Assembly: GCF_025463825.1 (NCBI RefSeq)
Contig: NZ_JAODBG010000106.1
Span: 1 to 64,000, forward strand
DNA from: Cryobacterium sp.
Lineage (GTDB): Bacteria; Actinomycetota; Actinomycetes; Actinomycetales; Microbacteriaceae
DNA: 64,000 bases
Direction: 5' to 3'
The notes under the pieces were generated by a model. It was given only the letters and a program-made list of their open reading frames with translations, made no database searches and had not been told where the DNA came from. A program made the translations under genes and the position numbers. Below are positions 1-64,000 of the stretch, piece after piece; the first letter of the stretch is position 1; the number at the start of each line of letters is the position of its first letter.

Positions 1-1598
<1,598 letters not shown>

Positions 1599-1674
1599 GC
1601 CGACCGGCGTTTCAGTCGGGAACCGCAGCGGCCGCACTGGACATTCCTTAGTACACAGCCTCTGAGGAGTAGCG

Positions 1675-2910
1675 ATGAAACGGCACGGCTCCTGGTTCAC
1701 GATCGCCGCAGCGCTGACGCTCCTGCTGTCCGGCTGCGGCGTCGGCGGGGCTGGTACGGCGGCCACCCCGGGCCCGTCGGTGGCCGAGGAGGTGCCGAAG
1801 TCGATCGCCACGGCGGATCTCCCGACGGACGAGTCCTGGGGTGAGCTGCCGACGAGCCCCCTGTCGGCCCGGCGCTCGAGCGTCGGCGCGTGGGTCGAGG
1901 ACAGGTTCCTGGTGGTGGGAGGCTGGTCGGACCAGCCGTGCCCGCCTACGGCGGACTGCGCCTACAGCGAACCGGCCCAGCGGGACGGAGCCAGTTTCAA
2001 TCCCTACAGCGGCGTGTGGGCACGCATCGCATCGGCGCCGGTCCCGGTGAGCGAGTACAGCTCGGCCGTCGTGAACGGCGACCTCTTCCTGTTCGCCTAC
2101 GACGTGGCCGACGGCGGCCTCCAGGTCGACGAGGATGGCCAGATGCTGGTCTCCTTCCTGCATTACAACCTTAAGTCGGATGCCTGGACCACGCTGCCGT
2201 CTCCGCCGTCCGGCGGCCGCCTCGTTGCGGCCGGGGACCGGGTGCTGTCCATTTCAGGGTCCGACGAGAACATCGTCGGACCCGACGCGGTCTTCGACCC
2301 GGAAACCTCGACCTGGACGGTCTTGCCCGACGACCCGCTCGGCCCCAGTTATGACCGCGAGGCCGTGTGGCTTGGCGACTCGCTTCTCCTCAGCGCGAAG
2401 GCGCTGAAGAGTGTGGGCGAAGACGGACCTTCGCTGGTGCGGCTGGCCACCCTGAACGGCACCTTCACGTCCTGGAGCGCACTGCCGGACACCCGGATCA
2501 CCGGGATCGGCGCCATCGCGGTGGCCGGTTTGGCGGTGTTCCCCTTCTACGGCACCACCGACCAAGGCGTCGCCCTGGGCGCGGGAGACAAAGCGTTCGC
2601 CGAGGGCGGCATCTTCAACCCGGCCGACCAGACCTGGAGCATCCTGCCGGACCTTCCCGCCGACACGCCCCTGCTCGAGTACGCCAACGGCCGTCCGCCC
2701 CAGGCGGTCGGCGACCAGGTGCTCATCGGCGGTCGGTTCCTGCTCGATCCCGTTGCTCACGACGTGACCGCGCTCCCGCAGCCGTCGTGGGGAGAGCGGG
2801 GCGAGGCGACCGTGATCACCGGGGCCGACAGTATCCTCGTCTGGGGCGGAGCGACCTACGACGACTTCGCCAGCGAAAATCGTGCAGACGGGTACCTGCT
2901 GGGCCTCTGA
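1675..2910 (+). CDS. Kelch-repeat lipoprotein
   Basis: A 411-residue exported protein. It starts with a signal peptide ending in the lipobox LLSGC (about residues 16-20), so it is probably a lipid-anchored surface protein. The body has at least five kelch-like blades that repeat the pattern of a paired aromatic such as W[TS][TIV]LP followed by GD.VL..GG, which predicts a beta-propeller. GGAG-type spacing (GAGGAG, 5-6 bases upstream) supports the ATG. Kelch propellers bind proteins or glycans; no catalytic residues of galactose oxidase are evident. The ligand is unknown. Confidence 0.8.
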   Translation: MKRHGSWFTIAAALTLLLSGCGVGGAGTAATPGPSVAEEVPKSIATADLPTDESWGELPTSPLSARRSSVGAWVEDRFLVVGGWSDQPCPPTADCAYSEPAQRDGASFNPYSGVWARIASAPVPVSEYSSAVVNGDLFLFAYDVADGGLQVDEDGQMLVSFLHYNLKSDAWTTLPSPPSGGRLVAAGDRVLSISGSDENIVGPDAVFDPETSTWTVLPDDPLGPSYDREAVWLGDSLLLSAKALKSVGEDGPSLVRLATLNGTFTSWSALPDTRITGIGAIAVAGLAVFPFYGTTDQGVALGAGDKAFAEGGIFNPADQTWSILPDLPADTPLLEYANGRPPQAVGDQVLIGGRFLLDPVAHDVTALPQPSWGERGEATVITGADSILVWGGATYDDFASENRADGYLLGL

Positions 2911-2958
2911 TCGGGTACTCTGGCAGGCTCGCCAACGCCGGGCAGGATGAGGATCACC

Positions 2959-3738
2959 GTGCCGGCCCACCTGGACACCAACCGCGCCAACTGGGACGAC
3001 CGGGCCTCGGCGCACGCCGCGCGCACCGGGCTCGGCTACCAGGTGCAACGGTACGTCGACGACCCGACGCTCCTGTCGGAGGTGGTGCGATTCGACCTCG
3101 ACCGGCTCGGCGACATCAAGGGCTTGCGCACCGCGCACCTGCAGTGCCACATCGGCATCGACACCCTGTCGCTGGCCCGGCTGGGCGCACACGTGACCGG
3201 CCTGGACTTCTCGCCCGTGGGTGTGGCCGAGGCCCGGGCCCTGGTGGCGGACACCGGGGATGCCGTCGATTTTGTCCAGTCGGATGTCTACGCGGCGCTG
3301 TCCGTGCTCGACCCCGGCGGCTTCGACCTGGTCTACACGGGGATCGGGGCGGCGCCGGGCGGGCGCCTGTTCCTGCGGGAGGGGCCTCCGATTCTCTGGG
3401 CCATGGACGAACGCCTCGCCGACGACCTGCACCTGCGGTTCAGTTACTTCGAACAGGAGACGCCGCTGGAATGGGACGACGACTCCACCTACGTGGCGAC
3501 GGACCGGCCCATGACCGCCACCAAGACCTACGAGTGGAACCACGGCCTGGGCGAGATCGTCACCGCGCTCCTGACCGCCGGCCTCCAGCTCACCATGCTG
3601 GTCGAGCACGACAGCGTGCCGTGGGAAGCCCTGCCGGGGCAGATGGTGCACCGGCCGGATGGCGAGTTCGCCCTCGACACCCTGGCCGGCGTCGCGCCCT
3701 TGTCGTACACGATCCAGGCGGTGAAGCCACGGCTTTGA
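2959..3738 (+). CDS. Class I SAM-dependent methyltransferase with internal deletion
   Basis: A Rossmann methyltransferase of about 260 residues. Motif I lies around HLQCHIGIDTLSLARLGA and is followed by VTGLDFSPVGV. In relatives the post-motif region reads TGIGALCWLP, then about 15 residues, then LRPGGRLFLREGHP. Here TGIGA runs straight into APGGRLFLREG, so about 20 codons are missing in frame between strands 4 and 5. The rest of the protein is normal. The lost segment shapes the substrate and SAM pocket, so activity is doubtful. I chose the GTG at 2959 because GAGGA sits five bases upstream; an ATG at 2947 is possible but its ribosome site would touch the codon. The substrate is unknown. Confidence 0.75.
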   Translation: MPAHLDTNRANWDDRASAHAARTGLGYQVQRYVDDPTLLSEVVRFDLDRLGDIKGLRTAHLQCHIGIDTLSLARLGAHVTGLDFSPVGVAEARALVADTGDAVDFVQSDVYAALSVLDPGGFDLVYTGIGAAPGGRLFLREGPPILWAMDERLADDLHLRFSYFEQETPLEWDDDSTYVATDRPMTATKTYEWNHGLGEIVTALLTAGLQLTMLVEHDSVPWEALPGQMVHRPDGEFALDTLAGVAPLSYTIQAVKPRL

Positions 3739-3803
3739 GCAGGCTCCCAGCGCCGTCTGCGAGGGTGTAGAACTGTTTTCACCGATCAGGCAAGGAGACC
3801 TGC

Positions 3804-4193
3804 ATGAGCACCATCGACGTGACCGACACCACCTTCGCCGAGACCCTCGCGGCCAACGACATCGTCCTGGTGGACTTCTGGGCCGACTGGTGCGGCCCGT
3901 GCAAGCAGTTCGCGCCCACCTACGCGGCGTCCTCCGAACACCACCCCGATGTGACCTTCGCCAAGGTGGACACCGAGGCCGAGCAGCAGTTGTCCGCGGC
4001 GGCCGGCATCCAGTCGATCCCCACCCTGATGGCATTCCGCGAGGGCATCCTGGTCTTTTCCCAGCCCGGCGCGCTGCCGCCCGCCGCCCTTGAGCAGGTC
4101 GTCACAGCAGTGAAGGGCCTGGACATGGCCGAGGTACACCGCCAGGTGGCCGCCCAGAAGGAAGCCCAGGAGACGCAGCAGCCGTCAGCCTGA
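3804..4193 (+). CDS. trxA: Thioredoxin
   Basis: A 129-residue cytosolic thiol-disulfide reductase. The active site WCGPC falls at residues 29-33 (C30 and C33), and the cis-proline segment SIPTLMAFREG follows about 45 residues later. The C-terminus extends about 20 polar residues beyond a minimal thioredoxin (KEAQETQQPSA). AAGGAG lies seven bases before the ATG. It stands alone, without thioredoxin reductase beside it, so it may be a secondary thioredoxin. Confidence 0.92.
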   Translation: MSTIDVTDTTFAETLAANDIVLVDFWADWCGPCKQFAPTYAASSEHHPDVTFAKVDTEAEQQLSAAAGIQSIPTLMAFREGILVFSQPGALPPAALEQVVTAVKGLDMAEVHRQVAAQKEAQETQQPSA

Positions 4194-4257
4194 CCGCACG
4201 CCCGCCGTACCCACTAGCCTGAGCACCAGGAGCACCATCGATGATGCGGGGGCACAC

Positions 4258-5377
4258 GTGGACGAACAGCAGGCAGCTTTCCTGGAGACGTTCCGGCAGT
4301 TCATGGACGATCTCATCCTGGTTCCCCGGCCACAGGTCGACGTCCGCACTCCGCTGGGCGACCTGGTGCAGGATTTTCTCGGGGCGGACGTCGCCACCCT
4401 GCCGTCGGTCAGCAACGAGAACATTCTTCCTTCCCGGATCTGATCAGCAGCCCCCATGTCCGTTTCGCGCCGGGGCCGGTCGACTACATCTCGGTGGCGA
4501 CGGGACCGGATGCCGAACGGCCCGTCGTCGCGTTCGGCTGATGCTCGAGCGCAGCGTGCTGCGCGGCCAGGTGCTCTCCTTCAGCGGCAACGAGTTCGGG
4601 CACGGTGCGGCCGGCGTCGATTTCCTGCCCCGCCCCCAGGTCGCTGCGGCCGACGTCATCCTCGACGACATCGCGCGGCATGTGGTCGGGATCGGTCTGC
4701 ACCGCGAGACGCTGCGCGCCGCAGGCCGCCACCTGAAGCGGGGCGTGCTGCTCTACGGTCCGCCCGGATCAGGCAAGACCCTCACGGTGCGGCACCTGCT
4801 CAGCGCCACGCCGGAGACGACGGCGGTGGTGCTGGCCGGCAACAGCATCCGTTTCGTCACGGAAGCCGCCGAACTCGCACGTGCCATGCAGCCGGCGATC
4901 GTGGTGCTCGAAGACGTCGACCTCATCGGCGAGGACCGCGACCTGGCCCACGGCCCGCAGCCCCTGCTCTTCGCTATGCTCGACGCCCTGAACGGCTTCG
5001 ACGGCGACGCCGACGTCGCCTTCGTGCTCACGACGAACCGCGTCGAGGTTCTCGAACACGCCCTGGCGGACCGGCCAGGCCGGATCGACCTCGCCGTGGA
5101 GATCCCGCTGCCCGACCCGGCCGCCCGCCGCCGGTTGCTCGAGCTGTACGCCCGCGGCCTGCCCCTGTCGCCGCAGGCGATCACCGAGGTCGCCGAAGCC
5201 GCAGAGGGCGTCTCCGGTGCCTTCGCGAAGGAGCTGATGCGCCGCACCGTACTACTCGCGGCCGAGCACGGCCGGGCTGTCACCGACGACGACCTCCGGA
5301 CCGCTCTGGCGACACTGCTGCACGCTCGCGACAAACTCACCCGCCAGATGCTCGGTTCCGCGCCGGCCGGCGGATGA
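4258..5377 (+). pseudogene. AAA+ ATPase gene broken across three frames
   Basis: Three consecutive pieces resemble one actinobacterial AAA+ ATPase. The N-terminal piece (4258-4443) reads MDEQQAAFLETFRQFMDDL and ends at a stop after NILPSRI. A middle piece in another frame (about 4438-4541) reads GPVDYISVATGPDAERPVVAFG and then stops. The ATPase domain in a third frame (4541-5377) carries Walker A GPPGSGKT, Walker B IVVLEDVD and sensor motif TTNR. By comparison with family members from memory, about 40 residues are missing at each junction, so these are deletions and not single-base slips. The last piece has its own ATG at 4541, overlapping the preceding stop as TGATG, and could still yield a 278-residue ATPase core. 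I treat the locus as a pseudogene with a possibly expressed remnant. Confidence 0.75.
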
Positions 5378-5402
5378 GTCATCCCCCGATGCTAGCCACC
5401 AC

Positions 5403-5591
5403 CTACGTGCGGCCGACCGCCAGCGCGCCGATGCCCGTGACGAAGAAGCCGAGCGCGAGGATCATGCCCAGGAACGCCGGCTCGTAACCCGTTCCCCAGG
5501 ACACCAGGCTGGCCACGAACAGGACCGCCGCCACCAGGTTGCACTCCACGCCGAACAACAGCATGCAGGTTCGGAAGGCTGGCGACAGCAT
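5403..5591 (-). CDS. Small two-helix membrane protein
   Basis: A 62-residue protein starting MLSPAFRTCM. It has two hydrophobic stretches, VAAVLFVASLVSW and MILALGFFVTGIGALAVG, joined by a short polar loop, so both ends likely lie on the same side of the membrane. The open frame continues upstream, but the extension is non-hydrophobic and antisense-like in composition, so I use the internal ATG. No family is recognised. It is tail to tail with the broken AAA+ gene. Confidence 0.55.
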   Translation of the reverse strand: MLSPAFRTCMLLFGVECNLVAAVLFVASLVSWGTGYEPAFLGMILALGFFVTGIGALAVGRT

Positions 5592-5667
5592 GGGCTCATT
5601 CTGCCGGTTTCCAGTGAACGGGGGAAGACCGGGCGCGGGCCGGTGTGCGAACAGCGTCGTCGGCCGG

Positions 5668-5826
5668 TCAGAGCCCGGGCAGCACGATGACGAGCTTGCA
5701 CCGCGGGCACCGGTGGCAAAATTCGAGACCTTCGGCGGTATCCACGCCATCCGGGCTCATCTCGGTGCCGCAGGCCGGGCAGGGCGGCCCCGGCTCGTCG
5801 AATTCGTCGTCGTTCATCTCCGCCAT
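5668..5826 (-). CDS. Small zinc-ribbon protein
   Basis: A 52-residue acidic protein, MAEMNDDEFDEP... It has two cysteine pairs, CPAC at residues 16-19 and CHRCPRC at residues 37-43, which together make a likely treble-clef or rubredoxin-like zinc knuckle. An internal ATG at 5817 (MNDDEFDEP) is an alternative start. It is eight bases upstream of the neighbouring minus-strand gene's stop and probably shares its transcript. The function is unknown; zinc binding is inferred from the cysteines. Confidence 0.65.
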   Translation of the reverse strand: MAEMNDDEFDEPGPPCPACGTEMSPDGVDTAEGLEFCHRCPRCKLVIVLPGL

Positions 5827-5834
5827 ACCGCTGG

Positions 5835-6506
5835 CTAGCCCTCGAGCCGTTCCACCAGCACCAGCACGCGCAGCCGGGGCTGCTCCGGCCAGGTGCCGGC
5901 GAGTACTTCGTGCACCGCTGTAGCGGGCGTCCGATTCACCAGGACGTCCTCGTCGCCGAGTACCCGGGCCACAGTCAGCCGCAACAGACCGGCTTCCACG
6001 ACGGTCACGCCGGGCTCCTGACGGATTGTGAGGTCGGCGACCGCCGGCGGCGTCACGACGGCTCCGTCCTCGGCGCCACTACCGGCGACGACGGCGGTGG
6101 GCTCACGCACGATCAGCCGACCGTCGATCTCGATATTCAACTCGGCCTGCCGGCCGCCGGACAAGGCGGCGTTCGCGACGGCCGCGACGTAAACCGGGTC
6201 GCCGGTAGCGTCGTAGACCCACCGCTCCCCCAGAACCGAGTGGTGCGTCGTACCGATCAGGAAGGCCTCAGCTCCGGCAAGGGGGGCGTTGCGGTAGGTG
6301 ACGGGCACCTGCAACAGTGCTCCCGCACCGGCGCGGAGGAGGATCGTCTCGATACCGACCTGCCCCTCCGGGTCGTCGAACCGGTAGGCGGCCACGTTCA
6401 CAAGGATTGCGTCCGCCTCGCCAGAGAACCACGGCCGAGCGGGAACCCATTTGGAGAGCAGCTCGATTTTGGTGGGCGTCATGTCTGCGTGGTGAAGGAG
6501 TGCCAT
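5835..6506 (-). CDS. Maltokinase N-cap-like domain protein
   Basis: A 223-residue protein resembling the N-terminal cap domain of actinobacterial maltokinase and the CG0192-type stand-alone caps. Typical features are WFSGE near residues 26-30, the ILLRAGAGALLQVPVTYRNAPL segment (abbreviated here) and the LIGTTHHSVLGERWVYDA block. It has no kinase domain, so it is not a maltokinase itself. In maltokinase the cap covers the substrate lobe. ATG codons at residues 1 and 9 are both plausible. The role is unknown. Confidence 0.65.
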   Translation of the reverse strand: MALLHHADMTPTKIELLSKWVPARPWFSGEADAILVNVAAYRFDDPEGQVGIETILLRAGAGALLQVPVTYRNAPLAGAEAFLIGTTHHSVLGERWVYDATGDPVYVAAVANAALSGGRQAELNIEIDGRLIVREPTAVVAGSGAEDGAVVTPPAVADLTIRQEPGVTVVEAGLLRLTVARVLGDEDVLVNRTPATAVHEVLAGTWPEQPRLRVLVLVERLEG

Positions 6507-6546
6507 GCCTCCGATCCTACGGGCGGGTCAACCCGACGGTGCGAAT

Positions 6547-7197
6547 TCAGCCAGCGTCCCGCAGGGCGGACTGCACGGCGACGACGCCCTCACCGAACTG
6601 CTCGTCGAGGAAGTCCTGCACCGAGCCGTCGTCGTAGATGACGGACACCCACAGGTAACCGTTCTCGGTCCAGTCGGCGAGGATCGGCGCCTCCGAGAAG
6701 TTCGCGAAGGTGACCGGACTGTAGCCGGCCGTGTGCAGTTCCTCGTGCAGCCGAAGCAGGGTGCTCTCGTCGCTCGGGCCGGCGTTGGCCTCATCGAGTC
6801 GGGGGTCGAATTGGGCGAGCGGATCGTAGAGCGAGAGCGGCATGGGGGGCTGCGTTACCGTGAACGCGGCGGCGTCCCAGGTTCCGGTCACGGCGTAGCT
6901 GCCCCAGGTGACGCCGGATGCGCTCTCGGACTGTTCGACCGCCGCCCAGTCCCAACCCAGGATCGGCGGGCCGCCACACAGGGGCGGGTAGGAATCCGCG
7001 ACCGCGCCGAGGCACAACTGGGGATCTTCACCGTCCTTCTGCAGCACCGTGCCCTGGGCCAGTACCTCACCGGCCGCGGCCGGGCGCGGAAACTCGCCGG
7101 GAGGAGCGCCGCCGCCGGGTGCCGCACTGCCGGCGCATCCGCTCAGTGCCAGCAGGCCGGCGACACAGACGAGCCAGCTGACGCCACCAATACTCAT
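6547..7197 (-). CDS. Lipoprotein of unknown function
   Basis: About 216 residues, with a signal peptide MSIGGVSWLVCVAGLLALSG and lipobox LALSGC, then a Pro/Gly-rich linker. The mature part has conserved-looking Cys pairs (LCLGAV and PPLCGGPPILGWDW) and a C-terminal segment NGYLWVSVIYDDGSVQDFLD. The frame is open far upstream, but only this ATG places a signal peptide at the start. It diverges from the zinc metallopeptidase gene with a 60-base shared promoter gap. No family is recognised beyond general actinobacterial lipoproteins. Confidence 0.7.
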   Translation of the reverse strand: MSIGGVSWLVCVAGLLALSGCAGSAAPGGGAPPGEFPRPAAAGEVLAQGTVLQKDGEDPQLCLGAVADSYPPLCGGPPILGWDWAAVEQSESASGVTWGSYAVTGTWDAAAFTVTQPPMPLSLYDPLAQFDPRLDEANAGPSDESTLLRLHEELHTAGYSPVTFANFSEAPILADWTENGYLWVSVIYDDGSVQDFLDEQFGEGVVAVQSALRDAG

Positions 7198-7257
7198 GAT
7201 CGCAGTGTGACATCCGGGAACTGTGTGCGCCAGCGCGAAATCCCTTATTGTCGATCC

Positions 7258-8139
7258 ATGACTTTCAACGACGACGCCAACTACTCCGGAAAAGGCGTGC
7301 GCAAGTCCGGCCGTCGCACCGGCCTCGCCGTCGGCGGCGGCGGCATCGGCCTCGTCGCCATCGTGCTGCTCTCCCAGCTGCTCGGGGTGGACCTCACCGG
7401 GCTGGTCGGCGGGGGCACCGGCACCAGCAGCCAGGGCGAGAGCACCGGTCTGACGAACTGCGAGACCGGCGCCGACGCCAACGCCGACGCGGAGTGCCGG
7501 GTCGGCCTCACCAGCGACTCGCTCGAGGACTACTGGGCAGAGCAGGCGCCGGCGATGGGCATCAGCTACGCCTCCCCGCTGATCATTTTGTTCTCCGACG
7601 GGGTCGACACCGGCTGCGGCTCGGCGACGAGCGCCGTCGGGCCGTTCTACTGCCCGGCCGACCAGCAGATCTACCTGGACGTCGCGTTCTACGACACGCT
7701 GCGCAGCCAGTTCGGCGCCACGGCGGGCCCACTGTCGCAGCTGTACGTGGTGGGGCACGAATGGGGCCACCACATCCAGAATCTCGCGGGCACGTTCGCC
7801 ACAGCCGACACATCACAGACCGGCCGCACCTCCGACGCCGTGCGCCTGGAGGTGCAGGCGGACTGCTTCGCGGGCGCCTGGCTGGCATCGGCGACCGAGA
7901 CCACGGATGCCGACGGTGACCGCCTGCTCGAACCGATCACCGACGCGCAGATCGCGGATGCGCTCAACGCGGCGTCCGCTATCGGCGACGACCGGATCCA
8001 GGAGAAGACCCAGGGTCAGGTGAACCCGGAGACCTGGACCCACGGCTCCAGCGAGATGCGCCAGAGATGGTTCCAGACCGGCTACACCAACGGTGCGGAG
8101 GCCTGCGACACGTTCGCGGTGGCCGACGCCGAGCTGTAG
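7258..8139 (+). CDS. YpfJ-family neutral zinc metallopeptidase
   Basis: 293 residues. A polar N-terminus (MTFNDDANYSGKGVRKSGRR) is followed by one transmembrane helix, GLVAIVLLSQLLGVDLTGLV, so the protease domain faces outward. The catalytic site is VVGHEWGHHIQ, with a downstream Glu in EVQADCFAGAWLA, matching the HExxH...E zincin pattern of the YpfJ family. Four Cys in the extracytoplasmic part may form disulfides. There is no strong ribosome site, so the mRNA may be nearly leaderless. The substrate is unknown. Confidence 0.9.
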   Translation: MTFNDDANYSGKGVRKSGRRTGLAVGGGGIGLVAIVLLSQLLGVDLTGLVGGGTGTSSQGESTGLTNCETGADANADAECRVGLTSDSLEDYWAEQAPAMGISYASPLIILFSDGVDTGCGSATSAVGPFYCPADQQIYLDVAFYDTLRSQFGATAGPLSQLYVVGHEWGHHIQNLAGTFATADTSQTGRTSDAVRLEVQADCFAGAWLASATETTDADGDRLLEPITDAQIADALNAASAIGDDRIQEKTQGQVNPETWTHGSSEMRQRWFQTGYTNGAEACDTFAVADAEL

Positions 8140-8142
8140 TCG

Positions 8143-8328
8143 CTATTTGGGCTCGGTGAGGTCGATGACGCGGCCCTTGGCATCCGCCTTGACGACCTCG
8201 ATGCCCTTGAGCGCGGCCGCCTTGGTCTGGTAGCTCTCCGAGGTCATCAGGACTTCACCGTTGTGGGCCTTGAGCTTGAAGACATAGCCACCGGATCGGT
8301 CTGCAGTCAATTCATACTTGCCGGACAT
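8143..8328 (-). CDS. YegP/DUF1508 family protein
   Basis: 61 residues containing one YegP repeat: the FKLKAHNGEVLMTSE..Y.TKAAALKGIEVVK pattern, where the strand-helix unit normally dimerises or is duplicated. This is a single-copy version. Members are small soluble proteins of unknown function that are often linked to stress. It is convergent with the metallopeptidase gene, with only three bases between. Confidence 0.85.
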   Translation of the reverse strand: MSGKYELTADRSGGYVFKLKAHNGEVLMTSESYQTKAAALKGIEVVKADAKGRVIDLTEPK

Positions 8329-8363
8329 GACACGCTCTCTTCGTCGAGATGGAACGGGGCCGG

Positions 8364-9038
8364 CTACGAGGCCGGTGGCGCAACCTTACCGCGCCGGGCT
8401 GGATCACCCGCGCCGAGACCGACCGCCGGCAGCAGCACGCCGTCGATGAGCGAGATGAGAAAGTCCCGGTCAACGGGCTTGCGCTCGATCAGCGTGCGGA
8501 ACGCGGCCATCGACGGCGTCACCAGGCACAGCGTCTCCACATCACACCGCGGCGAGATCTCACCGCGGTCGACGGCCCGCTGGATGAGGAACCGGTTCAC
8601 CTCCGCGCGCGGCTTGACCAGGGCGGCGTTGGCCGCCTCGGCAAGCTCCGGTGCGGCCGAAAGCATCGACATCAGCCCGGCCATGATCTGCATCTTCTTC
8701 TCGGCCTCGTCGATGGAGCGCGGCTTGATCATCGCCACGAGGTCCCCCCGCAGGGTTCCGGTATCGGGCAGCCTGGACGGTACGAGGTCGCCCTGTTTCA
8801 TGCAGGCGACGGCGTCGATGACGAGCTCGTTCTTCGACGGCCACCGCCGGTACAGGGTGGCCTTGCCGGCCTTGGCCCTGCTGGCGACCATGTCGATGGT
8901 CATGCCGTCGAAGCCGGTCTCGGCGAGCACTTCGAGCGCCGCGGCCAGGATTTCCGGGTCACGGGTGTGGTCGCGCTTACGGCCCAGCCTGGTTTCGACC
9001 ACAGCGGGTTCACCCACACCGAGTTCGAGCTGCGTCAT
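8364..9038 (-). CDS. TetR-family repressor of the adjacent efflux pump
   Basis: 224 residues. The N-terminal helix-turn-helix covers ILAAALEVLAETGFDGMTIDMVASRAKAGKATLYRRW, residues about 29-66 (quoted in part). The C-terminal ligand domain resembles the TetR C-11 type. The open frame runs antisense through the MFS gene, but the ATG at 9038 with AGAGG upstream fits the family start. It diverges from the MFS transporter, the usual arrangement for a local repressor of drug efflux. Confidence 0.9.
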   Translation of the reverse strand: MTQLELGVGEPAVVETRLGRKRDHTRDPEILAAALEVLAETGFDGMTIDMVASRAKAGKATLYRRWPSKNELVIDAVACMKQGDLVPSRLPDTGTLRGDLVAMIKPRSIDEAEKKMQIMAGLMSMLSAAPELAEAANAALVKPRAEVNRFLIQRAVDRGEISPRCDVETLCLVTPSMAAFRTLIERKPVDRDFLISLIDGVLLPAVGLGAGDPARRGKVAPPAS

Positions 9039-9155
9039 GCGACCTCTCCACCTTCTGTCCGTCGGATGAATCCTGTACTGACTCGAATGGTACCGGAGCG
9101 TAAATTCGGGAACCCTGAGATCCGGAACTCCAGAGTATCGTATATAGTCGCGTTC
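9039..9155. promoter_or_regulatory. Divergent tetR-MFS promoter region
   Basis: These 117 bases are AT-richer than their surroundings. A TATATAGT-like -10 lies about 10-15 bases before the MFS start. Candidate operator half-sites are CGAAT at about 9084 paired with ATTCG at about 9104 and the palindrome GGTACC between them. The operator assignment is tentative. Confidence 0.4.
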
Positions 9156-10667
9156 ATGTCTCGACCCATCCCTGCGCCGTCGGCTGCGACGAGCACCCCC
9201 GTGAAACGCTCCCGCCGGTGGTGGACCCTCAGCGTCGTCGCCCTCGCCCAGCTCATGGTGGTGCTCGACTCGACCGTCGTGAACATCGCCCTGCCTTCGG
9301 CCCAGGCCGACCTCGGCTTCTCCGACGGCGACCGCCAGTGGATCGTCACGGCGTACTCCCTCGCCTTCGCCAGTCTGCTGCTGCTCGGCGGTCGGCTCTC
9401 CGACCTCATCGGCCGCAAGCGCACCTTCATCATCGGCCTGATCGGCTTTGCCATCGCCTCCGCCCTCGGCGGCGCGGCCGGCACGTTCGGCTGGCTGGTC
9501 GCCGCCCGCGCCCTGCAGGGAGCCTTCGGCGCGCTGCTGGCCCCGACCGCCCTGGCCGTGCTCACGACCACCTTCACCATCCCCAAGGAGCGCGCCCGCG
9601 CGTTCGGCGTCTTCGGCGCCATCGCCGGCGCCGGCGGCGCCGTGGGCCTGTTGCTCGGCGGCTACCTCACCGAGTACTTCGACTGGCGCTGGAACCTCTA
9701 CATCAACGTCTTCATTGCCATCGTCGCCGTGATCGGTGCCGCGATCTTCGTCGACACCCTCAAGCGCACCGGCCCCCGGCCCAAGCTCGACATCCCCGGC
9801 ACGCTCCTGGTCTCCGCGGCCCTCTTCGGCCTGGTCTACGGCTTCTCCAATGCCGAGACGGATGGCTGGGACTCGCCGCTGACCTGGGGCATGCTCGCCG
9901 GCGCCGTGGTGCTGCTCGTGGCGTTTGTGCTCTGGCAGCGAAAGGCCGCGCATCCGCTGCTGCCGCTGGCGATCGTGCTCGACCGCAACCGCGGTGCGGC
10001 CTACCTGTCGGTGATGATCGCCGGCGCCGGCATGTTCGGCATCTTCCTGTTCGTGACCTACTACCTGCAGGCATCGCTGGGCTTCTCGCCGATGCAGACC
10101 GGTTTCTCGTTCCTGCCCATGATCGCGATGCTCGTGCTCGCGGCGCAGCTGTCGACGAACATCTTCGTGCCCCGGTTCGGCCCGAAGATCATGGTGCCGT
10201 TCGGCATGACCCTGGGCGCGATCGGCATGGCCCTGCTCACCAACCTCGACCTGGACAGCACCTACGCGGCCAACGTGCTGCCGCCGCTGATGATCCTGGG
10301 CTTCGCGATGGGCTCGATCATGCCCGCCTCGATGCAGACGGCCACCCTGGGCGTCGACCGGCAGTTCGCCGGCGTGGCGTCGGCGATGGTGAACACCAGC
10401 CAGCAGGTCGGCGGCTCGATCGGCACGGCGCTGCTGAACACCCTGGCGGCCACGGCGGCCGCCGACTACGTCGCGTCGCACCTGCCCGCCACGGCCGGGG
10501 TCGCCGCACAGGCCGCGGTGACCAGCTACGCCACCGCCTACTGGTGGGGAGCCGGCTTCTTCGCCGTCGGTGCCGTCAACGCCGCACTGCTGTTCCGCCG
10601 GATGGGCCACGGCCTGTCCCTGTCGAACGCGCACCTCGCCGACGCCGACCCCGTGGTCGCCCACTAG
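9156..10667 (+). CDS. DHA2-type MFS drug transporter
   Basis: 503 residues with about 14 hydrophobic segments, as in the EmrB/QacA (DHA2) family of proton-driven multidrug exporters. Motif C-like and motif A-like segments are visible: LDSTVVNIALPSAQADLG in helix 1 and GGRLSDLIGRKRTF after helix 2. The preceding sequence is open in frame but belongs to the regulator's other strand, so the ATG at 9156 is the start. The divergent TetR gene is its likely regulator. The 3' end overlaps the convergent EamA gene by 92 bases. Confidence 0.92.
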   Translation: MSRPIPAPSAATSTPVKRSRRWWTLSVVALAQLMVVLDSTVVNIALPSAQADLGFSDGDRQWIVTAYSLAFASLLLLGGRLSDLIGRKRTFIIGLIGFAIASALGGAAGTFGWLVAARALQGAFGALLAPTALAVLTTTFTIPKERARAFGVFGAIAGAGGAVGLLLGGYLTEYFDWRWNLYINVFIAIVAVIGAAIFVDTLKRTGPRPKLDIPGTLLVSAALFGLVYGFSNAETDGWDSPLTWGMLAGAVVLLVAFVLWQRKAAHPLLPLAIVLDRNRGAAYLSVMIAGAGMFGIFLFVTYYLQASLGFSPMQTGFSFLPMIAMLVLAAQLSTNIFVPRFGPKIMVPFGMTLGAIGMALLTNLDLDSTYAANVLPPLMILGFAMGSIMPASMQTATLGVDRQFAGVASAMVNTSQQVGGSIGTALLNTLAATAAADYVASHLPATAGVAAQAAVTSYATAYWWGAGFFAVGAVNAALLFRRMGHGLSLSNAHLADADPVVAH

Positions 10668-11637
10668 CGTGGTCGTGGTCGTGGTCGTGGTCGAGGTCGT
10701 GGGGCGGGACGGAAGCCGGCTCCACGGGGGCATCCGTCTTCTCTGAGCGCACGAAGGCGATGCCGGTGAGGATCAGCAAGCCGCCGAGCAGTTGCGGAAT
10801 CGTCAGCTGCTCGCCGAGCAGCAGCCAGGCGTAGAAGGTGGCCGCCACCACCTCGAGCAGGCCCACGAATGAGGCCAGCCGGGAGCCGAGCATCTCGCTG
10901 GCGGCGATGCTGGTCGAGTAGGCGATGGCGGTGGCGACGATGCCGATCAGCAGCAACGGCAGCCACCAGGGCAACTCGGCGCCGAACATCGACACGTCCG
11001 CGGTGGAGGTGGTGAACGGCACCAGCCCGCTCAGCCCGACCAGGCCGAGCAGCACCCCGCCGAGCAACAGACCGAAGCCGGCCAGCGCCACGGCCGGCAG
11101 CCCGTCGCTGGGCTGCGCCGCCACCAGGTAGTAGATCGCGCAGCCCACCATCGCCGCCAGGGCCAGCGCGTAGCCGAACAGGTCGGCGCGGGCCGAGCCG
11201 CCCGGGGAGACCACGAGCACCAGGCCGCCGAGGGCCACGACGGAACCGATCAGCACCACGGCCTTGGGGCTCTTCCGGGTGCGCGCCCACGCCACGCCCA
11301 CCAGCAGCAGCGGAGCCATGTATTCGATGAGCACCGCGGTGCCCACCGGGATGCGCTCGATCGCCGCGAAGTAGGCCAGCTGCGTGCCGGCGACGCCGAT
11401 CAGGGCCATCGCGAAGACCCGCCAACGCGAGCGCCAGAGCGCCGCCCAACGGCCGCGGAGCGACATCACCGCGACCGGCGCCAGCACCAGGCCGCCGACG
11501 AGCACCCGCACGGTCACGGCCGCCGCCGGGCTCCATCCGCTGTCCAGCACCGGCTTGGCGAGGGCTCCGGAGAGGCCGAAGGTGGCCGCGGCTATCACCG
11601 CGACGACGAGGCCGAGGGAGATGGACGAGCGGTTCAT
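10576..11637 (-). CDS. EamA-family exporter with His-Asp-rich tail
   Basis: 353 residues with ten predicted transmembrane helices arranged as two EamA repeats, starting MNRSSISLGLVVAVIAAATF. Members export amino acids, cysteine metabolites or drugs. The transmembrane part ends at GIAFVRSEK. A tail of about 50 residues follows, PPHDLDHDHDHDHA and then an Arg-rich stretch. The His-Asp part is encoded by a GTGGTC hexamer array, and the last 30 residues are read antisense through the end of the MFS gene. The tail looks like a recent read-through after loss of the original stop. GGAGC lies ten bases before the ATG. Confidence 0.82.
   Translation of the reverse strand: MNRSSISLGLVVAVIAAATFGLSGALAKPVLDSGWSPAAAVTVRVLVGGLVLAPVAVMSLRGRWAALWRSRWRVFAMALIGVAGTQLAYFAAIERIPVGTAVLIEYMAPLLLVGVAWARTRKSPKAVVLIGSVVALGGLVLVVSPGGSARADLFGYALALAAMVGCAIYYLVAAQPSDGLPAVALAGFGLLLGGVLLGLVGLSGLVPFTTSTADVSMFGAELPWWLPLLLIGIVATAIAYSTSIAASEMLGSRLASFVGLLEVVAATFYAWLLLGEQLTIPQLLGGLLILTGIAFVRSEKTDAPVEPASVPPHDLDHDHDHDHASGRPRGRRRRGARSTGTGRGPSGGTAVRR
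10669..10698. repeat. GTGGTC hexamer array
   Basis: Four perfect GTGGTC units and one GAGGTC begin two bases after the stop of the MFS gene. On the minus strand they encode His-Asp repeats in the EamA tail. The period is a multiple of three, so copy-number change would keep the frame. Confidence 0.9.
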
Positions 11638-11722
11638 TGCTGGCTCCAGGCGGACGGGCGCTTCGACGGGCTTGTGGGTGGTCTGATCCCGAAGATAGTG
11701 TGATTCCGAGTAAGGAGTCAAT

Positions 11723-12322
11723 TTGCATTTTGCCCCTGACACCGAGGCGAGTCTGGCGTTCACCGTCGACCTCGCCAACACCGTCGCCGGAGCCACCAAG
11801 AGCGGCACGGATGAGCTGGCCAGCCCGGCCCAGCTGACCGCACTGTTCCGGGCGCACCGGTTCTCCGGCCGGCTGGATCGAAGCGACGCCGAACTCGCCG
11901 AGGTGCGCCAGTCCCGCGAGCTCCTCCGCCGCATCTGGACCCTCGAGCGCGACGCGGCCGCGCTGGAGGTGAACACCATGCTGCAGAGCGCCCTGGCCCG
12001 GCCCCGGCTGATGCGGCATGACGGCATGGACTGGCACCTGCACGCCACCGATCCGCAAGCGCCGCTGGCCGAACGCATCCGGGTGGAGGTGGCCCTGGCA
12101 CTGGTCGACGTGATCCGCACCGATGAGACCGGCCGGCTGCGCGCCTGCGCGGCGGCGGACTGCGACGGCCTGCTGGTGGACCTCTCCCGCAACGGCTCCA
12201 AACGGTTCTGCAGTGTGCGCTGCGGCAACCGGATGAACATGATCGCGTTCCGGGAACGGGCCGCCGGACTCAGTTCGGATGCCGCAGGAACACCTGGCGC
12301 AGCGACCGGATCAGCAGGATGA
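11723..12322 (+). CDS. CGNR zinc-finger (ABATE-domain) regulator
   Basis: 199 residues. The N-terminal ABATE-like stress domain is followed by a C-terminal zinc finger CAAADCDGLLVD...KRFCSVRCGNRMN carrying the signature CGNR. Members are treated as putative transcription factors. Translation begins at TTG, five bases after AAGGAG; no ATG or GTG fits better. It diverges from the EamA exporter, so it may regulate it. The last 53 bases overlap the end of the aarF gene on the other strand. Confidence 0.85.
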   Translation: MHFAPDTEASLAFTVDLANTVAGATKSGTDELASPAQLTALFRAHRFSGRLDRSDAELAEVRQSRELLRRIWTLERDAAALEVNTMLQSALARPRLMRHDGMDWHLHATDPQAPLAERIRVEVALALVDVIRTDETGRLRACAAADCDGLLVDLSRNGSKRFCSVRCGNRMNMIAFRERAAGLSSDAAGTPGAATGSAG

Positions 12323-14264
12323 AGCCGATCAGCCCGATCGTCGCGCCGAGGAACGCGAACAGCCGCACCCCCTCCACCAGCTCCGGCCCGGTGTCGGATA
12401 CCACCAGCACGATGCCGAGGGTGGCCGCGGCGATGCCGATCAGTGCCCCGACCGTCTCGAGCACGATCGAGCCCAGCCACCAGCGGTCCTCGGTCTCGGC
12501 GAACGGTCGGATCCGCACGCTGAAGGTGCCCTTCTCCAGTCCGGCGCTGATGGACTCCAGCCGCCGGGGCAGCCGCCGCGCCGTCGCCCGTAGCACGGCG
12601 GCCTGCGCCTGAACCGACCCGAGCAGGGTCTTGGGCGTCACCAGGCGGCGCAGGTAGTGCGGCACCCGGTCCAGCGCCTTGCCCACCATGTCGAAGTCGG
12701 GGTCCAGGATCGCCAGGCTGCTCTCCAGCGTGACCAGGGTGCGGAACGCCATGCTCAGGGAGGACGGGATGGCCAGGTGGTGCTCGCGGATGGTGTCGAG
12801 CATCGCCGTGAAGATCGACCCCTCCGCACTATGCCGGGTGAGGGTGAGCATCCGGCCCAGGTCGCGTTGCAGGGCAGCGAGGTCGGCGTCCGCGGGGGCC
12901 TCGACCACCAGCAGCAGCGCGTCGGTCGTGGCGATGTCGTCGTCGTTGGCGGCGGCCAGGAGCAGGGTCACCAGGCCCTCCCGCATACTGCGCTCGAGCA
13001 CGCCGACGTTGCCGAAGTCGATCAGGCCCAACTTGCCGTCCGGGCGCAGCATGAGATTGCCCGGGTGCAGGTCACCGTGGAAGATGCCGGTGACGATCAC
13101 CTGCTCGAGGACCGCGTCGAGCAGCGCTTCGGCGAGCGCAGTGCGCTCCTCCGGCCACAGGTCGGCGAGCCGCTCGGCGGCCGCGTTCAGGGGGACGCCG
13201 TCGATGAGGTCCATGGTGAGCAGCCGCCGGGAACTCGCCGCCGCATAGACGCGCGGCACCACGAGGATCTCGGAGGTGCCCGACGCGGCGACCACGCTGC
13301 CGATCTGCTGGGTGCTGGCGTACTCGATGCGGTAGTCGAGTTCGTCGCGGAGGGACCGGGCGAACCCCTCCGCCAGGGTGACCACCCCGAAGTCGCGGCC
13401 CCAGCTGGTCTGGTTCTCGATGCGCTGGGCGAGCCGCACGATGATGTCGACGTCGGCGGCCACCTGCGCGCCGGCGCCCGGCCGTTGCACCTTGAGCACC
13501 ACCCGGGTGCCGTCGAGCAGGGTGCCGGTGTGCACCTGGGCGACGGATGCCGCGGCGAGCGGCATCTCATCGACGTGCGTGAACATGGTGTCGATCGGTG
13601 CACCGATCTCGGCCTCGATCACCGTGCGGATGGCCGGCCACGGCAGCGTGGTCGCGCGGGACTGCAGCGAGGCCAGGGCCAGCGTGTAGTTGCGCGGCAG
13701 CAGGTCGCGGCGCGTGGAGAGCAGCTGGCCGAGCTTGACGAAGGTGACGCCGGCCTCGTTGATCGCCGCCACCAGGGCCGCCGGCGTGCCACCTCGGCCG
13801 CCGCGGCCGCGCTGCGGCCAGCCCGGGCGTTCGTGCAGGATCCAGCCGATCCCGTGCCGGGACAGCAGGGTGAGGATCTGCAGGTATCGTTTGGTGCGCC
13901 GGCGCCGGTGCAGGGCGGCGCGGACCGCATCCACCGGGTTCACGGCGGTGGTCGGCCAGAGCGCCTCGGCCGCCACCAGCAGGGCAATGCCGAACGCAAA
14001 CACCCAGCCGAAGGCGAGCGCGACGAACAACACCACCACGAGCACGGGTGCCCGCAGCTCGCCGTCCGTCGCGATCACCCGCGCCTCGGTCGCCACGAAG
14101 TAGGCGAACGGCCAGCTGGCCACGAATACCAGCAGGCCCACCAAAAAGGTGCGCAACCAGCCCACGTTGGTGCCGAGCAGGGACCGGGTGGCGAAGCCGA
14201 CAGCGACGGCGAAAACCAGCACGACCAGGCCGAACGCGATCCACGCCCATAACGATTCGAACAA
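12270..14264 (-). CDS. AarF/UbiB-family atypical kinase
   Basis: About 664 residues. Four N-terminal hydrophobic helices come first, then the ABC1/UbiB kinase-like domain with VKLGQLLSTRRDLLP, ASVAQVHTG, the catalytic HGDLHPGN and the metal-binding LIDFG. Two C-terminal transmembrane helices follow. UbiB relatives are ATPases that support isoprenoid-quinone or lipid handling at the membrane. The extra N-terminal membrane bundle is unusual compared with the 500-550 residues of classic UbiB. I favour a TTG start at 14264 that begins the hydrophobic segment; the frame stays open to 14387. Confidence 0.85.
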   Translation of the reverse strand: MFESLWAWIAFGLVVLVFAVAVGFATRSLLGTNVGWLRTFLVGLLVFVASWPFAYFVATEARVIATDGELRAPVLVVVLFVALAFGWVFAFGIALLVAAEALWPTTAVNPVDAVRAALHRRRRTKRYLQILTLLSRHGIGWILHERPGWPQRGRGGRGGTPAALVAAINEAGVTFVKLGQLLSTRRDLLPRNYTLALASLQSRATTLPWPAIRTVIEAEIGAPIDTMFTHVDEMPLAAASVAQVHTGTLLDGTRVVLKVQRPGAGAQVAADVDIIVRLAQRIENQTSWGRDFGVVTLAEGFARSLRDELDYRIEYASTQQIGSVVAASGTSEILVVPRVYAAASSRRLLTMDLIDGVPLNAAAERLADLWPEERTALAEALLDAVLEQVIVTGIFHGDLHPGNLMLRPDGKLGLIDFGNVGVLERSMREGLVTLLLAAANDDDIATTDALLLVVEAPADADLAALQRDLGRMLTLTRHSAEGSIFTAMLDTIREHHLAIPSSLSMAFRTLVTLESSLAILDPDFDMVGKALDRVPHYLRRLVTPKTLLGSVQAQAAVLRATARRLPRRLESISAGLEKGTFSVRIRPFAETEDRWWLGSIVLETVGALIGIAAATLGIVLVVSDTGPELVEGVRLFAFLGATIGLIGFILLIRSLRQVFLRHPN

Positions 14265-14385
14265 CCCGTGCCCCGCATTCTGTCGACCTGTGGCGCTCAG
14301 GGTAGCGCGCCGCTCTGGCACGAAGCCATACTGCCTGCACCGGCCTGCCACGAAATGCCCGTCCGGCTGCCGCGAAGGAGGCCCC

Positions 14386-14829
14386 ATGCCCGGCCGAACG
14401 TCCTACAGCACGTCCCACCGCACGTCCTACAGCACGGCCGAGATCAACAGCGCCCGCTTCGCCCTGGCCGAGCAACTCACCGCCTACACCACCCTCACCG
14501 GGGAGATCACCGGCGACACTGCGCAGGCGGCGCTGGCCGATTTCGAGCCGCTGTTCTTCAACAACCTGGTGCTCGTGCTCGACCGCTACTTCGTGCACCG
14601 GCTGCACCCGCATGCCGGCACCGATCCGCTCATCGAGGTGGCGGTGATCGCCGATTCGCTGCTGCACCACCATGCCGTTCTGGCCGCCCCGGCCGCCTAC
14701 CGGCCGGCGGACAGCATCGTGAAGCTCGACGTCGGCGACGACATCCGCCTCACGGCCGCGGAGTTCGAGTCGCTCTCGGGCGCCTTCTTCACCGCACTGG
14801 AGGCCCATTTCCCGGCCGCCGACGACTAG
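14386..14829 (+). CDS. Conserved hypothetical protein
   Basis: 147 residues, soluble and acidic, with a strong GAAGGAG ribosome site. The N-terminus carries a short duplication, TSYSTSHRTSYST. The rest is mostly helical by eye (FALAEQLTAYTTLTGEI; DFEPLFFNNLVLVLDRYFVHRL; EFESLSGAFFTALEAHF). No family is recognised. It diverges from aarF. Confidence 0.6.
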   Translation: MPGRTSYSTSHRTSYSTAEINSARFALAEQLTAYTTLTGEITGDTAQAALADFEPLFFNNLVLVLDRYFVHRLHPHAGTDPLIEVAVIADSLLHHHAVLAAPAAYRPADSIVKLDVGDDIRLTAAEFESLSGAFFTALEAHFPAADD

Positions 14830-14876
14830 ACCTGTCAGACTGGAGCTTCCCCGTCCTCCAGAGTCAGGCTCAGCCA

Positions 14877-14912
14877 GTGAAGATCCTCGTCGTTTCCGCG
14901 CACACGCGCTGA
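14877..14912 (+). promoter_or_regulatory. Possible leader peptide upstream of the ABC-F gene
   Basis: A GTG-started frame of 11 codons reads MKILVVSAHTR and stops 62 bases before the ABC-F start. It is followed by the perfect palindrome CGGCGATCGCCG (14915-14926) and then by a hairpin (14942-14961). This order is typical of ribosome-stalling attenuators that control ABC-F antibiotic-resistance ATPases. The ribosome site is weak, so translation is inferred. Confidence 0.45.
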
Positions 14913-14941
14913 GCCGGCGATCGCCGCGCCGCGGCTTCCGG

Positions 14942-14961
14942 TGTCAGTGCAGCCACTGACA
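14942..14961 (+). promoter_or_regulatory. Hairpin just before the ABC-F ribosome site
   Basis: TGTCAGTG and CACTGACA form a perfect eight-base stem with a CAGC loop. It ends three bases before the GAGGAG ribosome site at 14965. It could act as an attenuator or as a block to translation. Confidence 0.6.
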
Positions 14962-14974
14962 ACGAGGAGCCACC

Positions 14975-15757
14975 ATGGCCTCTGCACACGCTTCAATGAT
15001 TCTGCTCGCGGATGTCGGCCTCACCTGGCCGGACGGATCCACGGCCTTCACGGGCATCAGCGCCGCCTTCGGCCGCGGCCGCACCGGCTTGGTCGGGGCG
15101 AACGGGTCGGGCAAGTCCACTCTGCTTCGCCTGATCACCGGCGAGCTGCGCCCAGCACGGGCAGCGTTGTGGTGTCGGCGGATGTGGGCTACCTGCCGCA
15201 GACGCTCACCCTCGATGTCGGGGCCACCGCTGCCGACCTGCTCGGCGTGCGGCCGAAGCTCGACGCGCTGCGGGCCATCGAAGCCGGGGACGTGGCCGAG
15301 CGGCACTTCGATGTGCTCGGCGACGACTGGGACCTGCCCAGCCGGGCCGGGGACGCGTTGCGTTCGGCCGGCCTCGCCGAGGGCGACCTGGACCGGGCCC
15401 AACGGGGTGGGCAAGACCAGCCTGCTCGAGTCGCTCGTGCATCCGGCCACGGCGCGGGCCGACCTGGCTTCGGCCATGGCGCTCACCGACCGGGTCGGTT
15501 ACCTCGGCCAGCGGCTCGACGCGCTCGACGAAGTGGCGAGCGCCCTGGCACAGCTGCTGGTGCTGGACGAACCGACGAACAACCTGGACCGGCAGAGCCT
15601 CGACCAGCTGGTGGCGGCGCTCGGCTCCTACCGGGGCGGGCTGCTCGTGGTCAGCCACGACGACGTCTTCCTCGGCCGACTCGGCCTCACCGACCGGCTC
15701 AGCCTCGATTCGGCCGGTCAGATCACCGAGGAGGACCCGTCCGCCCAGCCGGCGTGA
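14975..15757 (+). pseudogene. ABC-F ATPase pseudogene
   Basis: This is the remains of a soluble two-cassette ABC-F ATPase (ribosome protection or translation factor family). The start and first Walker A (GANGSGKST) are in one frame. A one-base loss near 15155 shifts the frame, where TGSVVVSADVGYLPQTL continues the sequence. At about 15400 the text jumps from the first cassette directly into the second Walker A (GPNGVGKTSLLE) in the original frame, deleting roughly 200 codons including the first signature and Walker B. A third gap removes the second LSGGE signature just before LLVLDEPTNNLD. The span is about half of the normal 1.6 kb. It cannot make a working enzyme. Confidence 0.9.
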
Positions 15758-16193
15758 GCGCCGAAGGCCGTGGGCGGGCGGGGTCCGGGCCGGCCAGGGC
15801 GGTGAACGCGGCGGCGGCGGCGGGGTTGTCGGCGGGGAACTCGCTGCGGAATCGGCGCGTGGCGACCCCGGCCTCATAGGAGGCGAACTCGACGTCGAAG
15901 CCGGTGCCCAGCTGCACGGCCACGCGCAACGCCAGGGCCACCCCCTCGGCCGTGAACGCGCTCGCGAGGGCGGGACTCTGCCAGCCGAAGTCGGCGTCGA
16001 GGGAGTCGTAGTAGCCGATCTCCCAGCGGATTAGGTCGCTCACCAGGGCGCCGTCCAGGAACGAGGCGGCATAGTCGACCGGCTCCGGGAACCAGAGCAC
16101 CGAGCCGGCGTAATCCGGGAGCAGGCGCACCACCGACCCGGCCCCTGCGCCCGGCCGGCCGAATGCGCCCCGTGGCGGTGGCCTGTGCGGCAT
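15723..16193 (-). CDS. Conserved hypothetical protein
   Basis: 156 residues starting MPHRPPPRGAFGRPG, preceded by GGGAGAG. A Pro/Gly-rich N-terminus leads to an alpha-beta core with LLPDYAGSVLWFPEPVDY and WEIGYYDSLDADFGW. No signal peptide or known motif is seen. A longer frame starts at 16277, but this ATG has the better ribosome site. Its 3' end overlaps the ABC-F pseudogene by 35 bases. The function is unknown. Confidence 0.55.
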   Translation of the reverse strand: MPHRPPPRGAFGRPGAGAGSVVRLLPDYAGSVLWFPEPVDYAASFLDGALVSDLIRWEIGYYDSLDADFGWQSPALASAFTAEGVALALRVAVQLGTGFDVEFASYEAGVATRRFRSEFPADNPAAAAAFTALAGPDPARPRPSALTPAGRTGPPR

Positions 16194-16311
16194 GATCGCG
16201 CTCTCCCCCTGAGTCTGTTCGGCCTCCACGCTCGAAGCCCCCACTCTTAGAATTTCAGGTGAACGCCGCCAGTGCAATTTGAGCCGCCGCGGTGTCGTTT
16301 ACGATTCAGTG

Positions 16312-17898
16312 ATGACGGACGCGACGAAGCCCACCGATGACCCCCAGACGCAGACACGCAGCGGCCGGGTCCGCGGCTTGTGGCGCGGACCGTCCGCGGT
16401 GTTCCTGGGCATCCCGTTCGCCGCCCCGCCGGTGGGCGAGCACCGGTTTCTCGCGCCGGCTCCCGTTCCGCCGTGGTCGGGCGTGCGCGACGCCCTCGCC
16501 TATGGACCCACCCCGCAACGGCGGGAGTCCGCCACGGTCACGACGATCCCGGAGCCCTCGGTGCCCGGCGACGGCATCCTGTGCCTGAACGTGTTCACCC
16601 CCGCCCCCGGCCCCGGCGACCCCGGCCTGCCGGTGCTCGTCTGGATCCACGGCGGCGGCTATGCGGCCGGTTCGCCGGCGAGCCCGTGGTACGACGGCGC
16701 CGCGTTCAACCGCGACGGCGTGGTGGTCGTCACGATCGCCTACCGGCTGGGTTTCGAGGGGTTCGGCTGGATCGACGGCGCCCCCCTGAACCGCGGCATC
16801 CTCGACCAGCTCGCCGCGTTGGAGTGGGTGCGTGACAACATCCGCGAGTTCGGTGGCGACCCGGCGCGGGTGACCGTTGGCGGCCAGTCCGCCGGTGGCG
16901 GCAGTGCGCTGGCGTTGCTCGCCTCACCTCGCGCAACCGGGCTGTTCGCCGGTGTCATCGCCCAGTCGGCCCCTGCCTACGGGCTCACCGCCGCGGAGGC
17001 CGAGGTCGTCGGCCGGCGCTTCGCCGCCAGCCACGGGGTCACGCCCGACCTGGCCGGCTGGCGCACCGTGCCGGCGGAGGCGATCCTCGACGCGGAGCCG
17101 GGCGCGCAACTGACCGGCGCCGGCATCCTGCACCCCACGATGCCGCTCGATGCGGTGACCAGGGCGGCCGCCGACCCGGATGCCGACATCACGGGCATTC
17201 CATTCGCCCCCACCGTCGACGGCGACGTCGTGGTGGCGCTCGGCGCCGCGATCGCCGCCGGCCGGGGCGCCGGCGTGCCGTTGCTGATCGGCACGACGGC
17301 GCACGAGTTCACCTTCCCCGCTGCGGAGAGCCTCGACAGCGTCGTGGCTGCCCTGGCGGCTGGCGGCGTTCCTCCCACCGGAGTCACCGGATTCCGAACC
17401 GCGGTGGCCCGGATCGGCGACTCGTTCGGGCGCGGTCAGCTCAGCACCGCGGTGCTGTTCCGGCAGCCGACCCTGACCACGGCCCGGCTGCGCGCCGCGC
17501 ACGGCGCGGCCGGCACCACCTGGCTGTACGACTTCGCCTTCCGGGCGCCGGTCACGGGCCTGTCCGGGCACTGCATCGACCTGCCCTTCGCCTGGGACCT
17601 GCTCGGTGCGGCCGGCGTGGCCGCATCCGTCGGCGACGCCCTGCCCCAGGAGTTGGCGGACGACATGCACGCCGCCTGGGTGCGGTTCATCCGCGACGGC
17701 GATGCCGCCTGGCCGCCGGTCGGTACCCAGCCGCACGGGGCCCAGCGCTTCGACACCCGGTCGGGCTACGACCCCGACGCGTACGCGTTCGAAGCGGCGC
17801 TGGCCGGTCTAGTGCCCGCTGGTGCTGACGACGGGAGTGTCGGCGCAGGTGGAGCTGTGGGCGAGGGCGACCCGGCGGTCGTCGGAGGGCAGGGCTGA
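16312..17898 (+). CDS. Type B carboxylesterase
   Basis: 528 residues of the carboxylesterase/cholinesterase alpha-beta hydrolase family. It shows the N-terminal VRGLWRGPSAVFLGIPFA block, the oxyanion-hole motif WIHGGGY and the nucleophile elbow GGQSAGGGSA. A late GHCIDLPFAW segment provides the likely catalytic His. No signal peptide is present, so it is cytosolic and acts on small esters. A TTTACGAT box lies just before the ATG, suggesting a short or absent leader. The last 30 codons overlap the convergent lipoprotein gene. Confidence 0.88.
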   Translation: MTDATKPTDDPQTQTRSGRVRGLWRGPSAVFLGIPFAAPPVGEHRFLAPAPVPPWSGVRDALAYGPTPQRRESATVTTIPEPSVPGDGILCLNVFTPAPGPGDPGLPVLVWIHGGGYAAGSPASPWYDGAAFNRDGVVVVTIAYRLGFEGFGWIDGAPLNRGILDQLAALEWVRDNIREFGGDPARVTVGGQSAGGGSALALLASPRATGLFAGVIAQSAPAYGLTAAEAEVVGRRFAASHGVTPDLAGWRTVPAEAILDAEPGAQLTGAGILHPTMPLDAVTRAAADPDADITGIPFAPTVDGDVVVALGAAIAAGRGAGVPLLIGTTAHEFTFPAAESLDSVVAALAAGGVPPTGVTGFRTAVARIGDSFGRGQLSTAVLFRQPTLTTARLRAAHGAAGTTWLYDFAFRAPVTGLSGHCIDLPFAWDLLGAAGVAASVGDALPQELADDMHAAWVRFIRDGDAAWPPVGTQPHGAQRFDTRSGYDPDAYAFEAALAGLVPAGADDGSVGAGGAVGEGDPAVVGGQG

Positions 17899-18591
17899 CT
17901 CCACCGCCGTGTACCCGTTCATCGCGGTGAGCCCATCGGTGGAGACGGTGATGCCCGTGGACATCAGCGCATAGGTGTCGTCCCGGTTTTCGGACACCTG
18001 CAGCCCGTTCAGTTCCAGGCCGCCCTCCATCTCCAGGCACCCGACCCCGGTGCCGAAGCCGCGCAGGTTCTGCATGTCGAAGGTGTACGGCCGGGCGTCG
18101 ACGCCGATCGGCGTGACGAAGTCGCAGTCCACCAGGGCGTGCAGCACGGCGCCCCGGCCGTCGTCGAGAACCGTCACCACCACCCCGTTGTGCAGCTGCG
18201 CGGTCCAGCCGCTGTGCGAGTTGGCGCCGGCCAGGTTGTCGGGCAGGGCGATGGTGGCACCGGATGCGGTCGTGATGCCGTACACGAACGGCACCGTGGC
18301 TTCCGAGTACCACTCGGTGTCGTTCTTCCCGTCGCCGTCGACGTCGGCGATCTCGGCGGTGACCGCGCCCTCCGGAACGGAGCCCTCGGTGGCCGGGCAC
18401 CCCTGGGGTTCGGTGGTGGCGGACGCCGTGGGGGCGGAGGTGGCCGCCGCTTCGGTGTCGCCGAGCTGGGCCGTCGCCGACGCGCCCCCGGCAGCTCCCA
18501 TGGCGGAGCATCCGCTCAGTGCGAGCGCCAGAAGGGCGACGACAACGGAAGACCGGCCTACGATCCTGGCTGTGTGGTGAACAGATGACAT
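17809..18591 (-). CDS. Lipoprotein with EF-hand-like calcium loop
   Basis: 260 residues, beginning MSSVHHTARIVGRSSVVVALL with lipobox LALSGC. A Ser/Thr/Ala linker follows. Near residue 90 the segment ADVDGDGKNDTEW matches the DxDxDGxxD calcium-binding loop found in FG-GAP and dockerin-like repeats. The rest is beta-rich, with two Cys pairs. It is probably a surface protein of unknown ligand. Translation from 18591 places the signal peptide correctly; an ATG six codons upstream is less likely. Confidence 0.75.
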   Translation of the reverse strand: MSSVHHTARIVGRSSVVVALLALALSGCSAMGAAGGASATAQLGDTEAAATSAPTASATTEPQGCPATEGSVPEGAVTAEIADVDGDGKNDTEWYSEATVPFVYGITTASGATIALPDNLAGANSHSGWTAQLHNGVVVTVLDDGRGAVLHALVDCDFVTPIGVDARPYTFDMQNLRGFGTGVGCLEMEGGLELNGLQVSENRDDTYALMSTGITVSTDGLTAMNGYTAVESALPSDDRRVALAHSSTCADTPVVSTSGH

Positions 18592-18707
18592 CAATGCGAT
18601 GGTACCCACGTTGACTGGGCGCCCTCCGTGTGAACGGCGTGTATTCGGGGACGATTGCCAGCGAGCGGCGCGGGCCGGCCGTCTGCGGTGCGTGTTAGCG
18701 TGCCCGC

Positions 18708-19295
18708 ATGAAGCAGAAAGAGCTCTTCCTCCAGGCGGATGCCGCGTTGCGCTCCGTCATCGACCGGATCTCCCCCGACCGGCTCGACCAGCCCGCTCCG
18801 GCCGAGTGGTCGCTGACGCCCAACCCGACCCTGCGCGACATCCTGGCCGCACACGCGCGCGACGAGGCCTGGGTGCCCGACGTGCTCCTCGGCCGCACCA
18901 TCGAGGACGCGGGCGGGACCTACGACGGCGACCTGCTCGGTGACGACCCGATCGGCCGGTACGACCGGCTCAACGACCTTGCCACGGCGGCCGTGAACGA
19001 GGACCTCAACCCCGACAAGACCGTGCACATGAGCTACGGCGACTACCCGCTGAGCGAGTACCTGGAGCACATCAGCATCTACCGGGCGTTCCAGGCCTGG
19101 TCGATCGCCCGGCAGCTCGGCTGGGACTACGCGCTGCCGGAGTCGTTGGTGGAGCTGCTCTGGGACGTGATCGGGCCGCACGTCGACGACTTCCGGGCGA
19201 TGGGGGTCTTCCCGCCCGAGATCGACGCACCGGCCGGCGCCGACCGGGAAACCCAGCTGCTCTGCCGGGTGGGCTACTGGATGCCGGCGAGCTGA
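18708..19295 (+). CDS. DinB/maleylpyruvate-isomerase-fold protein
   Basis: 195 residues of the four-helix DinB superfamily. In actinobacteria this fold often serves as a mycothiol-dependent transferase or isomerase. Visible features are the N-terminal FLQADAALRSVIDRISPDRLDQPAPAEWS pattern (quoted in part), LRDILAAHARDEAWV with a potential metal His, and YLEHISIYRAFQAW with a second His. A TTAGCGT box lies about seven bases before the ATG, suggesting a leaderless transcript. The substrate is unknown. Confidence 0.75.
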   Translation: MKQKELFLQADAALRSVIDRISPDRLDQPAPAEWSLTPNPTLRDILAAHARDEAWVPDVLLGRTIEDAGGTYDGDLLGDDPIGRYDRLNDLATAAVNEDLNPDKTVHMSYGDYPLSEYLEHISIYRAFQAWSIARQLGWDYALPESLVELLWDVIGPHVDDFRAMGVFPPEIDAPAGADRETQLLCRVGYWMPAS

Positions 19296-20484
19296 CCGGA
19301 CCGTCGGCCCCGGCGGGCCTGGTCGGTCAGGGTGACTACCACCACGAAGACGCAGAGGGCGGCGATGAGGACCACGAGCGCGGTCACGCCCAGGGTGCCC
19401 GCCGCCAGTGGCAGGAGCAGCACGACCGCGGCCGCCGGCAGGATCACTGCCGGCCGGATCCGAGACCGGGTCTCAAGCACCGCGTGCACCGCCCAGAGCA
19501 GCAGCAGGAAGATCCCCACCGGCAGGGCGACGGCGTAGCCCAGCGCCACCCGGGGAACGTCCAGGTGGTGCCCGGCGTCGGCGACTGCCACCTCGAGCCC
19601 CGCGCCGAGGGCGGCCAGGGCGGCGAACACCCCGTAGTGGCCATAGCCCCAGAGGTAGGACCGGCCGCGTTTGACGGAGAGCCCCTCCCCCGCCGGCTCC
19701 AGGAAGTACAGCCACCAGAGGGCGAACAGGGCCACGAGTGCGGCCGAGGACACGAGCACCAGGTTGCCGCTGACACCGCCGGCGGCCAGGGCATCCTGCA
19801 CGCCGAGGGTGGCCGCCAACACGCTCTCGCCGAGCAGGATGATGGTGAACAGGCCATACCGCTCCGCGATGTGGTGCGGGTGCCAAAGGGTCGACCCGGT
19901 GCGCTCCGCCCAGAACGGCACGGCGAGCTCCAGCGCCACGAGCAGCAGGAACGACGCCACCCCCAGCTCCTCCGGCAGGGCCAGCCGGGCCAGCCAGCCG
20001 AGTTGCACGGCGCTCACGCCGGCCGCGTACCGCCAGGCCGTCGCCCGGCTCTCCGCGTGCTCGAAGCCGGCCCGCAGCCACTGCGCCACCAGCCCGATCC
20101 GCATGATCAGGTACCCAGGGTGATCGCGCGGAAGTCCTGGTCGTCGAACGCGGCCGGCACCCCGGCCGCCAGGACCAGCACGCCGCCCATCTGCAGCATG
20201 GTGAGCAGCCGGTCGGGCACGTCATCGGTGTCGTACGCCGAAGCGAACCAGGTGAAGTTCATCCAGGCCCACCAGATGGCGAAGAACACCATGAGGAACG
20301 GGCCGACCGCTTCGGCGCCGTGACCGCCCTCGATGCCGTGCGCCAGTTGCACCACCAGCTGCGCGACCGCCACCACGAAGGTGAGGTCGAAGAGCAGCTC
20401 CAGCGGGCTGGCGGCCCGGTGCGATTCGGCCGTGTTCCGCGCGGTCATCCGCCGGTGAACCCTGAAGCCGCTCACATCCGTCAT
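19274..20484 (-). pseudogene. ltrA: Low-temperature-requirement A (LtrA) gene, frameshifted
   Basis: Two adjacent frames together make one LtrA membrane protein. The N-terminal part (20484-20107) has the signature SPLELLFDLTFVVAVAQL and ends ITLGT followed by a stop. The C-terminal part (20104-19274) resumes at MRIGLVAQWLRAGFEHAESR. Reading CTGGGTACCTGATCATG with one extra base in the GGG restores LGYLIM, the normal family sequence, so a single-base deletion near 20115 is the only lesion. LtrA proteins are multi-helix membrane proteins linked to growth in the cold. The gene is otherwise intact, so this could also be a sequencing error. Confidence 0.85.
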
Positions 20485-20522
20485 TCGCACAGCCTAGAGG
20501 GATGTGCCGGCCTCCCGGTGGT

Positions 20523-20855
20523 TCAGGAGCGCACCAGGCGGGCGATGGCGTCGCCGGCTTCCTTGAGCTTGAGTTGCGCCTCGTCGCCGCCGGTGGCGAC
20601 GGCGTCGACGACGCAGTGGCTGAGGTGGTCATTGAGCAGGCCGAGGGCCACCGACTGGAGGGCGCTGGTCATGGCCGAGACCTGGGTGAGGATGTCGATG
20701 CAGTACTTGTCGTCGGTGACCATGCCCTGCAGGCCGCGCGCCTGGCCCTCGATGCGGCGTAGCCGCTTGAGGTAGTCGTCCTTGTTGGAAATGTAGCCGT
20801 GCGGGCCGTCGTGGGTGTGCTCGGCGGGGTGCTTTGCGGCGGTGACGGTCGTCAT
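20523..20855 (-). CDS. csoR: CsoR-type copper-sensing repressor
   Basis: 110 residues of the all-helical CsoR/RcnR family. The Cu(I) ligands are complete: Cys in KYCIDIL, His 25 residues later and Cys four residues after that, in NDHLSHC. This spacing equals the C-H-C site of CsoR. The N-terminus is His-rich (KHPAEHTHDGPHG). Of two adjacent ATGs, the second is better placed behind AGGAG. It diverges from copZ-copA, which it should repress until copper binds. Confidence 0.93.
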   Translation of the reverse strand: MTTVTAAKHPAEHTHDGPHGYISNKDDYLKRLRRIEGQARGLQGMVTDDKYCIDILTQVSAMTSALQSVALGLLNDHLSHCVVDAVATGGDEAQLKLKEAGDAIARLVRS

Positions 20856-20881
20856 CATGTGCTCCTGGCTGTCGGTTTTCG

Positions 20882-20900
20882 GATACCCCCTCACGGTATC
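20882..20900. promoter_or_regulatory. CsoR operator candidate 1
   Basis: GATACC, seven bases, then GGTATC form a perfect inverted repeat directly upstream of csoR, with the C-rich centre typical of CsoR sites. Confidence 0.6.
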
Positions 20901-20915
20901 ACTGATATGAGATAC

Positions 20916-20934
20916 AGTACCCGGAAGGGGTACT
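20916..20934. promoter_or_regulatory. CsoR operator candidate 2
   Basis: AGTACCC, GGAAG, GGGTACT is a perfect seven-base inverted repeat that closely fits the TACCC-N5-GGGTA style of CsoR operators. It lies between csoR and copZ, about 40 bases before copZ. Confidence 0.7.
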
Positions 20935-20974
20935 GCCGGCCGGCAGCATCCGTTTCGTCAGGGAAGGCACCACC

Positions 20975-21229
20975 ATGACCCACAGCGACAGCACCACCAC
21001 CCACTACCTCGTCACCGGAATGACCTGCGGGCACTGTGTCACCAGCGTCATCGAGGAGGTCTCGCTGGTTCCCGGCGTGCACCAGGTCACCGTTGAACTC
21101 CTGGTCGGTGCCGCCAGCACGGTGCACGTCACCAGCGCCACGGCGCCCGCCATCGCCGACATCCGTGCGGCCATCACCGAGGCCGGCTACTCCCTGACGG
21201 ACTCTGCCAGCGAGGACCCCGCAGCGTGA
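20975..21229 (+). CDS. copZ: Copper chaperone
   Basis: 84 residues forming one heavy-metal-associated domain, with the Cu(I) motif GMTCGHC at residues 15-21. It delivers Cu(I) to the exporter encoded next. Its stop overlaps the GTG start of copA (GTGA), so the two are translationally coupled. Confidence 0.93.
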   Translation: MTHSDSTTTHYLVTGMTCGHCVTSVIEEVSLVPGVHQVTVELLVGAASTVHVTSATAPAIADIRAAITEAGYSLTDSASEDPAA

Positions 21230-23505
21230 GCGACCCCGTCGACCTCCTGGTCGGCGGCATGACCTGCGCTTCCTGCGCCGCGCGCATCGAGAAGAAGCTC
21301 AACCGTCTGCCCGGAGTGGAAGCCACGGTGAACTACGCCACCGACAAGGCCACCGTGCGCCTGCCGGCGGGCACCAGCGTCGACGACGCCATCGCCACGA
21401 TCGTGGCCACCGGCTACACCGCACGACTGCCCGCCCCGCCCGCCGAGACAATTCCGGTGGTTCTGGATGCCGAGACCCTGGCCCTGCGCCAGCGGCTGCT
21501 GGTCTCCACCGCCCTCGCCGTGCCGGTGACGCTACTCTCGATGGTTCCCGCCCTGCAGTTCACCAACTGGCAGTGGCTCGCCCTGATGCTCGCCGCCCCG
21601 GTGGCGGTCTGGGGCGCCTGGCCATTCCACCGCGCCGCCGCACTGAACGCCCGCCACGGCGCCGCCAGCATGGACACCCTGATCAGCGTCGGCGTGCTGG
21701 CCGCATTCGGCTGGTCGCTCTATGCCCTGTTCCTCGGCGACGCCGGCATGACCGGCATGACCATGGAATTCAGCTTCAGCATGACCGGCAGTGGGTCCAC
21801 CGAGATCTACCTCGAGGTCGCCGCCGCCGTGACCGTGTTCATCCTGGCCGGGCGCTACTTCGAGGCCCGCGCCAAGACCCGCTCGGGCGCCGCCCTCACG
21901 GCGCTGGTGAACCTCGGCGCGAAAGATGTCGCGGTGCTGCGCGGCGCGCCGGGCACCGCCCTCGAACGGCGCATCCCGATCGGCGAGCTCGTCGTCGGCG
22001 ATGTCTTCGTGGTGCGGCCGGGCGAGAAGGTCGCCACCGACGGGGTCGTCGTCGACGGCGCCTCCGCCATCGACACCAGCCTGCTCACCGGCGAGGCCGT
22101 ACCCGTCGAGGTGGGGCCGGGCGACACCGTCGTGGGCGCCACCGCCAACTCGGGCGGCCGCCTCACCGTGCGCGCCACCCGGGTGGGCGCCGACACCGAA
22201 CTGGCCCGCATCGGCCGGCTCGTGGAGCAGGCCCAGTCGGGCAAGGCCCCGGTGCAGCGGCTCGCCGACCGGGTGTCGGCGGTCTTCGTGCCCATCGTGT
22301 TCGTCATCGCGCTGGGCACCCTCGTCACCTGGCTGGCCCTCGGCGCCGGCGCGGAGCAGGCGTTCACCGCCGCCGTGGCCACCCTGATCATCGCCTGCCC
22401 GTGCGCCCTGGGCCTGGCCACGCCCACCGCACTGCTGGTGGGCACCGGCCGCGGCGCCCAGCTCGGCATCTTGATTCGCGGACCGCAGACCCTGGAATCC
22501 ACCCGCAAGGTCGACACCATCGTGCTCGACAAGACCGGCACCGTCACGACCGGGCGGATGGCGTTGCTCGGCGTGCACGTCGGGGCCGGGGTATCCGCGG
22601 GCACCGCCGACGGCCCCGCGGGTGCGACCGCCGAAACCGAGCTGCTGCGGCTGGCCGGCGCGGCCGAGGCCGGCTCCGAGCATCCGATCGGTCTCGCCAT
22701 CACGAACGGCGCGACCGACCGCGCCGGGGTGTTGCCGGCCGCTACCGCCTTCGCCTCGGCGCAGGGCTTCGGGGTGCAGGCGAGTGTCGAGGGTCACCTG
22801 GTGCTCGTGGGCCGGCCGCGCTGGTTGGCCGACGAGTGGCAGGTGACGCTGCCGGCCGACCTCGCCGCGGCCCTGGCCGGCATAGAGGCGCGCGGGCAGA
22901 CCGCCGTGGCCGTGGCCTGGGATGGCGCCGCCAAGGGCATCCTCGCCGTCGCCGACGAAGTGAAGCCCACGAGCGCCGCCGCCGTGGCCCAACTGATCGC
23001 GCTCGGCCTCACCCCGATGCTGCTGACCGGCGACAACCCCACCGTGGCGCGGGCCGTGGCGGACCAGGTGAGCATCACCGAGGTCTTCGCCGGGATGCTG
23101 CCCGCCGACAAGGTGGCCAGGGTGCAGAGCCTGCAGGCCGCCGGGCACGTGGTGGCGATGGTGGGAGACGGCGTGAACGATGCTGCCGCGCTGGCCGCCG
23201 CCGACCTGGGCATCGCCATGGGCACCGGCACGGATGTGGCGATCGAGGCCAGCGACATCACCCTGGTGCGGGCTGACCTGCTCGCCGTGGCGGACGCCAT
23301 CCGGTTGTCGCGGCGCACCCTTGGCACCATCAAGGCCAACCTGTTCTGGGCGTTCGCCTACAACGTGGCGGCGATCCCGCTGGCCGCCCTCGGCCTGCTC
23401 AACCCGCTGATCGCGGGCGCGGCGATGGCGTTGTCGTCGGTCTTCGTGGTGAGCAACAGCCTGCGCCTGCGCGGCTTCCGGCCCGCCGTGAGCGACGCGC
23501 GCTGA
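21226..23505 (+). CDS. copA: Cu(I)-exporting P1B-type ATPase
   Basis: 759 residues. The N-terminal metal-binding domain has GMTCASC. Eight transmembrane helices include the copper channel motif CPC (C391, C393). The phosphorylation site DKTGT is at D435, the SEHP histidine-proline motif lies near residue 485 and the hinge is MVGDGVNDAAAL. Together these identify a Cu(I) exporter of the inner membrane. Translation starts with GTG overlapping the copZ stop. The length is usual for actinobacterial CopA. Confidence 0.95.
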   Translation: MSDPVDLLVGGMTCASCAARIEKKLNRLPGVEATVNYATDKATVRLPAGTSVDDAIATIVATGYTARLPAPPAETIPVVLDAETLALRQRLLVSTALAVPVTLLSMVPALQFTNWQWLALMLAAPVAVWGAWPFHRAAALNARHGAASMDTLISVGVLAAFGWSLYALFLGDAGMTGMTMEFSFSMTGSGSTEIYLEVAAAVTVFILAGRYFEARAKTRSGAALTALVNLGAKDVAVLRGAPGTALERRIPIGELVVGDVFVVRPGEKVATDGVVVDGASAIDTSLLTGEAVPVEVGPGDTVVGATANSGGRLTVRATRVGADTELARIGRLVEQAQSGKAPVQRLADRVSAVFVPIVFVIALGTLVTWLALGAGAEQAFTAAVATLIIACPCALGLATPTALLVGTGRGAQLGILIRGPQTLESTRKVDTIVLDKTGTVTTGRMALLGVHVGAGVSAGTADGPAGATAETELLRLAGAAEAGSEHPIGLAITNGATDRAGVLPAATAFASAQGFGVQASVEGHLVLVGRPRWLADEWQVTLPADLAAALAGIEARGQTAVAVAWDGAAKGILAVADEVKPTSAAAVAQLIALGLTPMLLTGDNPTVARAVADQVSITEVFAGMLPADKVARVQSLQAAGHVVAMVGDGVNDAAALAAADLGIAMGTGTDVAIEASDITLVRADLLAVADAIRLSRRTLGTIKANLFWAFAYNVAAIPLAALGLLNPLIAGAAMALSSVFVVSNSLRLRGFRPAVSDAR

Positions 23506-23521
23506 GCCCGGCCGCACACGC

Positions 23522-23566
23522 GAAAAGCCACTTAGCGTCCTGTGAAGGGGCCCCAACTGTCATCTC
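23522..23566. repeat. Paired intergenic palindrome, locus 1, unit 1
   Basis: A degenerate member of the repeat family also seen at 29.1 and 36.0 kb. The right arm ends CCCCAACTGTCATCTC, and its complement GAGATGACAGTTGGGG matches the family arm GAGATGCCAGTTGGGG. From 23527 it shares 36 of 40 bases with unit 2 as a direct repeat. It lies between the convergent ends of copA and the MFS gene. Confidence 0.75.
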
Positions 23567-23583
23567 ACCGATGCCCCCCGCGG

Positions 23584-23638
23584 GAGATGCCACTTCAGGC
23601 CACTTAGAGTTCCGTGAAGGGACCCCAACTGTCATCTC
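23584..23638. repeat. Paired intergenic palindrome, locus 1, unit 2
   Basis: Left arm GAGATGCCACTTCAGG and right arm CCCCAACTGTCATCTC form an imperfect inverted repeat of 55 bases. It is separated from unit 1 by 17 bases. The rest of this 241-base gap (23506-23746) shows no gene. Confidence 0.75.
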
Positions 23639-23746
23639 GGAAGAGCGAGCCGCTCTGCGGGGCACAGCCAACCACATCCCGCCCCCAGCAAGTACTGGAC
23701 GGCACCCGACAGAAACTCAACGCTGCGGGCGCGCCCGAGGCGGCGT

Positions 23747-25279
23747 CTATCCGCGGGGGCGCATGCTCAGCTGCACGGCTGCCGCGGCGATGAGCATCAG
23801 CACCACGGCGATGATCGACGTGACGCCCACTCCGCTGTCGAACGCCGCCCTGGCGGACTGGGTGAGCGCGGCGGCCTGCGCGGCCGGCAGTTCCCCGGCC
23901 ACGCCGAGCGCGCCACCGAGGGTCTCGCCGGCCTGGGCGGCCTGGCCGCGGCCGAGCCCGTCGGGCAGCACCACACCAGCCCGGTATGAGGCCGCCAGGA
24001 TCGCGCCGAGCACGGCCGTGCCCAGCACCGCACCCAGTTCGTAGGCGGTCTCCGAGACACCGGCGGCCGCGCCGGCCTTCTCCGGCGGCACCGAGCTGAT
24101 GATGGTGTCGTTGGAGATGGTCTCGGCCGAGCCGACGCCCACCGAGAGAATGCCGAACGCGAGCATCACGACGCCGGCGCTGAGGTTGTCCCGCAGCAGC
24201 ACGATCAGGCCGAAGCCGCCGGCGGAGAGCAGGATCCCCGCCACGATCACCACCCGCGGCGGGACCCGCCGCACCACGTAGGCGGAGGCTAGGCCGGCAG
24301 CGACGGAGAGGAGCGCGCCGGGCAGCAGCAGCAGTCCGGCGGCGAGCGGGTCGAGGCCGAGCACGAGTTGCAGGTGCTGTGACACGAAGAAGAGGAAGCC
24401 GACCAGGCTGAACACGGACAGGAAGTTCGCCAGCACCGACCCGGCGAACGGGGCGTGCCGGAACAGGCCCAGGTCAAGCAGCGGGTTGTCGATCCGCCGC
24501 TGCCGGCGCAGGAACAGCGCCCCGGCGACGAGGCTGAGCCCCAACGCGCCCAGACCGGGGGCGCCGACGCCGTCGTGGGCGAGGGTCTTGATCGCGAACA
24601 CCAGCGGCGCGAGGGTGAGCAGCGACAGCGCGACGCTGACCAGGTCGATGCCCAGCGGCGCCGGGTCCTTCGACTCCGGGATGAGGACCCCGGCGAGAGC
24701 GACGAGCGGCAGCAGGAACGGCACCGCGATGAGGAACACCGCGCCCCAGGCGAAGTGTTGCAGCACGACACCGCCGACGATCGGCCCGAGGCTCGAGCCC
24801 GCGGCGAACGCGCCGGCCCAGATCGCGATGGCCAGGGTGCGCTGGCGGGCATCCCGGAACATGCTGCGCAGCAGCGACAGGGTGGAAGGCATGATCATGG
24901 CGCCGAAGAAACCCATCACCGCCCGGGCGGCGATCAGCAGCTCGGCGGTGGGCGCGAAGGCGGCGGCGACCGAGACCACGACGAAGCCCGTGGCGCCGAG
25001 CAGCAGCAGCCGGCGGCGGCCGACGCGGTCACCGAGGGCACCCATCGCAACGAGCAGGCCGGCGAGCACGAGCGGGTAGATGTCCACGATCCAAAGCAGC
25101 GTGGTGCTGCTCGGGCGCAAATCCAGGCTGATGGCCGGCAGGGCGAAGCTGAGCACTGTGTTGTCGACCGAGATCAGCAGCACTGGAAGCATCAGCAGCA
25201 GCAGGCCCAGCCACTCCCGACGGCCGGCACGGGGCGCCACGGTTGGGGTGTGGGTACGGATGCTGTCGATGGTGCTCAT
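23747..25279 (-). CDS. DHA2-type MFS drug transporter
   Basis: 510 residues with 14 likely helices, of the SmvA/QacA-like branch. It shows LISVDNTVLSFALPAISLDL in helix 1, motif A MGALGDRVGRRRLLL and motif C-like GSSLGPIVGGVVL in helix 5. It is a proton antiporter for cationic drugs or biocides. A TetR gene diverges from it and is its likely repressor. It shares little sequence with the MFS protein at 9-10 kb beyond family motifs. Confidence 0.92.
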   Translation of the reverse strand: MSTIDSIRTHTPTVAPRAGRREWLGLLLLMLPVLLISVDNTVLSFALPAISLDLRPSSTTLLWIVDIYPLVLAGLLVAMGALGDRVGRRRLLLLGATGFVVVSVAAAFAPTAELLIAARAVMGFFGAMIMPSTLSLLRSMFRDARQRTLAIAIWAGAFAAGSSLGPIVGGVVLQHFAWGAVFLIAVPFLLPLVALAGVLIPESKDPAPLGIDLVSVALSLLTLAPLVFAIKTLAHDGVGAPGLGALGLSLVAGALFLRRQRRIDNPLLDLGLFRHAPFAGSVLANFLSVFSLVGFLFFVSQHLQLVLGLDPLAAGLLLLPGALLSVAAGLASAYVVRRVPPRVVIVAGILLSAGGFGLIVLLRDNLSAGVVMLAFGILSVGVGSAETISNDTIISSVPPEKAGAAAGVSETAYELGAVLGTAVLGAILAASYRAGVVLPDGLGRGQAAQAGETLGGALGVAGELPAAQAAALTQSARAAFDSGVGVTSIIAVVLMLIAAAAVQLSMRPRG

Positions 25280-25318
25280 GTCAACCTGGCTGCAGAACGG
25301 GTTCCGAAGAACACTTAT

Positions 25319-25371
25319 TTTACTGCACCATTGGGTACAGCAGAAACGACTATACCAGCAAGTACAGTAAA
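25319..25371. promoter_or_regulatory. Operator region between MFS and TetR genes
   Basis: An AT-rich gap carries TTTACTG (25319-25325) facing CAGTAAA (25365-25371), with GTACAG half-sites at 25335 and 25362. Such multiple half-sites fit a TetR dimer covering both divergent promoters. Confidence 0.5.
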
Positions 25372-25380
25372 GTGGGGATC

Positions 25381-25914
25381 ATGGCCCAACACCGTGACAG
25401 CGCCCGCGAGAGCATCCTCACCGCGTTCCAGGAACTCATCATCGGAACGAGCGGTTCCGGCGCCTCCCTGGACGCCGTGGCCAAGGCCGCCGGGGTCACC
25501 AAGGGCGGCCTGCTCTACCATTTCGGATCCCGAGACGGCCTGGAGAGCGCCCTCATCGACCGGCTCGAGACTCTCGCCGGCCTCGAATACGAGCGGATGC
25601 GCATGGCTCCACAGGGAGCCGCCGCGTACTACGTGAGCCTGGCGGAGTACGTCAACAGCCCGCTGGACCGGGCGATGCTCGCCGGCGGCACCCTGGCCCG
25701 CGGCAACCCGCGGGCCCGCAGTGTGGTCGTCGAGATGCGCCGGCGCTATTTCGACATCCTCAACGCCGACCTGAACGATGCCGAACTCGCCCGCGCGACC
25801 ATGCTGCTCACCGACGGCCTGTATTACGACGCGACGACGATCGGCACCCCGTTCGACGACGAACTCGACATCCCCGCATTCCTGGCCCGTGTGCTTCCGC
25901 GAGCACGACCCTAG
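25381..25914 (+). CDS. TetR-family regulator
   Basis: 177 residues. The N-terminal DNA-binding helices include ASLDAVAKAAGVTKGGLLYHF, a classic TetR recognition helix (residues about 28-48). The C-terminus matches a short TetR_C_37-like ligand domain. The long upstream open frame is antisense-like; the ATG at 25381 is the family start. It probably represses the divergent MFS gene. Its stop overlaps the end of the next, convergent gene by four bases. Confidence 0.9.
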   Translation: MAQHRDSARESILTAFQELIIGTSGSGASLDAVAKAAGVTKGGLLYHFGSRDGLESALIDRLETLAGLEYERMRMAPQGAAAYYVSLAEYVNSPLDRAMLAGGTLARGNPRARSVVVEMRRRYFDILNADLNDAELARATMLLTDGLYYDATTIGTPFDDELDIPAFLARVLPRARP

Positions 25915-26684
25915 GCCGCCTGGGCGACCTCTGCGGCGGTCGTGGCGCGGAAGAGGGACGCCAGGAGGAGTGGCAGCTGGGCGGCGGGGGAACCCGGCGC
26001 CTCCGGGTGCCACTGCACCCCGACGATGGGGACGTCGCGGTGCTCGACGGCTTCGACCAGGCCGTCGGGTGCGGTCGCCACGGGCACCAGCCCGGCGCCG
26101 AGGCGGCCCACGCTCTGGTGATGGGCGCTCTGCACGGAGATGCGGGTGTCGCCCAGCGCCGCGGCGAGCTCACTGGAGGCGAGCAGGGTGACGTCGTGGG
26201 TGGAGAGGCTCTCGTCGATGGGCACGCCCGCGTTGCGGTGGATGCCGTCGTCGAGGTGTTGCACGATGTCGCCGCCGAGTGCCACGTTGATGATCTGCAG
26301 GCCGCGGCAGATGCCCAGCAGGGGCGTGCCCCGGTCGGCGGCGCGCTGCACGAGCGCGATCTGACCCTCGTCGGCGTCGCTGAAGTGGATGGTCTCGCCT
26401 TCGTAGCCGGCCTGGGCGCCGTAGAAACGCGGGTCGATGTCTTCGCCGCCGACGATCACGACGGCGTCGGCCGAATCGGTCAGGTCGAGCAGGGCGGCGG
26501 GGTCGAGGTCGGCGGCGGCCAGGCGCACGACGGTCCAGCCGCCGTTCGTGCCGGCATCCGCGACGGTGGCGTTAAGGGTCTGCACCTTGGCGTGGTACGC
26601 GGGGCGGTCGGGCCGGCTGCGGGTGACCTCGACAACGGCGAGGGTGGGCCGGGCGGTCATCGCGGCGAGATCGTGGGTGGTCAT
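25911..26684 (-). CDS. Gamma-glutamyl-gamma-aminobutyrate hydrolase-like (peptidase C26)
   Basis: 257 residues of the class I glutamine amidotransferase fold. The nucleophile elbow is LLGICRGLQIINVALGG, and the triad is completed by VQWHPE near the C-terminus. PuuD-like enzymes cut gamma-glutamyl bonds in polyamine breakdown. No other puu gene lies nearby, so the substrate may be another gamma-glutamyl compound. GGAGG upstream supports the ATG at 26684. Confidence 0.88.
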   Translation of the reverse strand: MTTHDLAAMTARPTLAVVEVTRSRPDRPAYHAKVQTLNATVADAGTNGGWTVVRLAAADLDPAALLDLTDSADAVVIVGGEDIDPRFYGAQAGYEGETIHFSDADEGQIALVQRAADRGTPLLGICRGLQIINVALGGDIVQHLDDGIHRNAGVPIDESLSTHDVTLLASSELAAALGDTRISVQSAHHQSVGRLGAGLVPVATAPDGLVEAVEHRDVPIVGVQWHPEAPGSPAAQLPLLLASLFRATTAAEVAQAA

Positions 26685-26886
26685 TCTCGCCTCCGTGACG
26701 GGGAATGGGTGCGGACGCGGACGGTTGCCGCTGTTCCCAGTGTGCCTGAGGCCGCCGCCGCGGCGCCGGCCGGCGGTAACAGAGTGCAACAGTCCGGCAG
26801 GCGGGGTTCCTAGCCGCTGCTGGCCCGGGGTCCTATGCTCGATGGGAATCTGCCGCACGTGACGGCAGCTCTAGGAAGTGGACCCC

Positions 26887-29058
26887 ATGCAGCCAGGCCG
26901 CCCGCGCATCCGACCGACGATCACCCGGATCGCCGCCCGCACGGCGGTGTTCGCGGCGGCCATCGGGCTGGTCAGCGCCGGCCTGGTGGGCGCCGGTCTC
27001 GGCGCTCCGCTGCCGGCCAGGGCGGACGACCCGGTGCAATTCGAGGAGAGCCACATCTTCGACAGTGTCGGCGCCCTCGGCGACCGGGAGCCGGAGGTGG
27101 CGCAGGCCCTCGACGAGCTCTTCGCCGACACCCAGGTCGACCTGTACGTGGCCTATGTGTCGAGCTTCGACGGGGTGGATGACACGTCGACCTGGGCCGA
27201 CCAGACCGCCGTCGACAACGGGTTCGGCGACAACGACGTGCTGCTGGCCGTGGCGACCGACGACCGGCAGTACCAGCTGTCCGTGGCGAGCGATTTCGTG
27301 CTCGACGACGCGCAGCTCAGTGAGGTGCAGAACACCGCGATAGAACCGTCGCTGCGCGAGAACGACTGGGCCGGCGCCGCGATCAACGGCGCCACCGCCC
27401 TGCAGCAGAGCGTGGACGGCGAACCGCTCTCCGCCCCGGTGATCACACCGGGCGAGGCCACCACCACCGGCTCCGGCGGCCTGCCCGGCTGGGTGGGCCT
27501 GCTGCTGGCTCTGGTGGTGCTGGCCGTGATCGTCACCATCGTGATCCTGTTGGTGCGCCGCCGCGGGAAGTCCCCCGCGGTCCGGCCAGGCACCGGCGCG
27601 CCGGAGGTGCCGACGGCGGAGCTGAAGCGGGAGGCATCCAGCGCGCTCATCGAGACCGACGACGCGATCAAGACCAGCGGCCAGGAGGTAGGCTTCGCCG
27701 TCGCGCAGTACGGGGCGGCGGCGGCCGAACCGTTCCAGGCGGCGGTGAGCACCGCAGCGGGCAAGCTGAGCGAGGCGTTCACCCTGCAGCAGCGCCTGGA
27801 CGACGCCGAACCCGACACCGAGGAGCAGGTGCGAGCCTGGTACCGCCAGATCATCACCCTCTGCGCCGAGGCCAACCACGCCCTGGACGAGCAGGCCGAG
27901 GACTTCGACCAGCTGCGCCAGCTGGAGGCCAACGCACCGACCGCCGCGGCCGAGCTGGAAACCGAGCTGGCCGCCATCGACGCCCGGCTCGACGAGGCCG
28001 AAGCGGGCGTGGAAGCCCTCGCCGGCCGGTACACCGCCGCGGCGCTGGACACCGTCGCCGACAACCCCGATCAGGCCGCCGAACGGCTCACTTTCGCCAC
28101 CAACGCGCTGGCGGAGGCGCGCGCGCGGCTCACCGCCGGCGATGCGAGCGCCGCGGCCGTGGGCATCCGGGCCGCGGAGGAGGCCGTGGACCAGGCGAAG
28201 CTGCTCGTCGACGCGGTTCACCGGCTGGCCGCCGACCTCGAGCAGGTGGAGGCCGGCATCCCGGCGATCCTGGCCGACCTCGACTCCGATCTGGTCACCG
28301 CCCGCGGGCTCCCCGCCGGTGCCGGCAACGCGGTTCCCGGCGTCGCCCTGCAGACCGAGCAGGTTCTCGCCGACGTGCGTTCCCGCCTGGCCGCGCCGCC
28401 GATCAACCCGATCGAGCTGGTGCAGAAACTCGAGGCGGCGAACGTCAATATGGATGCTGCCCTCCAGGGTGCCCGGGACGCCGCGCTGCAGGCGCAGCGC
28501 CTGAACCAGGCGCTGAACCAGAGCATGCAGGCCGCCCGCAGCCAGGTGTCGGCGGCGGACGACTTCATCACCGCCCGGCGCGGCGCGGTGGGGGCCGAGG
28601 CCCGCACCCGACTGGCCGAGGCCGCCCGGCTGACGGCGCAGGCCGAATCACTGGTCGCGAGCGACTCGGCCGCGGCCCTGGCGGTCTCCCAACGGGCCGG
28701 ATCCCTGGCCGCCGAGGCGACGGCCATGGCCCGGCGCGACGTGGATGGGTTCTCCACCGACGACGATGACGACTTCAGCGACTTCTTCGGCGGTGGCGGC
28801 ACCAGCCGGCGCGGCGGCAGCAATGGTTCGATGGGCGCCGTGCTCGGCGGCATCCTGATCGGCCAGATCCTCGGCGGCGGCGGGGGCGGTGGCGGCTTCG
28901 GCGGCGGCGGAGGCGGCGGAGGCGGTGGCGGCTTCGGCGGGATGGGCGGTGGCGGCCGACGCAGCAGCGGTGGCGGCTTCGGCGGTGGCGGCTTCCGGCC
29001 CGGCAGCTTCGGCGGCGGCGGCACCCGCGGCCGGCGCGGCGGCGGCGGCCGCTTCTAG
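26887..29058 (+). CDS. TPM-domain membrane protein with coiled coil and Gly-rich tail
   Basis: About 723 residues. A signal peptide ending in PLPARA is followed by an extracytoplasmic TPM domain (residues about 40-170, with FGDNDVLLAVATDDRQYQL). One transmembrane helix, GLLLALVVLAVIVTIVILLV, comes next. A long Ala/Glu-rich coiled-coil region of about 400 residues is followed by a tail of mostly Gly, Phe and Ser. TPM proteins of this layout are found beside PspA in many actinobacteria, where both deal with membrane stress; here PspA lies 3.8 kb further on. AGGAAG is eight bases before this ATG; a GTG three codons earlier is possible. Confidence 0.85.
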   Translation: MQPGRPRIRPTITRIAARTAVFAAAIGLVSAGLVGAGLGAPLPARADDPVQFEESHIFDSVGALGDREPEVAQALDELFADTQVDLYVAYVSSFDGVDDTSTWADQTAVDNGFGDNDVLLAVATDDRQYQLSVASDFVLDDAQLSEVQNTAIEPSLRENDWAGAAINGATALQQSVDGEPLSAPVITPGEATTTGSGGLPGWVGLLLALVVLAVIVTIVILLVRRRGKSPAVRPGTGAPEVPTAELKREASSALIETDDAIKTSGQEVGFAVAQYGAAAAEPFQAAVSTAAGKLSEAFTLQQRLDDAEPDTEEQVRAWYRQIITLCAEANHALDEQAEDFDQLRQLEANAPTAAAELETELAAIDARLDEAEAGVEALAGRYTAAALDTVADNPDQAAERLTFATNALAEARARLTAGDASAAAVGIRAAEEAVDQAKLLVDAVHRLAADLEQVEAGIPAILADLDSDLVTARGLPAGAGNAVPGVALQTEQVLADVRSRLAAPPINPIELVQKLEAANVNMDAALQGARDAALQAQRLNQALNQSMQAARSQVSAADDFITARRGAVGAEARTRLAEAARLTAQAESLVASDSAAALAVSQRAGSLAAEATAMARRDVDGFSTDDDDDFSDFFGGGGTSRRGGSNGSMGAVLGGILIGQILGGGGGGGGFGGGGGGGGGGGFGGMGGGGRRSSGGGFGGGGFRPGSFGGGGTRGRRGGGGRF

Positions 29059-29068
29059 CCTTCCCGGC

Positions 29069-29123
29069 GAGTTGCCGGTTGGCGCCCCTCGCCGCCCGGT
29101 GAGGGGGCACGAAGTGGCAACTT
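29069..29123. repeat. Paired intergenic palindrome, locus 2, unit 1
   Basis: Left arm GAGTTGCCGGTTGGCGCCCC faces right arm GGGGCACGAAGTGGCAACTT across a loop of about 15 bases. Fourteen of the 20 positions pair. Confidence 0.85.
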
Positions 29124-29141
29124 AGGTGTCCCCGCGGCGGC

Positions 29142-29196
29142 GAGATGCCAGTTGGGGCCCATTGCGCACCCGGGCAGGGGCCTCAAGTGGCATCTC
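29142..29196. repeat. Paired intergenic palindrome, locus 2, unit 2
   Basis: Left arm GAGATGCCAGTTGGGGCCC faces right arm GGGGCCTCAAGTGGCATCTC. It lies 18 bases after unit 1, between the convergent ends of the TPM and oxidase genes. Confidence 0.85.
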
Positions 29197-29209
29197 GCGG
29201 GTCGCCGGC

Positions 29210-30319
29210 TCAGCGGTCGAGGGCGAACAGGGGCGGCGCGGGGATGTCCAGCGTCAGGTCGGCGAGGATGCGGCCGACGGTGGGGGTGAACTTGAAGCCG
29301 TGGCCGGAGAACCCGGCGCCGACGATCACGGGGCCGCGCCGGTCCAGCACGAAATTCGAGTCCGGGCTGGTCGTGTAGGTGCAGCTGATCTCGGTGAAGA
29401 CGTCCGGGTCGGCGCCGGGCAGCCATTCGCGGGCGTAGCGGCGCAGCGCCAGCAGCTGCTCGGGCTCCGAGGTGAATGTGCGGTGGTCGGGGTCCACGAC
29501 CGGGCCCACCCCGTGCCAGCCGGCCTTGATGCCCTCGCCGGGGGTGTGCATGCCGTAGACCGGGGAGCGCCAGTATTCGTAGCCGGGGGTGCCCGGCCGG
29601 TAGCCGTGGTTGAAGCCCGGCCAGACGAAGCTGGTATCCAGCGCGGCGAAATGCGCCGGCTGCTCCTGCGTGACCACCAGGCGCGGCACCGGCAGCAGCC
29701 CGTCGAGCAGTGAGCTGGTCCACGCGCCGAGCGTGACGATCACCCGCCGCGCCTGGAAGAGTTCGGTGTCGGTGTCCACGAGCACGCTCTCGTCGCCCTG
29801 CACGGTGATCCGGGTCGCGGGCCTACCGTGCTCGATCCGGGCGCCGCGCCGGGCTGCGGCACGCTGCAGGGCGTCGACCGACGCATTCGCGTTCACCCGG
29901 CCGGCCTCCGGCGTGTAGAGCACCTCGGTGTCGAAACGGATGCCCGGCCAGCGCTCCTGCGCGGCGGCGACGGAAAGCATCGTCGGGTCGAAGCCCACCC
30001 CGCTGAGGGCGGCGTGTACCTCGGCGAACGGCTGGCCCTGGCCGTGATTGACAAGGCCCACCTGGTCGAGCAGCCGGGTGTCGGTCTCGTCCTCGAGTTC
30101 GCGCCACAACTGCAACGCCTCCACGAGCATGGCCACGTAGGTGGGGTCCGAGTAACTGAGGTTGAAGTTGCGGGAGGCACCGTGCGAAGCGCCGTTGGTG
30201 TGGCCGGACGCGAACCGTTCGAGCAGGATGACCTCGCGGCCGCGGCGGGCGAGCTCCCAGGCGGCCGCCGAGCCCATCGCTCCCCCGCCGAGGATCAGGG
30301 TGTCGACACGGGTGGTCAT
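29210..30319 (-). CDS. Sarcosine/N-methyl amino acid oxidase-like flavoprotein
   Basis: 369 residues of the monomeric sarcosine oxidase/SolA family. The N-terminal FAD site is LILGGGAMGSAAAWELARRG. The cysteine in ISCTYTTSPDSNFVLD matches the residue that binds FAD covalently in sarcosine oxidase. The reaction would be oxidative demethylation of an N-methyl amino acid, giving formaldehyde and peroxide. It is the last gene of a four-gene operon, and its ATG overlaps the stop of the GNAT gene by four bases. Confidence 0.88.
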   Translation of the reverse strand: MTTRVDTLILGGGAMGSAAAWELARRGREVILLERFASGHTNGASHGASRNFNLSYSDPTYVAMLVEALQLWRELEDETDTRLLDQVGLVNHGQGQPFAEVHAALSGVGFDPTMLSVAAAQERWPGIRFDTEVLYTPEAGRVNANASVDALQRAAARRGARIEHGRPATRITVQGDESVLVDTDTELFQARRVIVTLGAWTSSLLDGLLPVPRLVVTQEQPAHFAALDTSFVWPGFNHGYRPGTPGYEYWRSPVYGMHTPGEGIKAGWHGVGPVVDPDHRTFTSEPEQLLALRRYAREWLPGADPDVFTEISCTYTTSPDSNFVLDRRGPVIVGAGFSGHGFKFTPTVGRILADLTLDIPAPPLFALDR

Positions 30320-30801
30320 GCGGGCAGCATCCGTTCGTAGCACTTGGAGAACCAAATCGCCTCGTACGGCGGGTAGATGGGGATGGCCCGGTGGCCGAGG
30401 TGTTCGTAGAGGCGCACCGCCTCTGGCTGCCGGTCGCCGGTCTGGAGGATCAGGCGCGGGGCGCCTCGGTCGGCTGCCGCGTCCTCGACGGCGCGGATGA
30501 GCGCCTTGCTCAGGCCACGGCCCCGGTAGTCCGGCAACGTGACGAGGCGCTTGAGCTCGTATTCCGAGCCGAGCATGCGCAGGGCGGCGTGCGCGGCGGG
30601 CACGCCGTCGACCGTGGCGATCAGCGTGACCACCATGGTCTCCGGGTCGATGGTGAACGTCGCGGCGCGGGCGGCGGCATCCGCCGCGTCGGGGTTCTCG
30701 AAGCGGTCCGCGTACCGAGGCATGATCTCGTCGTCCATGGCCGCCCGGAGCGCGACGGCCCGCGGGTCGGTCCAGTCGACGGTGTGGAGCTGCACAGTCA
30801 T
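30316..30801 (-). CDS. GNAT-family N-acetyltransferase
   Basis: 161 residues. The acetyl-CoA loop reads LVTLPDYRGRGLSKALIRAVED, near residues 88-109, and is followed by the GDRQPEAVRLYEHLGH strand-helix. It lies between the M20 peptidase and the oxidase with four-base overlaps on both sides, so the three are co-translated. The target is unknown but may be an amino compound handled by the same operon. Confidence 0.9.
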   Translation of the reverse strand: MTVQLHTVDWTDPRAVALRAAMDDEIMPRYADRFENPDAADAAARAATFTIDPETMVVTLIATVDGVPAAHAALRMLGSEYELKRLVTLPDYRGRGLSKALIRAVEDAAADRGAPRLILQTGDRQPEAVRLYEHLGHRAIPIYPPYEAIWFSKCYERMLPA

Positions 30802-32129
30802 CCGAGCACCTCCCGCACGGTGAAGTCGAGGGCGGCGACGGTGAGGGCGATCGAGTCGACGTCGATGCGTTCGTCGTTGCCGTGGAAGAGCATCCGGAAG
30901 GTGCCGTAGTCCCAGCGTGGGCTGAGCAGGCCGAAGCCGTAGGCGGGGATGCCGCGGCGCCGGTAGAACCGGGCGTCGGAGCCGCCGACGCTGAGCACCG
31001 GCAGCAGGTCGGCGTTCGGGTAGGCGCGGGCCACGGCCGAGCTGAGCGCGGCGAACAGGGGCGTGTCCACGGGCGAGCGGGTGGCGCCCTCGAAGCTCTC
31101 GCCGACGATGTCGATGTCGACCATCAGGTCGCCCAGCGCCTGCCGGAGGTACGCGTCCACATTCACGGCGTCGACGCCAGGCAGCACCCGGATGTCCAAC
31201 TCGACCGTGGCCATCGACGGGATGACGTTCTGCTTGTCGCCGGCGCGCACGATGTTGGGCGAGATGGTGGTGTGGCTGGAGGCGTGCGCAAACCCGGCCA
31301 GGCTGCCCAGCTCGTGCACGGCACCGTCGATGCCGGCCGGGTCGACCAGCCGGGCGGAAAGCTCAGCGGACAGACCCAGCACGCTCACGTAGTGCCGCCA
31401 GTCGTCCGTGATCTGCACGGGCGCCTCGAAGCGGGCCAGCCGCATCACGGCCTCCGCCGCGGTCACGGCGGCGTTGCGGGCACCCCACGGTGCGGAGCCG
31501 TGCCCCGGGGTGCCGTGCACCACCAGGCGGCGGCCGGCGATGCCCTTCTCGCCCACCGTGGTGGTGATCGACGGCCGCACGCCCACGGGCGCCCCACCGG
31601 ATTCGGTGAGCACGAAGTCGGCGTCGATCAGGTCGAGCCGGTGCTCGGTGAGCCAACCCACACCGTACCGGCTGCCGCTCTCCTCGTCGGCGACCGCCGC
31701 GAAGATCAGGTCGCCGCGCGGCCGGAAGGCCCCGGTGGCGAGGTCCCGGATCACGACGGCGTAGCTGGCGGTGAGGTAGAGCATGTCGAGGGCCCCGCGG
31801 CCCCAGATCTCACCGTTGACGAGCTCGGCGCCGAACGGGTCCCGGCTCCAGCCGTCCCGGTCCACCGGCACCACGTCGATGTGGCCGACCAGCGCGAGCG
31901 ACGGCGCATCCGGGTCGGTGCCGCGGATGCGCGCGATCAACGATGCGCGCCCCGGGTGCGGTTCCACGATCTCGATGTCGAGCCCGGAGCCGGCAAAGAA
32001 CCCCTCCAGGGTGCGGACGCTGCGGATCTCACCGCCGGAGTCTGCGGTGCCGTCGTTGACGCAGGCGTTGCGGATGAGGTCGCGCAGCAGGTCGACGGTC
32101 TGGCGGGTGAGGACATCCGGATCGGTCAT
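30798..32129 (-). CDS. M20-family metallopeptidase/deacylase
   Basis: 443 residues. Zinc ligands are visible in LVGHIDVVPVD, in GRGALDML and in the catalytic ADEESGSRYG, and a dimerisation domain starts near GTPGHGSAPWGARN. The GALDML form, in place of GAxDMK, is typical of the branch that includes PM20D1-like N-acyl amino acid hydrolases. It probably releases amino acids from peptides or acyl conjugates. Its ATG overlaps the stop of the upstream hydrolase gene (TGATG). Confidence 0.88.
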   Translation of the reverse strand: MTDPDVLTRQTVDLLRDLIRNACVNDGTADSGGEIRSVRTLEGFFAGSGLDIEIVEPHPGRASLIARIRGTDPDAPSLALVGHIDVVPVDRDGWSRDPFGAELVNGEIWGRGALDMLYLTASYAVVIRDLATGAFRPRGDLIFAAVADEESGSRYGVGWLTEHRLDLIDADFVLTESGGAPVGVRPSITTTVGEKGIAGRRLVVHGTPGHGSAPWGARNAAVTAAEAVMRLARFEAPVQITDDWRHYVSVLGLSAELSARLVDPAGIDGAVHELGSLAGFAHASSHTTISPNIVRAGDKQNVIPSMATVELDIRVLPGVDAVNVDAYLRQALGDLMVDIDIVGESFEGATRSPVDTPLFAALSSAVARAYPNADLLPVLSVGGSDARFYRRRGIPAYGFGLLSPRWDYGTFRMLFHGNDERIDVDSIALTVAALDFTVREVLG

Positions 32130-32680
32130 CAGCGCACCATTCCCGCCAGGCTCTCGGCGAACTCGTCCAGGATCGCGCGGCCAGCCGGCCAGGCTCCGAG
32201 GTTACTGGCGCTGTTGATGTGCCCGATGCGGCCCACCTCGACGAAGCCGGCACCCCAGGAGGTCGCCAACTTGCGCGCGATGCCGAGCGCGCACAAGCGG
32301 TCATCGGCGCTGGCCACGACCAGGGCCGGGGTGCCCAGCACCGTCGGTTCGGCGGCCCGGAAGGTGCCGGCGACCGCAGGGAACTCGGCGCCGAACCGGT
32401 CGGGCGGGGCCACCAGCAGGGCGCCGCGCACCCGGCCGGGGTTCCGGGCCAGCCAGGCGGCGGCGGCCAGGCAGCCGAGGCTGTGCGCCACGATGATGGT
32501 GTCGGGCGAGTCGACGGCCGCGTCGATCGCGGCGATCCAGTCGTCGAGGTCGGGTTCGTCCCACGATGCCGGGCTGATCCGCACGGCATCGCTCTGCGTC
32601 GCCTCCCAGCGGGTCTGCCAATGCTTCTGATTGGAGTTGTTGATGCCCGGCACGATCGTCAGGCTCAGGGGGGTCGGCAT
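32129..32680 (-). CDS. RBBP9/YdeN-family serine hydrolase
   Basis: 183 residues. The start TIVPGINNSNQKHWQTRWE and the nucleophile elbow AHSLGCLAAAAWL are characteristic of the RBBP9/YdeN alpha-beta hydrolases. The acid and base are likely in ASADDRLC and GRIGHINSAS. It is the first gene of the operon that continues with M20 peptidase, GNAT and oxidase. The substrate is unknown. Confidence 0.88.
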   Translation of the reverse strand: MPTPLSLTIVPGINNSNQKHWQTRWEATQSDAVRISPASWDEPDLDDWIAAIDAAVDSPDTIIVAHSLGCLAAAAWLARNPGRVRGALLVAPPDRFGAEFPAVAGTFRAAEPTVLGTPALVVASADDRLCALGIARKLATSWGAGFVEVGRIGHINSASNLGAWPAGRAILDEFAESLAGMVR

Positions 32681-32827
32681 GGTGGTGATCCTCGACGGTC
32701 GTATCGGCTGGGCGTATCGGCGTGTGGAAACACACTAGCCGTCGCAGGGAAGCTGCCGATGAATCGGGCGGATGTGGAGGTGAACGCGGTAGTTTCTTAG
32801 CGTTGACCCCTTTGAAAGGACACTCAC

Positions 32828-33559
32828 ATGACCAAGCAGTCGATCTTCGGCCGCATCGCCCAGCTCACCAAGGCGAACATCAACGCTCTGCTGGACTCGG
32901 CGGAAGACCCCCAGAAGATGCTCGACCAGATGGTGCGTGACTTCACCAACAGCATCGCCGACGCCGAAAGCGCCATCGCCGAGACCATCGGCAACCTCCG
33001 CCTGCTCGAAGACGACCACCGCGAAGACGTGCAGGCGGCCGGCGAGTGGGGCCGCAAGGCCCTGGCCGCCAGCCGCAAGGCCGACGAGCTGCGTTCGGCC
33101 GGCAACACCGTCGACGCCGACAAGTTCGACAACCTCGCCAAGGTCGCCCTGGGCCGTCAGCTGACCAGCGAGAACGAGGCCAAGGCGGCCGAACCGCAGA
33201 TCGCGAGCCAGACGGCCATCGTCGAGAAGCTCAAGACCGGCCTGAACACGATGAAGACCAAGCTGGGCCAGCTCACCGCCAAGCGCAGCGAGCTCATCGC
33301 CCGGTCGAAGACCGCGGCCGCGCAGTCCCAGGTGATGGATGCCGTGAAGAGCATCGACATGCTGGATCCCACCAGCGAGGTCAGCCGGTTCGAAGACAAG
33401 ATCCGCCGTGAAGAGGCCAAGGTGCGCGGCGCCAGCGAGCTGGCCGAGTCCAGCCTCGACGCGCAGTTCGAAAGCCTCGACGACCTCGGCGAACTCACCG
33501 AGGTGGATGCCCGTCTCGCCGCGCTGAAGTCCGGCACGCCCTCTTCGATCGAGCAGTAA
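32828..33559 (+). CDS. pspA: PspA/IM30-family membrane-stress protein
   Basis: 243 residues, almost wholly helical, starting MTKQSIFGRIAQLTKANINALLD, the amphipathic membrane-binding helix of the family. Long heptad regions follow (AESAIAETIGNLRLLEDDHRE; KLKTGLNTMKTKLGQLTAKR, in part). PspA oligomers support damaged membranes. AAAGGA lies eight bases before the ATG. The frequent TPM-protein partner is encoded upstream, beyond a reverse operon. Confidence 0.92.
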   Translation: MTKQSIFGRIAQLTKANINALLDSAEDPQKMLDQMVRDFTNSIADAESAIAETIGNLRLLEDDHREDVQAAGEWGRKALAASRKADELRSAGNTVDADKFDNLAKVALGRQLTSENEAKAAEPQIASQTAIVEKLKTGLNTMKTKLGQLTAKRSELIARSKTAAAQSQVMDAVKSIDMLDPTSEVSRFEDKIRREEAKVRGASELAESSLDAQFESLDDLGELTEVDARLAALKSGTPSSIEQ

Positions 33560-33584
33560 CGTCCTTCGTCACACGGCGTCATCT

Positions 33585-33615
33585 GAACGGCCACGGGAAG
33601 CTCCCGTGGCCGTTC
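33585..33615 (+). terminator. Terminator after pspA
   Basis: A perfect 14-base stem, GAACGGCCACGGGA with its complement TCCCGTGGCCGTTC, has a three-base loop and is followed by the T-rich CTGTATTGTT. Confidence 0.85.
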
Positions 33616-33630
33616 TGTATTGTTCCCTGC

Positions 33631-34290
33631 ATGACTACTCTCGGAATCATCGGTGCCGGTAACATCGGCAGCCAGCTCGCCCGCCTCGGCGTGGCCAACG
33701 GATACGACGTCGTGGTGAGCAACTCCCGCGGCCCCGCAACCCTCGAAGCACTGGTCGAGGAGCTCGGGCCACGCGCCCGCGCCGCCCTCCCGGCCGAAGC
33801 CGCGACGGCCGGTGACCTGGTCATCGTCACCATTCCGCTCCACCAGATCCACACGCTGCCGACGGCCGAACTGGCCGGCAAGCTCGTCATCGACACCAAC
33901 AACTACTACCCCCAGCGAGACGGCGCCATCGTCGCCCTCGACGAGGAGACCACCACCACGGCCGAGCTGCTGCAGGACCTGCTGCCGGATGCCCGGGTCG
34001 TGAAGGCGTTCAACCACATCTACGCCGCCGATCTCACCACGGATGGCTTGCCCGCCGGCACCGCGGAGCGCCGCGCCCTGGTCATCGCCGGCAACGACCC
34101 CGAGGCCCGCGACTCCGTCGCGGCGCTGCTGGACGATTTCGGCTTCGACACCGTCGACCTCGGCCCGCTCAATGAGGGCTGGCGCATCCAGCGCGACACC
34201 CCGGGCTACGGCCCGCGCCTGGCCGCGTTCGAGCTGCGTGAGGCCGTCAGCACGGCCATCCGCTACCGCGACATGCAGCAGGCCGTGTAG
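33631..34290 (+). CDS. NADPH-dependent F420-reductase-like NAD(P)-binding protein
   Basis: 219 residues with an N-terminal nucleotide site LGIIGAGNIGSQLARLGVANG and the VSNSRGP loop that commonly reads phosphate of NADP. The downstream VIVTIPLHQI and FNHIYAADLT segments fit the F420-dependent NADP reductase and homologues of unknown substrate. The gene starts 16 bases after the pspA terminator, so the mRNA leader must be very short. Confidence 0.8.
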   Translation: MTTLGIIGAGNIGSQLARLGVANGYDVVVSNSRGPATLEALVEELGPRARAALPAEAATAGDLVIVTIPLHQIHTLPTAELAGKLVIDTNNYYPQRDGAIVALDEETTTTAELLQDLLPDARVVKAFNHIYAADLTTDGLPAGTAERRALVIAGNDPEARDSVAALLDDFGFDTVDLGPLNEGWRIQRDTPGYGPRLAAFELREAVSTAIRYRDMQQAV

Positions 34291-34345
34291 CGCCTGACCC
34301 GCGAATTGGCGGATGCGCCGGGCAGGGACACAGGAGCATACTGAG

Positions 34346-35182
34346 GTGGTGTCCCCCAACTACGTGGTCGTCCCGCAGTGGCAAGGTTCTGTTTCACCCC
34401 GCGCGATGCGCCTCGTTGACGGGGCGGAGGCGATCAAGGGCGACCTGCCGTACTCGGTCACCTACCCGGTCGATGTACCCGCCGAGGCCGGCGATTCGCT
34501 CGACACCGGCGTGCACCGCTACTCCTCGCTGTTGACCGTGCGGGACCGGCAGCTGGCCGTGCTGCGCACCAGCTCCGAACCGGTGCTCACCATCGGCGGC
34601 GACTGCGGGGTCTCCTGCGGCGCGGTCGAGCACGCCTCCCGGCTGCACCCGGGCGACATCGCCCTGGTCTGGTTCGACGCGCATCCCGACCTGCACTCCA
34701 GCGAGTCCTCGCAGTCCGGCGGCTTCGGCGGCATGGTGCTGCGCGCCATCCTCGGTGAGGGAGTCGATGGGCTCGCCCTCGACGCGGATGCCCGCATCAC
34801 GCCCGACCGGGTGGTGCTGGCCGGCGTGCGCGACGTCGACCCGGCCGAGGACGTCTTCATCACCGAACACGCCATCCCGCTGATACCGGTGGAGAGTTTC
34901 GGCAGCCCGGATGCCCTCGTCGCCGCCGTGAAACGCACCGGAGCGGCGCACATCTACCTGCACATCGACCTGGACGTGCTCGACCCGGCCACCATCGTGG
35001 GCCTGTCGAACATCTACCCGTTCGGCCTGGCCGTGGAGGCCCTCACCGGCGCGATCATGGCGCTGCGCGCCGAGTTCGCCCTGGCCGGCGCCACCATCGC
35101 GGGCTTCGCGCCGTCCTCTGCCGAGGCCGCGAACGACGACCTGCCCAGCATCCTGCGCATCATCAGCGCGCTCACCCGCTGA
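34346..35182 (+). CDS. Arginase/agmatinase-family protein
   Basis: About 278 residues of the ureohydrolase fold. Metal motifs are GGDCGVSCG, DAHPDLHS and HIDLDVLDP. In true arginases the first motif is GGDHS; here Cys replaces the metal-binding His, as in some actinobacterial members of unproven activity. AGGAG lies nine bases before the GTG at 34346, and a second GTG follows directly. The substrate may be a guanidino compound or formimino compound. Confidence 0.8.
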   Translation: MVSPNYVVVPQWQGSVSPRAMRLVDGAEAIKGDLPYSVTYPVDVPAEAGDSLDTGVHRYSSLLTVRDRQLAVLRTSSEPVLTIGGDCGVSCGAVEHASRLHPGDIALVWFDAHPDLHSSESSQSGGFGGMVLRAILGEGVDGLALDADARITPDRVVLAGVRDVDPAEDVFITEHAIPLIPVESFGSPDALVAAVKRTGAAHIYLHIDLDVLDPATIVGLSNIYPFGLAVEALTGAIMALRAEFALAGATIAGFAPSSAEAANDDLPSILRIISALTR

Positions 35183-35210
35183 CCCTCGCCGATCGAAGGA
35201 GATCGACCAT

Positions 35211-35999
35211 ATGACGGATGAACCGCGCGTCGTGATTGAGCGGCGGGGGCACCTGCTCCTGATCGGGCTCAACCGGCCTCAGAAGCGCAACGCCGCCGAC
35301 TTCGCCATGCTGCAGGAGCTCGCGCTGGCGTATGGGGAATTGGAGCGGGATCCCGAGCTGCGGGTGGGGGTCGTGCATGCTCTCGGCGAGCACTTCACTG
35401 CCGGGCTCGACCTGGCAGACGTGGGTCCCCGGCTCGGACCGGACGGGATCGAAATCGTACCGGAGGGCGGCATCAACCCCTGGCAGGTCGACGGCACAAC
35501 GCTGAGCAAACCGGTGGTCATCGCCGTGCAGGGCACCTGCCTCACCCTGGGCATCGAGCTGATGCTGGCCAGCGACATCGTGGTGGCCGCCGAGTCCACC
35601 CGGTTCGGCCAGATCGAGGTGAGCCGGGGCATCCTGCCGTTCGGCGGCGCCACCATCCGATTCCCCCGCGCGGCCGGCTGGGGCAACGCCATGCGGTGGC
35701 TGCTCACCGGCGACCTGTTCGACGCCAGGGAGGCCCTCCGGATGGGTTTGGTGCAGGAGATCGTGCCCAACGGCCGGCAACTGCACCGAGCGATCGAACT
35801 GGCCGAACGTATCGCCGCGCAGGCACCGCTCGCCGTGCAGGCCACCCTCGCCAGCGCCCGCACCGCCTCCCGCGACGGCGCCGCGGCCGCCGAGACCGGG
35901 CTGCAACCGGCACTGGCCCGCCTGGCCGCCTCCACCGATGCCCGCATCGGCATGGAAGCGTTCCTCTCCCGCACCCCCGCCGAGTTCCAGGGCCGCTGA
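35211..35999 (+). CDS. Enoyl-CoA hydratase/isomerase-family (crotonase) protein
   Basis: 262 residues. The oxyanion-hole strands are HFTAGLDLADV and GTCLTLGIELMLASDIVVA. Of the two catalytic Glu of enoyl-CoA hydratase, the first is kept (QIEVSRGILPFGG) and the second is replaced by Arg (NAMRWLLTGD instead of AMExxLTG). The reaction may therefore differ from simple hydration. AAGGAG lies nine bases before the ATG. The cellular role is unclear from context. Confidence 0.85.
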   Translation: MTDEPRVVIERRGHLLLIGLNRPQKRNAADFAMLQELALAYGELERDPELRVGVVHALGEHFTAGLDLADVGPRLGPDGIEIVPEGGINPWQVDGTTLSKPVVIAVQGTCLTLGIELMLASDIVVAAESTRFGQIEVSRGILPFGGATIRFPRAAGWGNAMRWLLTGDLFDAREALRMGLVQEIVPNGRQLHRAIELAERIAAQAPLAVQATLASARTASRDGAAAAETGLQPALARLAASTDARIGMEAFLSRTPAEFQGR

Positions 36000-36022
36000 C
36001 GGCTCCCGCACGCTGCCGTCGT

Positions 36023-36081
36023 GTGAGTTGCCAGTTGGCGCCCACTCCCAAGGTCTTAATGCGCGTCAACTGGCGACTCAC
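36023..36081. repeat. Paired intergenic palindrome, locus 3, unit 1
   Basis: Left arm GTGAGTTGCCAGTTGGCGCC faces right arm GCGTCAACTGGCGACTCAC across about 17 bases. It lies between two genes read in the same direction. Confidence 0.85.
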
Positions 36082-36095
36082 CGGCGCGAGCATCG

Positions 36096-36154
36096 GTGAG
36101 ATGCCAGTTCGTGCCCCCTCAGGATCCGGGAGACGGCGCCAAGTGGCAACTCAC
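36096..36154. repeat. Paired intergenic palindrome, locus 3, unit 2
   Basis: Left arm GTGAGATGCCAGTTCGTGCC faces right arm GGCGCCAAGTGGCAACTCAC. It follows unit 1 after 14 bases and ends 51 bases before the next gene. Confidence 0.85.
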
Positions 36155-36204
36155 GGATGCTGGGGCGCTGGCGTCTGTGCGGGAACGGTGGGTAGGCTGC
36201 CACG

Positions 36205-37722
36205 ATGAGCGACGCGACTCCGGTATCCGACACCCAGCCCTCGACATCCGCCCGCACCGGGCCCGCTGCCCGCAGCTACGACGTCATCGTCATCGGTGCC
36301 GGCGCCGTGGGCGAGAACGTGGCCGACCGCACCGTGCAGGGCGGCCTGAGCACTCTCATCGTGGAGGCCGAACTGGTGGGCGGCGAGTGCTCGTACTGGG
36401 CGTGCATGCCCTCAAAGGTGCTGCTGCGCAGCGGCGCGGTGCTGGCCGCCGCCCGCCGCGTGGCCGGCGTCGCCGAGGCCGTCACCGGGCAGGTCGACGT
36501 GGCCGCCGTGCTGAAGCGCCGCACCGAGTTCACCCATGACTGGAACGATTCGAGCCAGACGGACTGGCTCAACTCCGCCGGGATCGACCTGCTGCGCGGC
36601 CACGCCCGGCTCACCGGCGTGAAACAGGTCACCGTGCAGACGGCGGCTGGCCCGGTGGTCGTCACCGCGAACCACGCCGTGGTGCTCAGCACCGGCTCGA
36701 GCGCCCTGCTGCCCGACATCGACGGCCTCGCTGACGTGTCACCGTGGACCAGCCGCGACGCCACCTCGGTGACGCAGCTGCCCGGCAGCCTCGCCGTCAT
36801 CGGCGGCGGCGTCGTCGCCGTGGAGATGGCTGCCGCGTACCGGTCGCTGGGCGTGGAGGTGACCCTGCTCGTGCGGAGCGCCCTGCTGCGCGACCAGGAA
36901 CCCTTCGCCGGCGAGCTGGTCGGCGCCGCCCTCGAGGAGGCCGGCATCACCGTGTTGACCGAGAGCAGCCCCACCGCCGCCCGGCGCACCGAGACCGGGC
37001 AGGTGGCGCTGGTGCTCGCCGACGGCCGCACCGTCACCGCCGACGAGGTGCTCGTGGCCACCGGTCGCACCCCGCGCACGCAGGACCTCGGCGTGGAAGC
37101 CGTGGGCCTCACCCCGGGCGACTGGGTCGCCGTGGACGACACCCTGCTGGTACAGGGCGACTCCGCCGCCCTCGCCGGCGACTGGCTCTACGCCACCGGC
37201 GACCTCAACCACCGCGCCCTGCTCACCCACCAGGGCAAGTACCAGGCCCGGGCCGCCGGCGACGCGATCGCCGCCCGCGCCGCCGGCACGGTCGTCGACG
37301 ACGCCCCATGGGGCACCCACGTCGCCACCGCCGACCACGCCGCCGTTCCTCAGGTCACCTTCACCGACCCCGAGGTGGCATCGGTCGGGCTCACCGCCGC
37401 CGCGGCCGAAAAGGCGGGCTTCCGCATCCGGGTGCTCGACTATGACCTCAGCGGCGTGGCCGGTGCGAGCGTGCTCGCGGATGGCTACACCGGCCAGGCC
37501 CGCGCCATCGTCGACCTCGACACCGAGGTGCTGATCGGCGTCACGTTCGTCGGCGCCGGGGTGGGTGAACTGCTGCACGCGGCCACGATCGCCGTGGTCG
37601 GCGAGGTGCCGATCAGCCGGCTCTGGCACGCGGTACCCAGCTACCCCACCCTGAGCGAGGTCTGGCTGCGCCTGCTCGAGACCTACGGCCGTCCGCCCGC
37701 CGAGAGCGACCGGGGCTTTTGA
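36205..37722 (+). CDS. Pyridine nucleotide-disulfide oxidoreductase, Lpd/MerA-like
   Basis: 505 residues. The FAD site is [17 protein letters not shown], and the redox pair lies in [13 protein letters not shown] (Cys-four-Cys). The NAD(P) site is [21 protein letters not shown]. The C-terminal catalytic dyad, HPTLSE in lipoamide dehydrogenases, reads YPTLSE here, so the base His is absent. This favours a different disulfide or quinone reductase role over lipoamide dehydrogenase. It overlaps the next gene by one base. Confidence 0.85.
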
Positions 37723-38135
37723 TGCGCCGGCTGCTGGTCGACTCGCCGGTCAGCCGGGCCGGCTACCTGTACGCGACCGCCGTCGGCCTGGTCTGGGGCG
37801 CGATCTGGAGCACCGGCCGGATCGAACGGCGCGGCGGCCTGTTCGTCTTCCGCGGCTTGCCCGCCTGGTCGTTCGGCCGCGGCGGCTCCTGCGTGGGCGC
37901 CGTGTACCTCACCAACCAGAACGTGTCGGCTGACGTGCTTGAGCACGAGGCCGTGCACAAGGCTCAGTGGCAGAAGTACGGCATGCTGTTTCCGCTGTTG
38001 TACTTCGTGGCGGGGCGGGACCCGCTGAAGAACCGGTTCGAGATCGAGGCCGGCCTGGAGAAGGGCGGCTACCTCCGCCGCCGCCGGACTGTCCGCCCGG
38101 CCCGAACGGCAGCGCCCCGCTCAGACCAGGACTGA
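37722..38135 (+). CDS. Small membrane protein with HExxH motif
   Basis: 137 residues. One or two hydrophobic stretches near the start (YLYATAVGLVWGAIW) are followed by VLEHEAVHKAQWQKYG, which contains the zincin-like HEAVH, and a second hydrophobic stretch (MLFPLLYFVAG). Basic residues dominate the C-terminus. Relatives in this family are sometimes annotated as Fe-S oxidoreductases, but no cysteine cluster supports that. Peptidase activity is possible but unproven. The ATG overlaps the preceding stop as TGATG. Confidence 0.7.
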   Translation: MRRLLVDSPVSRAGYLYATAVGLVWGAIWSTGRIERRGGLFVFRGLPAWSFGRGGSCVGAVYLTNQNVSADVLEHEAVHKAQWQKYGMLFPLLYFVAGRDPLKNRFEIEAGLEKGGYLRRRRTVRPARTAAPRSDQD

Positions 38136-38951
38136 GGCCACCGGCCGCGCCGCGCCCGCCCTGGGCACCACCAGGGGCGTACCGGTCTCCGGGTCCGCCA
38201 CCACCACGCACGGCAGGCCGAACACCGACTCCACCAGGGCGGCCGTGAGCACCTCGCCGGGCGGGCCCTCGGCCACGATGGTGCCGGCCTTCATCACCAC
38301 GAGGTGGCTGGCATAGCGGGCCGCCTGGTTGAGGTCGTGCAGCACCGCCACCAGGGTGCGGCCGGCCGCGTGCAGCTGGGCGCACAGTTCGAGTACCTCG
38401 TACTGGTGCGCGATGTCGAGGAAGGTGGTGGGCTCGTCGAGCAGCAGCAGCTCGGTCTGCTGCGCCAGCACCATCGCGATCCAGGCGCGCTGGCGTTGCC
38501 CGCCGGAAAGTTCGGCGACGTACCGATCGGCGAGGTCGGTGATGGCCGTCGCGGCGAGCGCCTGCTGCACCGCCTCCTCATCGCCCGTCGACCACTGCCG
38601 CAGCAGGGTCTGGTGCGGGTACCGGCCGCGGCCCACGAGGTCGCGCACGGTGATCGCCTCCGGGGCAATCGGACTCTGCGGCAGCATGGCCAGCTGCCGG
38701 GCGACCTTCTTGCTCTTGATCGAAGCGATCGGTACCCCGTCCAGCAGCACACTGCCGGATGCCGGCGTGAGCGTGCGCGAGAGCGCCTTGAGCAGGGTTG
38801 ACTTGCCGCAGGCGTTCGGCCCGATGATCACCGTGAACCCGCCGTCGGGCAGGTCGAGGGTGAGGTCGTCCACGATGACGGCCTGGTTGTAGGCCAGCCT
38901 CAGGTTCTGCGCGGCCAGCCGGGAACGGCCACGCTGGGGTGCACTCGTCAT
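38121..38951 (-). CDS. Iron-siderophore ABC transporter ATPase
   Basis: 276 residues of the FecE/FepC class. Walker A is GPNACGKSTLL, the signature is LSGGQRQRAWIAMVLAQ and Walker B is LLLLDEPTTFLD. The HDLNQAARYASH switch region is typical of siderophore importers. It is the last gene of the uptake operon, and its ATG overlaps the stop of the permease by one base. The 3' end overlaps the convergent small membrane-protein gene by 15 bases. Confidence 0.92.
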   Translation of the reverse strand: MTSAPQRGRSRLAAQNLRLAYNQAVIVDDLTLDLPDGGFTVIIGPNACGKSTLLKALSRTLTPASGSVLLDGVPIASIKSKKVARQLAMLPQSPIAPEAITVRDLVGRGRYPHQTLLRQWSTGDEEAVQQALAATAITDLADRYVAELSGGQRQRAWIAMVLAQQTELLLLDEPTTFLDIAHQYEVLELCAQLHAAGRTLVAVLHDLNQAARYASHLVVMKAGTIVAEGPPGEVLTAALVESVFGLPCVVVADPETGTPLVVPRAGAARPVASVLV

Positions 38952-40018
38952 CAGAGGGTTCCTTTCTTCCACTGCCCGAACAGGAGAGAACCCAGGTACA
39001 GGCCGCCGACCAGCGCGGTCAGCACGCCGACGGGCAGCTGCACGGGGAACGGGGACTGCTGGGTGAGCAGGTCGGCCAGGCACAACAGCAGCGCGCCGAC
39101 CAGGGCGGACATCACCACGTTGGGCCCGGGCGCCCGGGTGAGCCGGCGGGCGATCTGGGGCGCGGTGAGGGCGATGAAGCCGATCGGGCCGACCACGTTC
39201 ACCGCAGCCGTCGCCAGGCCGATGGAGACCAGCACCGCGAAGACCCGGGTGCGGCCGCTCCGGGCGCCGAGGGCATCCGCCTGCTCGTCGCCCATCTCCA
39301 CCAGCTGCAGCCGGCGACTGAGCACCAGCGCGCACGGGGCGAGCACCACCAGGCTGAGCCAGATGGTGGCGGCGTGGTCCCACGACCGGGAGGCCAGGGT
39401 GCCGCTGAGATAGGCGGCGAGGGTGATCGCCTCTTCCCGGCCCACCCGCACGATGACGAACTCCACGAACGCCAGAGACACCGCTGACACACCGATGCCC
39501 ACCAGCAGCATCCGGCTGGGTGAGGAGAACCCGCGCCCGGTGGCCAGGTAGACCAGCCCCATCGCGGCGGACGCGCCGACGAGGGCGCCGACGGGCTGCG
39601 GCAGGATGCCCGTCCACAGCACCCCGAACGCGGCGGCGCCGGCGGCGGCTCCAGCCGAGAGTCCGATCACGTCGGGGCTGCCGAGCGGGTTGCGGGTGAC
39701 GGTCTGGAACAGGGTGCCGGCGATGCCGAGGGCCGCTCCGGCCGCGATGCCCACGATTAGGCGGGGGCCACGGATGGTGCCCCAGACGATGCGGTCGGTG
39801 CCGGCGCCCTGGCCGAGGACGGTGCGCGCCAGGTCAGCGGGGGCGACGCCAAGCGTGCCGAGGGTGACGGTGAGCATGGCGATCACCACCAGGGCACCCA
39901 CCAGGCCGAGGCCCACGAGCAGGCTGCGGGAGCGTACCGGCAGGCTCAGCCAGCCGCCGACCCGCAGGGTGCGCTGCGCTGTGGGCAGCACGGCACCGGT
40001 GGGCCGGGCGCCGGTCAT
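38951..40018 (-). CDS. Iron-siderophore ABC transporter permease (FecCD family)
   Basis: 355 residues with about nine or ten helices. The FecCD hallmark TLFQTVTRNPLGSPDVIGLSAGA appears near residue 110 (quoted in part), and the ATPase-coupling region is EQADALGARSGRTRVFAVLVS. It pairs with the second permease encoded upstream to form a heterodimer. Their genes overlap by four bases. Confidence 0.92.
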   Translation of the reverse strand: MTGARPTGAVLPTAQRTLRVGGWLSLPVRSRSLLVGLGLVGALVVIAMLTVTLGTLGVAPADLARTVLGQGAGTDRIVWGTIRGPRLIVGIAAGAALGIAGTLFQTVTRNPLGSPDVIGLSAGAAAGAAAFGVLWTGILPQPVGALVGASAAMGLVYLATGRGFSSPSRMLLVGIGVSAVSLAFVEFVIVRVGREEAITLAAYLSGTLASRSWDHAATIWLSLVVLAPCALVLSRRLQLVEMGDEQADALGARSGRTRVFAVLVSIGLATAAVNVVGPIGFIALTAPQIARRLTRAPGPNVVMSALVGALLLCLADLLTQQSPFPVQLPVGVLTALVGGLYLGSLLFGQWKKGTL

Positions 40019-41067
40019 TCGGGCACCTTCATCCGGCGCACGGCGAGCAGCAGGATGGGCGCACCCACGAACGCGGTGATGATGCCCACCATCAGCTCGG
40101 CGGGGCTGACGATGACCCGGCCGAGCACATCGGCGCCGAGCAGCAGCACCGGGCCGGCGAGCAGGCAGTACGGCAGCAACCAGCGGTGGTCGCTGCCGGT
40201 CACCGAGCGCACCACGTGCGGCACGGCCAGGCCGACGAAGCCGACCGGACCGACCGCGGCGGTGGCCGCGGCGCAGAGCAAGGTGGTGGCCAGCGCGCCC
40301 AGCAGGCGGGTGCGGCCCACCTTCACACCCAGGGTCTGGGCGAGGTCGTCGCCGAGCGCGAGGGCGTTCAGCGGTCCGGCCAGGCCCAGGGCGATGACGA
40401 GTCCGACCCCGATGAACGGGAGCACGTCGGCAATCGCCTGCGGGTCGCGGCCGGCCAGCGAGCCGACGGCCCAGTACCGGTAGCTGTCGAAGACGCCGGG
40501 CAGGCTCAAGGTGACCGCGGACCCCCAGGCGGCCAGAACGGCCGTCACCACGACGCCGGCCAGCACCAGGCGGATGGGAGAGGACCGCCCGGCGCCCGCG
40601 CCGATCACGTAGACCACGGCGACGGCGAGGAACGCGCCGGGCAACGCCACCCAGACCCGGTTGCCGGAACCCAGGCCGAGGAACGCGGTGGCAGTCACAA
40701 CCGCCGCGGCCGCGCCGGCGTTGACGCCGAACAGGCCCGGGTCGCCGAGCGGGTTTCGGGTGAGGCCCTGCATCACCGCGCCGGCGACGGCGAGACCGGC
40801 GCCCACGATCAGGCCCAGGATGGTGCGCGGAATCCGGCTGTCCACGACGGTCTGCGCATAGCCGTCGCCGGGGTTCACCAGGGCGGTCCACACCTCGGGC
40901 AGGGGAATGTACTTGTTGCCCACGGCCAGGCTGAGCAGAATGGTCAGCGCCAGCAGCACGGCGATGACGACAAGCCCCGTCGCCCGGCGCGACAGACTCC
41001 GCCGCACCGGGGTGCTGCCCGGTGCGGCGGATACTGGTCGCGCGGCGAGCCGCGGGGCGTCGGTCAT
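40015..41067 (-). CDS. Iron-siderophore ABC transporter permease (FecCD family)
   Basis: 350 residues. It shares GAVMQGLTRNPLGDPGLFGVNAGA with the family (quoted in part), and GDDLAQTLGVKVGRTRLLGA forms the coupling helix. It is the partner of the following permease. It starts 16 bases after the binding-protein gene. Confidence 0.92.
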   Translation of the reverse strand: MTDAPRLAARPVSAAPGSTPVRRSLSRRATGLVVIAVLLALTILLSLAVGNKYIPLPEVWTALVNPGDGYAQTVVDSRIPRTILGLIVGAGLAVAGAVMQGLTRNPLGDPGLFGVNAGAAAAVVTATAFLGLGSGNRVWVALPGAFLAVAVVYVIGAGAGRSSPIRLVLAGVVVTAVLAAWGSAVTLSLPGVFDSYRYWAVGSLAGRDPQAIADVLPFIGVGLVIALGLAGPLNALALGDDLAQTLGVKVGRTRLLGALATTLLCAAATAAVGPVGFVGLAVPHVVRSVTGSDHRWLLPYCLLAGPVLLLGADVLGRVIVSPAELMVGIITAFVGAPILLLAVRRMKVPE

Positions 41068-41083
41068 GCGAGGTGGCTGCGGC

Positions 41084-42121
41084 CTAGTCGACCAGGGCCG
41101 CGGCTTCCTTGATCATCGGGATGTACTGGTCCAGCGCCCACGGCACGGTCAGCGGGGTGACCAGGCCGGAGGCCATGGCGAGCTGGTTGTCCACGTTCGG
41201 CAGGTAGGAGCCGCGCTCGACGGCGGGGATCTGCGCGAACAACGGCTGCGCCTCGATCTCGGCCTGGTTGGCCTCGTCGTTGAACCAGGTGAAGAGCACG
41301 TCGACATCGTCCAGCAGGTCGGCCTGCTCAAGACCCACGACCGAGGTGAAGGTGCCCTCGGTGATCGGGGTGTCCGCAACGGTCTGGTCCAGGGTGAGGC
41401 CCAAGCCGGAGATCACGTCGACGCGGGCGTCACCGGCCACGTAGAACGCGAGTTCGCCGGGCACGGCGGCGTACACGTAGGCGTAGCTCAGGTCGGCGAA
41501 CTCGGGGTTCTCCGCCGCGGCATCCGCCAGGGTGGCGTCGATGTCGTCGATCAGCGCGGTGGCCTCCGTGGACTTGCCCATGGCCTGGCCGATGATCTCG
41601 ATCTGGTCATCCCAGGAGGTGGCCCACGGGTCGCCCGGGTACGCCACGGTGGGGGCGATCTCGCTCAGGGTGGCGAAATCCTCAGCGGTGATGCCGGACT
41701 GCGGCGCGAGCACCAGGTCGGGTTCGAGGGCAAGGATGGCCTCGATGTCCACCTCGGGGTACACGGTGAAGACCTCGGGCAGCTCGTCTCCGGCGGCCGC
41801 CACGGCCTCGGCGACCCACGGGAACTGCAGGTCGGCGTCGCCGCCCCAGGTGGCCGCTTCCACGCCCACCGGGGTGGTGCCGAGCGCGATGGCGGTGTCG
41901 GCAGAGCCCCAGCCGATCGTGACGATCCGCTCAGGCGCGCTCTCGATCACGGCGTCTCCGAGAGTGCTCTGGATGGTGACCGGGAAGGCGCCGTCCGTCG
42001 CCGTGTCGGCGGAGTCGGTGCCGGCAGCCGGGGAGCCGGAGCACCCGGCCAGGAGCAGGCCGGTCGTGGCCAGGCCGGCGACAAGGGCAAGCGAACGGGT
42101 GCGGCGGGAGTGCGTGCGCAC
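41084..42121 (-). CDS. Iron-siderophore ABC transporter binding lipoprotein
   Basis: 345 residues. It has a signal peptide with twin-basic start MRTHSRRTRSLALVAG and lipobox LLLAGC. The fold is the FepB/FhuD type: PERIVTIGWGSADTAIALG near the start and the long helix region LALEPDLVLAPQSG. It captures a ferric siderophore outside the membrane for the two permeases. Confidence 0.92.
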   Translation of the reverse strand: MRTHSRRTRSLALVAGLATTGLLLAGCSGSPAAGTDSADTATDGAFPVTIQSTLGDAVIESAPERIVTIGWGSADTAIALGTTPVGVEAATWGGDADLQFPWVAEAVAAAGDELPEVFTVYPEVDIEAILALEPDLVLAPQSGITAEDFATLSEIAPTVAYPGDPWATSWDDQIEIIGQAMGKSTEATALIDDIDATLADAAAENPEFADLSYAYVYAAVPGELAFYVAGDARVDVISGLGLTLDQTVADTPITEGTFTSVVGLEQADLLDDVDVLFTWFNDEANQAEIEAQPLFAQIPAVERGSYLPNVDNQLAMASGLVTPLTVPWALDQYIPMIKEAAALVD

Positions 42122-42225
42122 AGGAATTCCTTTCGAGGATGCGGCGGCCGCATCAGCGGATGCGCGCGATGAGAAGCACCGCCGGCGGGGGCGGTGCCAG
42201 GTGGAAGAACGACGAAGCTGCGGGA

Positions 42226-43164
42226 CTACGCGTGCTCGGCGCGGCCGTCGCGCCAGTAGCCCATGAAGGCCACCTGACGACGGTCGACACCGACGTCGGA
42301 GACCAGGAACCGGCGCAGGCGCTTGATCACGCTGGCTTCGCCGGCCAACCAGGCGTACAGCTCGCCGTCCAGCGCCGAACCATCCGGCACCTCCCAGAGG
42401 ATGCTCTCGTCGACATCGATCTCGGGGAGGTCGGTGCCGGAGGCGTGAGCGGTGAGGAAGCGGGCGGTCCAGCCCTTCACTGCGGTCTCGAGTGCGGAGC
42501 CGTGGCTGGCGCCGTTGCGGGGCAGCCAGGTGACGGTGACCCCGTCGGGCGCACTGGTCTCGTGGGCGTCGCCGGACTCGGGCACTTCGATGTACGCGCA
42601 GCCCCGAGCGTCGCGCGGCAGCGCGGAGAGGATGGCGCAGATCGCCGGAGCTGCGGTCTCATCGCCCGCGATCAGGACGGTGTTGGCATTACCGGGCGCC
42701 CATTCGATGCCGACGGCCGGGTTGTCGCCGTCGGCGAGGGGTCCGACGAGGGCGACTTCGTCGCCGACGATGGCGGCGCGCACCCAGCGGGAGGCGGGCC
42801 CGGCGTCGCCGTGGGTGACGAAATCAATGTCCACCTCACGCTGTTCGGGGCGGGCCTGCCGCACCGTGTAGGTGCGGATCGGGTTGCGGTGCTCGTCGGG
42901 CAGGTCGCGCCAGGTCTCGTACCAGGCGTCGTGCTGCGGGAAGGAGGAGACGCCGACGCCGGGCAGCGGCAGCACGATCTTGATGCGCTGGTCGAGGCCG
43001 GCGGTGCCGAACCTGTGCAGCTCGGGGCCGGTGAAGGTGACCCGGGTGAAATTGGTCGACAGTCGTTGCACCCGGGCGACCGAGACGGCGAAGGGGCGGT
43101 AGCTGGGGCGCGGTGCCCGCACGCGTGCGGGGGCCGGTGCGGAAGCGACTGTCGATGTAAGCAT
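42226..43164 (-). CDS. Siderophore-interacting protein (ferric-siderophore reductase)
   Basis: 312 residues of the SIP/ViuB family. The FAD-binding barrel carries NPIRTYTVRQARPEQREVDID (in part; the RxYT motif) and GDAGPASRW, and the C-terminal NADPH-like domain has LIAGDETAAPAICAIL. It releases iron by reducing the ferric siderophore in the cytosol. It leads the uptake operon directly behind a DtxR-type iron box. The gap to the binding-protein gene is 104 bases and contains a GATGCGG/CCGCATC hairpin (42138-42154). Confidence 0.92.
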   Translation of the reverse strand: MLTSTVASAPAPARVRAPRPSYRPFAVSVARVQRLSTNFTRVTFTGPELHRFGTAGLDQRIKIVLPLPGVGVSSFPQHDAWYETWRDLPDEHRNPIRTYTVRQARPEQREVDIDFVTHGDAGPASRWVRAAIVGDEVALVGPLADGDNPAVGIEWAPGNANTVLIAGDETAAPAICAILSALPRDARGCAYIEVPESGDAHETSAPDGVTVTWLPRNGASHGSALETAVKGWTARFLTAHASGTDLPEIDVDESILWEVPDGSALDGELYAWLAGEASVIKRLRRFLVSDVGVDRRQVAFMGYWRDGRAEHA

Positions 43165-43168
43165 GGCC

Positions 43169-43190
43169 TAAGTATGGCATGCCTTACCTA
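43169..43190. promoter_or_regulatory. DtxR/IdeR iron box
   Basis: Read on the minus strand, TAGGTAAGGCATGCCATACTTA matches the DtxR consensus with the core GGCATGCC and near-symmetric flanks (arms TAGGTAAGGC and GCCATACTTA). It lies four bases before the siderophore-interacting protein start and overlaps a likely -10 (CATACT), so iron-loaded DtxR would block initiation. Confidence 0.8.
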
Positions 43191-43194
43191 CATT

Positions 43195-43222
43195 GCACCC
43201 GCCGGGTTGCCCCGGCGGGTGC
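43195..43222 (-). terminator. Hairpin after the micropeptide gene
   Basis: GCACCCGCCGGG and CCCGGCGGGTGC form a perfect 12-base stem with a four-base loop, 18 bases after the micropeptide stop. There is no clear T-run, so it may be an attenuator or mRNA stabiliser. Confidence 0.65.
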
Positions 43223-43239
43223 CGATTCATAGGGAATCG

Positions 43240-43398
43240 TTATGCGGCCCTCACCCACTCGGTGGTGACGTAGCTGCCGGCGCCGCGGTGGCTGGCGGGG
43301 CTGACGTAACCGGTGGGGGTGGCGGCGGGCAGGCCGGTGCTGACGTAGCCGCTCGGCTCGAGGGTGCGGGCGGTGGGCGTGCTGATGTAGGAATTCAT
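43240..43398 (-). CDS. Tyr-repeat micropeptide
   Basis: 52 residues, behind a strong ribosome site (AGGAGCAGT before ATG). Four evenly spaced units share the pattern [SG]Y[IV][ST]: NSYISTP, SGYVSTG, TGYVSPA and GSYVTTE. The peptide is rich in Pro, Ala, Thr and Gly, has no Cys, no signal peptide and no hydrophobic helix. It lies between catalase and the siderophore operon on the same strand, enclosed by two strong hairpins. I recognise no family. A RiPP-like or regulatory peptide is conceivable, but no modifying enzyme is nearby. Confidence 0.7.
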   Translation of the reverse strand: MNSYISTPTARTLEPSGYVSTGLPAATPTGYVSPASHRGAGSYVTTEWVRAA

Positions 43399-43462
43399 AC
43401 TGCTCCTGTCGGTGGTGCGGGTTCGACGCAGAGCTTCATTGGACGCGTGCTGGGGGGTGGTG

Positions 43463-43504
43463 CCGGGACCGCGCGGCCGGACTGGGTGGTCCGCGCGGTC
43501 CCGG
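43463..43504 (-). terminator. Terminator after catalase
   Basis: CCGGGACCGCGCGG and CCGCGCGGTCCCGG form a perfect 14-base stem with a 14-base loop, 20 bases beyond the catalase stop. It separates katA from the micropeptide gene. Confidence 0.75.
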
Positions 43505-43523
43505 TGAACTGGTGGTGCGGGTG

Positions 43524-45026
43524 TTACTCGCCGACGCCGACGGGCTCGGCGGCCACGTTGGCAGAGGTCGCTTCGGCGTTGCCGGCCAGGTTCAGCCGCA
43601 GGCTGGCGCCGAGGGTGGCGTCCACGTTCGTCCAGTACTGGATGGCGCGTTCCCTGACCTCCGGGCGGGTGACGCCGCCGACGGCACCGGTGATGGTCTC
43701 GAGGAAGCGGGCCTTGGCCGCGTCGTCGAAGACGTCGCGGTAGAGGGTGCCGGCCTGGCCGAAGTCGCTGTCCTCCGAGCGCAGGGTCGCGGCGCTGCGC
43801 ACCAGCGCACCGTCGCTCTCCCAGGTGCCGTCGCCGGCGAGGGCCTCGTCGGCGACGGGGCCGCCGAGCGAGTTCGGCGCGTAGACCGGGGCGCTGGCGT
43901 CGTTGAAGGTGTAGCGGGCGGCGCCATCCTGCGAGTAGTTGTGCACCGGCGAAACCGGAGCGTTCACCGGCAGCTGGTTGTAGTTGGTGCCCACGCGGTA
44001 GCGTTGCGCATCCGGGTAGGAGAAGATCCGCGCCATCAGCATCTTGTCTGGGCTGGCCGCGATGCCGGGAACCAGGTTGGCGGGCGAGAACGCGGCCTGC
44101 TCGATCTCGGCGAAGAAGTTGCCCGGGTTGCGGTTGAGGGTGTGGGTGCCGACCTTGATCAGCGGGAAGTCGGCGTGCGGCCAGACCTTGGTGAGGTCGA
44201 ACGGGTTGAACCGGTAGGTCTTGCCCACTTCGTACGGCATGACCTGCACGTGCACGTCCCAGGACGGGAAGTCGCCGGCGTCGATGGCCTCGTAGAGGTC
44301 CCGACGGTAGTAGTCGGCGTCGGCGCCGGCGATGAGCTCGGCCTCCGCGCCTTCCATCTCGATGTTTCCCTGGTTGGAGGTGAAGTGGTACTTCACCCAG
44401 AAGCGCTCACCGGCGGCGTTGATCCACTGGTAGGTGTGCGAGCCGAAGCCGGGCATGGTGCGCCAGGAGCGTGGGAGGCCGCGGTCGCCCATCAGGTAGG
44501 TCACCTGGTGGGCGGATTCGGGCGAGAGGGTCCAGAAGTCCCACTGCATGTCGGCGTCGCGGAGGCCGGAGCCCGGCAGGCGCTTCTGCGAGTGGATGAA
44601 GTCGGGGAACTTGATGCCGTCGCGGATGAAGAACACCGGGGTGTTGTTTCCGACGATGTCGTAGTTGCCCTCCTGGGTGTAGAACTTCACCGAGAAGCCG
44701 CGGACGTCCCGCCAGGTGTCGGGGCTGCCCTGCTCGCCGGCGACGCTGGAGAAGCGCTGCAGGGTGTCGGTGCGAGCGCCTGGCTGGAACAGGGCCGCCC
44801 GGGTGTAGGCGGAGACGTCGCCGGTGACCTCAAAGACGCCGTGCGCCCCGCCGCCCTTGGCGTGCACGATGCGCTCCGGGATGCGCTCACGGTTGAACTG
44901 GGCGAGCTTCTCGACCAGGTACCGGTCGTGCAGGGCGGTGACGCCGTCGGCGCCGGCGGTGAGGGAGTGCTCGTCGCTCGGAACCGGGGTGCCGGTCTGG
45001 GTGGTGGTGGGGGGCAGTGTCGTCAT
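43524..45026 (-). CDS. katA: Monofunctional haem catalase
   Basis: 500 residues, a small-subunit clade 3-type catalase. Catalytic His is in [12 protein letters not shown], Asn in [14 protein letters not shown], and the haem-ligand Tyr is in [14 protein letters not shown]. It destroys hydrogen peroxide in the cytosol. AAGGAG upstream selects this ATG over one 14 codons earlier. The Fur-type gene lies 45 bases upstream on the same strand, the usual arrangement for peroxide-controlled catalase. Confidence 0.95.
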
Positions 45027-45071
45027 GGTGCTCCTTCGTGTCATGTGCTGGTCGTTCACGTCGTTCAAAGT

Positions 45072-45542
45072 TCAGGGGATGTCGGCGGCCGTGTCGGCCT
45101 GGCAGTCGGGGCAGAGGCCCCAAAAAGTGACCTCGGCGGTCTGGACGACGAAGCCGGCGGTGTCGGACGGCGTGAGGCAGGGGGCCTCGCCGGTCACGCA
45201 CTCCACATCGCGCACGCTGTGGCAGCGGGTGCAGACGATGTGGTGGTGGTTGTCGCCCACGCGGCGTTCGAACAGCGCGGCGGAGCCGGCCGGTTCGATC
45301 CGCCGCACCAGGCCGGCGGTGGTGAACGCCGCGAGCACGCCGTAGACCGCCTGCAGCGAGGTGCCGGTGAGGGTGCTGCTGATCGAATCGTAGAGCTGGT
45401 CGGCCGTGGCGTGCGGCGACGCGGCGAGGCCCTGCAGCACGGCGACCCGGGGTGCGGTGACCTTCAGCCCAGCGGCACGGATCTCGGCGGCGTGGTCGAC
45501 GACGGCGGGTAGCGCCGCGTCGGCCGTTCCGGAGGTGTGCAT
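45072..45542 (-). CDS. Fur-family peroxide/iron regulator (FurA/CatR-like)
   Basis: 156 residues. The winged-helix part has GLKVTAPRVAVLQGLAASPHATADQLY. The metal-binding part has DNHHHIVCTRC and a second pair FWGLCPDCQ, giving the structural zinc site CxxC...CxxC and the regulatory His cluster. Its place directly before katA points to a FurA/CatR/PerR-type repressor that senses peroxide, with autoregulation through the palindrome just upstream. Confidence 0.9.
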   Translation of the reverse strand: MHTSGTADAALPAVVDHAAEIRAAGLKVTAPRVAVLQGLAASPHATADQLYDSISSTLTGTSLQAVYGVLAAFTTAGLVRRIEPAGSAALFERRVGDNHHHIVCTRCHSVRDVECVTGEAPCLTPSDTAGFVVQTAEVTFWGLCPDCQADTAADIP

Positions 45543-45558
45543 GCCCTCACGCTAGCAG

Positions 45559-45581
45559 TTGTTTTGAACAACTCAAAACAA
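45559..45581. promoter_or_regulatory. Fur-type operator upstream of the regulator
   Basis: TTGTTTTGA, five bases, TCAAAACAA is a perfect nine-base inverted repeat located 16 bases before the regulator's start. Its AT-richness stands out against the GC-rich background. It fits autoregulation of the fur-katA unit. Confidence 0.8.
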
Positions 45582-45601
45582 GACACGCCGGCGCGGCGGG
45601 G

Positions 45602-47029
45602 TCAGAGGCCCGGTGGTACCCGGTCCTGCCAGCGCAGTTTCCGTTCCAGCTGCGCGCCGAGCGCGAGCAGGGTGGCCTCGCCGCCCGGCCGGCCGATCAG
45701 TTGCACGCCCATCGGCAGCCCGTCGACGGTTTGCGCCACGGGCAGGGTGATGGCCGGCAGGCCAGTGACGTTCACCATCGAGGTGAACGGGGTGTACTGC
45801 ACCTGCTGGGCGAAGTTGCGTTCACCGTCGACGGCGTCGTACCAGCCGACCGGGCGCGGGGAAAGCGCCAGGGCGGGGGTGAGCACGGCGTCGAAGCTGG
45901 CGAGCTGGCGGATGAACGACCGCTCGTAACCGGCCAGGGCGGTCAGCGCCTCGGCGACCTGCCGACCGGTCAGCTCCCGGCCGCGGTGCATCAGCCAGCG
46001 GGTGAGGGGTTCGAGCAGCGCCTCCTGCTCGGGGGTGTCCGCGGGGATGCGGGCGGCGCTGAGCTGCCACAGCGACCGGAACGCCGGCGCGTAGCTCGGG
46101 TCGGGGGCGAGAGCGGTCTGCTCGATGCCGTGGCCCATCCCGGCGAAACCGTCGGCGGCCGTCTGGAGGGCGGTGAGTGCCTCTGGAGCCAGGCGGATCT
46201 CGTAGGCGTCGTCCCAGGCCGAGGTGGTCATCACGCCCAACTGGTACCGGCCCTCACCGCGGATGGCGGCGCCGAGTAGCTGCTCATCACCCCCGGGCGC
46301 CCGCACCGCGAACGGGTGCTCCGGCCGGCCGCCGCCCGGCGCGACCATGGCGTCCAACAGCAGCGCGGCATCCGCCACGGTGCGGGCCAGCGGGCCGGCC
46401 ACCGGCAAGCCGCCGGGCACGTCGAGCCCGCTGGCCGCGGGGATCCGGCCACGGGACGGCTTGAGCCCGACCAGGCCGCAGGCGGCGGCAGGGATCCGCA
46501 CCGAACCGCCGCCGTCGCTGCCGGGCGCGAACGGCAGCATCCGGGCCGCAACGGCCACCGCGGCGCCGCCGCTGGAGCCGCCGGCGCCGAAGTCGGGGTT
46601 CCAGGGGTTGCGGGCGGCCGGGCCGGCGGCGGGTTCGGTGTAGGAGGGCAGGCCGAACTCTGGGGTGGTGGTCTTGCCCAGGCTGATGCCGCCGGCGGTG
46701 TCGAGGGCCTGCACGAGCTGGTCGCTGGTCTCGGGCACGTTGTCCTGCATCAGGCGGGAGCCGAGCCGGGCGGGCACGCCGGCGCGCAGCTGCAGGTCCT
46801 TGTCGCCGAACGGCAGGCCCCACAGCGGCGCCGTCTTGGGCACCCGGGTTTCCACCAGCTTCGCGCGGGCCCTGGCCGCCTCGGCGGTGACGGTGACGAA
46901 GGCGCCCAGGCCCGGGTTCAGCCGGTCGATGCGGTCGAGGTAGTGCTCGGTGAGGTCGGTGGGGCTGATGTCGCCGCGCTGCAGCGAACGCCACTGCTCG
47001 AGGGCGGTCAGTTCGAAGAGGTCGGCCAT
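45602..47029 (-). CDS. Amidase-signature-family hydrolase
   Basis: 475 residues. The Ser-cisSer-Lys triad is visible: Lys in LWGLPFGDKDL, cis-Ser in GSDGGGSVRIPAA and nucleophile Ser in GAGGSSGGAAVAVAA. Such enzymes hydrolyse amides of varied size. The 3' end is 20 bases from the Fur operator. No GatB or GatC is nearby, so it is a stand-alone amidase and not the tRNA amidotransferase. Confidence 0.9.
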   Translation of the reverse strand: MADLFELTALEQWRSLQRGDISPTDLTEHYLDRIDRLNPGLGAFVTVTAEAARARAKLVETRVPKTAPLWGLPFGDKDLQLRAGVPARLGSRLMQDNVPETSDQLVQALDTAGGISLGKTTTPEFGLPSYTEPAAGPAARNPWNPDFGAGGSSGGAAVAVAARMLPFAPGSDGGGSVRIPAAACGLVGLKPSRGRIPAASGLDVPGGLPVAGPLARTVADAALLLDAMVAPGGGRPEHPFAVRAPGGDEQLLGAAIRGEGRYQLGVMTTSAWDDAYEIRLAPEALTALQTAADGFAGMGHGIEQTALAPDPSYAPAFRSLWQLSAARIPADTPEQEALLEPLTRWLMHRGRELTGRQVAEALTALAGYERSFIRQLASFDAVLTPALALSPRPVGWYDAVDGERNFAQQVQYTPFTSMVNVTGLPAITLPVAQTVDGLPMGVQLIGRPGGEATLLALGAQLERKLRWQDRVPPGL

Positions 47030-47135
47030 CCCCCGAGCCTAACCACGCGCGCCGCCCGCCCTAACAGTTGGGGGCGAGGCGGGAGCGCGCGGCGGATGCT
47101 GGCGAGGGGCCGGCCTGCCCGGGTAGCCTCGGAGG

Positions 47136-47960
47136 ATGACTCGCACCGACGCCGCCGCGCAGTACAACCCGATGGGCACCACAGCCCTGGTCACCGGCGC
47201 CTCCAGCGGCCTCGGGCCCGGCTACGCGCACGAGCTCGCCCGGCGCGGCGCCGACCTGGTGCTCACCGCCCGGCGGCTGGACCGGCTCGAGGCCCTCGCG
47301 GTGGACCTGGCCGAGAAGTACGGCACGGTCTCCACCGTCATCCCGCTCGACCTGGCCGCCGCTGGCTCCGCCGCGGAGCTCGTGCACGATCTGGCCGATC
47401 GCGACATCCGGGTGAGCACCCTGATCAACAACGCCGGCTTCGGCCGTTCCGGCAGCGTGGTGGACGCCCCGGCCGACGTGGTCCGAGGCCAGGTCGCGGT
47501 GAATGTCGTCGCGCTCACCGAACTCACCCAGGCGTTCTTGCCGGACCTGCTCTCGGCGGCCCTCACCCATCCGCATGGCGCGGCGCTGGTGAACGTGGCC
47601 AGCACGGCCGCGTTCCAGCCGGTGCCGCAGCTGGCGGTCTACGCCGCGACCAAGGCGTACGTGCTCAGTCTCACCGAGGCGCTCTGGTACGAGACCCGCG
47701 GCACCGGCCTCAAGGTCACCGCTGTGTGCCCGGGTCCCACCGAAACCGAATTCCAGGCGGTGGCCGGGAACGCCTCCCGCGGCCCGCGCCGGTTGATGAC
47801 CGTGGACGAGGTGATGACCACCACCTTCGCAGCCCTCGACCGGCAGGCTCCTCCCCCGCACATCGTCAGCGGCACCTCGAACCGGGTCGTAGCCTGGCTG
47901 GCAGGCTCCGCGCCCCGACGCACCGTGGTGCGGGTGACCGGGCGGCTGTCCCGGCGTTGA
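47136..47960 (+). CDS. Short-chain dehydrogenase/reductase
   Basis: 274 residues. The cofactor loop is ALVTGASSGLGPGYAHELARRG, with the basic ARR after strand 2 suggesting NADP. It also has NNAGFG and the catalytic Ser/YxxxK in VASTAAF...VYAATKAY. A C-terminal Arg-rich extension (APRRTVVRVTGRLSRR) goes beyond the classic 250 residues and may contact membranes. The substrate is unknown. Confidence 0.9.
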   Translation: MTRTDAAAQYNPMGTTALVTGASSGLGPGYAHELARRGADLVLTARRLDRLEALAVDLAEKYGTVSTVIPLDLAAAGSAAELVHDLADRDIRVSTLINNAGFGRSGSVVDAPADVVRGQVAVNVVALTELTQAFLPDLLSAALTHPHGAALVNVASTAAFQPVPQLAVYAATKAYVLSLTEALWYETRGTGLKVTAVCPGPTETEFQAVAGNASRGPRRLMTVDEVMTTTFAALDRQAPPPHIVSGTSNRVVAWLAGSAPRRTVVRVTGRLSRR

Positions 47961-47975
47961 CGCTGGGGCCGGGAG

Positions 47976-48554
47976 CTACTTGAGGCTCTTCTGCAGCAGG
48001 ATCGTGCCGAGCCAGCGTTCGAACTTGAAGCCGACCTTGCCCATCCGGCCGATTTCCTCGAAGCCGAAGTCCTGGTGCAGTTTGATCGACGCCTCGGCGC
48101 CCTGGTCGGCGATCACGGCGATGATCTCCTTGAGCCCGGCGGCGCGGGAGCGCTCGATCAGCTCGGTCAGCAGCGCCCGGCCAAGCCCCTTGCCGGTAGA
48201 GGCCGCGCCCAGGTAGATCGAGTCCTCGACCGTGAACCGGAAGGCCTTCTTCTGCTTCCACGGGCTCACCAGTGCGTAGCCGAGCAGCTGCCCGGCCGGG
48301 GACTCGGCAACGACGAACGGCATCCCGAGCTTGGCCAGGTAGTAGAACTTGTCCCGCCACTCGGCCAGGGACATGGCATCCTCGTCGAAGGTGACGGTGC
48401 TGTTGGCCACGTAGTAGTTGTAAATCTCACGGATGTCGGGCAGGTCGGTGACCAGCGCGTCGCGCATCGTGTACTCGAACGACGCCTCCGGCAGCACGAC
48501 CGGCGCCAGGTGACGCGGCAGCCGTCGACGGGGCTGATATTCCTCTTCTAACAC
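47976..48554 (-). CDS. GNAT acetyltransferase, phosphinothricin-acetyltransferase-like
   Basis: 192 residues. The core shows MRDALVTDLPDIREIYNYYVANSTVTFDE, typical of the PAT branch (quoted in part), then DSIYLGAASTGKGLGRALLTELI as the acetyl-CoA site. Basic N-terminal residues precede the domain. I use the GTG at 48554 because AGAGG sits eight bases upstream; the open frame continues further but antisense to nothing conserved. It is the last gene of a likely ung-containing transcript. Confidence 0.82.
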   Translation of the reverse strand: MLEEEYQPRRRLPRHLAPVVLPEASFEYTMRDALVTDLPDIREIYNYYVANSTVTFDEDAMSLAEWRDKFYYLAKLGMPFVVAESPAGQLLGYALVSPWKQKKAFRFTVEDSIYLGAASTGKGLGRALLTELIERSRAAGLKEIIAVIADQGAEASIKLHQDFGFEEIGRMGKVGFKFERWLGTILLQKSLK

Positions 48555-48579
48555 CGGATGAATCCTCTCCACATGGTGT

Positions 48580-49284
48580 TCAGAATACCGTCGGTGACCA
48601 GTCGACGGGTGCCGCGCCTTGCTCGGCCAGCAGCCGGTTGGCCCGGCTGAACGGGCGGGAGCCGAAGAATCCACGCCGGGCCGACAGCGGGCTGGGATGC
48701 GCCGAGACGATTCGCGGGGTGTCCCCCAGCAGCGGGGCGAGGTTCTCGGCATCCCGGCCCCAGAGGATCGCCACGAGCGGGGTGCCGCGGGCGGCCAGAG
48801 CCCGGATGGCCCGCTCGGTCACAGCCTCCCAGCCGTGGCGCCGGTGCGACCCGGCCGCGCCGGCGCGCACGGTGAGCACCCGGTTCAGCAGCAGCACGCC
48901 GTGCCGGGTCCACGGCGTGAGGTCGCCGTCGGCCGGAGCCGGCAGGCCGAGATCGTCGTGCAGCTCGGTGAAGATGTTGGCCAGGCTCCGCGGCACCGGG
49001 CGCACGTCGTCCGCGACCGAGAAGGCCAGCCCCACCGGATGCCCGGGGGTCGGGTAGGGATCCTGACCCACGACCAGCACCCGCACCTCGTCGAACGGCT
49101 GCCGGAAGGCGCGCAGGATGTTCGCCGGCGCGGGCAGCACCTGCTCGCCCGCCGCGGCCTCGGCTCGCGCGAAGGCGAGCGGGGCCGCGAAGGGCGCGAG
49201 CGCGCTGACGTCGACGGGGGCGTCGTTGGCGGGCAGGCCGAACGCCCGCGCCCAGCCGGGGTCGATCAGCGCCGGTTCGGGCAT
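48580..49284 (-). CDS. ung: Uracil-DNA glycosylase
   Basis: 234 residues of family 1. The catalytic Asp lies in [19 protein letters not shown] and the catalytic His in [15 protein letters not shown]. Both motifs are complete. It removes uracil from DNA to start base-excision repair. It follows the cyanophycinase-like gene by five bases. Confidence 0.95.
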
Positions 49285-49289
49285 CCGGC

Positions 49290-50009
49290 TCAGGCGCCGA
49301 AGGTGCTCACGAGCACCCCGCCCTCCGACTCGCTCACGGTCCAGACGCTGCCGGCGCCGGCCACGCCCAGGGTGCCCTGACCCACGATCAGCACGGTGCC
49401 CTCGTCAACGGCGAGGCCGCCGCGGATGAGGCCGGCCTCGGTGGCGGCGACCATCCGGGACAGCGTGCCCTCTTGGGCGACGTGCACGTCCACGGTCACG
49501 TCGAGCAGGCCGATGCCGTTCTCGATGGTGATCTCGTCAAGCTCTTCGCTGGCGTCCTGCGGGCTCACCGGCACGCCGCCGATGCGCCAGCCGCCGAGCA
49601 GCGCGCGTTCGGCCGCGATCATGGCGCCGGCGGAGTAGCCCAGGTACGGGATGCCGGCGGCCACCTGGCGGCGGATCTCTCCGGCGATCGGGGCGACGGC
49701 GGTGAGATAGGCGGGGGTGAGGCCGCCGCCGATGACGATGCCGTCGGCATCCGCTACGGCCAGGAGGGTGGCGAGGCCGTCGTGGGCCAACACGGTGGTG
49801 ACGGGTTCGAGCGGGCCGCCGGTTTCGAGCGCGGTGACGAGCTGGGCGGCGTGCTCGTCGCCGTCGCCGTCGCGAACGACGAGGATCGCGATCCGCGGCT
49901 CGGTGCGACCGGCGGCGCCGGCACGCAGGGTGGCCTCGGCCAGGAACGGCCCGTAGACCGCGGCCGCGTCTTCGGAAGCCCAGCCGCCGCCGACGAGATG
50001 GATGCTCAT
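49290..50009 (-). CDS. Cyanophycinase-like S51-family peptidase
   Basis: 239 residues of the class I amidotransferase-like fold, in which Ser replaces Cys as nucleophile. The elbow is [13 protein letters not shown], and the start [11 protein letters not shown] forms the first strand. Members cut aspartyl dipeptides or cyanophycin. No cyanophycin synthetase is visible. Its ATG overlaps the stop of the phosphoribosyltransferase gene by four bases. Confidence 0.85.
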
Positions 50010-50542
50010 GCGTCGACCACTGTGGTCAGCGGGGTGGCGGTGACGGGCGGCAGCGCCGACCAGGGGAAGATGATCCAGTCGTCGGTCTCGCGCCAGGTGA
50101 AGTCGGGCACGTGCACGGTGCGCGGCTTGGTGTACAGGGTGGCCGTGCGCACCTCACCGGCGGATTCACGGAGGATGCCGTCGACCAGGGCGAGGGTGTG
50201 GCCGGAGTCTGAGACGTCGTCGACCAGCAGCACCTTCAGGCCCGCGAGTGCGGGGGCATCCAACATCGGACCGGACAGGACGGGCTCTGGCAGGCGCTCG
50301 TCGATGCCGGAGTAGAACTCCACGTTGATCGAACCGCAGTTCTTCGTGCCGAGGGCATAGGAGATGGCCCCGGCCAGCAGCAGGCCGCCGCGCGCGATGG
50401 CGATGACGACGTCGGGCTGGAAGCCGCTCGCCAGCACGGTGGACGCCAGCGACCTGGACGCGTCGGCGAAGTCGGTCCACTCCAGGATCTCGCGGGGCGG
50501 GTCGACGGTGGCGGGGGCTGCGGGGTGCTGGTCGGGTTGCAT
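50006..50542 (-). CDS. Phosphoribosyltransferase
   Basis: 178 residues of the type I PRTase fold, with the PRPP-binding motif VLLVDDVSDSGHTLALV and a flexible-loop segment before it. It resembles the Gpt/xanthine-guanine type by length, although substrate residues cannot be judged by eye. It starts a transcript that continues with the cyanophycinase-like gene, ung and GNAT. Confidence 0.88.
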   Translation of the reverse strand: MQPDQHPAAPATVDPPREILEWTDFADASRSLASTVLASGFQPDVVIAIARGGLLLAGAISYALGTKNCGSINVEFYSGIDERLPEPVLSGPMLDAPALAGLKVLLVDDVSDSGHTLALVDGILRESAGEVRTATLYTKPRTVHVPDFTWRETDDWIIFPWSALPPVTATPLTTVVDA

Positions 50543-50629
50543 TTGTCAATGGTAGAACCTCGCGCGGCCGCCGCGCACGGTCGACGGGCCCGGCACCCGG
50601 CGGCGCCGCCGATGCGGAAGACTGGTTCC

Positions 50630-50896
50630 ATGATCACACTGCAGCAGGATGCCGCCGGATTCGTCCGCATGAACCGGCACTTCCCGGCCAAGACGCCCAT
50701 CACCATCGTCTTCACCAACGGGACCAGCGGTGAGTACACCGGCCGCCGCCTCAACGACCTCTACGACGCGGCCCTGGCCTCCTTCCGCGCCGAGAACCGC
50801 CTGGACGCCAAGGGCTTCTCCCGCGCACCGGCCAAGACCGTGCACCCCACCAACAACGTGGAATACGTCCCCGTCGAAGCCGGCATGGCCCCCTAG
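50630..50896 (+). CDS. Conserved hypothetical small protein
   Basis: 88 residues, soluble, starting MITLQQDAAGFVRMNRHFPAKTP. It mixes beta-strands (ITIVFTNGTSGEYTG) with one helix (LNDLYDAALASFRAEN). No family is recognised. It is six bases before the MOSC gene and likely translated with it. Confidence 0.55.
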   Translation: MITLQQDAAGFVRMNRHFPAKTPITIVFTNGTSGEYTGRRLNDLYDAALASFRAENRLDAKGFSRAPAKTVHPTNNVEYVPVEAGMAP

Positions 50897-50902
50897 CGAA
50901 CC

Positions 50903-51499
50903 GTGCAGCACCTGCCGTACAGCGCCGGGGTCGAGATCGTCCTGCTGCTGGCGTCCCCCACCCACCGGTACGAGGGGCGGCCGGCCGACGGGCCGTTGCC
51001 CGCGACCGGCCAGGAGAGCCACCCGAACATCCGGGTGCGCGCGGGCCTGGGCATCGTGGGCGACCGGCATTTCGCCCAGCGCGCGCACCTGCAGGCGTCG
51101 GTGACGGTGATGGACGTCGAGGTGCTGGACCTGGTGGCTGACGACCTGGGGCTGCCCCGCTCCCTGGATCCGGTGGCCACCCGGCGGAACATCCTGCTGC
51201 GCGGGGTGGACGTCGACGCGCTGCGCGGTACGACCTTTTCGCTGGACAGCGGCGAGGGCCCGGTCGAGTTCCGGGCGCACCGACCGGCGAACCCGTGCGC
51301 GTGGCTGGACGTGGTGCTGGCTCCCGGGGCCCACCGGGCGATGCGCGGGCGCGGCGGCATCCGCTGCGAACCGCTGACCGACGGGATGTTGCGGCTCGGG
51401 GCCGCGCGAATGCTCAGCAGCATCCCGCTCGCTACGGGTGCCGCCTCGCCCCGCCGGCCAGCACCGCCCGGTAGCCCTCCCGGTAGCTCGGGAAGCTGA
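50903..51499 (+). CDS. MOSC-domain protein
   Basis: 198 residues, GTG start. The MOSC domain (molybdenum-cofactor sulfurase C-terminal fold) shows GIVGDRHFAQRAHLQASVTVMD (in part), RRNILLRGVD and the conserved Cys in RPANPCAWLD. Such proteins bind molybdenum cofactor or carry sulfur. The last 20 or so codons are Pro/Ser/Gly-rich and overlap the convergent YeeZ-like gene by 68 bases, so they may be a read-through tail. Confidence 0.82.
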   Translation: MQHLPYSAGVEIVLLLASPTHRYEGRPADGPLPATGQESHPNIRVRAGLGIVGDRHFAQRAHLQASVTVMDVEVLDLVADDLGLPRSLDPVATRRNILLRGVDVDALRGTTFSLDSGEGPVEFRAHRPANPCAWLDVVLAPGAHRAMRGRGGIRCEPLTDGMLRLGAARMLSSIPLATGAASPRRPAPPGSPPGSSGS

Positions 51500-52277
51500 A
51501 GGCGAAGCCGGTCGCCAGCACCCGCTGGTTGCTGATCCGCTTGTTCCCGCCGCGCCGGTCGCCGGCCTCCACGATTTCGGGCTCGGGCAGGCCGAGTTCG
51601 GCGGCGAGGAAGGCCAGCACCTCGGGGCCGGGCACGGGCGTCGAGTCCACCCCCAGGTAGAGCGTTTCCGGTTCGGCGGACCGTAGCATCAGGTGCACGA
51701 TCAGGGCGGCGGCGTCGTCGCGATGGATCCGGTTGGTGAGCCGGTTCCGGGCTGCGAGGGTGGCCCGGCCTTCCCGCACCTGGGTGATCAGGCGCTCCCG
51801 GCCGGGCCCGTAGACGCCGCCGAGGCGGAGCACCACGGCGGCGGGCAGCCGGGCGTGCAACAGCTGTTCGGCCTCGAGCAGGATCGAGTCGGTCCCAGGG
51901 CCGGGGTTCGCAGGGGTCGATTCGTCCACCGTGCTGCCGTCGTCGATGTCGTACACCGCGGTGGAGGACACCATCAGGAATCGGCGCGGGGCGATGTGCG
52001 CCTCGTCGAGGGCGTCGAGCAGGTTGGCCAGGCCCGTCACATAGGCTGCCCGGTACACCTCAGGGTCGGGACTGCCCGCCGCAACGGTCACGATCACCAG
52101 GTCGGTGTCCGGCTGCACAGCCGGTTTCTGGCAGGCGAGGTCGACGGAGTGCCCGTCGAGGGCGGCCGGCAGCAGTTCGGCGCGGCGGCGGAGCCCGACC
52201 ACGTGGTGGCCGAGCTCGTGCAGGCGAAGGCCCACCTCGGTGCCGAGGTCGCCGCAGCCGGCGATCAGTACAGTCAT
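51432..52277 (-). CDS. YeeZ-like atypical SDR/epimerase
   Basis: 281 residues. The N-terminal TVLIAGCGDLGTEVGLRLHELGH is the glycine-rich NAD(P) loop (quoted in part), followed by MVSSTAVYD and LRLGGVYGPGR, typical of the extended/atypical SDR group that includes YeeZ. Its ATG overlaps the prpC stop by four bases, so it is the tail gene of the methylcitrate operon, though its role there is unclear. Confidence 0.85.
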   Translation of the reverse strand: MTVLIAGCGDLGTEVGLRLHELGHHVVGLRRRAELLPAALDGHSVDLACQKPAVQPDTDLVIVTVAAGSPDPEVYRAAYVTGLANLLDALDEAHIAPRRFLMVSSTAVYDIDDGSTVDESTPANPGPGTDSILLEAEQLLHARLPAAVVLRLGGVYGPGRERLITQVREGRATLAARNRLTNRIHRDDAAALIVHLMLRSAEPETLYLGVDSTPVPGPEVLAFLAAELGLPEPEIVEAGDRRGGNKRISNQRVLATGFAFSFPSYREGYRAVLAGGARRHP

Positions 52278-53467
52278 CCCCCCAGTATGGGTTCCGTGCT
52301 GGGTTCCAGGTGCCGCTCCGGCGTGCCGTTGTAGAAGGACAGCGGCCGGATCAACGCGTTCGCGGCCAATTGCTCCATGGTGTGCGCCGTCCAGCCGGTC
52401 ACCCGCGCGGCGACGAAGAGCGGGGTGAATGTGGCGGTGTCGAAGCCCATCAGGTGGTACGCCGGGCCCGACGGGTAATCGAGGTTGGGCTGGATGCCGG
52501 TGCGCGCGTCCATGCCGGCGGCCAGCGCCTCGTACAGTTCGAGCAGGTCGGGGCGGTTGAAGTGTTCGACCAGGGTGACCAGGGCCGCGTGCATGGTGGG
52601 CACCCGGGAGTCGCCGTGCTTGTAGACCCGGTGACCGAAGCCCATCACCTTGCGCTTGTGCGAGAGGTTGTCGTCCAACCAGCGTTCGGCGCGCTCCGCC
52701 GCCCCCTCGCCCAGGCCGATCTCGGTGAAGATGTGCATGACGGCCTCGTTGGCGCCGCCGTGCAGCGGCCCCTTGAGTGCGCCGACCGCGCCGGTCACGG
52801 CCGAGTAGAGGTCGGAGAGCGTGGAGGTGATCACCCGGGCGGTGAACGTCGAGGCGTTGAAGGAATGCTCGGCGTACATGATCATCGACACGTCGAAGGC
52901 GTCGACCACCGCGAGTTCCTGCACCTCACCGAAGGTCATGTAGAGGAAGTTCGCGGAGTAGCCCAGGTCGTCCCGCGGTTCGACGAGTTCGAGTCCGTGC
53001 CGGCGGCGTTGGTCGTAGGAGACGATGGCGGGCAGCTGGGCGAACAGGCGCAGCGACTTGGTCAGGTTGGCCTCGACCGAGGAGTCCGGAGTGCTGAGGT
53101 CGTTGGCGCCGATCACGCTCACCGCCGTGCGCAGCACGTCCATCGGGTCGGCGGAGGTGGGGATCTCGTCGATCACCCGGCGCACCGAGTGGTCGAGGCG
53201 CCGGAGCGCCCGCTCGGCCACCTCGAACCCGGCCAGCTGGGCCTCATCGGGCAGTTCGCCGTGCCAGAGCAGGTAGGCGACCTCTTCGAAGCTCTTTTGC
53301 GCCGCCAGCTCCTGCACCGGATAGCCGCGGTAGAGCAGGGAGTTGGAGTCGGGGTTGACCCGGGAGACGGCCGTGGAGTCGGCCACCACCCCGGCGAGGC
53401 CGCGGTGGATCTCCGGGACGGCCGCTGGTTGTGCGGTGGTCGTGGGGGTGGGCTGGTTCATGGTCAT
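52274..53467 (-). CDS. prpC: 2-Methylcitrate synthase
   Basis: 397 residues of the citrate-synthase family. Catalytic segments are AEHSFNASTFTARVI, KGPLHGGANEAVM and GFGHRVYKHGDSR. With prpB and prpD upstream it condenses propionyl-CoA with oxaloacetate in the methylcitrate cycle. The 82-base gap to prpB carries an 11-base tandem repeat. The ATG has a weak GGAGC-like site. Confidence 0.93.
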   Translation of the reverse strand: MTMNQPTPTTTAQPAAVPEIHRGLAGVVADSTAVSRVNPDSNSLLYRGYPVQELAAQKSFEEVAYLLWHGELPDEAQLAGFEVAERALRRLDHSVRRVIDEIPTSADPMDVLRTAVSVIGANDLSTPDSSVEANLTKSLRLFAQLPAIVSYDQRRRHGLELVEPRDDLGYSANFLYMTFGEVQELAVVDAFDVSMIMYAEHSFNASTFTARVITSTLSDLYSAVTGAVGALKGPLHGGANEAVMHIFTEIGLGEGAAERAERWLDDNLSHKRKVMGFGHRVYKHGDSRVPTMHAALVTLVEHFNRPDLLELYEALAAGMDARTGIQPNLDYPSGPAYHLMGFDTATFTPLFVAARVTGWTAHTMEQLAANALIRPLSFYNGTPERHLEPSTEPILGG

Positions 53468-53516
53468 TTCGCTCCTTTGCGTCCTGAGGTCCTGGCCGTA
53501 CGTGTGCGGTGCCGGG

Positions 53517-53547
53517 GTGGTGCTGTCGTGGTGCTGTCGTGGTGCTG
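53517..53547. repeat. 11-base tandem repeat between prpB and prpC
   Basis: GTGGTGCTGTC occurs 2.8 times without a gap. It ends three bases before the prpB stop codon. Confidence 0.85.
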
Positions 53548-53549
53548 GG

Positions 53550-54458
53550 CTAGCCGTCGTGACCGCTCAGAGTGAAATTGAAGATCCCCGAATCGAAGCG
53601 ATTGTAAGCCTCGTAGTCCAGCAGCGAATAGAGTTCGGCGCGGGTCTGCATGCGCGGCAACGCGCCGGTCAGCGAGCCGTCGGCGAGGATCATGTCGAGC
53701 CCGTATTCGGCAGCGCCCATGGCCAGGCGCAGCAACGAGACCGGGAAGATCACGAGGTTGACGCCCACGTCCGCGAGCTGCTCCACCCGGAACAGTTCGC
53801 TCTTGCCGAATTCGGTCATGTTCGCCAGGATCGGCACGTCCACGGCGGCGCGGATCGCCTCGAACTCGGCCAGGGTGCCCATGGCCTCGGGGAAGATCGC
53901 GTCGGCGCCGGCGTCGACGAGGGCCTTGGCCCGGTCGATCGCCGCGGCCAGGCCGTCGACGGCGCGGATGTCGGTGCGAGCCATCACGAGCAGGTTCGGG
54001 TCGCGGCGGGCATCCACCGCCGCACGGATGCGCTTGAGGGCGGTGTCGGTGTCGACGACCTGCTTGCCGTCCAGGTGCCCGCACCGTTTCGGGTTGACCT
54101 GGTCTTCGATGTGCAGGCCGGCCACGCCGGCATCCTCGAGGGTCTGCACGGTGCGGGCCACGTTCATCGGCTCGCCGAACCCGGTGTCGGCGTCGACGAG
54201 GGTGGGCAGGTCGGTCATCCGGGAGATTTGCTGGCTGCGGCCGGCCACCTCGGTGAGGGTGGTCAGGCCGATGTCGGGCAGGCCGAGGTCGGCGGCGAGC
54301 ACGGCGCCGGAGATGTAGACCCCTTCGAAGCCCTTTTCCTGGATCATTCGGGCGGAGAGGGGGTTGAACGCGCCGGGGAAGCGCAGCAGGCTACCGGCGG
54401 CGAGGTCGGCGCGCAGCTTCTCGCGCTTGGCGGCGGGGGTGAGCGTGGAGTAGAGCAT
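53550..54458 (-). CDS. prpB: Methylisocitrate lyase
   Basis: 302 residues of the isocitrate-lyase superfamily. The catalytic loop reads NPKRCGHLDGK, the PrpB form of K(R/K)CGH. It splits 2-methylisocitrate into pyruvate and succinate. Its ATG overlaps the prpD stop by one base. Confidence 0.94.
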   Translation of the reverse strand: MLYSTLTPAAKREKLRADLAAGSLLRFPGAFNPLSARMIQEKGFEGVYISGAVLAADLGLPDIGLTTLTEVAGRSQQISRMTDLPTLVDADTGFGEPMNVARTVQTLEDAGVAGLHIEDQVNPKRCGHLDGKQVVDTDTALKRIRAAVDARRDPNLLVMARTDIRAVDGLAAAIDRAKALVDAGADAIFPEAMGTLAEFEAIRAAVDVPILANMTEFGKSELFRVEQLADVGVNLVIFPVSLLRLAMGAAEYGLDMILADGSLTGALPRMQTRAELYSLLDYEAYNRFDSGIFNFTLSGHDG

Positions 54459-55993
54459 CAGAAGATTCCGTTCAGGTGCGGCAGGGTGTCGAAGCGGCCG
54501 GGGCGGGCCACCAGGGTGAGGGCGCCGAGGTCGGTGCTGGAGAGCTCCGGCAGGCGCTGGGCCAGGTCAAGGAACCGGTCGACCTCCCCCGGCGCCAGGA
54601 CGTCGGCGGCCAGCAGCCGGAACTTGTCGACGTAGTCGGAGCGGACGAAGGGTCGCGCGCCGAGCGGATGCGCATCCGCGACGGCGAGCTCGTCGACCAG
54701 GGTGCTGCCGTCGGCGAGGACGATCTCCACCCGGCCGCCGAACGCCTTCTCGGCGGGGTCGGTGGAGTGGTACCGGCGGGTCCATTCGGCGTCCTCGCTG
54801 GTGGTCACGGTGTTCCACAGGGCCACCGTGTCCGCCCGACCGGCCCGCTCGGGCAGGTAGGAGTCGACGTGGTGCCAGGCGCCGTCCTGCAGCGCGACAG
54901 CGAAGATGTACGGCACCGAGTGGTCAAGGGTTTCCCGGCTCGCCCGCGGGTCGTACTTCTGCGGGTCGTTCGCACCGGAGCCGATCACATTGTGGGTGTG
55001 CTGGGAGGTGGCGATGAGGATGCTGCGGATCGCGCCCGGCACGAGGATCTCCGGGTGCTCGCGGTGCAGCTTGCGGGCCAGGTCGATGAGCGCCTGCGCC
55101 TGGTACTCGGCGGAGTGCTCCTTGGTGAAGCTGTCCAGGATCGCCCGTTTGGCCTCGCCTGCTGCCGGCAGCGCCACGTCGTAGGCGGCATCCGGGCCAT
55201 CGAGCAGCCAGGCGATCACCCCGTCCTCGCCCTCGTAGATCGGGGTGGGGCTGGTCTGGCCGCGCATGGCCCGGTCCACGGCCTCCACGGCTATCTTGCC
55301 GGCGAAGGCGGGCGCGAAGGCCTTCCAGCTGGAGATCTCACCCTTGCGGGACTGCCGGGTGGCGGTGGTGGTGTGCAGGGCCTGGCCGATGGCCTGGAAG
55401 ATCACGTCGGGGCCGAGGCCCAGCAGGGTGCCGATGCCGGCCGCGGCGGAGGGGCCCAGGTGGGCGACGTGGTCGATCTTGTGTCGGTGCAGGCTGATCG
55501 AGCGGGCCAGGTCGATCTGCACCTCGTAGCCGGTCGCGATGCCGCGCACCAGCTCCCGGCCGGTCAGCCCCCGGGCGGCCGCGAGGTGCTGGGCGACGGC
55601 GACGAGCGGCGGGATGTTGTCGCCGGGGTGCGAGTACTCGGCGGCCAGGAACGTGTCGTGGTAGTCCAGCTCCCGCACGGCCACGCCGTTGGCCCAGGCG
55701 GCCCACTCCGGGGACACCCGCACGTCGCCGGACGAGCCGAACACCGTCGCGCCGTCGCCGCCGGAGGACCGGGGATGCGCCAGCGCCTGCGACCGGGCGG
55801 CCGCGACGGGGTCGCGGGTGAGCGACGCGGCGGCAACGGCGGCGTTGTCGATCACCCGGTTGATGATCATCTCGGTGACGTCGTCGTCGACCGGGACCTC
55901 ATCTGCCGCCACGGCGGCGATCTTCCAGGCCAGCTGCTCGGTGCGTTCGGGGCTGCTCTCACTTCGGTGCACGCGTACTGCGGTCGTCTGCAC
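54458..55993 (-). CDS. prpD: 2-Methylcitrate dehydratase
   Basis: 511 residues of the MmgE/PrpD family. Recognised segments are [27 protein letters not shown] (in part) and [20 protein letters not shown]. It converts 2-methylcitrate towards 2-methylisocitrate. It is the first enzyme gene of the operon, 87 bases after the regulator. Confidence 0.94.
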
Positions 55994-56035
55994 GGGGTGG
56001 TCCTTTCGGTCGTCGGTGGGTCGGCGTCGTTCGTC

Positions 56036-56098
56036 GGTCGGGTGGGTCAGGCGGTCGGGTGGGTCAGGCGGTCGGGTCGGTCAGGCGGTCGGGTGGGT
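56036..56098. repeat. 17-base tandem repeat at the end of the prp regulator
   Basis: GGTCGGGTGGGTCAGGC occurs three times (third copy with one change) plus a 12-base partial copy. It spans the end of the GntR gene and supplies its stop codon (56081-56083). Because 17 is not a multiple of three, copy-number change would alter the regulator's C-terminus. Confidence 0.9.
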
Positions 56099-56764
56099 GG
56101 CTCCGAGCACGGCGAGGACGCTGGCCAGGCTCAGGTGCAGGTGCACGTGGGTGGCGTGCCCGGCGAGCGCCGCATCCCCGTCGATGATCGCGTCGAGGAT
56201 CAGCAGGTGTTCGGCGGCCGCGGCTCGCAGCCGCACCGGGTTGCCCCTGGCGACCCGGCGGATGCGGGCCAGGTGCGTGCGCACGGCGTCCAGGGCGCCC
56301 ACGAGGAAGACGTTGTCCACGGCGGCGTCGATGGCGGCGTCGAACTCATCGATGAGGGCGTAATAGCGGTGGATGCCGTCCTCGCCCGCGTCGAGCAGGG
56401 CGGGCGCGCCGACGAACCGCCCGCGCAGCATCCGGAACGCCGACCTGTCGCCGGCCCGGGCGGCGAGGGTCGCGGCCCGCTCCTCGAGGGCCTCGCGCAG
56501 CTCGTAGAGGTCGTTGATGGACTCGACCGACATCTCGGTGACCGAGAAGCCACGGCCGCTGCGGCCGGCAACGAGGCCGTCTGCCACGAGCCGGGCCACG
56601 GCCGAGCGGAGCGGGGTGCGGGAGACGCCGAGCCTGGCGGCCTGTTCCACTTCGAGGAGCACGGTTCCGGCGGGCAGGATGCCGTCGAGGATCTCGTCGC
56701 GGAGCACGCGGTAGGCCCGGTCACTCGCCCGCTCCGGTGCGGCCTTGAGGGCCTCTGTATACAC
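56081..56764 (-). CDS. GntR-family (FCD) regulator of the methylcitrate operon
   Basis: 227 residues. The winged helix includes ILDGILPAGTVLLEVEQAARLGVSRTPLRSAVARL (residues about 25-60, in part). The helical FCD domain follows with its metal-binding His/Asp pattern. The start is GTG, inside the operator-like palindrome TGTATACA, implying autoregulation. It precedes prpD on the same strand. The likely effector is a methylcitrate-cycle acid; this is inferred. Confidence 0.88.
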   Translation of the reverse strand: MYTEALKAAPERASDRAYRVLRDEILDGILPAGTVLLEVEQAARLGVSRTPLRSAVARLVADGLVAGRSGRGFSVTEMSVESINDLYELREALEERAATLAARAGDRSAFRMLRGRFVGAPALLDAGEDGIHRYYALIDEFDAAIDAAVDNVFLVGALDAVRTHLARIRRVARGNPVRLRAAAAEHLLILDAIIDGDAALAGHATHVHLHLSLASVLAVLGATHPTA

Positions 56765-56825
56765 AAGCGCATCCTATTCCCCTTTCCTCCCCCATGTGCA
56801 CGACGGACCACACCTTGTGTATACA
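56756..56825. promoter_or_regulatory. Paired GntR operators between prp regulator and prpE remnant
   Basis: TGTATACACAAG (56756-56767) and its exact complement CTTGTGTATACA (56814-56825) face each other. Each contains the perfect octamer palindrome TGTATACA, the usual form of FCD-type GntR sites. The first covers the regulator's start codon; the second lies about 30 bases before the former prpE start. Confidence 0.75.
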
Positions 56826-56853
56826 TGAGAGCTTTAATGGAGAGGTTCGCTCC

Positions 56854-57100
56854 ATGATCCAAACGCACTGGAACCACGCTGTACCGCGATGTCTGGCGGC
56901 GGAGCATCGACGAGCGCGAAGACTTCTGGCTGGACGCCGCCCGCGGCATCGACTGGGTGAACCCACCGAGCACCGCATTGTCCCAGCGCTCCGCCACGGA
57001 CTACAGCTGGTTCGCCGACGGCACCCTCAACACGAGCTACAACGCCCTGGACCGGCACATGCTCGTCAGCCGCGGCGACCACGCGGCGCCGATCAGCCCT
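56854..57100 (+). pseudogene. prpE: Truncated propionyl-CoA synthetase (prpE) remnant
   Basis: From 56879 one frame encodes the N-terminus of an acyl-CoA synthetase: YRDVWRRSIDEREDFWLDAA, IDWVNPPSTAL, YSWFADGTLNTSYNALDRH and then SRGDHAAPI. Homology stops abruptly at about residue 75 of a protein that should have more than 600 residues. The break coincides with the edge of a palindrome at 57101. The ATG behind the ribosome site (56854) is in another frame and a stop blocks the correct one, so the start is lost too. The promoter side, with the GntR operator, is intact. Confidence 0.88.
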
Positions 57101-57166
57101 AACTGTTCCCCGTGCGGACTTCTGCACCCGGTGTGCCGGGTCCTTTTGTCCGGACGGGGAACAGTT
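57101..57166. repeat. Long palindrome at the prpE truncation point
   Basis: AACTGTTCCCCGTGCGGAC and GTCCGGACGGGGAACAGTT pair at 18 of 19 positions around a 28-base loop. The loop holds its own hairpin ACCCGG/CCGGGT followed by CCTTTT. It lies between the prpE remnant and the convergent SDR stop, so it may also end transcription. Confidence 0.85.
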
Positions 57167-57173
57167 GTGTCAG

Positions 57174-57968
57174 TCAGCGCGGGGCGAGCGGTCCGCGGGC
57201 GACCAGGTGCGGCGCGGCTTGGGCGACGGGCTTGACTACGAGCAGGTCCACGTTCACGTGGGCCGGCAGTTCCACGGCGGCCACGATGGTCGCGGCGATG
57301 TCCTCGGCCAGCAGCGGATGCGGCACGTTCGTGTACGCGGCCCTGGCCTTCTCGGCATCACCGTCGAAGCGCACCAGGCCGAATTCCTCGGTCTGCACCA
57401 TGCCCGGCGCGATCTCGATCACCCGGATCGGTTCACCGTTCAGCTCCAGCCGCAGGACCTCGGTCATGGCGTGCGCGGCGAACTTGGCGGCGTTGTAGCC
57501 GCCGCCGCCGAGGTACGCCGTGTGCCCGGCGATCGAGGTGATGTTGACGATGTCGGCTGATGCGGCGGCGCCGGCCGCATCCGGCCCCGCGGTGAGCGAC
57601 GCCCGCAGCAACGGCAGCACCGCGCTGGTCACCCGCTTCACGGCCAGCACGTTGATCTCGAACATCCACGCCCAGTCCTCGATGGCGCCGGCCTCGACCG
57701 AGTCGAGCCCCTTCGCGCCGCCGGCGTTGTTGACCAGGGCGTGCACCGGGCCGGACCCGGCCAGGTAGTCACGCAGCTTGTCGACATCGGCCTGCACCGT
57801 GAGGTCGCCCGGGAACACGGCCGCGCCGGTCTCCTCCGCCAGCGCCGCGAGCCGGTCGGCGCGACGCGCCACGCCCACCACATCCCAGCCGTGCTCGCGG
57901 AACAGGCGCACGGTGGCCGCTCCGATTCCGCTGCTTGCCCCGGTGACCACGACTCTTCTTTTGCCCAT
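57174..57968 (-). CDS. Short-chain dehydrogenase/reductase, YdfG-like
   Basis: 264 residues. The cofactor loop is VVVTGASSGIGAATVRLFREHG, with ARRADR after strand 2 favouring NADP. It also has NNAGGAKGLDS and the catalytic segment NITSIAGHTAYLGGGGYNAAKFA. The family includes serine/3-hydroxy acid dehydrogenases such as YdfG. The ATG at 57968 immediately precedes the Rossmann strand; upstream frame is unlikely to be translated. Confidence 0.9.
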   Translation of the reverse strand: MGKRRVVVTGASSGIGAATVRLFREHGWDVVGVARRADRLAALAEETGAAVFPGDLTVQADVDKLRDYLAGSGPVHALVNNAGGAKGLDSVEAGAIEDWAWMFEINVLAVKRVTSAVLPLLRASLTAGPDAAGAAASADIVNITSIAGHTAYLGGGGYNAAKFAAHAMTEVLRLELNGEPIRVIEIAPGMVQTEEFGLVRFDGDAEKARAAYTNVPHPLLAEDIAATIVAAVELPAHVNVDLLVVKPVAQAAPHLVARGPLAPR

Positions 57969-57997
57969 TGGCCTATTCTGCCCGGAGAATGGACACG

Positions 57998-59098
57998 ATG
58001 AGTTCGCCGACCGACGCACCCCACAAGCACAAGCGCCGCGTACCCCTCTGGGACAACGCCCGCTGGATCGCCATCACCCTGATGGTGATCGGTCACGCGA
58101 TCCTCAAGCTGATCGGCGAATCGGACCCCGCCTACGGCGTCTACCTGTTCATCTACGCCTTCCACGTGCCGGTGTTCGTCGCCGTCAGCGGGTACTTCGC
58201 CAAGTCCGGCCCGCCCGGCCCTCGTCAGATGCACCGGCTGGTGACCGACGTCGTCTTCCCGTACCTGATCTTCCAGACCATCTGGACGCTGATCACCTGG
58301 GCGCTCAGCGGCACCCTCACAGTGGACTACTCGGCGCCGTCCTGGACGCTGTGGTTCCTGATCGCCCTCGCGATCTGGCGGGTGGTCCTGCCGTACCTGG
58401 TGCTGATGCGCTACCCGCTGCTGATCAGCATCGCGATCTCGGTGGGCGCCGGGTACGTCGGCGACATCGACAGCACCTTCTCGCTGTCGCGCACGCTCGG
58501 GCTGCTGCCGTTCTTCGTGTTCGGCTGGCGGCTGCGCCAGTGGCCGCTCACCGCGAGCTGGATGCACCTCTCCCCCGCCGCCGTGTGGCGCTGGCGGTCC
58601 GGCGCGATCGCCCTGTTCGCCGCCCTGGCCCTGGCCATCACGATCAACATCGTCGGCGTGCGGGACCTGCGGCTGCGCAGCTTCACCCTGTACGACGAGG
58701 CGTACTGGCAATTCGGTTACGACCAGTTCTGGGCCGGCGTGATCCGCCTGGGCCTGATGGTGGCGTCGTTCGGTTTCATCCTGGCGTTCCTGATGCTGAT
58801 GCCGCGCCGGGCCACCTGGTTCACCCCGCTCGGCGCCGCGACCATGTACATCTACCTGCTGCACACCTTCCTGCTCTACCCGCTGCGGGAAACCGGCGTG
58901 CTCGACGGGCCGCAGCCGGGCTGGGTGCTGCCGGCGATCATCCTGCTGGCCATCGGCATCTCGGTGCTGCTGTCCCTGCCGGTGGTTCGGCGGGTCTTCC
59001 GGCCCCTCGTGGAACCCCGGCTGCGTTGGCTGTTCCGGCAGGAACCGTCCACCCACACGGGCACCATCGTGCTGCCGCACGGGCCGGGCAAGCCCTAG
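57998..59098 (+). CDS. Acyltransferase-3-family membrane protein
   Basis: 366 residues with about ten helices. The family start WDNARWIAITLMVIGHAILK carries the conserved His, and FHVPVFVAVSGYF follows. Members acetylate sugars or cell-wall polymers using a membrane-side acyl donor. GGAGA ten bases upstream selects the ATG at 57998 over 57989. It diverges from the SDR gene with only 29 bases between. Confidence 0.88.
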   Translation: MSSPTDAPHKHKRRVPLWDNARWIAITLMVIGHAILKLIGESDPAYGVYLFIYAFHVPVFVAVSGYFAKSGPPGPRQMHRLVTDVVFPYLIFQTIWTLITWALSGTLTVDYSAPSWTLWFLIALAIWRVVLPYLVLMRYPLLISIAISVGAGYVGDIDSTFSLSRTLGLLPFFVFGWRLRQWPLTASWMHLSPAAVWRWRSGAIALFAALALAITINIVGVRDLRLRSFTLYDEAYWQFGYDQFWAGVIRLGLMVASFGFILAFLMLMPRRATWFTPLGAATMYIYLLHTFLLYPLRETGVLDGPQPGWVLPAIILLAIGISVLLSLPVVRRVFRPLVEPRLRWLFRQEPSTHTGTIVLPHGPGKP

Positions 59099-59160
59099 CG
59101 CGACCGCCCGCGCGCGTCTGCACCGCGCGCAGATGACGCCGTGTTTCGGGTCCCCATTGT

Positions 59161-59265
59161 CGGTCGAGGCTCTGCTGCCTAGGGTTGCTGCAGAGAGGCG
59201 GAGCGGCTAGCTCCGCGAGCGACACCTCGGGGAGTTGCCCCGACCATCAGCAGGGAGAGAGACCC
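59161..59265 (+). promoter_or_regulatory. Structured leader before metY
   Basis: Two tight hairpins are evident: GCGGAGC/GCTCCGC (59198-59216) and TCGGGG/CCCCGA (59227-59243). GGTCG near 59162 can pair with CGACC at about 59241, and CTGCTG near 59173 with CAGCAG at about 59248; the two pairings cross, as in a pseudoknot or a switch. No SAM-I, SAM-II or SAM-IV core could be matched. Confidence 0.45.
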
Positions 59266-60594
59266 ATGAGCGACACCGCAGACTGGAAGTTCGAAACCAA
59301 GCAGGTCCACTCCGGGGCTCGCCCGGACCCGACCACCAACGCGCGGGCAACGCCGATCTACCAGACCACCTCGTACGTCTTCAACAACGCCGAGCATGCT
59401 CAGAACCTGTTCGCGCTAGCCGAATTCGGCAACATCTACACCCGCATCCAGAACCCGACCCAGGCCGTGGTCGAAGAACGTGTCGCCGCCCTCGAGGGCG
59501 GTACCGGCGCCCTGCTCGTGGCCAGCGGCCAGGCCGCGTCGACGTTCGCGGTGCTCAACATCGCCCAGGCCGGCGACCACATCGTGTCGTCCAGCTCGAT
59601 CTACGGCGGCACCTACAACCTGTTCAAGTACACGCTGAAGAAGCTCGGCATCGAAACCACCTTCGTCGAGGACCAGGACGACGCCGCCGAGTGGGCCCGC
59701 GCGGTGCGGCCGAACACCAAGCTGTTCTTCGCCGAGACCATCGGCAACCCGAAGATCAACATCCTCGACATCGCCCTCGTCGCGGAGGTCGCGCACAGCA
59801 ACGGGGTGCCGTTGATCGTGGACAACACCATCGCCACGCCGTACCTGCTGCGCCCGTTCGAGCACGGCGCCGACATCGTGGTGCACTCCGCCACCAAGTT
59901 CCTCGGCGGCCACGGCACCATCATCGGCGGCGTCGTCGTGGACGGCGGGCTGTTCGAGTGGTCGGCCAACGTGGAGAAGTTCCCCGGCCTGACCGAACCC
60001 GACCCGTCCTACCACGGGGCCAGTTACACCAAGGCGGTCGGCGACAGCCTCGCCTTCATCATCAAGGCTCGGGTGCAGCTGCTGCGCGACCTCGGCAGCG
60101 CCATCGCCCCGGCGAGCGCCTGGCAGCTCATCCAGGGCATCGAGACGCTGAGCCTCCGCATCGAGAGGCACGTGTCCAACGCGCAGACCATCGCCGAGTT
60201 CCTCGAGAACCACCCGGACATCGCGTCAGTCAACTACGCCGGCCTGCCGTCCAGCCCCTGGTACGCCGCGGCCAACAAGTACCTGCCGCTGGGCGTGGGC
60301 GCGGTGCTCTCCTTCGAGCTCAAGGGCGGGTTGGATGCCGGCCGGGCGCTGGTGGATAACCTGGCACTGTTCAGCCACCTGGCCAACATCGGCGATGTGC
60401 GGTCCCTCGTGATCCACCCGGCCTCCACCACGCACGCCCAGCTCACCCCGGAGCAGCAGCTCACCGCCGGTGTGACGCCCGGCCTGGTGCGGCTCTCCCT
60501 GGGCATCGAGAACGTCGTCGACCTGCAGGCCGACCTCGAAACCGGACTGGCCGCCGCCCGCGCCGTGGTCCTGGCCTCACGCGCCAACGCGTAG
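59266..60594 (+). CDS. metY: O-acetylhomoserine sulfhydrylase
   Basis: 442 residues of the Cys/Met-metabolism PLP family. The PLP-binding Lys lies in HSATKFLGGHGTIIGG, with YxR-type phosphate-binding segments (NIYTRIQNPTQAVVEERVA, in part). The length of over 420 residues and the KQVHSGARPDPTTNARATPIY start (in part) favour MetY over cystathionine gamma-synthase. It makes homocysteine directly from sulfide, using the product of MetX encoded next. GGGAGAG precedes the ATG. Confidence 0.93.
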   Translation: MSDTADWKFETKQVHSGARPDPTTNARATPIYQTTSYVFNNAEHAQNLFALAEFGNIYTRIQNPTQAVVEERVAALEGGTGALLVASGQAASTFAVLNIAQAGDHIVSSSSIYGGTYNLFKYTLKKLGIETTFVEDQDDAAEWARAVRPNTKLFFAETIGNPKINILDIALVAEVAHSNGVPLIVDNTIATPYLLRPFEHGADIVVHSATKFLGGHGTIIGGVVVDGGLFEWSANVEKFPGLTEPDPSYHGASYTKAVGDSLAFIIKARVQLLRDLGSAIAPASAWQLIQGIETLSLRIERHVSNAQTIAEFLENHPDIASVNYAGLPSSPWYAAANKYLPLGVGAVLSFELKGGLDAGRALVDNLALFSHLANIGDVRSLVIHPASTTHAQLTPEQQLTAGVTPGLVRLSLGIENVVDLQADLETGLAAARAVVLASRANA

Positions 60595-60619
60595 CCGTCC
60601 CGTCCGGTTCCGTTCCGTT

Positions 60620-60681
60620 CCGCGAGAGCGGTGAAACGGTTGCTTCCCGTTCGGGAGGCAACGGATAGGTCGCTTTCGCGG
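60620..60681. repeat. 62-base nested palindrome between metY and metX
   Basis: Outer arms CCGCGAGAGCG and CGCTTTCGCGG pair at 10 of 11 positions. Inner arms CGGTTGCTTCCC and GGGAGGCAACGG pair at 10 of 12 around a GTTC tetraloop. It is unrelated in sequence to the paired repeats elsewhere. It occupies the 155-base gap and could stabilise or end the metY transcript. Confidence 0.85.
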
Positions 60682-60749
60682 ACTCGGGTGGGACGCAAGT
60701 GACGTAACAATGCGCGGATGGGCGCGAAAAGTCGAGAAGATTGAGCCAT

Positions 60750-61961
60750 ATGGAATGGCAATTCTCCGAGGACACCGTCCCGTCGACCTTCGTCACCGAC
60801 GCGCAGGTGCGCTCCCTGCTGGGCAAACCGCCCGTGACGGGCGGCTGGCGCGACGGTGACCCCGTCGGCGACCGCCGGTTCCTGGACATCGGCGCGCTGG
60901 ACCTCGAGGCCGGCGGCCACCTCGGCGCCGTGCGGATCGCCTACGAGACCTGGGGCGAGCTGAACCCCGCCGGCGACAACGCCGTCCTGGTGCTGCACGC
61001 CCTCACCGGCGACAGCCACCTGGTCGGCCCGTCCGGGCCGGGCCACCCCACCGCGGGGTGGTGGAGCGGCATCGTCGGTCCGGGCCTGGCCATCGACACC
61101 GAGCGGTGGTTCGTGGTCGCACCCAATATGCTCGGCGGCTGCCAGGGCAGCACCGGCCCCGGCTCCCTCGCGCCCGACGGCTCGGAGTGGGGCCCCCGGT
61201 TCCCGTACCTGACCATCCGCGACCAGGTCGCCGCGCAGGTGGCGTTCACCGACCGGCTCGGCATCGACCGCTGGGCCGCGATCATCGGCGGTTCGATGGG
61301 CGGCATGCACGTGCTCGAATGGGGCATCGACCAGCCCGGCCGGGTCGACCGGTTGGCCGTCCTGGCGGCCCCGCCGGTCACCACCGCCGACCAGGTCGCC
61401 CTCAACTCGGTGCAGATCGAGGCGATCCGCACCGACCCGCTGTTCCGCGCCGGCGACTACTACGACGCCGAGCCCGGAGCCGGCCCCAGCCGGGGGCTCG
61501 CCCTGGCCCGGCGGATGGCGCTGCTCAACTACCGCAGCCCGTCCGAGCTCAACATGCGCTTCGAGCGCAGCTGGCAGAGCGATCTGAGCCCGCTGGGCGG
61601 CGGCGGCCGGTTCGCCGTCGAGTCGTATCTGGACTTCCACGGCAACAAGTTCACCCGCCGGTTCGACGCGAACAGCTACATCACCCTGGTCGAGTCCATG
61701 AATTCGCACGACATCGGCCGGGGCCGGGGCGGGGTCGCTGCGGCCCTCGGCCTCGTCACGGCGCGCACCCTCGTCGTCGGCATCGACAGCGACAGGTTGT
61801 TCCCGGTCGAGGGCCAGCGGATCATCGCGGCCGGCCTCGCCCGGGGCGGCGTCGGCCTGGACGACGCCTCGCCCGTCGTGCTCCGGTCCGGCTACGGCCA
61901 CGACGGGTTCCTCATCGAGAACGCCGCCGTCGGCGCCCAGCTGCGGCGGCTGCTCGGCTGA
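60750..61961 (+). CDS. metX: Homoserine O-acetyltransferase
   Basis: 403 residues of the alpha-beta hydrolase MetX family. The nucleophile elbow is IIGGSMGGMHVLEW, the acid is in VVGIDSDRLFP and the base His in SGYGHDGFLIE. The early VLHALTGDSH motif is also typical. It acetylates homoserine to feed MetY. The ribosome site is weak. Confidence 0.94.
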   Translation: MEWQFSEDTVPSTFVTDAQVRSLLGKPPVTGGWRDGDPVGDRRFLDIGALDLEAGGHLGAVRIAYETWGELNPAGDNAVLVLHALTGDSHLVGPSGPGHPTAGWWSGIVGPGLAIDTERWFVVAPNMLGGCQGSTGPGSLAPDGSEWGPRFPYLTIRDQVAAQVAFTDRLGIDRWAAIIGGSMGGMHVLEWGIDQPGRVDRLAVLAAPPVTTADQVALNSVQIEAIRTDPLFRAGDYYDAEPGAGPSRGLALARRMALLNYRSPSELNMRFERSWQSDLSPLGGGGRFAVESYLDFHGNKFTRRFDANSYITLVESMNSHDIGRGRGGVAAALGLVTARTLVVGIDSDRLFPVEGQRIIAAGLARGGVGLDDASPVVLRSGYGHDGFLIENAAVGAQLRRLLG

Positions 61962-61974
61962 GGCGCCCGCGGGT

Positions 61975-62010
61975 TGACAGCGGCCCCGCCCGGGAGAAGT
62001 CTGACAGCGT
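61975..62010 (+). promoter_or_regulatory. Promoter module of the first DUF4389 gene
   Basis: TTGACAGC is followed after 27 bases (start to start) by a second TGACAGC, with GGGAGAA between. The same module, with the same spacing, recurs before the second copy of the gene, indicating a functional regulatory unit. TTGACA could be a -35; the -10 is poor. Confidence 0.5.
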
Positions 62011-62036
62011 TCGACCCGCGGAGAGGACTCGCTGTC

Positions 62037-63485
62037 ATGAAACCCGGCCCGCTCATCATGCTCCTGATCGGCACGATCCTGACCCTGGTCGGGGTCGGGC
62101 TGGTCGCCGCGGGCACGGTGGCGGCCATCGCCAACGGCGTCCAGGGTCGTGACGGCTACTTCTCCAGCCGCACCGCCGAGTTCTCCACTGACGGTTACGC
62201 CCTGACCAGCCCGACCCTCGGTCCGGTCACCAGCGCCGACGTTCCCGCACCGCTGAACCTGGACATCGCCCGGATCAGGCTGGAGGCGACCGGCGCCGAC
62301 TCCGGCGGCGTGTTCGTCGGCATCGCCAGCGCGGCCGACGTGGCCGACTACCTCGCCGGGGTGGACCACACCGAGGTGCGCGGCATCCGTACCGATCCGT
62401 TCCGGGTGCGCTACGCGGATGTCCCCGGCTCGGTGCGCCCGGAGGCTCCGGCAGAGCAGGACATCTGGGTGGCCTCCGCCTCCGGCGCCGGCAGCCAGGA
62501 ACTCACCTGGCGAGTGCAGCCGGGGTCCTGGGCCCTGGTGGTGATGAACGCGGATGCCGACCCCGCCGTGACCGTGGACATGCAAGCCGGGGTGCGGAGC
62601 GGCCTGCTGGCCCCGGCTGCGGCGACCCTGCTGATCATCGGCATCCTCACCCTGCTCATCGGCCTGGCGCTGGTGATCCTCGGCGTTCTCGGACTCGGCC
62701 GCGGCGGACCCGCCCCATCCAGCCGGCCGGAAGCGACGGTGCCCGTCGTGCCGGCCGAACCCGACCTGCCTGGCGCCGACTACCCGGCCCGGCTGACCGG
62801 CCGCCTCGACCCCGACCTGTCCCGGGCGCTCTGGCTGGTCAAGTGGATCCTGGTGATCCCGCACCTCATCGTGCTGTTCTTCCTCTGGGTCGGCTTCGCG
62901 GTGAGCACCGTCGTCGCCGGCTTCGCGATCCTCTTCACCGGCCGGTATCCACGCGCGATCTTCACCTACAACGTCGGCGTCCTGCGCTGGAACTGGCGGG
63001 TGGGCTTCTACGCGTACTCCGCGCTCGGCACCGACAGGTACCCGCCGTTCAGCCTCGCCGCCACCGACTATCCGGCCGACCTCGAGGTGGACTACCCCGC
63101 CCATCTCTCGCATGGACTCGTGCTCGTCAAATGGTGGCTCCTGGTTCTGCCGCACCTGTTCATCGTCGCGATCATCACGGGCGGCGCCTGGTCGTGGACC
63201 TGGTCGCGGAACGACGACGCGGCCTGGACCAGGACCACCGACTCGGGGTTCTCCCTCCTCGGCCTGCTGGTGCTCATCGCGGCCGTGATCCTGCTCTTCA
63301 GCGGCCGCTACCGGCGGGGCCTGTTCAACCTGATCATCGGCCTGAACCGCTGGTTCTACCGGGTGGTCGTCTACGCGGCCCTGATGCGCGACGAATACCC
63401 GCCGTTCCGGCTGGACCAGGGCCCGCTGGATCCCGGGAGCCTGGCCGCGCCGCCGGCCGCGCCCGGGGTTGACAGCCCCTCGTAA
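62037..63485 (+). CDS. DUF4389-type membrane protein, copy 1
   Basis: 482 residues. An N-terminal helix (MKPGPLIMLLIGTILTLVGV) leads to an outside domain of about 150 residues with FVGIASAADVADYLAGVDHTEV (in part). A second helix pair is followed by two DUF4389 repeats, each with K-W-x-L-x-x-P-H at the start and GRYPRAIF or GRYRRGLF later and ending YPPF. Function is unknown. Its final codons (PGVDSPS) are encoded by the promoter module of the next copy, which suggests the original C-terminus was replaced during the duplication. Confidence 0.85.
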   Translation: MKPGPLIMLLIGTILTLVGVGLVAAGTVAAIANGVQGRDGYFSSRTAEFSTDGYALTSPTLGPVTSADVPAPLNLDIARIRLEATGADSGGVFVGIASAADVADYLAGVDHTEVRGIRTDPFRVRYADVPGSVRPEAPAEQDIWVASASGAGSQELTWRVQPGSWALVVMNADADPAVTVDMQAGVRSGLLAPAAATLLIIGILTLLIGLALVILGVLGLGRGGPAPSSRPEATVPVVPAEPDLPGADYPARLTGRLDPDLSRALWLVKWILVIPHLIVLFFLWVGFAVSTVVAGFAILFTGRYPRAIFTYNVGVLRWNWRVGFYAYSALGTDRYPPFSLAATDYPADLEVDYPAHLSHGLVLVKWWLLVLPHLFIVAIITGGAWSWTWSRNDDAAWTRTTDSGFSLLGLLVLIAAVILLFSGRYRRGLFNLIIGLNRWFYRVVVYAALMRDEYPPFRLDQGPLDPGSLAAPPAAPGVDSPS

Positions 63486-63505
63486 CGGGAGAACGCTGAC
63501 AGCAT
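63469..63505 (+). promoter_or_regulatory. Promoter module of the second DUF4389 gene
   Basis: TTGACAGC and TGACAGC again lie 27 bases apart around ACGGGAGAA. The first half overlaps the stop codon of copy 1. Confidence 0.5.
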
Positions 63506-63533
63506 CCGTGGCCGTCGGAAGGACCCACCCGCA

Positions 63534-64000
63534 ATGAAACCCGGCCCCCTGATCATGCTGATCCTCGGCATCGTCCTGACCCTGTTCGGCGGGGCCCTCG
63601 TGGCCGGTGGCGCGGTCGCCGCCCTGGGGAACGCCGCGCAGGGCACCGACGGCTTCTTCACCAGCCCGGCCGAGGCGCTCAGCACCGACTCGTACGCGTT
63701 GACCAGCCGGTTCGACGCACCCGCCGGCAGGGTGCCGGAGGGCGCCGGGCCGGTGGATCCCGACCTCGCCAGCTTCCTCGTGGAGGTCGCCAGCACCACC
63801 GGCTCGGACGTCTTCGTCGGCATCGCCCCCACCGACGACGTGGCCGGATATCTCGCCGGCGTCGCCCACACCGAGGTCCGCGACATCCAGACCGACCCGT
63901 TCCGGGTGAATTACCTCGACGTGCCCGGCACCGAACGGCCCGAACCGCCCACGTCCCAGGACTTCTGGATCCAATCGGCCAGTGGGCCCGGCCGCCAGTC
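63534..64000 (+). CDS. DUF4389-type membrane protein, copy 2 (partial)
   Basis: The first 155 residues are present; the window ends inside the gene. The start MKPGPLIMLILGIVLTLFGG and the segment VFVGIAPTDDVAGYLAGVAH (in part) align with copy 1 along the whole visible length, at roughly half identity by eye. The outside domain differs most, which suggests diverging ligands after an older tandem duplication. Confidence 0.85.
   Translation, partial: MKPGPLIMLILGIVLTLFGGALVAGGAVAALGNAAQGTDGFFTSPAEALSTDSYALTSRFDAPAGRVPEGAGPVDPDLASFLVEVASTTGSDVFVGIAPTDDVAGYLAGVAHTEVRDIQTDPFRVNYLDVPGTERPEPPTSQDFWIQSASGPGRQ

Follow-up and report, generated by a model that had tools for sequence, protein, structure and literature searches.

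A family of palindromic units, 55 bp long and rigid in geometry, occurs in Cryobacterium and several other genera of Micrococcales. The unit-bearing genomes tested lack Y1 transposases, and the units frame a nuclease gene whose subclade, in Cryobacterium, matches the type of unit beside it. We consider it fairly likely that the units form a REPIN-like population whose cognate protein is this unit-flanked AbiEi-like nuclease with a C-terminal DUF559/Vsr-like domain. The nuclease may bind, nick and copy the units.

Paired 55-bp palindromes in Cryobacterium

The window, the whole 64,000-nt stretch of Cryobacterium sp. DNA that was analysed, had been predicted to hold paired palindromes at three intergenic loci. 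Direct reading of the sequence confirmed them, with the first unit of locus 1 diverged. The GAG[AT] arms, with their complement on the other side, are as described, with A or T at position 4 and G or C at position 10. Dimensions required correction. Units given as 45-59 bases long are imperfect palindromes of exactly 55 bp in all five complete cases (the first unit of locus 1 being diverged), and partners given as 14-18 bases apart are separated by 18 bp at loci 2 and 3 and by 17 bp at locus 1, for a period of 72-73 bp.

At locus 1, the diverged unit (23522..23566; covariance model R1, 33 bits, E 6e-6) and a 17-bp linker (23567..23583, length from unit coordinates) precede a 55-bp unit (23584..23638; covariance model, 58.7 bits) that sits between convergent Cu P-type ATPase and MFS genes. 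Locus 2 comprises 55-bp units at 29069..29123 (covariance model, 58.5 bits) and 29142..29196 (69.8 bits), joined by an 18-bp linker (29124..29141; sequence and unit coordinates). The first lies 10 bp past the stop of a TPM-domain gene; between the second and the 3' end of a DAO-family oxidoreductase gene there are 13 bp. At locus 3, units at 36025..36079 (covariance model, 59 bits; 25 bp past an enoyl-CoA hydratase gene) and 36098..36152 (63.5 bits) again enclose an 18-bp linker (36080..36097; sequence and unit coordinates). Rfam at gathering cut-offs gave no match within the window.

The genome-wide covariance search proposed with the original prediction returned 41 distinct unit places in the window genome, one of them partial (E<=1e-3). 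The pattern GAGWTGCCASTT occurred 32 times in 3.53 Mb versus 0 for the reversed pattern. Within the own-genome loci plus the window (105,381 bp), 29 of 31 units measured 55 bp and 2 measured 54 bp; a count restricted to 55 bp in the same 105,381 bp gave 29 matches versus 1 in the reversed sequence. Among 80 named loci, which had been fetched by a 55-bp pattern, 102 of 103 units had this length. When lengths of 24-120 bp were allowed in 800 kb of Rathayibacter, all 14 arm pairs were 55 bp, and no decayed length variants were present.

The expected preference for pairs was borne out in Cryobacterium. Among the matches listed for genome G030, 52 of 59 units were paired, with 25 neighbour distances of exactly 73 bp and one of 72 bp. 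Pairs at 71-74 bp were seen in neither Naasia G435 nor G362, and regular pairing is seen in Cryobacterium only. In E. coli, BIMEs are built of alternating inverted REP partners and form paired palindromes in intergenic 3' regions. The predicted resemblance to them holds for the pairing rule within the genus and for the palindrome pairs in intergenic 3' regions. It does not hold for the partners, which are direct repeats across a linker of fixed length and free sequence, without a Y1 transposase. Interior identity was 0.673 for partners versus 0.531 for non-partners, and partners resembled each other more in direct than in inverted orientation (0.673 versus 0.522). A local duplication that has been kept in phase is the probable origin of the Cryobacterium pair.

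Covarying stems and placement across Micrococcales

Conservation of the arms outside the window, on which the original prediction depended, was found in several Micrococcales genera. Relatives with the 55-bp length and genus-specific interiors are present in Rathayibacter, Naasia, Arthrobacter, Haematomicrobium and other Micrococcales, and unit matches reach at least 150 per genome, the two strands counted apart. In 13 same-genus genomes no units were detected. In the window genome, 53 of 58 arms have A or T at position 4, while G or C occupies positions 10 and 13 in 55 and 56 of 58, respectively; left and right arms vary independently. No stem covariation was detected within this genome alone (78.4% paired versus 78.5% shuffled; 29 units). 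Across 39 units from several genera, the interior was 78.7% paired versus 45.7% shuffled, and interior stem covariation was 0.749 versus 0.189+-0.025. The covarying columns in Rathayibacter were 13/43, 14/42, 16/40 and 17/39. Template switching in quasi-palindromes, without selection, could also yield covariation.

Copies at different loci were frequently the same. Among 75 Rathayibacter units there were 32 identical pairs, at least one of them orthologous, versus 0.09 in shuffles (shuffle maximum 3). Between two strains, one unit had changed orientation at its own site. The 5 Rathayibacter units whose flanks are orthologous all occur in both strains, so that no recent jump is evident there. 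The family has the anatomy of REPINs, namely conserved inverted arms at fixed length and spacing, a covarying variable stem, positions near gene 3' ends and identical copies at different loci, and its initial assignment to the REP/REPIN type was right. The accompanying remark that no such family was described in this group also stands, as far as open-licence PMC papers go; we found no description of the repeats there.

Among 108 units, 42 lay between convergent, 48 between codirectional and 5 between divergent genes; another 4 fell within called genes and 9 at the edges of loci. Gaps of at least 60 nt, taken as background, numbered 78, 203 and 99 for the three orientations. The median distance from a unit to a neighbouring gene's 3' end was 22.5 nt. 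The orientation of the Rathayibacter motif relative to codirectional genes (22 sense, 13 antisense) is not decisive for an RNA-level function. Clustering the immediate neighbours of units at the 80 named loci brought no shared family to the fore. As for a phage or plasmid origin, one Rathayibacter unit had no match in 72,556 plasmid records, and IMG/VR gave no exact pattern match.

A nuclease gene framed by units

A gene of about 300 aa with AbiEi-like and DUF559 (Vsr-like) regions came to light only once the genes lying between closely spaced units were listed, accounting for 6 of the 23 genes in that listing. Of the 15 genes located, 14 are flanked by units on each side and that of G012 on one side only. 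The copy in the window genome is on contig C135, outside the window. The 5' unit is 57-133 nt upstream of the start codon (302 nt in G012; 15 genes); relative to the stop codon, the 3' unit lies at about -36 to +37 nt. A search of 22,736 ORFs, drawn from 2.65 Mb of the window and fetched loci that often overlap, gave strong nuclease matches (E<1e-40) exclusively beside units, a result partly conditioned by the choice of most loci for holding units. The exceptions are G007, G022 and G004, where the gene was reached via synteny with deoA-add and units were present, the 5' unit being weak in G004 (score 21 of 28) and read by eye in G022.

The neighbourhoods of the gene differ, including deoA/add, a sugar-binding regulator, a DNA alkylation repair gene with ilvD, a SpoU methylase with an aldolase, and a symporter. 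Stretches chosen for closely spaced units contained the nuclease in one of three cases for G030 and one of eight for Naasia G435, its units being ~1 kb apart in both. It was absent from 20 stretches of G362 holding 22 of the 27 units listed, from single stretches of G443, G230, G442 and G440, from three G007 stretches fetched before synteny was used, and from the 800 kb of Rathayibacter with 14 units.

At E<=0.05, DUF559 matched 11 and MTES_1575 matched 10 of 12 nucleases; an AbiEi model matched 9 of 12. Domain cut-offs were often missed, with 1 of 6 proteins reaching the curated MTES_1575 cut-off, and NCBIfam gave no match. PDB searches with the nuclease gave matches to 3hrl (E 4e-6) and, at E 0.07, to 3r3p, a mobile intron protein. 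Its predicted structure was a poor model (pLDDT 53), and PDB fold comparison gave no useful match. E193 and D226 are invariant and E237 and D239 nearly invariant across the 12 proteins; these acidic residues are putatively catalytic. The G218 nuclease has a Q in the EYDG motif where E is otherwise nearly invariant.

In Cryobacterium, the unit type next to the gene tracks the nuclease subclade. Type 1 stands beside the nuclease in G000 and G030, type 2 in G022 and G004, and type 3 in G007, and the nuclease tree pairs G000 with G030 and G022 with G004. Type 1 versus type 2 counts in fetched loci, nuclease-flanking units included, were 28 v 1 in G000, 18 v 3 in G030, 4 v 15 in G022 and 2 v 6 in G004. 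In the G007 loci, type 1 was commoner than type 3 (15 v 8) though type 3 is beside the nuclease; fetching with the type 1 model favours type 1.

Competing explanations and a candidate repeat-enzyme partnership

The REPIN-like anatomy of the units would suit a classical REP/BIME or REPIN system whose RAYT (Y1) transposase was lost or missed. Y1_Tnp (PF01797) matched 0 of 37 same-genus genomes, the window's own included, and 0 of 21 unit-bearing genomes (some also among the 37), while 5 of 14 control genomes matched (E. coli and four others). Y1 was present in two of 60 genomes (G051 and G057), both without units. The RAYT explanation fails, Y1 having been found in none of the unit-bearing genomes tested, and we consider a lost or overlooked transposase very improbable. 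The RAYT (TnpA-REP) mobiliser of the original prediction was accordingly rejected, and no Y1 transposase flanked by the arms was found, the unit-flanked gene instead having AbiEi-like and DUF559-type regions. The units could alternatively be 3'-end transcription punctuation, as bidirectional hairpin terminators or mRNA 3' protectors, with the nuclease link incidental. Their placement agrees with this (42 of 108 between convergent genes, median 22.5 nt from a gene 3' end), as do the folding of 4 of 5 window units tested, better than nearly all shuffles, and three anecdotes in which another hairpin replaces a missing unit (L118/L136, L324 and L326). However, a terminator would require neither a constant length of 55 bp nor an 18-bp linker nor outer arms that are conserved, and the sequence has no T-run after the window units. 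G-U pairs are scarce (17 of 307 paired cells), and a terminator scan of 23000-37000, which allows loops of 3-8 nt only, returned 3 sites, none a unit. We regard this function as unlikely, and it leaves the nuclease framing unexplained.

Arm variation in the window genome (A/T, G/C; left and right independent) fits duplex recognition, and pure duplex-binding sites were first favoured on this basis, but the cross-genus covariation of the stems weakened that view. It is improbable that the units bind a chromosome-organising or regulatory protein, with the AbiEi/DUF559 protein a non-copying binder and spread due to ordinary recombination. The spacing does match whole helical turns, and units lean to the origin half in G007 (numbered from dnaA; 12 loci among the matches listed, KS p 0.003) and G362 (27 loci among the matches listed, p 0.05). 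Bias from base 1 was not significant in G030 and Naasia G435, whose numbering does not begin at dnaA, and an origin-proximal bias is suggestive only. Moreover, cross-genus covarying stems and identical copies at different loci point to hairpin-based copying. The nuclease might also be a stand-alone cassette, homing-type or derived from a toxin-antitoxin system, with units as its operators or boundaries and dispersed units as relics of lost cassettes. In 11 of 15 genes the start lies 57-81 nt from the 5' unit, which would fit this reading, as would the autoregulation of AbiEi antitoxins via inverted repeats (PMC7319586) and the case of G012, where the unit model gave 2 matches, probably both strands of one unit, and the fetched unit adjoins the nuclease gene. 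Set against at least 150 matches in some genomes (strands counted apart), and against 800 kb of Rathayibacter with 14 units, no nuclease match and no decayed length variants, a cassette with relics seems quite unlikely.

REPINs have conserved 16-mers, a fixed spacer length, hairpins and compensatory changes (PMC3116915). With the REPIN-RAYT systems of Pseudomonas and E. coli, our family shares inverted arms at fixed spacing, a compensated hairpin interior, extragenic location and a repeat-flanked cognate nuclease gene. It differs in its enzyme (AbiEi/DUF559-type, not Y1 HUH), its 55-bp units and, in Cryobacterium, its tandem direct pairs at 72-73 bp. Singlets make up 18% of SBW25 REPs (PMC3116915), versus one solitary arm in the 800 kb of Rathayibacter. 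CGTC-tagged REPs (PMC3733652) are likewise palindromic repeats without a known dedicated transposase; 8-9 bp stems and the CGTC tag are theirs, whereas a candidate enzyme was found here. The EDxHD homing endonuclease I-Bth0305I, which forms a dimer on a long target of almost 60 bp (PMC3943268), shares a Vsr-like nuclease domain with our protein, which shows a weak resemblance to 3r3p (E 0.07), but the gene described here is framed by two intact units and does not interrupt its site. AbiEi proteins have paired inverted repeats of 23 bp as their binding sites (PMC7319586), and our nuclease resembles AbiEi models. In contrast to the antitoxins of AbiE type IV toxin-antitoxin systems, it has a C-terminal nuclease domain. 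A Pfam scan of nine neighbouring proteins from some of the loci (L047, L338, L157, L341, L202, L183), one of which had no match at all, found no AbiEii-type toxin (DUF1814).

In the nuclease-based model that we prefer, two monomers would dock on a single unit, one at each of its inverted arms, which lie 41 bp or roughly four helical turns apart; in Cryobacterium pairs, the next arm follows 32 bp on, at roughly three turns. A nick or cut at the unit would lead to unit-to-unit sequence copying, via hairpin-mediated copying or gene conversion. Such copying would keep units uniform while allowing in-place flips and occasional colonising of new gene ends, and the upstream unit may double as the operator of the nuclease gene. 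On balance, we lean slightly towards a second, independently evolved repeat-enzyme partnership, in which an AbiEi-Vsr-like fusion nuclease would recognise, copy and homogenise its own 55-bp palindromes across Micrococcales and coevolve with their arms, without a RAYT-homologous transposase.

REPINs, which are linked to RAYT nucleases, are a leading model of sequence populations that persist in bacterial genomes. The nuclease-unit pairing opens a concrete and cheap biochemical test. If the partnership is real, the REPIN lifestyle would have arisen more than once, with a non-homologous cognate nuclease, and a subfamily of DUF559/MTES_1575 proteins would gain a function. Specificity could then be studied in types 1, 2 and 3 of a single genus, as a set of naturally diverged nuclease-site pairs.

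A conserved 55-bp unit

Direct reading of the sequence located palindromic units in all three intergenic gaps of the original prediction (locus 1, 23522-23638; locus 2, 29069-29196; locus 3, 36023-36154 of the window). The inverted-repeat units stood as described, with their exact length now set at 55 bp, while the partner spacing was refined to 17-18 bp, giving a period of 72-73 bp. Arms of 14 bp (GAGWTGCCASTTGG) lie at either end, inverted relative to each other. In the window genome they vary between A and T at position 4 and between G and C at positions 10 and 13, a variation that would fit a protein reading duplex DNA. Across the own-genome loci and the window (105,381 bp), 29 of 31 units were 55 bp long and two were 54 bp; counting only 55-bp units gave 29 matches, against 1 in the reversed-sequence control. 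The first of the two units at locus 1 is diverged. Over the 3.53 Mb of the genome, the arm pattern gave 32 matches and the reversed pattern none, and the genome-wide covariance-model search proposed originally (model R1, built from 29 units) recovered 41 distinct places at E ≤ 1e-3, one of them partial. The window also holds an unrelated inverted repeat at 57101-57166 (AACTGTTCCCCG..., 31-bp arms, 4-bp spacer).

The arms are conserved outside the window. The same pattern was present in at least 114 stretches from Rathayibacter, Naasia, Cryobacterium, Arthrobacter, Haematomicrobium and one Microbacteriaceae strain. Among 60 relatives, matches occurred in 24 of the 37 that belong to the same genus, the window genome counted among them, and in 3 of the remaining 23. 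When 396 genomes were drawn evenly from the order, six (own included) matched the pattern at ≤2 mismatches and none matched the control. Two Rathayibacter strains had at least 150 matches each, strands counted apart. Under a retrieval pattern that itself required 55 bp, 102 of 103 units in 80 named loci had this length. With 24-120 bp allowed, so did all 14 arm pairs in two contiguous 400-kb stretches positioned by collinearity between already known loci; one orphan arm was present, and the reversed sequences gave one chance arm pair each.

The predicted pairing rule was observed in Cryobacterium alone. Among the units listed, 52 of 59 (G030) and 15 of 20 (G007) were paired in this genus, against 0 of 44 in Naasia genome G435 and 0 of 27 in genome G362. 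Partners are direct repeats of one another. A second Cryobacterium unit (type 2, GASTTGCCGCAAAG) shares length and linker with type 1. When lengths of 36-80 bp were allowed, 25 of 43 type 2 matches were 55 bp and 37 were 53-56 bp, with scattered lengths in the reversed control; 10 of 11 close neighbours were separated by 18 bp.

Stem covariation, position and copying

Unit interiors are palindromic, yet specific to genus. Across 39 units, inner-stem pairing reached 78.7% versus 45.7% in shuffles, with a covariation score of 0.749 (shuffled, 0.189±0.025; slid controls, ≤0.21), and G-U pairs were scarce (17 of 307). Sixty-seven distinct Rathayibacter units, a set including two units of another Microbacteriaceae strain, showed almost no variation in the arms or in a 10-mer on the loop side (CGGCGTGTCG), and covariation in the intervening stem. 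The window genome on its own showed no stem covariation.

Units avoid divergent gaps; their median distance to the 3' end of a neighbouring gene is 22.5 nt. On the chromosomes of G007 and G362, numbered from a dnaA recognised by eye, the units listed tend to fall in the half nearer the origin (KS p = 0.003 over 12 loci in G007, 0.05 over 27 loci in G362).

Seventy-five Rathayibacter units formed 32 pairs of identical sequence, of which one or more is orthologous, where shuffles predict 0.09; sequence has therefore been copied between loci. Between two strains, 5 of 5 units with orthologous flanks were common to both, with indels confined to the flanks and one unit inverted in place; for four more, the orthologous flank was absent from the stretch compared. 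Cryobacterium zongtaii has an ortholog of locus 2 (L098), which places the window in Cryobacterium or close to that genus. Of 22 genomes compared at locus 2, three carry type 1 pairs, two carry type 2 pairs and two carry both types; the 15 more distant ones have no unit. At locus 3 the pair is shared by the window genome and G030, G022 has a type 2 unit, the pair of G446 is degenerate, and five other relatives have no unit; the locus 1 unit was absent from 7 of 7 relatives compared. Orthologous gaps without a unit sometimes contain an unrelated hairpin (L118 1037 versus L136; L324; L326).

A nuclease gene framed by units

The RAYT mobiliser first proposed found no counterpart, Y1 transposases being absent from the same-genus and unit-bearing genomes searched. 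Six of 23 listed genes between two close units belong to one family, from four genera. A family model run against all ORFs of the retrieved loci matched strongly only beside units; its sole weak match (L191, E 2e-16) lies 4.6 kb from one. The gene was found in G030 and Naasia G435 within stretches picked for closely spaced units, and via deoA-add synteny in G007, G022 and G004, where it is also unit-framed. Of 15 genomes in all, 14 have units on both sides (the 5' unit of G022 read by eye, the automated pick there being a chance match; stop positions in G022 and G004 approximate) and G012 on one. Among the flanking units, one in R. tanaceti measures 54 bp, and the one on the 5' side in G004 has a low score. 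Adjoining genes vary from genus to genus, and the framing therefore cannot be put down to shared synteny. No nuclease gene occurred in 20 stretches of G362 or in single stretches of four other unit carriers. In G012 (L061), a short tandem repeat (GTACTGAC) lies 5' of the gene, between deoA and the unit. Two other genes lie between two units in Rathayibacter and Naasia (L186 1798-2514; L188 6127-6789), with a C-terminal DxDxDGxxC-type motif that we take to be excalibur-like.

The protein combines an AbiEi-like region (PADLOC model matches in 9 of 12) with a DUF559/MTES_1575 nuclease domain, in which E193 and D226 are invariant and E237 and D239 nearly so. In the PDB it is related to 3hrl (E 4e-6) and, more weakly, to 3r3p (E 0.07), a mobile intron protein that is presumably I-Bth0305I. 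PMC7319586 and PMC3943268 describe, respectively, AbiEi proteins binding 23-bp inverted repeats in pairs and I-Bth0305I forming a dimer on a target of nearly 60 bp.

Within Cryobacterium, the nuclease has changed more quickly than the adjacent deoA (66-68% versus 95% identity; G004, G007, G022). The nuclease tree groups G000 with G030 and G022 with G004; flanking units are type 1 in the former pair, type 2 in the latter and type 3 (GAGARGGCAGTTGG) in G007. Units of the retrieved loci, those flanking the nuclease included, lean to the flanking type in G000, G030, G022 and G004, under count thresholds that let some units score as both types; in G007, the exception, type 3 is rarer than type 1 (8 versus 15).

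A DnaA-box-like motif (TGTGGATAA, TGTGGACAA or the reverse TTATCCACA; ≤1 mismatch) precedes 14 of 15 nuclease genes, for example in the upstream stretches L047 2472-2534, L157 7132-7190, L202 1556-1624, L205 1040-1106 and L183 3912-4021. Its distance to the start codon is 47-49 nt, or 70 nt in two Arthrobacter, and 6 of 7 exact 9-mers in 125,207 bp of nuclease loci occupy that position. The motif may represent a DnaA box or the -10 element of a promoter.

Relation to REPINs

We found no description of the 55-bp family in searches of open-licence PMC papers. The main text of PMC3733652 contains no occurrence of actinobact, Arthrobacter, Clavibacter, Micrococc or Leifsonia, and a count table in PMC12306157 enters one Arthrobacter. 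The describers of REPINs (PMC3116915) regard its length and its ability to form a hairpin as what matters critically in the spacer, and report compensatory changes. The 55-bp units are like REPINs in anatomy and copying, but lack the RAYT that defines them; the family is therefore not REPIN by membership. The family probably works like REPINs, with another nuclease in place of RAYT; this candidate nuclease would bind, nick and copy the units.
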